Shown: positions 1 to 21,112 of the stretch, piece after piece
Position numbering within the stretch: the first letter of the stretch is position 1
How the letters are laid out: each line of letters opens with the position of its first letter
From: a virus
Length of the DNA: 21,112 nucleotides
Virus record (IMG/VR): IMGVR_UViG_3300035698_004912
Location: 1-21,112 of that record
Reading direction: 5' to 3' (one strand)
Notes under the pieces: model-generated
What the model saw: the letters and a program-made list of their open reading frames with translations, nothing else
What the model was told of the DNA's origin: nothing
The model's database searches: none
Program-made: the position numbers and the translations under genes

Positions 1-213
1 AAGGCATATCGAAACTATCTACTAAAAGAAGATAAGAATGGAGAAGTAATCAATGAGCCAGACGACACAGTACACGAGTGGAGTAACCCGATGGATGCAA
101 TAAGATATTCATTCAGTGACAAATACAGAACAGCTAAAAAGTGGGAGAATAAACTAAAACAATTCCAAGATAACTCAAAACAATTCGATGTCTACGGAAA
201 TCCAAACTTTTAA
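1..213 (+). CDS. Terminase large subunit, C-terminal end (partial)
   Basis: The reading frame is open from the first base and ends at TAA 211-213, giving the last 70 residues of a protein that starts outside the window. It contains WSNPMDAIRYSF (about residues 27-38 of the fragment). This matches the closing motif of phage large-terminase nuclease domains, where N-x-x-D-A-x-R-Y carries a metal-binding Asp (here D32). In this family the protein couples ATP hydrolysis to pumping DNA through the portal and cuts the concatemer. The residues after the motif form a charged, Lys/Gln-rich tail. The position directly upstream of the portal gene supports the call. The ATPase domain is not visible, so the family assignment rests on the motif and gene order. 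Confidence 0.8.
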   Translation, partial: KAYRNYLLKEDKNGEVINEPDDTVHEWSNPMDAIRYSFSDKYRTAKKWENKLKQFQDNSKQFDVYGNPNF

Positions 214-391
214 TCAAGCACTAGAAGTTGTGGCTGCTAAAGCTCCATATTTGATTCTTATTGATAATGAAATAAGTGGAGTAGAGGATGGAATAATAAG
301 TTTTGATGTAAGGGTGCATAAAAGCGAAGTACGGGATATAGTGGTAAAGAAGGTTAAGCGCATACAATTAAGCAAAAATGTGTTAAAATAA
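188..391 (+). CDS. Small hypothetical protein between terminase and portal
   Basis: This encodes a 67-residue protein that I do not recognise. It starts inside the terminase gene with a 26-base overlap and ends five bases before the portal start. It has an N-terminal helix-like stretch and a middle part of alternating hydrophobic residues (ISFDVRVHKSEV), followed by a basic C-terminus (VVKKVKRIQLSK). No Cys, transmembrane segment or signal peptide is seen. The tight packing in the same direction suggests a real, co-translated gene. No clear Shine-Dalgarno sequence precedes it. Function unknown. Confidence 0.6.
   Translation: MSTEIQTFNQALEVVAAKAPYLILIDNEISGVEDGIISFDVRVHKSEVRDIVVKKVKRIQLSKNVLK
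381..389 (+). promoter_or_regulatory. Possible extended -10 element in front of the portal gene
   Basis: The bases TGT-TAAAAT form an extended -10 (TGn plus a 5/6 match to TATAAT). The hexamer ends six bases before the portal ATG at 396, so transcription from it would start at or next to the start codon and give a leaderless message. No convincing -35 box is seen. The element overlaps the last codons of the upstream small gene and may be coincidence in AT-rich DNA. Confidence 0.25.
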
Positions 392-395
392 ATAT

Positions 396-2141
396 ATGTC
401 AAATCAATTACTGGATGAGGTAGAAGACCACCAACGGAAATCTAAATCGTACTTGGATACCTACAGAGAGAAGTGGCAAGACTATGAATCAATGGTTATT
501 TGTACTCACAGAGAAGCCTTACAAAACCAAAACAAAGTATATGACCCAAGACTGGGTACAATCGAACTGGAACGAACAGCACGGATAATGTCACAACGCC
601 CTAAAGGGCAATCAAGACCAGTCAGTACAGATGATGTAGGCAAAACTCAACTAATGAACATGCTGCTAGACTACCAAATGAAGAACGCCAACCAGCAGTT
701 TAGTTTCTTAATCAAAATGAGGATGCTGTCTTTCTGGTCTAGAGTATATGGTTCAATGTTCGCCCTTACCCCGTGGGTTGTCAGTGATAAATACATCGGA
801 CCGGAACTCAACATAATTTCTATATGGGACTCCTTCCCACAACCAAACGTTCAACCAAGAGACGCTGACTGGTTCACTCAACAACACTGGCTATCAATCA
901 AATGGTTACTACAGCAAGACCCTGAAGTTTGGAATATGGAAGAAATCAAAAGTTTGGCTAGTGAAATGAAACGAGCGAATGATGAAGGTGATGTTAAAAG
1001 GGCAGGTGATGATACAGGCGAAATAGAAGACCAGCTATACCCATCACAGTTTGGTGATAACGTATTCCCGAAAGTCAAAGCATTCACCGAATACCGAAAA
1101 GATAAGTGGATAACATGGACACCACAAAGAGCTAAGGCGGGTAGACCACACATCCTTCGAGTAGTTAAACGTAAAGACACTGAACTGCCAATAGTCTGTA
1201 AGCAATTTGTTCCATCGTTAGTAGGTCCGATAGGTATAGGGCCATTTCAGAGAGGAAAGTCGTTACAGTTCGCAGCTAACCAGGCAATCAACTTACATTT
1301 AGCAGGCGTTAAAAGTGCCCTAGCACCTGAGCTAATGATTAACCCAGATGCGGTAGTCCCGTCATCAATTAAATACGGAGCAGCGGAGAAGTGGTTTATG
1401 CAAGACCCAGGCAAGGACGTAGTAACTGTTCAGAAGTCAGGAGAGGCCGTCAACGTGTTTAATTCCACTTATGGGATGTTGGTATCGGCTATGCTCAATC
1501 AAGGCGGCACAACCGATACTACGTCGTCTAGCTACACAGATAGTTCGCTTGGTAAAACCCCTCAAGCACTACGGTTACAAGCTGCAGCTCAAGCAGCAAT
1601 GGATGAATGGGAAGAAGTTATGATGCATGACACTATAACGGAAGTAATGAAACGCTGGATGCAGATGAACTCAACCGAATTGGAAACAGGAGTCATGGTT
1701 AGATTGTTTGGTAAAGAGATTGAGGAGCTGTTACGAGTTTATCCGGACGCTCAAGCACTAGTGGAGGGTAATGGAGTATTTATAGACAAGACTATCTTCC
1801 AAGATGAAGAAGACGCAACGCCTATCGAATGGGACTATGACTTAGAGGTAGGAGCAACCTCCAAGCCTAACCTAGAACAAGAGAAAACAGATATTAACGA
1901 ACTAATCAAGTTTGTGCTAGAAAGTCCACAGGTCTTTGAGATGATGCAACGTGAGGGCAAGACGATAAACGTATCTGAACTGATAGAACGTTCTATCGCC
2001 AAAACAGGTATCAAAGACATAGATAGGATTATCACTGAGAGTCAATCACAAGAACCTCAAGGTATGCAGCAACCTCAAGAGAACCAAATGGCTAATGAAG
2101 TAATGGGTGGAACGAGTGGCATCCCACCAATACAAGTATGA
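396..2141 (+). CDS. Portal protein
   Basis: This encodes a 581-residue protein. Its size, its place right after the large terminase and before scaffold and capsid, and its composition fit the phage portal: the dodecameric ring at one capsid vertex through which DNA is packed and ejected. Visible features are a charged helical N-terminus, a Trp/Tyr-rich region around residues 100-180, and a long helical segment rich in Ala and Gln near residue 400 (ALRLQAAAQAAMDEWEEVMM) like the stem/crown helices of portals. The C-terminus is Gln/Pro/Gly-rich and probably flexible. It is translationally coupled to the next gene by an ATGA overlap. No Shine-Dalgarno sequence is evident; the start is preceded by A/T only. 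I cannot show a signature motif, so the call rests on context and overall character. Confidence 0.8.
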   Translation: MSNQLLDEVEDHQRKSKSYLDTYREKWQDYESMVICTHREALQNQNKVYDPRLGTIELERTARIMSQRPKGQSRPVSTDDVGKTQLMNMLLDYQMKNANQQFSFLIKMRMLSFWSRVYGSMFALTPWVVSDKYIGPELNIISIWDSFPQPNVQPRDADWFTQQHWLSIKWLLQQDPEVWNMEEIKSLASEMKRANDEGDVKRAGDDTGEIEDQLYPSQFGDNVFPKVKAFTEYRKDKWITWTPQRAKAGRPHILRVVKRKDTELPIVCKQFVPSLVGPIGIGPFQRGKSLQFAANQAINLHLAGVKSALAPELMINPDAVVPSSIKYGAAEKWFMQDPGKDVVTVQKSGEAVNVFNSTYGMLVSAMLNQGGTTDTTSSSYTDSSLGKTPQALRLQAAAQAAMDEWEEVMMHDTITEVMKRWMQMNSTELETGVMVRLFGKEIEELLRVYPDAQALVEGNGVFIDKTIFQDEEDATPIEWDYDLEVGATSKPNLEQEKTDINELIKFVLESPQVFEMMQREGKTINVSELIERSIAKTGIKDIDRIITESQSQEPQGMQQPQENQMANEVMGGTSGIPPIQV

Positions 2142-2479
2142 AGCAAGGAGAACAAGCAATACCCGCTTTCTTTCGAACGGTAATAGACGAAAGTAGCAGG
2201 TTGATAAAAAAGCAGCCAAAGAAAAAAGATGAAGATGCCCTTGTGCAGTTAGCTGATTCTGAAGGATGGGAAAAGGTAAAAGAGATAATAGAAAACAAAC
2301 AGCAAGCACTGGATAACGCATATAATAAATCAATGAGAGGCAGCACTAACTTAGAGGAGATAGGCATGAGAGCCTTAATAAAAGAAATGGTAACAGTAGC
2401 TTATCAGTCAGTAATAGACACAGTAGAATTACCTATTAAGGCCAGAGAATATGAAGCCATTACAAAATCTAGAAAATGA
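2138..2479 (+). CDS. Hypothetical protein downstream of portal
   Basis: This encodes 113 residues. The start codon overlaps the portal stop (ATGA), so it is probably translated by re-initiation. The protein is charged and helical. It has a basic patch (LIKKQPKKKDED), then a segment EGWEKVKEIIENKQQALDN that looks like an amphipathic or short coiled-coil helix, and ends ITKSRK. Small helical proteins at this place, between portal and scaffold, are common in tailed phages and are often of unknown assembly role. No enzymatic motif, Cys cluster or membrane segment is seen. Function unknown. Confidence 0.7.
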   Translation: MKQGEQAIPAFFRTVIDESSRLIKKQPKKKDEDALVQLADSEGWEKVKEIIENKQQALDNAYNKSMRGSTNLEEIGMRALIKEMVTVAYQSVIDTVELPIKAREYEAITKSRK

Positions 2480-2630
2480 ACAAGTGGCAGTAAAGGAAAG
2501 GAGCGTACCTGTTTGTAAAGAGTTTAAACAAAAAGGAGATGTGGTATGGTGTATGTCTTGTCCTAACAGACACACAATACCTGGCACGGAATTAACTAGG
2601 GAGGGGACACTTGCCAAAAAAAGAAAATAA
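2451..2630 (+). CDS. Small Cys-containing hypothetical protein
   Basis: ATG 2451 to TAA 2628-2630 encodes 59 residues and overlaps the previous gene by 29 bases. The protein has three cysteines and one histidine in a compact centre: C22, then C34-x2-C37 and H41 (WCMSCPNRH). This spacing could bind one zinc ion, as in a minimal knuckle. The C-terminus is basic (LAKKRK). No clear Shine-Dalgarno sequence is present, and the start might lie elsewhere. The frame fills what would otherwise be a gap before the scaffold gene, which supports it being real. A promoter candidate begins inside its last codons. Confidence 0.55.
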   Translation: MKPLQNLENEQVAVKERSVPVCKEFKQKGDVVWCMSCPNRHTIPGTELTREGTLAKKRK

Positions 2631-2638
2631 CTTATAAT
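2611..2638 (+). promoter_or_regulatory. Sigma70-type promoter ahead of the scaffold-capsid genes
   Basis: TTGCCA (2611-2616, 5/6 to the -35 consensus) and TATAAT (2633-2638, 6/6) are separated by 16 bases. Transcription would start near 2645, about 30 bases before the scaffold ATG. The 11-mer AACTTATAATT around the -10 recurs exactly at 16389-16399, where it also precedes a gene. This promoter would drive scaffold and capsid down to the terminator near 4639. Confidence 0.6.
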
Positions 2639-2677
2639 TAAGAACAATAGCACCCTGATTAAAGTGGGTAGTGAATT

Positions 2678-3607
2678 ATGAAAGAATTAAAGCCACGCGA
2701 GGACGGGGAAAACCCTAAAGACCGCGCAGCAGCCGTAAAACAAAACAACGACGAGGAGCTAACTCAATTAGAACAATCGCTCTCTGCCGAGGGTGAATCG
2801 TCGGAAGAGGAAGCGGCAACCTCTGAAACCGAGGAATCTGAAGGTGAATCACAAGATGAATCGGAGGAACCTGAAGAAGGTGAGGAGCCTGAAGCAGAAG
2901 AAACCGAGGAGTCAACTGAGGAGTCTGAAGAAACTGAGGAGTCTGAACCGGAGGAATCCGAGGAAGACGAAGTACGGCAGTTATCTTTGAGAGGTCAAAA
3001 AAGATTTCAGAACCTTGCTAACGAGAATAAACAACTAAAGGGTGAATTAGGGAAACTACAGACAACAGTTAATAGCCTACAAGGTATCGGATATAGCAAA
3101 AAGGAAGCGGAAACGATAGCCCCTGACATAGATACATCTAACAAGGAAGAAATAACTGAAGAAGATTACAGGCAGGATATAGCGAAGCAAGCTCGACATG
3201 TGGTCCAGGATGAAATAAGAAAGCGTGACCAAGTAGACCAATTTAACAAGAAACAGGAATGGTTTAAAGAAGACTTAGAAACAGTAGAGAGTAATCATCC
3301 TGAGCTAAATCCTGATTCAGATAAATACAATAAAGAAGTAGATGAGTTTATCGGTGATTATTACGAGACACTGGTAGCAAAAGACCCTAATGTACGCTTA
3401 AGAGATGTGGCTAAAAAGGTTATAAACCTAAACAACGCAACCTTAAAAGAAAAGCAGAAAGAAAAAGTATCCACTCTTGCCAAGCAAGCATCATCGCAAG
3501 CTATCCAGACAGGCACACAAGAAGACACAAGCAGTGATGTGAGCAATAAGATACAAGGGGCTGAAACAATACAAGAACTAGAAAGACTGGAATCGGAACT
3601 TACATAA
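2678..3607 (+). CDS. Putative capsid scaffolding protein, hyperacidic
   Basis: This encodes 309 residues immediately upstream of the major capsid gene, the usual place of the scaffold that organises procapsid assembly and is then removed. Residues about 39-99 are almost entirely Glu, Ser, Thr and Pro with many EESEE-type repeats. Residues about 104-140 (QKRFQNLANENKQLKGELGK onward) are a likely coiled coil, as in many scaffolds. The rest is helical, highly charged and without Cys. A helical, charged C-terminal part (EKQKEKVSTLAKQASSQAIQ) may contact the capsid shell. No protease motif is visible. The start follows AATT with only a weak ribosome site. An alternative is a DNA-mimic or other acidic virion protein, but position and coiled coil favour scaffold. 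Confidence 0.75.
   Translation: MKELKPREDGENPKDRAAAVKQNNDEELTQLEQSLSAEGESSEEEAATSETEESEGESQDESEEPEEGEEPEAEETEESTEESEETEESEPEESEEDEVRQLSLRGQKRFQNLANENKQLKGELGKLQTTVNSLQGIGYSKKEAETIAPDIDTSNKEEITEEDYRQDIAKQARHVVQDEIRKRDQVDQFNKKQEWFKEDLETVESNHPELNPDSDKYNKEVDEFIGDYYETLVAKDPNVRLRDVAKKVINLNNATLKEKQKEKVSTLAKQASSQAIQTGTQEDTSSDVSNKIQGAETIQELERLESELT
2792..2974 (+). repeat. Low-complexity Glu/Ser repeat tract inside the scaffold gene
   Basis: Imperfect units such as GAGGAGTCTGAA are repeated along this stretch and encode residues 39-99 as runs of EES, EET and EPEE. The tract was probably produced by slippage or unequal exchange of short units. It also creates a spurious basic reading frame in the next frame. 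Confidence 0.8.
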
Positions 3608-3635
3608 GAATTCTCAAAGACAACTGTCGTACTCA

Positions 3636-3659
3636 TTCGGACAGAGAGCCGAAAGGAGG
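3636..3659 (+). promoter_or_regulatory. Strong ribosome-binding site of the capsid gene, with an abutting hairpin
   Basis: AAAGGAGG (3652-3659) sits nine bases before the capsid ATG and is the strongest Shine-Dalgarno match seen in this window. Just upstream, TTCGG (3636-3640) can pair with CCGAA (3649-3653) around an 8-base loop. The 3' arm shares two bases with the ribosome site. It may tune initiation or protect the message; it may also be incidental. Confidence 0.55.
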
Positions 3660-3668
3660 CGATAAGAA

Positions 3669-4583
3669 ATGGCAATTACAAATAGAACGACAGTAGCAGG
3701 TCCAGTCGGGCAGTATTACGATAAACGTTTCCTAATGCGGGCTGAGGAGAACTTTGTTTGGATGGACTTGGGACAGAAGGGAAGTGTACCACCTCATGCC
3801 GGTCAAACAGTTGTATGGCATCGTTTTACGAATCCTACAGCTAAGACCAGTGCGTTGACGGAGGGTAGTGACCCAACCCCAACAGGCCTATCTTCAACAT
3901 TAGTATCCGCTACACTAGCTCAGTATGGTAATTACGAGCGTATCTCCGATATGCTTGAACTAACAGCTGTATCTAGCGTAGTCAAGGAAGCAATTGACCT
4001 CTTGGCTTATGAAGCGGCTTCTAGTTTTGATGACATCATCAAGGCAGTAGTTATCGACCACGGACAAGCTCAATATGCTGAAACTGCAACTGCAAGAAAT
4101 AGCTTGCAGGCTACAGACACTTACGGTGTAGGTGAAATTCGAGAGGCGTTGCGTACATTGCGAACATTAGGGGCTAAACCTCATACTGGCACTGATTATG
4201 TGGCAGTATGTCACCCCGATGTCCTTTATGACCTTCAAGGGGAAGACTCATGGATTAACGCTCATATCTATACAGAGAAAGGTATCAACGCTGTGTATAA
4301 CGGCGAGGAAGGCCGCATGTATGGTGTGCGTCACGTGATGACCCAGAACGCTGAAGTGCTGACTAACTCCGGTTCTGCTGGAACGGAAGTCTATCAAACG
4401 CAGATTATAGGTAAGGGATACTTCGGTGTCTCCCACCTGCAAAATCTGAAAACGTATGTAGACTCACCATCAAGGAACTTGGTGTTACGCCATGCTTCGG
4501 ATGTAGGGTGGATTGCATCGTTTGCTGCAGAGGTCTTGAACGACAGTTTTGCTGTTCGTGTGGAAAGCGGAGCGACTCAATAG
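3669..4583 (+). CDS. Major capsid protein, N4-gp56 family-like
   Basis: This encodes 304 residues. The order of segments resembles the N4-gp56 family of HK97-fold capsid proteins. An N-terminal YYDKRFLMRAEENFVW is followed by a Gly/Pro-containing segment with HAGQTVVWHRF (about residues 43-53) and LTEGSDPTPTGLS. Next comes a YGNYERISDMLELTAV segment leading into a long helix (about residues 90-125). The C-terminal half is beta-rich with HPDVLYDLQ and VRHVMTQNAEV. It follows the scaffold gene and has the strongest ribosome site in the window, as expected for the most abundant virion protein. A hairpin terminator follows 33 bases after the stop (TAG). Length is typical for the shorter members of the family and below that of phage N4 itself. 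Confidence 0.88.
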   Translation: MAITNRTTVAGPVGQYYDKRFLMRAEENFVWMDLGQKGSVPPHAGQTVVWHRFTNPTAKTSALTEGSDPTPTGLSSTLVSATLAQYGNYERISDMLELTAVSSVVKEAIDLLAYEAASSFDDIIKAVVIDHGQAQYAETATARNSLQATDTYGVGEIREALRTLRTLGAKPHTGTDYVAVCHPDVLYDLQGEDSWINAHIYTEKGINAVYNGEEGRMYGVRHVMTQNAEVLTNSGSAGTEVYQTQIIGKGYFGVSHLQNLKTYVDSPSRNLVLRHASDVGWIASFAAEVLNDSFAVRVESGATQ

Positions 4584-4615
4584 AGCCAATAATTAGGCTT
4601 TATACGAGATGATTG

Positions 4616-4639
4616 AAGAGGTCGAAAGGCCTCTTTTTT
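4616..4639 (+). terminator. Intrinsic terminator after the capsid gene
   Basis: An 8-base-pair stem (4616-4623 with 4628-4635, one T-G wobble) closes on a GAAA tetraloop, and the T-run 4634-4639 follows. This is a textbook rho-independent terminator and ends the packaging/head transcript. Confidence 0.9.
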
Positions 4640-4692
4640 CATTTATAAAATGTATATTTGCATACGATACTGATGTCTGTTAGTGTGTAAGT

Positions 4693-5232
4693 ATGGAGCA
4701 AAAAACATGTATACATTGTCAGAATATATACGAGAGGGGACATGGCGCATGGAAGCGTTGGGCTAAAAGAAAGTATTGTAGTCGCAAGTGTAATGATGTA
4801 GCGAGAAGGCGCATTGTACATTTACCACCAAAAGAAAAAGAATGTTTAGTTTGCGGTAAAACATACAGTAAGAGGTATGAGGAGGCGTGGCTTAAATGGA
4901 AGGGAAGAAAGTTTTGTAGCTCTAAATGCTCTTATGTCGGTAGAGTAAACAAGGCCCCTAGAACAGCCTTTAAGAAAGGCAATACACCTCATAACTTTAA
5001 GAAAAGAGGGTATGGATATGATGCTGTACATAGCTGGATAAGAAGACACTATAAAAAGAAACGTATTTGTGAGGACTGCGGGGAGGAGCGCAAAACACAA
5101 TGGGCTAATATCAGCGGTAAATACAAGCGGGATAGAAGTGATTTTAAGGAGCTGTGTTATAGCTGTCATACTAAGTTTGACCATGAAGACCCTAAGAGGC
5201 CGAGATATAAAGGCGCTGTGGATAACCGCTAG
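4693..5232 (+). CDS. Free-standing HNH endonuclease with two N-terminal zinc fingers
   Basis: This encodes 179 residues. Two tandem finger-like units come first: C6-x2-C9 with C29-x3-C33, and C51-x2-C54 with C75-x3-C79. Each has a W-K-W or W-A-K-R segment before a YCS/FCS-x-x-C pair. The C-terminal domain is a phage-type HNH nuclease: H113 in YDAVHSWI, structural zinc pairs C126/C129 and C155/C158, N139 in QWANIS and H159. Such enzymes nick or cut DNA and often act as homing elements in phage late regions. The gene lies alone between the capsid terminator and the next promoter, which fits an insertion. No good Shine-Dalgarno sequence is seen, suggesting low expression. Its last codons contain one copy of a DnaA-box repeat. 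A second, related gene is at 16418. Confidence 0.88.
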   Translation: MEQKTCIHCQNIYERGHGAWKRWAKRKYCSRKCNDVARRRIVHLPPKEKECLVCGKTYSKRYEEAWLKWKGRKFCSSKCSYVGRVNKAPRTAFKKGNTPHNFKKRGYGYDAVHSWIRRHYKKKRICEDCGEERKTQWANISGKYKRDRSDFKELCYSCHTKFDHEDPKRPRYKGAVDNR

Positions 5233-5262
5233 TGACAAATGTCTTAATTAGCTGTGGATAAC
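5215..5262 (+). repeat. Direct repeat carrying two exact DnaA boxes
   Basis: GCTGTGGATAAC occurs at 5215-5226 and again at 5251-5262, same orientation, 36 bases apart. Each copy contains TGTGGATAA (5217-5225 and 5253-5261), the exact complement of the DnaA box TTATCCACA. The first copy encodes the end of the HNH protein. The second lies just upstream of the extended -10 at 5268-5276, where a -35 contact would be. Binding of host DnaA is an inference. Confidence 0.6.
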
Positions 5263-5267
5263 TTTTG

Positions 5268-5276
5268 TGTTATAAT
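5268..5276 (+). promoter_or_regulatory. Extended -10 promoter of the GroES and sugar-gene operon
   Basis: TGT-TATAAT is an exact extended -10 (TGn plus consensus hexamer, 5271-5276). The -35 region (TTAGCT, 5248-5253) is weak, as allowed for extended -10 promoters. Transcription would begin near 5283, giving a leader of about 20 bases before ATG 5303 with no Shine-Dalgarno sequence. The downstream DnaA-box copy overlaps the region an RNA polymerase would contact. Confidence 0.6.
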
Positions 5277-5302
5277 AAAGTATAAACATTAAAACATTGA
5301 AT

Positions 5303-5608
5303 ATGGTCACACCAAATAAAGGACGGATAATAGTAGAGCTCCTTAAACAAGAAGATGGGCAGATAATCCTACCTACCAGAGAGAATATAAAAGCAGGAGA
5401 GAACGCACAGATAGGTAAAATAGTTCATGCAGGTGATAGCCAATTCAAGAAAGGACAAGTAGTCATGTTTGCCGAGTATTCAATGGTAGGCTTCTATAAA
5501 GACATTAAGTCATTGGCGGAAGGTAAAGTCTCTATGAGCCAAGTTAACAAACCTGAGAATATGTACTACGTAGTAGCTGGATGTGATATAATGGCAAGTG
5601 ATGGGTGA
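5303..5608 (+). CDS. GroES-like co-chaperonin (Cpn10)
   Basis: The product has 101 residues from ATG 5303; a TTG two codons upstream is a less likely start. The pattern follows Cpn10. The first strand is GRIIVELLKQEDGQIILP (residues 7-24), then comes a polar stretch RENIKAGENA (26-35) where the mobile loop lies, followed by IGKIVHAGDSQFKKGQVVMF (37-56) and AEYS, matching the family's G-x-V-x-x-x-G, K-x-G-D-x-V-x-F pattern. GroES caps GroEL and closes the folding chamber. Several phages encode their own version (T4 gp31 is the known example) to fold the capsid protein. No GroEL is present here, so it would work with the host chaperonin. The gene leads the operon that includes the sugar genes. 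The C-terminal part diverges from bacterial GroES. Confidence 0.75.
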   Translation: MVTPNKGRIIVELLKQEDGQIILPTRENIKAGENAQIGKIVHAGDSQFKKGQVVMFAEYSMVGFYKDIKSLAEGKVSMSQVNKPENMYYVVAGCDIMASDG

Positions 5609-5714
5609 TTTCGACGTACTAAACATAACTACCACTAAAGTCTTACAAGATGACCCTGAGCCAATTCCAGAAGAATCTGAAGAAAGTGAATCCGAACCTA
5701 CGGATAAGGAGTAG
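5601..5714 (+). CDS. Very small acidic hypothetical protein
   Basis: ATG 5601 overlaps the GroES stop by 8 bases and the frame ends at TAG 5712-5714, giving 37 residues. The second half is strongly acidic (DDPEPIPEESEESESEPTDKE region, residues 17-37). It also overlaps the next frame by 65 bases. It bridges a gap that would otherwise separate two coupled genes, which is the main argument for it. The composition could equally be a by-product of the overlapping frame. Function unknown. Confidence 0.35.
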   Translation: MGDFDVLNITTTKVLQDDPEPIPEESEESESEPTDKE

Positions 5715-5943
5715 AGGTTATGGAGATATAGTCGGAGTATTCGACGGAGATAGGTTTTTAATTCGCATGTCTAAAGGAGAATTCAATTTAAACGGTTACA
5801 GGAAGAAGTTTATCAGAGGCAATCTGGACGTGGTATATGGCAACATACAAAAGCGTGGACGTAAGACAGTTACCAGAATGTTACAACGCAAAGGGTATGT
5901 TAACAGCATAAAAGATTATCGAATGTTATTATGGGGATATTGA
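5650..5943 (+). CDS. Hypothetical basic protein in the GroES operon
   Basis: This encodes 97 residues, rich in Lys and Arg. It opens with a helix (SQFQKNLKKVNPNLRIR). A beta-like stretch follows (YGDIVGVFDGDRFLIRMSKG, about residues 24-43), then NLNGYRKKF, RKTVTRMLQRKGYV and a C-terminal WGY. The middle reads like a small mixed alpha/beta fold with a basic surface, possibly nucleic-acid binding, but no named motif is visible. The start overlaps the 37-residue frame by 65 bases, and the end overlaps the first glycosyltransferase gene by 13 bases, so it is probably translationally coupled. I do not recognise the family. Confidence 0.65.
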   Translation: MTLSQFQKNLKKVNPNLRIRSRGYGDIVGVFDGDRFLIRMSKGEFNLNGYRKKFIRGNLDVVYGNIQKRGRKTVTRMLQRKGYVNSIKDYRMLLWGY

Positions 5944-7349
5944 TTACAATTGTCACCGCCACATACAAACGCCCAGCTAAGCTCCTACGAGCTATTGAAA
6001 GCGTAGTCGCTCAAACCTATCAAGACTGGGAATTGATTGTTGTTAGCGACGGTATAAGCAAAGAGAATAAAAAAGTAGTCAAAAGTTTCAAAGACAAACG
6101 TATCAAGTACGTGGAGATAGAACACAGCGGGTCAGATGCTAAACCTAAGAATGAAGCAATACGCCAAGCTAAAGGAAAATATATTGCATACTTGGATGAC
6201 GATAACGAGTATCTACCTAATTTCCTTGAGACGTTATTTACTGAAATAGAGCTAGGTGGGGATGATGTGGTTTATGGGGACGCAAGGATATTTAAGTCTT
6301 CTAAAGACAAAGAGGGCAGTCAGGCAATCACTATGGACTTTGACGCTCAATTCCTACTCAATCGTTCCTTCATAGACAACAACAACGTCTTACATAAGAA
6401 AGAATGTGTTGAATATATAGGTGGCTGGAACGAGGATATACCACGATTTAAGGATTGGAACCTGTTTGTAAGAATGGCTAAGGCTGGGTTTAATTTTAGA
6501 CATATCCCTATCTTCATGACCAAGTATTATATTACTAAAGGAAATTCAGCTGATAAGTTTCCGGTTAAGTCATGGGTAGATAGGGAGACAGGAATAACAA
6601 TGTTCGCAGCTACTTGGTTTAACCCATCATCATGTTATATCTGGGGCAAGTGGTTAGGAACACAGGAACCTAAGCCTACAGTAGGAGCATTCACGTTAGT
6701 AAAAGACCGCCTTGACTACACTAAGAAGATGTACGAGAGCATGGAAAGTGCTGGGTATCCTTTTGACTGGTATGTATACGACAACGGCAGTAAAGATGAT
6801 TACAGTTGGATAAAAGCCAAGTGGTATCACAAGAGCAAAAAGAACATGGGCATATCCCACGCTTCCAACGCTTGCATAGATGCTATGGGCGACAAATATG
6901 ACATAATTATGAAGGTAGATAACGATGTACTCTTCTTAACTAAAGGCTGGCTAAAGAGCTTTATAGATATGTGGAAGCGCAACCACAAGCTTTATATCGG
7001 GCCTTACCCCGAAGGATTAGTTGATTCACCTGGCGGACCTTGGCGAGTAGGCGTAGCTACTATCGGTAATGAATACGTTGAAGTAACCCAACATATACCA
7101 GGTATGTGTACGTTCGTAGATGCTAAGGCTTATAAGGATTTCAGATGGAAGGATAAGTTTTTACATGGCAATCAGGATGTAGAGTTCAGCGACCATGCCA
7201 GGAAAGAAGGTTATATGCCCTGTATCTTACCAAGACACAGGGTACAGCACACAAATACCAGTGCGGGCCAGAAGGAAGATTATCCCGAATACTTTAAGTT
7301 AAGGAAATATGAGCGAACCCACGAGGCTCCTACTAGGACATCGGAGTAA
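5931..7349 (+). CDS. Bifunctional glycosyltransferase, two GT-A domains in tandem
   Basis: This encodes 472 residues. Residues 1 to about 225 form a GT2-type domain: the start ITIVTATYKRPAKLLRAIES and VVSDG are the nucleotide-binding strands, and DDD at 89-91 in YLDDDNEY is the metal/nucleotide motif. Residues about 245-472 repeat the fold: VGAFTLVKDRLDYTKKMYES, WYVYDNGSKDD, NMGISHASNACIDA, and KVDND at 328-332 as the second D-x-D. The region HGNQDVEFSDHARKEGY (about 427-443) resembles the acceptor-side motif of this superfamily. Each domain would move a sugar from a nucleotide-sugar to an acceptor, so the protein may add two residues in succession. It is the first of seven sugar-related genes, overlapping its neighbours at both ends. 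Donor and acceptor cannot be read from sequence. Confidence 0.85.
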   Translation: MGILITIVTATYKRPAKLLRAIESVVAQTYQDWELIVVSDGISKENKKVVKSFKDKRIKYVEIEHSGSDAKPKNEAIRQAKGKYIAYLDDDNEYLPNFLETLFTEIELGGDDVVYGDARIFKSSKDKEGSQAITMDFDAQFLLNRSFIDNNNVLHKKECVEYIGGWNEDIPRFKDWNLFVRMAKAGFNFRHIPIFMTKYYITKGNSADKFPVKSWVDRETGITMFAATWFNPSSCYIWGKWLGTQEPKPTVGAFTLVKDRLDYTKKMYESMESAGYPFDWYVYDNGSKDDYSWIKAKWYHKSKKNMGISHASNACIDAMGDKYDIIMKVDNDVLFLTKGWLKSFIDMWKRNHKLYIGPYPEGLVDSPGGPWRVGVATIGNEYVEVTQHIPGMCTFVDAKAYKDFRWKDKFLHGNQDVEFSDHARKEGYMPCILPRHRVQHTNTSAGQKEDYPEYFKLRKYERTHEAPTRTSE

Positions 7350-7788
7350 GAAGAAGGGCTGGACTACAGTAGATATTACCGGAGTGCCTGATATGGTATG
7401 GGATTTGAATAAACCATTAGAGTTACCGGATGAGAGTGTGGAAGCAATCGCTGGTATGCACGTTTTTGAACACCTAAAGTCTGACATAGAAGCTGTGGTT
7501 AAGAGCTGGTATAGAGTTTTAAAACCAGAAGGGGAAGTAGTTATTGAAGTCCCAGATATTGAGGAGATAGCTAGGGAGTTTATTGTCGCAGATGAAGAAC
7601 GCCGCCATTTATTACTAGGGTACATTTACGGCAATCAAGAGGACGAACACAACATCCATTACTGGGGCTGGACTAAAACATCTATTGTTAAGTTATTCGA
7701 TGACATGGGGTTTAAAGCTATGGCTATGGAGGGGAAGGATTACCACACAGAGGAAGCACCTTGTTTACGACTAGAAGCAATCAAATGA
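7309..7788 (+). CDS. Methyltransferase-like protein with degenerate SAM motif
   Basis: This encodes 159 residues, resembling the small class I SAM-dependent methyltransferases found in sugar clusters. GWTTVDI, MVWDLNKPLELPDESVEAI, the HVFEHL motif (residues 51-56) and YRVLKPEGEVVIEVPDI (68-84) are all in family order. However, the usual glycine-rich motif I (LGCG type) is here LLLGHRSKKKGW (7-18), lacking the normal G-x-G. A helix found upstream of motif I in longer members is also missing. It may bind SAM differently, act only with a partner, or be inactive. A good ribosome site (AAGGAA) precedes ATG 7309 inside the preceding gene (41-base overlap). It is coupled to the next methyltransferase by ATGA, so the two may form a pair. 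Confidence 0.7.
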   Translation: MSEPTRLLLGHRSKKKGWTTVDITGVPDMVWDLNKPLELPDESVEAIAGMHVFEHLKSDIEAVVKSWYRVLKPEGEVVIEVPDIEEIAREFIVADEERRHLLLGYIYGNQEDEHNIHYWGWTKTSIVKLFDDMGFKAMAMEGKDYHTEEAPCLRLEAIK

Positions 7789-8381
7789 AAAGAATACAAG
7801 ACAATATAAATAGTAAAAAGTATTGGAATAGTATTTATTCTAGTCGGGAAGACAGGCATGAGCATGCAGACAAACATAAATTGATGGATATGGTCTATTC
7901 AATAGAAGAAGGTAAGAGCGTGCTAGATGTGGGATGTGGTACTGGACACCTATTACGTGAAATAAAGAGACACAGGCCAACCTGTGAGCTCACAGGGGTG
8001 GATTACAGCGACGTTGTTATCAATAGACTGAAGCAAACAACCCCAAACATAGAATGGCTGACTGAAATGCCTAAAGGAAAGTATGACTATGTTGTCACAA
8101 TGGAAACTTTAGAACACATTGAAGACCCTGAGAACTTCTTAAAAACTCTAGCAGATGTAACTAAATGGAGGTTAATAATAACCACTCCATATAAGAACAG
8201 AGTACCGTCATGTGAACACACTTGGAGTTTTGATGGAGATGATATTAAAAAGATATTAGAGGAGTGGTTCAAGAAAGTCTGGGTAATGCCAGTAGGTTCA
8301 GGAGGAGCTGTTAGTGGAAATGGAAAGATATTACAACACGAGGGGAATTGGGATATTTTATACATAAAAGCAGAGAGATGA
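7785..8381 (+). CDS. Class I SAM-dependent methyltransferase
   Basis: This encodes 198 residues from ATG 7785, which overlaps the previous stop as ATGA; a TTG eight codons upstream is less likely. Motif I is intact: SVLDVGCGTGHLL at residues 45-57. It is followed by LTGVDYSDVVINRLKQ with the acidic residue that binds the SAM ribose, then YDYVVTMETLEHIEDPENFL and the LIITTPYKNR strand. This is the Methyltransf_11/UbiG-like arrangement. In sugar clusters such enzymes methylate a hydroxyl, amino or carboxyl group of a sugar, capping or decorating a chain. The substrate is not evident. It overlaps the next gene by ATGA, so it belongs to the same translational chain. Confidence 0.85.
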   Translation: MKRIQDNINSKKYWNSIYSSREDRHEHADKHKLMDMVYSIEEGKSVLDVGCGTGHLLREIKRHRPTCELTGVDYSDVVINRLKQTTPNIEWLTEMPKGKYDYVVTMETLEHIEDPENFLKTLADVTKWRLIITTPYKNRVPSCEHTWSFDGDDIKKILEEWFKKVWVMPVGSGGAVSGNGKILQHEGNWDILYIKAER

Positions 8382-9130
8382 AAATTACTATAACCGGACC
8401 AGCGGGTTTCATAGGCAAGAACTTAGTGCCTAAATTAAAAGGGCATGAAGTGTTATTAGATAACACTGACGTAATAACAGGAACATTGGAACCAACAGAT
8501 TTAATAATCCATTTGGCGGCCTTAAACAAGACAGGAGAAAGTATTGAGCAGCCATATAGATACTTCGAAAACAATGTGTTGGGAACAGTAAGAATGTTGG
8601 AAGAAGCTAGAAGACTAAATGCTAAGTTTATGTACCTAGCTACTATCAAGCAGAACGAAAATAACCCTTACGGAGTATCCAAACTAACAGCGACTAAATG
8701 GATAGAATGTTATCGGGACACTTACGGTATAGACACGATTATAAACATGGTGGGTAATGTTTATGGACCATATGGTGACCACTTATTCGTCAATCAATTC
8801 ATACAAAAGACCTTAAAGAAAGAACCTGTCGTGGTGTTTGGGGTAGGCAAAGAAATGCGTAGTATTCTTTACATTGATGACCTAACAGACTTTATAACGC
8901 ATCAGATAAACCACTTTGATTGGTATAAGAACGAAGTAACTCCGATAAACGGAGGAGAAGAAAACATAGTAAGCATAAGAGAGATAGTTGATTACCTTGA
9001 ACCTGAAATAGTAAACTATAAACCAGCAATAAAAGGACAAAAGAAAATAAACATAAACACAGACACCGCTATCAAAAACCCTACTCACTGGAAAGAAGGA
9101 ATAGAGAAAACAATCAAGCATTATGGTTAG
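8378..9130 (+). CDS. NAD-dependent epimerase/dehydratase (extended SDR)
   Basis: This encodes 250 residues from ATG 8378 (ATGA overlap with the methyltransferase; the upstream TTG is rejected). The Rossmann motif G7-x2-G10-x2-G13 (TGPAGFIG), the HLAA strand at 45-48, the catalytic Thr region YLATI (86-90) and Y98-x3-K102 in PYGVSK mark an active extended short-chain dehydrogenase. VYGPYG, VFGVGKEMRSILYIDDL and INGGEE are the usual substrate-side segments. Relatives convert nucleotide sugars (4-epimerases, 4,6-dehydratases, reductases). At 250 residues it is shorter than the usual 310-340, mainly because the Rossmann part after strand 1 is trimmed. It probably supplies a special sugar donor to the transferases next to it. 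The exact reaction cannot be told. Confidence 0.85.
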   Translation: MKITITGPAGFIGKNLVPKLKGHEVLLDNTDVITGTLEPTDLIIHLAALNKTGESIEQPYRYFENNVLGTVRMLEEARRLNAKFMYLATIKQNENNPYGVSKLTATKWIECYRDTYGIDTIINMVGNVYGPYGDHLFVNQFIQKTLKKEPVVVFGVGKEMRSILYIDDLTDFITHQINHFDWYKNEVTPINGGEENIVSIREIVDYLEPEIVNYKPAIKGQKKININTDTAIKNPTHWKEGIEKTIKHYG

Positions 9131-9785
9131 CATAATCACGCCAACCTACAAGCAGATTGATAAGTTGGAAATAATAAAACCCATTATAGAAAAATGGAAC
9201 GTAGAATGGACGCTGGCTATAGACGGCTGTAAGCAGACTAAAAAGTGGGCAGAGGATAACAAGATAGATTATGTCTATCAGGATAGGTTTGGGAGAAGGT
9301 ATAACGAGATATGCAACATAGCGGCTGAACAAGTGGAAGGTGATTATATTTTATTCATTAACGGAGACAGCATACCGAAAAGAAATTATTTAGAGAGCAT
9401 AACTGAGGAAGCAGACCCAAATAGGATAATATGCGGTCTAAGAATAAACGTAGACGAGAAGATGAAGATAGTTAGTTCTGATCACCGCCTAAAAATGGTA
9501 AAGATAAAAGAAAGTAGGCCCTTTAAAGTAGAAAACTGGGAAGCACAAACATCAAACGGGATGCTTGTGCATAAAGACTTATGGGAAAAGCTGAGGGGAT
9601 TTGATACAATATACAAAGGATATGGAGTAGTAGACCAAGACTTTTGTATGAGGGCTCACTATGAGGGAGTGGAGAATTGGTGGGCACCTCGAGCAGTCTT
9701 ATACCATATGCATCAAAAGAGGCTTAACAACACTAAAGGTAATTATGAAATCTATGAAGAACGCAAAGCTGACTATAGCGTATGA
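9123..9785 (+). CDS. GT2-type glycosyltransferase
   Basis: This encodes 220 residues. The start MVSIITPTYKQIDKLEIIKP and LAIDG are the GT-A nucleotide-binding strands, and RYNEICNIAAEQVEGDYILF leads to the metal motif. Here that motif is N80-G81-D82 (INGDS), so the first Asp of D-x-D is replaced by Asn. GYGVVDQDFCMRAH (about 168-181) resembles the GxGxxDxD acceptor/catalytic motif of galactosyltransferase-type GT-A proteins, and YHMHQKR near the end supplies a His that often ligates the metal. It overlaps the epimerase gene by 8 bases and the deacetylase-like gene by 41. Likely transfers one hexose or amino-sugar; donor unknown. Confidence 0.8.
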   Translation: MVSIITPTYKQIDKLEIIKPIIEKWNVEWTLAIDGCKQTKKWAEDNKIDYVYQDRFGRRYNEICNIAAEQVEGDYILFINGDSIPKRNYLESITEEADPNRIICGLRINVDEKMKIVSSDHRLKMVKIKESRPFKVENWEAQTSNGMLVHKDLWEKLRGFDTIYKGYGVVDQDFCMRAHYEGVENWWAPRAVLYHMHQKRLNNTKGNYEIYEERKADYSV

Positions 9786-10383
9786 AGCGGATGACCTTAG
9801 TTTGGTCAATCCTGCTTTTACGGAAGCCTTTGATATTATAGAGGGGCTAAGAGAACGATACCCAACATTTAAGATGACGTTCTTCACTGTGCCGTGGGAA
9901 GTAAGATACAAAAAAAAAGGCCACTTAACTAACCCTGAACTAACAGGACGTCTTAACGTAATGAAAGAAGCCCACAACCGAGGACTAGCCCAGTATGCAT
10001 TACACGGACTGACGCATTTACCAATGGAGTTTAGTGAGTTGAATTATGAAGATGCCAAGAAACGTATACTAGCGGCGGAGAAGATAATCATGGAGGCAGA
10101 GCTAACTTTTGAAAAGATATTTAAAGCTCCTAACTGGGCGTTATCCAAGGAAGCTGAAAAAGCTATTAAAGACATGGGGTACAAAGTAGTCAAAGACTTT
10201 TACTATCAATGGAATCTAGCTGACGATGCTCCTAAGCCACAAGAATACAAAGGTAAAACCATTATTGCTCATGGGCACGTGCAAGACGGAGATGGCTGTA
10301 ATAACGGAATGAATGAGACAGTATACAAGTTAAGAGAGCTACCCGAAGGAACAGAGTTTAAGTTTATTTCAGAAGTTTTATGA
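9745..10383 (+). CDS. Polysaccharide-deacetylase-like protein (NodB/DUF2334-like)
   Basis: I place the start at ATG 9745, preceded by AAAGG five bases upstream, giving 212 residues. The frame is open further back to 9661, but that part is out-of-frame sequence of the transferase gene. Visible motifs of carbohydrate-esterase family 4 and relatives are: D16-D17 in IAYEADDLS (catalytic and metal Asp), TFFTVPW (45-51), H87-x3-H91 in HGLTH (metal ligands), a helix LAAEKIIMEAE, and FKAPNW in the place of the R-x-P-x-G/W motif. IIAHGHVQD near the end could supply the second catalytic His. Family members remove N-acetyl groups from amino-sugars in polymers. There is no signal peptide, so it would act in the cytoplasm, perhaps on a precursor. 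Confidence 0.7.
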   Translation: MKSMKNAKLTIAYEADDLSLVNPAFTEAFDIIEGLRERYPTFKMTFFTVPWEVRYKKKGHLTNPELTGRLNVMKEAHNRGLAQYALHGLTHLPMEFSELNYEDAKKRILAAEKIIMEAELTFEKIFKAPNWALSKEAEKAIKDMGYKVVKDFYYQWNLADDAPKPQEYKGKTIIAHGHVQDGDGCNNGMNETVYKLRELPEGTEFKFISEVL

Positions 10384-11435
10384 AAGATATAAAAGCCTTA
10401 GCATTTACGAACGGCACAGCGAGTCACGTTTGGAGATTCGATGGCATAGCTCGTCGAATGAATGAACGCACTAAACACCAGATGTTCATAGCTAATAATT
10501 CTTCATGGAATGGAGATATAGTTGGAGCTAATTTAGTAATACTGGAACTAACTACTGGCCATCACATAGTAGACACCTGTCACAACATGGGAGCCAAGGT
10601 TATCTTTGAAGCTGATGATGCGGCGATAGACACATACGGACGAGAACGTAAGAACCTACAAAAGATAGGTCCAGAGTTTCGCAGTAACATGATACAAACT
10701 ATTAGGAAGTGTGATGCTGTGACGGTAACCAATGAAGCGTTAGCAAAAAATTATGCACGCTTTACTGATAAGCCTATCTATGTCTTGCCAATATACATGG
10801 ACTATCAATACTATGGAGACGCAATAAAGATTAAACTACCCGAAAGAAACACTGATGAAATCCGCATAGGCTGGTATGGGTCGAAGGGACACTTTGAAGA
10901 TTTAAGAATGATTATCCCCGCCTTAAAAAATGTTTTGTCTAAACACAAAAACGTAAAGTTTATTTATGTCGGTTATGGGCATGGGTCCAAAGATTTAGGG
11001 CAAATGTCAGTTTGGGGCGAAGAAGAACTGTTTAACGAATTACCACGCAATCAAAGAGAGTTTTCAGAAGGAGTAGAAGAAGCTTACTGGCCGTTCAGAC
11101 ACAAGCTGTTAGATTTTGATATAGGGATTGCTCCATTAATAGATGATGAGTTTAATTTGGCCAAGGTAAACACAAAATGGTTAGAGTATTCAGCACTAGA
11201 AACTCCAGCAGTCGTCTCCCCAACTGTCTATGGAGATTCAGTAAAGCATGGGAAGACAGGACTTATAGCGAAGGATGTTAACCAGTGGGAAGACTGCTTA
11301 ACAAAACTCATAGAAGACAAGGAGCTGAGAGATAAGATGGGTAAGGCTGCCGCTAAGGAAGTAAGTGAGAACTGGAATATAGAGGACTACTGGGAGAAAT
11401 GGACTGATGTTTACCTAAAGACTGTGGTAAAATAA
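10380..11435 (+). CDS. GT-B glycosyltransferase (GT4-like)
   Basis: This encodes 351 residues, starting in an ATGA overlap with the deacetylase-like gene. The N-terminal half has the acceptor-side Rossmann features (VILELTTGHHIVDTC, IFEADDA, CDAVTVTNEALAKNYARFT). The C-terminal half has the donor-side features: IRIGWYGSKGHFEDL (about 161-175), NVKFIYVGYG, FDIGIAPLIDDEFNLAK and KWLEYSALETPAVVSPTVYG (about 273-292). The last of these holds the Glu that contacts the nucleotide-sugar ribose in GT4 enzymes. GKTGLIAKD and a C-terminal helix complete the fold. It closes the sugar cassette. The presence of GT-A and GT-B enzymes together suggests assembly of an oligosaccharide rather than addition of one sugar. 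Confidence 0.83.
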   Translation: MKDIKALAFTNGTASHVWRFDGIARRMNERTKHQMFIANNSSWNGDIVGANLVILELTTGHHIVDTCHNMGAKVIFEADDAAIDTYGRERKNLQKIGPEFRSNMIQTIRKCDAVTVTNEALAKNYARFTDKPIYVLPIYMDYQYYGDAIKIKLPERNTDEIRIGWYGSKGHFEDLRMIIPALKNVLSKHKNVKFIYVGYGHGSKDLGQMSVWGEEELFNELPRNQREFSEGVEEAYWPFRHKLLDFDIGIAPLIDDEFNLAKVNTKWLEYSALETPAVVSPTVYGDSVKHGKTGLIAKDVNQWEDCLTKLIEDKELRDKMGKAAAKEVSENWNIEDYWEKWTDVYLKTVVK

Positions 11436-11439
11436 ACTT

Positions 11440-11745
11440 ATGAAGCCATATAAAGTAAAGTTTAAAACTAATGGTGGTTGTAGGGTGCTTGTACAGCCTA
11501 GTTACACTGGAATGGCATGTAGATTAGAGTCAGTATTTTATGGTTCAGAGAGTCCATCATCACACTTAAGATTATACGATAAAGACGGAGACGTAGTTTG
11601 TCATCCAATACCCGGACAGTTAGAAGGAAATAATCTGGTAATTCTAGAAAATCCTTTAACAGTACAGTTGCCTTTTGAGTATGAAGATGATGATGGTGAG
11701 AATGTTGTGGTGTTGTACGGAACATTGCATAAAGTTAAGTATTAG
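11440..11745 (+). CDS. Small beta-rich hypothetical protein
   Basis: This encodes 101 residues that I do not recognise. Alternating hydrophobic and polar residues (VKFKTNGGCRVLVQPSY, HLRLYDKDGDVVCHPIPG, NLVILENPLTVQLPFEYED, NVVVLYGTLHKVKY) suggest six to eight beta strands, so a small beta-sandwich or barrel. Three cysteines are spaced without a metal-binding pattern. It follows the sugar cassette by four bases but resembles no sugar enzyme. A decoration, head-fibre or completion protein is possible from its place before the internal virion genes, but this is a guess. No Shine-Dalgarno sequence is seen. Confidence 0.65.
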   Translation: MKPYKVKFKTNGGCRVLVQPSYTGMACRLESVFYGSESPSSHLRLYDKDGDVVCHPIPGQLEGNNLVILENPLTVQLPFEYEDDDGENVVVLYGTLHKVKY

Positions 11746-11752
11746 GTATAAT
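11725..11752 (+). promoter_or_regulatory. Promoter candidate directly upstream of a terminator
   Basis: TTGCAT (11725-11730) and the exact hexamer TATAAT (11747-11752) are separated by 16 bases, the same spacing as at 2611-2638. Transcription would start near 11759, only about 50 bases before the end of the terminator at 11811. The -35 match is weak (TTG plus mismatches). Confidence 0.5.
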
Positions 11753-11783
11753 ATAAGCGTCTAGGTACTACCGCATACAAAGA

Positions 11784-11811
11784 CCCACCTCCGAGAGGCG
11801 TGGGCTTTTTT
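11784..11811 (+). terminator. Intrinsic terminator between sugar cassette and ejection genes
   Basis: CCCACCTC (11784-11791) pairs with GAGG (11795-11798) and TGGG (11801-11804), leaving a CGA loop and a two-base CG bulge. One C and six T (11806-11811) follow. It ends transcription from the sugar operon, and also that of the promoter at 11725-11752 unless it is read through. Confidence 0.8.
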
Positions 11812-11830
11812 ATTAAAGAAAGGAGAAATT

Positions 11831-13249
11831 ATGGGAGCATTAAGAGACATATTTAATCCAAGAGAGGGAGCATACTTCTTGCCAGACTGGAATGTAAGTG
11901 AAAAGTTATTTGGTAGAGGTAAATATGCAGGTCCATCATTCCAAGCAAAAATAGGAGAAGGACAGGGACCTGAAGCAGGTGCTACGGCAGCAAGAACAGC
12001 TGGAGCATCGTATGAACCATACACATCTAGGTTAGGTAATATAGATACATCGCAAGGATTAAACATGTCACTATTCCAAGGAGCGCAAGTACCACAGCAA
12101 TACGCCACACCAATAGGACCACAACAAGGTGGGCAAACAAGCACAGGAATAACAGGAGCAGGGACTAACACAGGTGCAGCAGGCGGAGATGGAAGAAAAA
12201 CCTTTGAAGAATTAACACGAGAGGCAGCACAAACAACAGAAAACGCAGCCACCGAAGCAATAGCTCGACTGAGACCCACTTATCGTGATGTATACGCACC
12301 AATAACAGAGGATTTGGATGCACAGTTAGCAGGACTTTCTGGGCAAAAAGGAGAACTGGAAAGCTTTATAGGAGCCGGAGCAGAGGCTAGAGGAAAAGGG
12401 GTTGAATCAGAAAGAGAAAGACTATTATCAGGATTATCTGGCTCAGAAGAGAAGGTAAGAGGAGAAGGTAAGAAAACATTAAGAGATATTTCGGAAAACA
12501 TACGCAACCAATACCAAGCAGCTAATACTTATCTAGGGCTAAGAGGGGCCGGTGATTCATCAGCGGTTGGGCAGACATCAGAAGCTATTACTAAAGCTGG
12601 ATTGAGAAGAAGGGGTGAATCAAATGAGCAAGTATCAGAGCAACTAGCAGATATAGAAAGCAGACGAACAGATATAACTCAACTAGTAGAACAGAAGCTA
12701 CAAGACATAGAAGCTCAAAAACAAAGTCAGATGTACCAAATGGTGGAGAACTTTCAAAACATCAAGCGTCAGCTAGAAAGTGCTAAGGCCAACGCTACGT
12801 CACAAGAAAGACTAGCGATAGCAGAACAAGAACAAAAATTGCAGGAAGAAATGAGAAAAAGAGTAAACCAGTTAAATGATGATATCAGTGGAGAACAGTT
12901 AGCAACCCAAAACTGGCAGAGGGACAGAGACTCAGAATTAAAAGACTTTGCATCCAAAATAGCTAGTAGTGGCACTTACACAGGAGGAGCAGAGTTTAGT
13001 GCAGGACAAAGCAGGTTATTAGCCCAGGCACAAGAATCATTAGATAACTGGGTGGCAGCAGGAAGAGACTCAGAAGCATGGTACGACCAAGCACCTAGCA
13101 CTTATGGTCTTGACTTGAGAGGATATATATACCCACACCAAGACGAAGAAGACGAGTTATCTAAGTTAAAAGAATTACTGGGAGACCCCCAATCACAAGG
13201 TGGGGGTGCATTAAGGTCGATAGGCAACGCATTCGGCCAAATATTTTAA
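11831..13249 (+). CDS. Putative internal virion (ejection) protein, coiled-coil rich
   Basis: This encodes 472 residues. AAAGGAG (11819-11825) five bases before the ATG makes a strong ribosome site. The N-terminal third is Gly/Thr/Gln/Ala-rich and probably extended (YATPIGPQQGGQTSTGITGA). From about residue 135 to 400 the protein is Glu/Gln/Arg/Lys-rich and predicted by eye to be long helices and coiled coils (RLAIAEQEQKLQEEMRKRVN). A Gly/Ser loop, LRGAGDSSAVGQTSEAITKAG, lies inside. No catalytic motif, Cys or membrane segment is seen. Its place between head genes and the adaptor, next to a 1033-residue protein, fits the internal core or ejection proteins of podoviruses. A tape-measure role is less likely, since the tail genes are of the short-tailed kind. 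Confidence 0.55.
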   Translation: MGALRDIFNPREGAYFLPDWNVSEKLFGRGKYAGPSFQAKIGEGQGPEAGATAARTAGASYEPYTSRLGNIDTSQGLNMSLFQGAQVPQQYATPIGPQQGGQTSTGITGAGTNTGAAGGDGRKTFEELTREAAQTTENAATEAIARLRPTYRDVYAPITEDLDAQLAGLSGQKGELESFIGAGAEARGKGVESERERLLSGLSGSEEKVRGEGKKTLRDISENIRNQYQAANTYLGLRGAGDSSAVGQTSEAITKAGLRRRGESNEQVSEQLADIESRRTDITQLVEQKLQDIEAQKQSQMYQMVENFQNIKRQLESAKANATSQERLAIAEQEQKLQEEMRKRVNQLNDDISGEQLATQNWQRDRDSELKDFASKIASSGTYTGGAEFSAGQSRLLAQAQESLDNWVAAGRDSEAWYDQAPSTYGLDLRGYIYPHQDEEDELSKLKELLGDPQSQGGGALRSIGNAFGQIF

Positions 13250-16200
13250 ATGCCCTTCTTAAGAAACATAAGAGACCTCTTTGCAAAACCTAAACCAGTT
13301 ATAGATGTAGTAAGTACAGACCCACGGGTTTTACAGAGTGCTAGAGCTAGACGAACCCTGCCAGATACGCAGAGGTTAATTAGGCGTGCTAAAGTAGAGA
13401 GAGCAACAATCGTTCCGAAGGCTTTTGTACGAGCTCAAACAGCAGTGCCAAGATTCGTGGCACGAGGCTCAGCTAGAGTAGGTGGAACAATAGGAGCTAC
13501 TCTAGCTGGTAAAAAGACTATCCCTATAAGGCGAGACATACCAAAAGTCGCACAAAGATTACAAAGACAGTTTTTTGGTGAAGACCCGCTAGAGAGCATC
13601 CCTACTCAAATAGACAGATTCCCAGGTAGAGCTAAGGAGCTTGGTATACCTGAAAGTGCAGGAAGGAAATTAGCTGCGCCTTTAGTTGTTGGGTCTATAG
13701 CAGCAGAGTTCACAGGGTTAGGTAAAAGCAAGAAGTTGATTAAGCCGACAGTAAAAGGAGTAGAGAAAGGTATCCCGTTTATAAGAAACTTACTTAGCGA
13801 GTTAGAGCCGGTAGAACATTTATTGGCGAGTATATCTAAAAAGACTAGGGCAGAAAATTCTTTATATATAAGAGTAAGAGACGCAGGCAGTGACTTATTA
13901 GCGTCAATGAACGGCAGAAAAGAATTGAGTGATGATGTCATAAGAAACGCTAGAGAATTGGTGGAACTTGGTAACAAGAAACTAGAGAGGTTAAAAAAGC
14001 TATCTAACTTTACTACTAAAAAACTAGACCCAATGATACTGGATGACGACATCACCTCACAAGCCCGTAAGTTCATCTACAGACCTAGTAAAGGCTTAGA
14101 CAGCCAAAGAGGAGCTATAGACTTTAACGCTCCGATAGAACCTATAAAAGGATTACAAGCAGCGAAACAACAAGTGACGCAAGGCCTACGTAAATTAAAA
14201 GGTCAAGACGTATCATCGGTTAAATTAACTAGTAAGGGCTTACAGACGGCGAGAGATACCGCAAAAGGAACATTAACAAAACGGCTGCCGCAACTTTTAG
14301 CAGAACGTAGGGCAACTTTCGAGGCTCTGGGAACTCCCCTAACAGCAAACGGTAGAGCAAAGGCGTCAATATCAAAAAAGTTAGCAACATCAGCGGGACA
14401 GCGACTACGAGATTCAAAGTCATTAGATAATGTTATAGGTGATGTAAGTGCTAAGGAAAAAATAAATATAATTGATTTGTTCCGTACTCCTACTAAGATA
14501 CTAAACAAAATAGGTCTAGGCAAGGAAGGTAAGGCTCTCGAACAATCGTGGGACGCATACAAAGCAGAGCTACCAAGCCACATAGATAAGATAGGAGAGT
14601 GGTTAAAGAGACTAGGTGGTAAAGATGCTAGTGTTAGAGTGTTCCGTAGCTTAGACGGGCAACAAATAGCACTCACTAAGGTTGAGAAACAAGTGGCAGG
14701 TGAGATAAGCGAGTACCTATCGGTATGGGCAGACAGACTAGGTCTACCTAAGGACAAGCGCATTGCTAGTTACATTACTCATTTATTTGATGATGCTTTT
14801 AATGCAAAAGAGTTTGATCCAGAGATAGCAAGATTAATAACAGATAAAGTAGCAGGTTCTGTTTATGACCCATTCTTACAGAAACGTCTAGGAGCTAGAG
14901 GTTACAAAGAAGACTTAGGATTAGCACTACAGGCATATGCTAAGAGAGGCGTACGTAAAGCGAACATGGACCCTGCTCTAGCAATACTTAAAAAGAGTTC
15001 CGGTAAACTAGAGAACAGCCAACTAAAATATGTGGAGAGGTTATCTTCACGTATCAATATGCGTCCAACAGAAATAGACAGTTGGATAGACAACACAGCT
15101 AGGTCTTTAGGAGTTAAATCCCAACGTCCAACCATGAGGGCAAGTCATTTCGTTCGCATGCTAGGTTTTAGAGGTGCGTTAGGAGCTAATGTAGGTTCAG
15201 CGGTACGAAACTTAACACAGGTTAACAACACCTTCGCCAAGTTAGGAACTAAATACACAACTAGAGGGTACATGGATATAGTACGGAAAATGGCGGCTAG
15301 GGACACTGACGAGCTAGTAAGAGCAGGTGTGTTAGACGACCAGTTTGTAGACCATTCTGTATCGGCATTAAAGAAAAGACTTGAAACAGTGGATAAAGGT
15401 TTATTCTTCTTGTTTGATAGAGCTGAGAAAATAAACAGAGGTTCAGCTTACTACGGTGGAAAAGCTAAAGCGTTAGCGGCTGGAAAAACAGAGGCAGAAG
15501 CAATAAGAGAAGGAATCGACTTAGCTAGAACGACACAGTTTAAGTTCGGGGCAGTAGACACTCCCCCTATTTTACAAGCAGACATTGCTAAGGCGTTTTT
15601 ACAGTTTCAATCTTTTAATGTTAAGCAGTTGGAATTTCTAGGAGACATGGTAGCTAACAAAGAATTGGCTGGCTTGATGAGATATACACTAGGAGCGGCT
15701 ATTATAACATCGTCATTTGGGAAACTAATAGGTGTAGAACCTGCAGACTGGATACCGTATTATGATGACCTATTGGAAGGCAGGACTAGAATAGGAAAAA
15801 CCCCAGCGATAAATGTAGCGACTACCGCATTTAAAGCTGCAACAGGCGCACCAGATAAGTTTGGACAACCAACAGAGACAGGAGCGTTAGGTCAGGCTCT
15901 TATCCCTGTAATTCCAGGGGGAGTACAAGCTAAGAAAACCATACAAGGGTTAAGAGCAGTTAGTGCCGGAGCATCAAAGTCTAAGTCGGGCAGGGTTAGG
16001 TTCCCAGTACCACAGAACGTACCAGAGCTATTAAGAAAAGCAGTCTTCGGACAATATTCTGGGAAAGAGGCTAAACTTTACTTTGACGAAGAACGACAAC
16101 CACTAGGAGAAAAAGACTCGCTGTATTACAAGACATTAGTTAAAGAAGGCTATGACCCAGATAAAGTCTTTAATGCTTTATATAAAAGACGAATAGAGCG

Positions 16201-16351
16201 AACTCTTAAAACTGACAAGACAGCACTAGTAAAAAAGTTAAAACTATTAACGATTGATGAGAATAAGACTAAAGATAAGAAAAGAAAAGAAGCTATAAAG
16301 TTAATCAAGGAATACGACAATAAAATACTAAAGAAACTTAAGCAATTATAA
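13250..16351 (+). CDS. Large basic protein, putative ejected virion protein
   Basis: This encodes 1033 residues and starts directly after the previous stop (TAAATG), with no ribosome site of its own, so it is coupled. The N-terminal 100 residues are Arg/Lys-rich. A mildly hydrophobic Gly/Ala stretch lies near residues 135-155. The body is helical. The region about 725-870 (REGIDLARTTQFKFG, then AKAFLQFQSFNVKQLEF and MRYTLGAAIITSSFGKLIGV) resembles the C-terminal segment of very large phage proteins that are packed in the head and injected (polyvalent or inner-core type). It contains one plausible membrane-associating helix. The last 50 residues are extremely Lys-rich. No transglycosylase, protease or polymerase motif could be recognised. 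I infer delivery with the DNA from size, position and composition only. Confidence 0.55.
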   Translation: MPFLRNIRDLFAKPKPVIDVVSTDPRVLQSARARRTLPDTQRLIRRAKVERATIVPKAFVRAQTAVPRFVARGSARVGGTIGATLAGKKTIPIRRDIPKVAQRLQRQFFGEDPLESIPTQIDRFPGRAKELGIPESAGRKLAAPLVVGSIAAEFTGLGKSKKLIKPTVKGVEKGIPFIRNLLSELEPVEHLLASISKKTRAENSLYIRVRDAGSDLLASMNGRKELSDDVIRNARELVELGNKKLERLKKLSNFTTKKLDPMILDDDITSQARKFIYRPSKGLDSQRGAIDFNAPIEPIKGLQAAKQQVTQGLRKLKGQDVSSVKLTSKGLQTARDTAKGTLTKRLPQLLAERRATFEALGTPLTANGRAKASISKKLATSAGQRLRDSKSLDNVIGDVSAKEKINIIDLFRTPTKILNKIGLGKEGKALEQSWDAYKAELPSHIDKIGEWLKRLGGKDASVRVFRSLDGQQIALTKVEKQVAGEISEYLSVWADRLGLPKDKRIASYITHLFDDAFNAKEFDPEIARLITDKVAGSVYDPFLQKRLGARGYKEDLGLALQAYAKRGVRKANMDPALAILKKSSGKLENSQLKYVERLSSRINMRPTEIDSWIDNTARSLGVKSQRPTMRASHFVRMLGFRGALGANVGSAVRNLTQVNNTFAKLGTKYTTRGYMDIVRKMAARDTDELVRAGVLDDQFVDHSVSALKKRLETVDKGLFFLFDRAEKINRGSAYYGGKAKALAAGKTEAEAIREGIDLARTTQFKFGAVDTPPILQADIAKAFLQFQSFNVKQLEFLGDMVANKELAGLMRYTLGAAIITSSFGKLIGVEPADWIPYYDDLLEGRTRIGKTPAINVATTAFKAATGAPDKFGQPTETGALGQALIPVIPGGVQAKKTIQGLRAVSAGASKSKSGRVRFPVPQNVPELLRKAVFGQYSGKEAKLYFDEERQPLGEKDSLYYKTLVKEGYDPDKVFNALYKRRIERTLKTDKTALVKKLKLLTIDENKTKDKKRKEAIKLIKEYDNKILKKLKQL

Positions 16352-16368
16352 GTTGGTCAACGACTTTG

Positions 16369-16398
16369 TTGAAGAGATAAGGGAGATAAACTTATAAT
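16369..16398 (+). promoter_or_regulatory. Promoter of the second HNH gene and downstream tail genes
   Basis: TTGAAG (16369-16374, 4/6) and TATAAT (16393-16398, 6/6) are 18 bases apart. The 11-mer AACTTATAATT at 16389-16399 is identical to that at 2629-2639. Transcription would start about 12 bases before the HNH ATG at 16418 and could continue into the adaptor and tail genes. Confidence 0.55.
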
Positions 16399-16417
16399 TT
16401 AATGCTAAACTGATTGT

Positions 16418-16825
16418 ATGAACAAACTACCAGACAACAAAATATGTGAGACCTGTGGTAATAAATACTTTCGGTCTATGCGTATTGTAGATGGGAAAGA
16501 ATATCCCACATCTATAACGCAATGGAGGAAGAGAGCTTATTGCTCAGCTGGGTGCATCCCACATACAGGGGAAAATTATGGGCGTGGTAAAGACCACTGG
16601 AACTGGAAAGGTAAAAATGTTGGCTACAGGGGTATCCACCACTGGGTAGTAAAAAACCTAGGACGGGCTACTAAATGCACAGAATGCCCAGCCACAGTTA
16701 AGACCACGAGAATCCACTGGGCTAATATGAACCATTTGTACAGAAGAGTTTTAAAAGATTATAAATCGCTATGTGCTGCTTGCCACGGAGTACATGATAA
16801 GGCGTTAAGGGCACAAAGGAGCTAA
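16418..16825 (+). CDS. Free-standing HNH endonuclease, second copy of the family
   Basis: This encodes 135 residues. One N-terminal zinc finger (C10-x2-C13 with C42-x3-C46, including WRKRAYCSAGC) is followed by a linker with HWNWKGK (60-66), a segment often seen in phage HNH proteins. The HNH domain follows: H74 or H75 in RGIHHWV, C87/C90, N103 in HWANMN, C119/C122 and H123. The architecture matches the HNH gene at 4693 but with one finger instead of two. The two are clearly related but too diverged to be a recent duplication. It lies between the ejection and adaptor genes with its own promoter. Its stop codon overlaps the spacer of the adaptor's ribosome site (AAAGGAG 16815-16821), so it is fitted closely to that gene. 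Probably a homing-type nuclease. Confidence 0.88.
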   Translation: MNKLPDNKICETCGNKYFRSMRIVDGKEYPTSITQWRKRAYCSAGCIPHTGENYGRGKDHWNWKGKNVGYRGIHHWVVKNLGRATKCTECPATVKTTRIHWANMNHLYRRVLKDYKSLCAACHGVHDKALRAQRS

Positions 16826-16827
16826 TT

Positions 16828-17523
16828 ATGGATTTAGACGAATTTCAAACAAACTTACACTATCTCTACGAGGGAAACATAGATACACCTTCATCAAGCG
16901 ATGACGAATACACTCATCGAACTACATTATTAAAAATGTCAATCAACGCTTGGGATAATGATTATGGCATTAAGTGGAATGAACTTTGGGTAACACTGGC
17001 AGACGCTTCAGACGGTGATACGACAGTAAACGCCAGTGACCTAGATTATGACATGCCAACAGACTTCAGACACCTAGGGGGATTTGTCAGAACTTACACT
17101 AACTCAACCTCACAAACATTCTGGGAGATACTAGACCAAGCACAAGCAGACTTATTCAGAAATGAAAGTACAGTAGGAGCTTATGTCACAGGTAATAAGA
17201 AAGGAGGCTTTGACCTTCACTTCCTCAAACAACCTACAACCAGCGACACGATAGACTATCCTTACTACAAAGAACCATACGAACCTTCCAGTGGAGCTAA
17301 TGTGATAGAAATGTCAGACCCTTGGTTTGCAGTTTATTTTGCACTAGCTAAGTTACATGAGATAGACGGCGATGGAGACAGAGCCCAAATGGCACAAGCC
17401 ACGGCACAACAAAAATTAAGCAACATGAGAGTTAATAACGAACTGAGACCTGGGTATAATCCTAACCGAGTACAAGACACAGACTTCGTAGTAGGTACTC
17501 CAGGCTTCGGTGCAACAGGATAA
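16828..17523 (+). CDS. Head-tail adaptor (tail tubular A / gp4-like)
   Basis: This encodes 231 residues with a strong ribosome site (AAAGGAG, six bases before ATG). The pattern is that of podoviral adaptor proteins, which bind under the portal ring: an N-terminal helix region, then YDMPTDFRHLGGF (about 72-84) and a Gly-containing beta segment. YPYYKEPYEP follows, and a long C-terminal helix rich in Ala and Gln comes after SDPWFAVYFALAKLHEIDGD (about 164-183). This mix of DFR and a helix with WFAVYFAL resembles T7 gp11/P22 gp4-type proteins. It overlaps the tail nozzle gene by one base (TAATG), as expected for an adaptor-nozzle pair. The assignment is by pattern and order. Confidence 0.7.
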   Translation: MDLDEFQTNLHYLYEGNIDTPSSSDDEYTHRTTLLKMSINAWDNDYGIKWNELWVTLADASDGDTTVNASDLDYDMPTDFRHLGGFVRTYTNSTSQTFWEILDQAQADLFRNESTVGAYVTGNKKGGFDLHFLKQPTTSDTIDYPYYKEPYEPSSGANVIEMSDPWFAVYFALAKLHEIDGDGDRAQMAQATAQQKLSNMRVNNELRPGYNPNRVQDTDFVVGTPGFGATG

Positions 17524-19478
17524 TGTTAGGCCGAGCAAAACTACAGAACCGTAAAGAGTTCTCTGTTAATATTGACAAGATGGATAAGGGTTTGAATACC
17601 CTGTTTTCAGATTTGCGATTGAGTAAAGACGAGTGTTCAGAAAGCACAAATATGATGTTAGTGGAGGATGGAGTATTAGATAAACGCTGGGGTACGGCAG
17701 CTTACACCACAGCTACATTTACCAATAGACCAGATGGTTTCAGTGAATATAGAAAATTAGATGGGACTAGGCAGTTGATAGTCGTAGCTGATGGGAAGGT
17801 ATACCAAGTAGATGAAGACGGAACTAAGAATGAATTGTCGGGAGCAACTTACACGCAAGGTACAAGAGTATATTTATTGCAATATAATGATTATCTATAC
17901 ATATCAAACGGCGTAGATGCACTAGGGAGATATAATGGAACCTCAATAGCAACCTATTCTGGTATTTCCACACCATCTTGGGATGGCACACCATTGGTTA
18001 TTGGAGCAGGATTAAGCAGTGGAGACTTTACGGCGTACTACAGAGTATCGGCAGTAAATGAAGTCGGCGAAACAATAGCATCCACAGAGGAATCAATTAC
18101 CCATGATATAGACCGTGCTGATTGGGACATAGCCACTGAGAGCATAGCATTAGCATGGGCAGATGTGTCTGGTGCGGAAAAGTACAATATCTATTATTCA
18201 GACACATCAGGGTTTGAAGTTAAATTAGCAGAGACAACTGTATCAGCATATACAGACGATGGTTCGGCAGTAGCAAATCCATACATAGAGACATCAGATG
18301 ACAACACCACAAGTGGGCCAATGTTCACGCAAATGGCAGTAATAGCAAATCGCATATGGGCTACAGGTGACCCTGACAATGAATATAGAGTTTTCTTTTC
18401 TGGGACTGGAGTTAACAAAGGAAACTTCTCGGACTCTTATGGTGGAGGATGGGTTGACTTAGAAAAAGGAGGACGAGACGTAACTATTGCTGTACAAGAC
18501 TTTCAAGGAGTAAGCCATGTATGGACTAAAACAGCAGATGGTAGGGGTTCAATATGGCAAGTTAAATTAGATGATATAGCAATAGAAAGTACGTCCTTTG
18601 TGGTACCAGTACCTACTAGAATAATCCCACAAGTAGGTTCAGAGAGTGCTAGGACGGTAGTCCATGTAGAAAATGATATGTTTCTTTTGAATAAAAAGGG
18701 AGCCTTTGTGTTAGGTAATGAACCAGGGATACAAGACGTATTAAGAACAAATGAATTATCAGCTAAGATAAGACCATACATAGAGGGATTAGACGATGCC
18801 TCTTTTGATAAAGCTTGCGTATATTATTCAGAAGGTAAAGTATTGTTCTCGGTATCATCAGCGTCAGGAGAACCAGACCAGATAATAGTATTTGATAGAG
18901 AACGTGGAGCTTGGATAGGGCACTGGACTGTAGGAGTATCACAGTTTGGAATACACACAGATACTTCAGGGACTACGCACTTACTAGGCATAGCGTCAGA
19001 CAAACTGATAGAATTTTCCAGCAACTTTGAAGATGACCAAGGTACGGCGTTTACATGGACATATGAATCACCACGACTACCTGTAACTAAAGACTGGGCA
19101 GAGTTTGGACGAGTCAGAAAAGGATATATAAAATTAAGAAACGCAACTGGTAGTATTAGCGTAAAACTATCCGGTACAGGCAAAAATGAAAACTACTCTA
19201 CAGTAAGTTCAGCCACAATAGACCCTGGTAGTTCAACCTCTGGTCTAGGCTGGGATTCATTTGGTTCAATCCAACTAGGTTCAACTGGTGGCACAGCTTC
19301 ACAATTTGCGACAGAAAGTTTACTTAGTTATTTACAACTATCTAACAGCTCTAACTTATTGAGGGATGTACAGTGGAAAATATCCGGAAATGAGTCAGGC
19401 GACAGAGCAATAATAATTGGATTAAACATAGAAGGTAGGCTAACCAAACATAAGCTACCTCTAACAGCTAAACTTTAG
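17523..19478 (+). CDS. Tail nozzle/hub protein with an Fn3-like insertion
   Basis: This encodes 651 residues, almost all beta. The opening (DKMDKGLNTLFSDLRLSKDE, then NMMLVEDGVLDKRWGTAAY) is the typical start of short-tail nozzle proteins (T7 gp12 and P22 gp10 type), which form a beta-propeller hexamer below the adaptor. Repeating units such as LIVVADGKVYQVDEDG, YLYISNGVDALGRYNG and MFLLNKKGAFVLG look like propeller blades. Residues about 150-240 (YYRVSAVNEVGETIAS and EKYNIYYSD) read as a fibronectin type III or similar Ig-like domain inserted between blades. The C-terminal 150 residues are a beta-sandwich-like region. Two conserved-looking segments, IVFDRERGAWIGHWT and LIEFSS, fit the last blades. 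Coupled to the adaptor; no separate ribosome site. Confidence 0.72.
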   Translation: MLGRAKLQNRKEFSVNIDKMDKGLNTLFSDLRLSKDECSESTNMMLVEDGVLDKRWGTAAYTTATFTNRPDGFSEYRKLDGTRQLIVVADGKVYQVDEDGTKNELSGATYTQGTRVYLLQYNDYLYISNGVDALGRYNGTSIATYSGISTPSWDGTPLVIGAGLSSGDFTAYYRVSAVNEVGETIASTEESITHDIDRADWDIATESIALAWADVSGAEKYNIYYSDTSGFEVKLAETTVSAYTDDGSAVANPYIETSDDNTTSGPMFTQMAVIANRIWATGDPDNEYRVFFSGTGVNKGNFSDSYGGGWVDLEKGGRDVTIAVQDFQGVSHVWTKTADGRGSIWQVKLDDIAIESTSFVVPVPTRIIPQVGSESARTVVHVENDMFLLNKKGAFVLGNEPGIQDVLRTNELSAKIRPYIEGLDDASFDKACVYYSEGKVLFSVSSASGEPDQIIVFDRERGAWIGHWTVGVSQFGIHTDTSGTTHLLGIASDKLIEFSSNFEDDQGTAFTWTYESPRLPVTKDWAEFGRVRKGYIKLRNATGSISVKLSGTGKNENYSTVSSATIDPGSSTSGLGWDSFGSIQLGSTGGTASQFATESLLSYLQLSNSSNLLRDVQWKISGNESGDRAIIIGLNIEGRLTKHKLPLTAKL

Positions 19479-19504
19479 TATACTTAAACTATTAACTTAA
19501 AATT

Positions 19505-20194
19505 ATGCCAGCAAATACAGACAAACTTCGCAAATCTAAATCGTTGTTCTCAACAACCCTAGCTTCAGATATAACCAACAGCGCAACAACTATCGCTCTT
19601 AACTCAGCTACGGGTCTACCCACAGATACCGCTGTAACGCTCACACTTGACCGTACAGGCACAAGGGAAGTAGTTACGGGTGTTGTTAGCAGTAATAACC
19701 TTACAAACTGTGTGAGGGCACAGGGAGGCTCCTCAGCAGCCGCTCACAGTTCAGGTGATGTGGTTGAAGCTATCTTTGAGCAAGAACAACTAAACGATAT
19801 AGTTGACTGGGGATTGGTAGAACATACCCAAGCAGGAAAACATGACGCAGATATAGCATCGGGCAAAGGTATGTATCAGACTATTGTAACTTCAGCTCCA
19901 GCAGGAGCAGCTACAGACACGCTAGATTTATCAACGGGTAACAAGTTTAACATCACAATGCCCGCAGGTAATATAACTATCGCTTTATCAAACGCATCTG
20001 TCGGGCAAGTATTTACTATCAGGATATTACAAGACGGTACTGGTTCACGAACAGTGACATTTTTCAGCACAATTAAATGGGCAGGTGGAAGCGCACCGAC
20101 TTTGACGACTACGGGAGATAAAGCGGATATGTTTGCGTTTGTTGTTACAGGAGCAGGTGCTTACGACGGATTTGTGGTTGGGCAGAATATATAA
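19505..20194 (+). CDS. Tail appendage (fibre-associated) protein
   Basis: This encodes 229 residues in two parts. The first 100 residues (ITNSATTIALNSATGLPTDT, then REVVTGVVSSNNLTNCVRAQ and EQEQLNDIVDW) resemble the adaptor-type N-terminal segment of many phage tail fibres: small beta strands leading into a helix. The second half (FNITMPAGNITIALSNASVG, then VFTIRILQDGTGSRTVTFFS and KWAGGSAPTLTTTGDKADMF) is a compact beta-sandwich seen at the ends of fibre proteins, with the characteristic W-x-G-G-x-x-P-x-L-x-x-x-x-x-x-x-D pattern. It probably links or decorates the tail and may bind a receptor. Preceded by AAATT rather than a ribosome site. The family is clear in style but not named. Confidence 0.6.
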   Translation: MPANTDKLRKSKSLFSTTLASDITNSATTIALNSATGLPTDTAVTLTLDRTGTREVVTGVVSSNNLTNCVRAQGGSSAAAHSSGDVVEAIFEQEQLNDIVDWGLVEHTQAGKHDADIASGKGMYQTIVTSAPAGAATDTLDLSTGNKFNITMPAGNITIALSNASVGQVFTIRILQDGTGSRTVTFFSTIKWAGGSAPTLTTTGDKADMFAFVVTGAGAYDGFVVGQNI

Positions 20195-20196
20195 TT

Positions 20197-20862
20197 ATGG
20201 CACAGCTAGTAGCAAACCCAAGCGTTGATGCGATAATACTCAGGTCAGGTGTAGATGAGGCATTTTCTACTATAAGAGCTGGTGCTGGTACGTCAGTAGA
20301 TAAGACCGATGATAACGCTCACTTCGCAGTAATAGCAGCGTCAACCACAACTAACCAGTACGAAACTATACAGCGTGGTGTATTCATATTTGATATATCA
20401 TCAATTCCATCAGGTTCAACTATAGACGCTGGAGCGACTTTTGCAGGATATCAAACACTTAAGGCAGACCAACTAGGAGGAGCGCATGAAGTTGCTTTAT
20501 GTGATGGTGTCTCAGCTTCCGACACAGATATAGTGGCAAGTGATTTCCAAAGCCAAGGAACAACTAAACAAGCAACGAACATTACTATTGCTAGCATGAC
20601 CATCCCAGGAACGGCAACATGGACGCTAGATGCAACGGGTAAAGCGTTGATTGAAGCAGCTATAGCGGGTAGTGGTAAATTAAAACTTTGTTTAAGAATA
20701 GAAAAAGATAGAGCAAACTCAGCTCCTTCTACATGGGGTAATTCTGAGCTAGCAAGAACTATAGGTAATTATGTAGAGGCTGCTTCAAACAAACCAACAC
20801 TAACGATTGATTACACTCCCCCAATAGGTGGCGCAATGCTACTAGCCACAATGTTTACTTGA
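20197..20862 (+). CDS. Tail-associated beta-sandwich protein, DNRLRE/CBM96-like
   Basis: This encodes 221 residues, starting two bases after the previous stop. RGVFIFDISSIPSGSTIDAG (about residues 60-79) followed by ATFAGYQTLKAD and ending NKPTLTIDYTPP (about 199-210) matches the outline of DNRLRE-type (CBM96-like) carbohydrate-binding beta-sandwiches. Those read R-x-x-L-x-F-D-L-S near the start and P-x-L-x-V-x-Y at the end. In proteins of that kind the domain sits on cell-surface or extracellular glycan-binding proteins. Here it could give the tail a sugar-binding function. The C-terminus is hydrophobic (GGAMLLATMFT) and may anchor in a trimer. No enzyme motif is seen. Confidence 0.6.
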   Translation: MAQLVANPSVDAIILRSGVDEAFSTIRAGAGTSVDKTDDNAHFAVIAASTTTNQYETIQRGVFIFDISSIPSGSTIDAGATFAGYQTLKADQLGGAHEVALCDGVSASDTDIVASDFQSQGTTKQATNITIASMTIPGTATWTLDATGKALIEAAIAGSGKLKLCLRIEKDRANSAPSTWGNSELARTIGNYVEAASNKPTLTIDYTPPIGGAMLLATMFT

Positions 20863-20863
20863 T

Positions 20864-21112
20864 ATGGCATACATAAATCCTGGAACAAACATATACGGTG
20901 GAGCAAAGGTAGGCTTGCCAAAGATAGGTAAAGGAGTTGTCGACGGCACCCCAAACTCCGTCCTATTCATAGACGCTTCAGGCAACCTAGCCCAAGACAA
21001 CGCTGGCTTTACTTACACAGTAGGTACAGGACTTAACCTTGATGATAATTTAGAAACTATTGGGTATATCAAGTCTAATAGTTTGATTTGGTCGAGTGGT
21101 GGGACAGCAGGC
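20864..21112 (+). CDS. Tail fibre or spike, N-terminal part (cut by window end)
   Basis: ATG 20864 opens a frame that runs to the last base, giving 83 residues. It overlaps no gene and starts one base after the preceding stop. VDGTPNSVLFIDASGNLAQD followed by FTYTVGTGLNLDDNLETIG is a pattern found repeatedly in phage tail fibres and spikes: short beta repeats of the S-V-L-F-x-D-x-x-G-N-L-x-Q-D-x kind. The remainder lies outside the window. It is probably the main receptor-binding fibre, judging from its place after the nozzle and two small appendage genes. Confidence 0.6.
   Translation, partial: MAYINPGTNIYGGAKVGLPKIGKGVVDGTPNSVLFIDASGNLAQDNAGFTYTVGTGLNLDDNLETIGYIKSNSLIWSSGGTAG

Follow-up and report, generated by a model that had tools for sequence, protein, structure and literature searches.

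A cassette of sugar genes, built as a fixed frame of three enzymes around an exchangeable middle, invariably lies behind the capsid protein gene (MCP) in a group of phages that is widespread but uncultured. The cassette probably serves the cytoplasmic glycosylation of a phage virion protein. Because the MCP is its invariant neighbour, this protein is the prime candidate acceptor. Glycosylation of phage virions is already known, but a capsid-linked module with a fixed frame and a variable middle looks undescribed.

The cassette and its genomic setting

The window, which is the whole stretch of viral DNA analysed here, comprises 21,112 nucleotides (IMG/VR record IMGVR_UViG_3300035698_004912). 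The features in and around the cassette are as follows.

3669..4583, + strand: MCP, 304 aa (phrog_1357, 4e-48)
4615..4637, + strand: intrinsic terminator directly 3' of MCP (9-bp stem, -12.4 kcal/mol, T tail)
4693..5232, + strand: HNH endonuclease (phrog_1271, 1e-12)
5268..5276, + strand: putative promoter element of the extended -10 type, TGTTATAAT, preceding the GroES-like gene, read in the sequence by consensus only
5303..5608, + strand: GroES-like co-chaperonin gene (Cpn10, PF00166, 2e-4, above cut-off)
5650..5943, + strand: conserved 97-aa protein, function unassigned, whose homologues in the window's subclade occupy the equivalent position
5931..7349, + strand: double GT-A glycosyltransferase (GT2dbl), core gene 1 (PF00535, 3e-30, two stretches)
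7309..7788, + strand: short methyltransferase, variable middle (PF08241, Methyltransf_11, 2e-7, second half of the profile only)
7785..8381, + strand: SAM methyltransferase, semi-conserved, in some loci fused to GT2dbl (PF13489, Methyltransf_23, 5e-20)
8378..9130, + strand: SDR nucleotide-sugar epimerase/4,6-dehydratase-like protein, variable middle (PF01370, Epimerase, 3e-32; TIGR01181, 4e-23, below its cut-off)
9123..9785, + strand: single-domain GT2 glycosyltransferase, variable middle (PF00535, 1e-5)
about 9745..10383, + strand: CE4/DUF2334 polysaccharide-deacetylase-like protein, core gene 2 (DUF2334, PF10096, 1e-7; Polysacc_deac_1, PF01522, 6e-6)
10380..11435, + strand: GT-B (GT4-like) glycosyltransferase, core gene 3 (phrog_7162, 5e-29; Glyco_trans_1_4, PF13692, 1e-7)
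11440..11745, + strand: small protein at the end of the unit, function unassigned (one homologue, in locus L010, 41% identity)
11784..11811, + strand: intrinsic terminator closing the unit (hairpin of -11.7 kcal/mol and T6)

Profile searches of the window's open reading frames recovered all seven sugar genes of the original prediction on the + strand (5931-11435), each matching the family it had been given. The first methyltransferase, which had been read as degenerate, has LLLGHR in its Gly motif where aligned relatives have LHLGCG. Overlaps of the ATGA type, expected throughout, occur at three of the six sugar-gene junctions (7785, 8378 and 10380), while the remaining three are overlaps of 41, 8 and about 41 nt. 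The sugar genes do follow the capsid and GroES-like genes, but the 97-aa gene precedes GT2dbl, and the HNH gene separates MCP from the GroES-like gene. This HNH gene is a probable mobile insertion outside the core, and is missing here in most relatives. In the window's subclade, the GroES-like gene is kept between MCP and GT2dbl and is followed there by the 97-aa gene, which is specific to the subclade. Elsewhere, the GroES-like gene takes a longer, 190-aa form (PF00166, 6e-16 in locus L044).

The cassette is probably its own transcription unit inside the structural region, since one terminator follows MCP, another follows the cassette, and an extended -10 element is recognisable at 5268-5276. 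A terminator comparable to the strong one after MCP is found in 32 of 61 relatives. These signals weaken the earlier proposal that the sugar genes are expressed with the structural genes.

Conservation and inheritance of the cassette

Relatives were gathered by a search with GT2dbl alone, which yielded 80 viral loci in 61 clusters. Scans with single MCP or GT-B sequences gave one relative each, and alignments were consequently used as queries. The whole window had no megablast match among 50,697 phage genomes, and a tblastn search of phages with the portal protein found none. Phage matches to the GT-B enzyme reached only about 24% identity, mainly in large E. coli phages, and are uninformative on function.

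The gene order, which the original prediction had proposed to compare among related phages, is shared. MCP lies no more than 1.5 kb upstream of GT2dbl in every cluster with room for it (60/60), the deacetylase and GT-B genes lie downstream of GT2dbl in 29/29, and the order of the frame is kept in 41/42. The recurrence of the same layout across 61 clusters is more than chance would produce. In the MCP tree, cassette carriers form one clade (support 100/100) apart from 21 outgroup MCPs that lack the cassette, and divergence of MCP tracks that of each core enzyme (Mantel r 0.83-0.87). GT2dbl is the more conserved of the two neighbours, with a median identity of 44% against 36% for MCP. Genes 3' of GT-B vary among lineages, while MCP is constant.

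The frame (GT2dbl, then the deacetylase and GT-B) is fixed, and variation is confined to the middle. There, 104 open reading frames fall into 37 clusters, 28 of them singletons. In relatives, the middle includes genes for sulfotransferase, RGP-like, DegT, FdtA, GLF, UDP-sugar dehydrogenase and GT-D proteins, several of O-antigen type. HNH genes also occur near or within the cassette.

The active sites of the core enzymes are intact. In GT2dbl (AF2 model, pLDDT 89), residues D89, D91, D175, D330, N331, D332, D416 and H440 are present in 49/49 sequences, so that both DxD-type motifs retain their key Asp. The Asp-His-His metal triad of the deacetylase (D45/H115/H119) is kept in 42-43 of 43 sequences. 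Its profile had no match among PDB sequences, and it was the predicted structure (AF2, pLDDT 93) whose fold matched CE4 deacetylases (NodB-like). A partly deacetylated glycan, as originally suggested, is thus plausible. GT2dbl is fused to a methyltransferase in several phages (629-679 aa in loci L012, L034 and L041), and a cellular fusion of GT2dbl, methyltransferase and deacetylase (866 aa) adjoins a GT4-like gene. The cassette enzymes are soluble: only 5 of 309 cassette open reading frames have KD19 > 1.7, and the sugar enzymes of the window have no clear membrane segment.

Virion glycosylation and its alternatives

Virion glycosylation is the best-supported reading of the cassette, given the linkage to MCP, the co-inheritance and the intact active sites; the glycan and its acceptor are proposed as follows. 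GT2dbl, with its two catalytic GT-A domains, assisted by the GT-B enzyme and the single-domain GT2, would build a short oligosaccharide on a phage virion protein in the host cytoplasm. The donors would be host NDP-sugars, some of them converted by phage enzymes such as the SDR protein of the window, and the glycan would be trimmed by the methyltransferases and the CE4-type deacetylase. The linkage and core may come from the conserved frame and the outer sugars from the exchangeable middle, so that the virion coat would diversify in the manner of flagellin or O-antigen glycans. The order of these steps and their benefit to the phage are likewise part of the proposal. Phage glycosyltransferases with intact active sites, associated with virion genes across the lineage, are among the features that virion glycosylation calls for, and both are found here. 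Genomic linkage alone is, however, no proof of a virion target. The Ser content of MCP is 8.4% in the cassette clade against 5.0%, a difference confounded by phylogeny, and Ser/Thr enrichment is a hint only, as one clade gives no independent comparison.

Within virion glycosylation, the acceptor might instead be a tail, adaptor, fibre or small decoration protein, such as that encoded at 11440-11745. Head and tail genes do flank the cassette, many relatives have small genes after GT-B, and mycobacteriophage glycans are described on both capsid and tail-tube proteins (PMC12619734). Such an acceptor is nevertheless rather doubtful, as the genes after GT-B differ by lineage while MCP is constant. 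The 11440-11745 protein, found in one relative only, was rejected as a universal acceptor.

Several observations sit less easily with a virion target. The closest full-length folds to GT2dbl are chondroitin and heparosan polymerases, its single-domain structural neighbours include the wall-teichoic-acid enzyme TarP, the GT-B profile matches include TarM, and the cassette is flanked by terminators. The late remodelling of the host surface that had been suggested alongside virion glycosylation would involve modification of lipopolysaccharide, teichoic acid or capsule precursors at the inner membrane face, either blocking superinfection or freeing progeny from receptors. It is in keeping with the resemblance of GT2 domain 1 to the envelope-polysaccharide transferases SpsA, TarP and WrtF, with GtrB-like O-antigen conversion among the PHROG matches, and with the O-antigen-type genes of the middle. 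This remodelling is unlikely, because the enzymes are soluble and the invariant, tightly co-inherited association with MCP argues against it. Furthermore, among 22 near-complete relatives, none carries a flippase (PF01943), GtrA (PF04138) or an initiating polyprenyl-phosphate transferase (Bac_transf, PF02397), although Wzx/Wzy-type functions could be supplied by the host. Lysogenic serotype conversion is disfavoured by the same absences and by the scarcity of integrases, with a tyrosine integrase in 3/22 and a serine recombinase in 1/22.

Soluble enzymes would equally suit glycosylation of phage DNA, a base hypermodification directed against restriction, and DNA-modifying phage glycosyltransferases are on record in PMC12838424. 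This is highly improbable here, since the cassette adjoins MCP rather than replication genes, its nearest cellular kin occur in flagellin and polysaccharide contexts, and the thymidylate-synthase-type hydroxymethylase (PF00303, which covers that route only) is found in 0/22 near-complete relatives. Least probable of all is a horizontally moving sugar island of passenger genes with no fixed phage function. The variable middle, the HNH genes near or inside the cassette and the slightly low GC of the window (0.399 against 0.42-0.43) would fit such an island. Presence in a single MCP clade, co-inheritance with MCP, intact active sites and conserved order refute it for the frame genes, and it applies solely to single genes of the middle. 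A host-derived island, which had been named as an outcome that would overturn the prediction, is rejected on the same single-clade presence and co-inheritance.

Relation to known systems and significance

Glycosylated mycobacteriophage capsids have been reported (Freeman 2023, cited in PMC11256854), and phages such as Che8 and Rita resemble the present viruses in encoding glycosyltransferases, which in those phages put glycans on capsid and tail-tube proteins (PMC11256854, PMC12619734). In the F1 phage Maravista, PMC11256854 places the transferases near the 3' end of the genome, not behind MCP. The present cassette differs in its frame fixed behind MCP, its double GT-A enzyme, its deacetylase and its exchangeable middle.

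The chlorovirus PBCV-1 is a eukaryotic virus that carries N-glycan on a jelly-roll MCP. Its A064R protein is a GT-GT-methyltransferase enzyme of 638 aa for capsid glycans (PMC9614988), and this soluble, virus-encoded chain recalls the fusions in L012, L034 and L041. PDB searches detected no homology between the cassette enzymes and A064R.

Among cellular relatives of GT2dbl, two of the closest three sit in flagellin loci. Flagellin glycosylation is cytoplasmic (PMC4065374), and its islands are highly variable in content (PMC4875605). In both systems, glycosyltransferase, methyltransferase and sugar genes lie beside the gene for a self-assembling surface protein, with MCP here replacing flagellin. 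The phage set differs in its proposed phage acceptor, its fixed three-enzyme frame and its deacetylase. No viral locus contains a flagellin-like open reading frame; the likeness would be one of working only.

K4 chondroitin polymerase and P. multocida heparosan synthase 2, the best full-length fold matches of GT2dbl, are likewise soluble chains that hold a pair of GT-A domains, and GT2dbl keeps the metal motifs of both its domains. The predicted GT2dbl model shares 12-20% identity with them and a global TM of only about 0.4-0.46, because the domains are placed differently, and polymerase activity is not implied. GtrABC-type serotype conversion, which uses GtrA with membrane-bound GtrB/Gtr, and Wzx/Wzy-type pathways, which use a flippase and an initiating transferase, both differ from the cassette by components missing from the near-complete relatives. 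Podovirus ctQWt234 (MW202801, Manatee Spring) carries a set behind MCP comprising radical SAM, GT, PhyH, methyltransferase, NodB-like and GT-B genes. It has a single GT2 in place of GT2dbl and another middle, and its record assigns the set no function.

More tentatively, the cassette may be a lineage-wide glycan operon resembling an antigen locus, whose three-enzyme frame and hypervariable middle put a strain-specific sugar on every capsid. Giant algal viruses glycosylate their capsids autonomously, and the cassette might then be the equivalent among prokaryotes, possibly with a phage GroES/GroEL needed to fold the modified coat protein.

If virion glycosylation is correct, capsid glycosylation would be a long-standing and stable feature of a large lineage of phages, extending beyond a few mycobacteriophages. 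The diversity of the coat would be maintained like that of bacterial surface antigens, implying that the outside of the phage particle is under selection. Candidate selective agents include grazers, lectins or enzymes released by hosts, mucus, animal immunity and adsorption to surfaces. The cassette would also offer a compact, testable toolkit of soluble phage enzymes that glycosylate proteins, and would make sugar-coated virions predictable from genome sequence. It would, moreover, account for a class of viral-metagenome sugar genes frequently catalogued as host-surface or auxiliary metabolic genes.

Layout and expression of the cassette

The window spans an entire virus record of 21,112 bases, probably a fragment. 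It encodes the structural half of a tailed-phage genome, fibre-like genes included, and the seven sugar genes sit between the major capsid protein (MCP) gene and a gene for a 1033-aa PLxRFG-type protein. All seven match sugar-enzyme or methyltransferase profiles.

Features of the window
396-2141, portal-like gene
2678-3607, scaffold-like gene
3669-4583, MCP gene (phrog_1357, 4e-48)
4615-4637, strong terminator after the MCP gene (-12.4 kcal/mol)
4693-5232, HNH-type gene (by profile)
5217-5226 and 5253-5262, two DnaA-box-like copies of TGTGGATAAC, 36 bp apart, just upstream of the GroES-like gene
5268-5276, candidate extended -10, TGTTATAAT, directly upstream of the GroES-like gene (match to consensus only)
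5303-5608, GroES-like gene
5931-11435, plus strand, cassette: double GT-A glycosyltransferase (GT2dbl, 5931-7349), short methyltransferase, methyltransferase, SDR, GT2, deacetylase (CE4/DUF2334), GT-B
11784-11811, terminator closing the cassette unit (-11.7 kcal/mol), after a small gene at 11440-11745
13250-16351, PLxRFG-type-domain protein, 1033 aa (match under the family cut-off)
16418-16825, HNH-type gene (by profile)
16828-17523, SU10-type adaptor (PF24175)
17523-19478, virion protein

The original prediction described ATGA overlaps throughout the cassette. These occur at three junctions, while at the other three the overlaps are longer; together, they make translational coupling across the whole cassette likely. 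Plain co-expression with the MCP, also proposed, needs correction, given the terminators after the MCP and after the unit and the candidate extended -10 before the GroES-like gene. The post-MCP terminator recurs in 32 of 61 relatives. The TGTGGATAAC pair compares with 0.03 expected, and its first copy falls within the end of the HNH-type gene.

GroES-like genes lie between MCP and GT2dbl in many other relatives, and GroEL-like genes occur inside or near the cassette in three related loci (L042, 10237-11778, PF00118 1e-53; L049; L087, 5640-7208). These positions suggest that a phage chaperonin is associated with the coat protein.

Recurrence in related phages

An MCP alignment search returned 80 loci, and the window's gene order is present in many of them. 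To keep the argument from being circular, GT2dbl was also used as the sole query against the viral collection; this gave 80 loci (window included), which formed 61 clusters at 90% identity. The MCP gene lies 50-1348 bp upstream of GT2dbl in all 60 clusters with enough sequence; IMG/VR contig choice, resting partly on hallmark genes, favours MCP-bearing contigs without forcing adjacency. Deacetylase and GT-B follow GT2dbl in 29/29 with at least 8 kb of downstream sequence, and the order is conserved in 41 of 42.

A tree of 78 MCP sequences explains cassette presence and absence with one change (support 100/100); shuffles need about 19. The podovirus ctQWt234 (MW202801), a complete genome that has a variant of the cassette in the equivalent position, falls inside the cassette clade on a long branch, scored as a carrier via a single GT2. 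Distances for the MCP correlate with those for each core enzyme (r 0.83-0.87; null maxima at most 0.33), and GT2dbl is more conserved than the MCP.

The interval between GT2dbl and deacetylase ranges from none to 6.3 kb. Its 104 ORFs (at least 100 aa, 42 loci) fall into 37 clusters, of which 28 have a single member. The most frequent are methyltransferases (largest cluster, 28), GT2 (16) and SDR (11); one-off genes include a sulfotransferase, RGP-like protein, nitroreductase, DegT aminotransferases, FdtA-like protein, UDP-galactopyranose mutase, UDP-sugar dehydrogenase, GT-D and radical SAM protein. A fixed frame with a variable middle is the pattern of surface-glycan loci.

HNH-type genes were also seen by eye in related loci (L083, 1384-1920; L173, 18209-18745; L182, 7175-7654; L217, 2283-2969; L042, 9201-9620). 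Their position around or inside the cassette differs from phage to phage, and they are possible movers of the variable middle. Small proteins with a Ser/Thr/Pro-rich front part lie near the cassette end in L044 (15321-15827), L018 (15996-16607), L181 (15565-16023) and others; the two tested had no Pfam match, and such proteins are possible virion proteins or glycan acceptors. The 74.8-kb record IMGVR_UViG_3300028274_000006 (L019/L212 and L174) holds two different cassette phages in succession, the first part matching the 37.6-kb contig of L018; either the genomes lie in tandem or the assembly has joined them. A different virus (L003, 9668-16122) carries, among its structural genes, a GT-B relative together with two GT2-like genes and one radical SAM-like gene; the presence of sugar genes in virion modules thus extends beyond the cassette lineage.

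Enzymes and cellular relatives

The GT2dbl model (pLDDT 89) has two GT-A domains, and Asp89, Asp91, Asp175, Asp330, Asn331, Asp332, Asp416 and His440 are conserved in 49/49 sequences. Over its full length the fold best matches K4 chondroitin polymerase and P. multocida heparosan synthase 2, and among the matches to single domains are SpsA, WrtF and TarP. The deacetylase model (pLDDT 93) matches CE4 deacetylases, with the metal triad conserved. It also has a weak match (E 1e-4, rank 27) to the Haloferax tailed virus 1 capsid turret protein. By eye, the SDR carries GxxGxxG and YxxxK motifs. In the first methyltransferase, LLLGHR stands in place of the LHLGCG of relatives, and the enzyme may thus be inactive. 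No clear membrane segment was found in the window's cassette enzymes.

GT2dbl is fused to a methyltransferase in L012, L034/L035, L041 and L067 (by alignment; L012 compared directly). L088, a bacterial contig (CALKMS010000038.1), encodes one 866-aa protein that combines GT2dbl, methyltransferase and deacetylase, the last with 26% identity to the phage enzyme (2e-17); an adjoining GT4-like gene has weak similarity to the phage GT-B. The fusions support one common pathway.

Few proteins among the matches listed from 84,980 genomes resemble GT2dbl across both of its domains. The best three cellular loci among these are L088; a Nitrospira locus carrying a flagellin gene and a gene for a 2155-aa GT/methyltransferase protein; and an Acidobacteria locus in which two ORFs are of flagellin type. 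Of the 80 genome loci among the matches listed, 5 contain flagellin-like genes, a raw count. Flagellin glycosylation is cytoplasmic (PMC4065374), and its islands are variable, with methyltransferases and aminotransferases (PMC4875605).

Probable function of the glycan module

Alternative roles were weighed in 22 near-complete relatives, a status assigned by length (34-45 kb, where a complete relative has 40 kb) rather than by CheckV. Conversion of host serotype by the sugar genes is disfavoured, since flippase, GtrA and initiating transferase are each found in 0/22, and tyrosine integrase (3/22) or serine recombinase (1/22) in few. Cassette phages could use host flippases, even with none of their own in these 22. 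DNA modification, of one type, is likewise disfavoured by the absence of thymidylate synthase from all 22.

Glycosylation of a virion protein is the best mechanism and, in our judgement, a fairly probable one, an estimate that includes virion acceptors other than the MCP. Precedents exist: phage enzymes glycosylate mycobacteriophage capsids, according to Freeman 2023 as cited in PMC11256854 and PMC12619734, and PBCV-1 A064R, a 638-aa protein with two GT domains and a methyltransferase domain, completes the capsid glycan (PMC9614988). Searches of open-access papers yielded no description of a module that pairs a deacetylase with a double GT downstream of a phage MCP gene, and no earlier account of such a capsid-linked glycan module. 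The MCP is the first candidate acceptor, and the cassette is both real and old, a glycan module linked to the capsid in one phage lineage.
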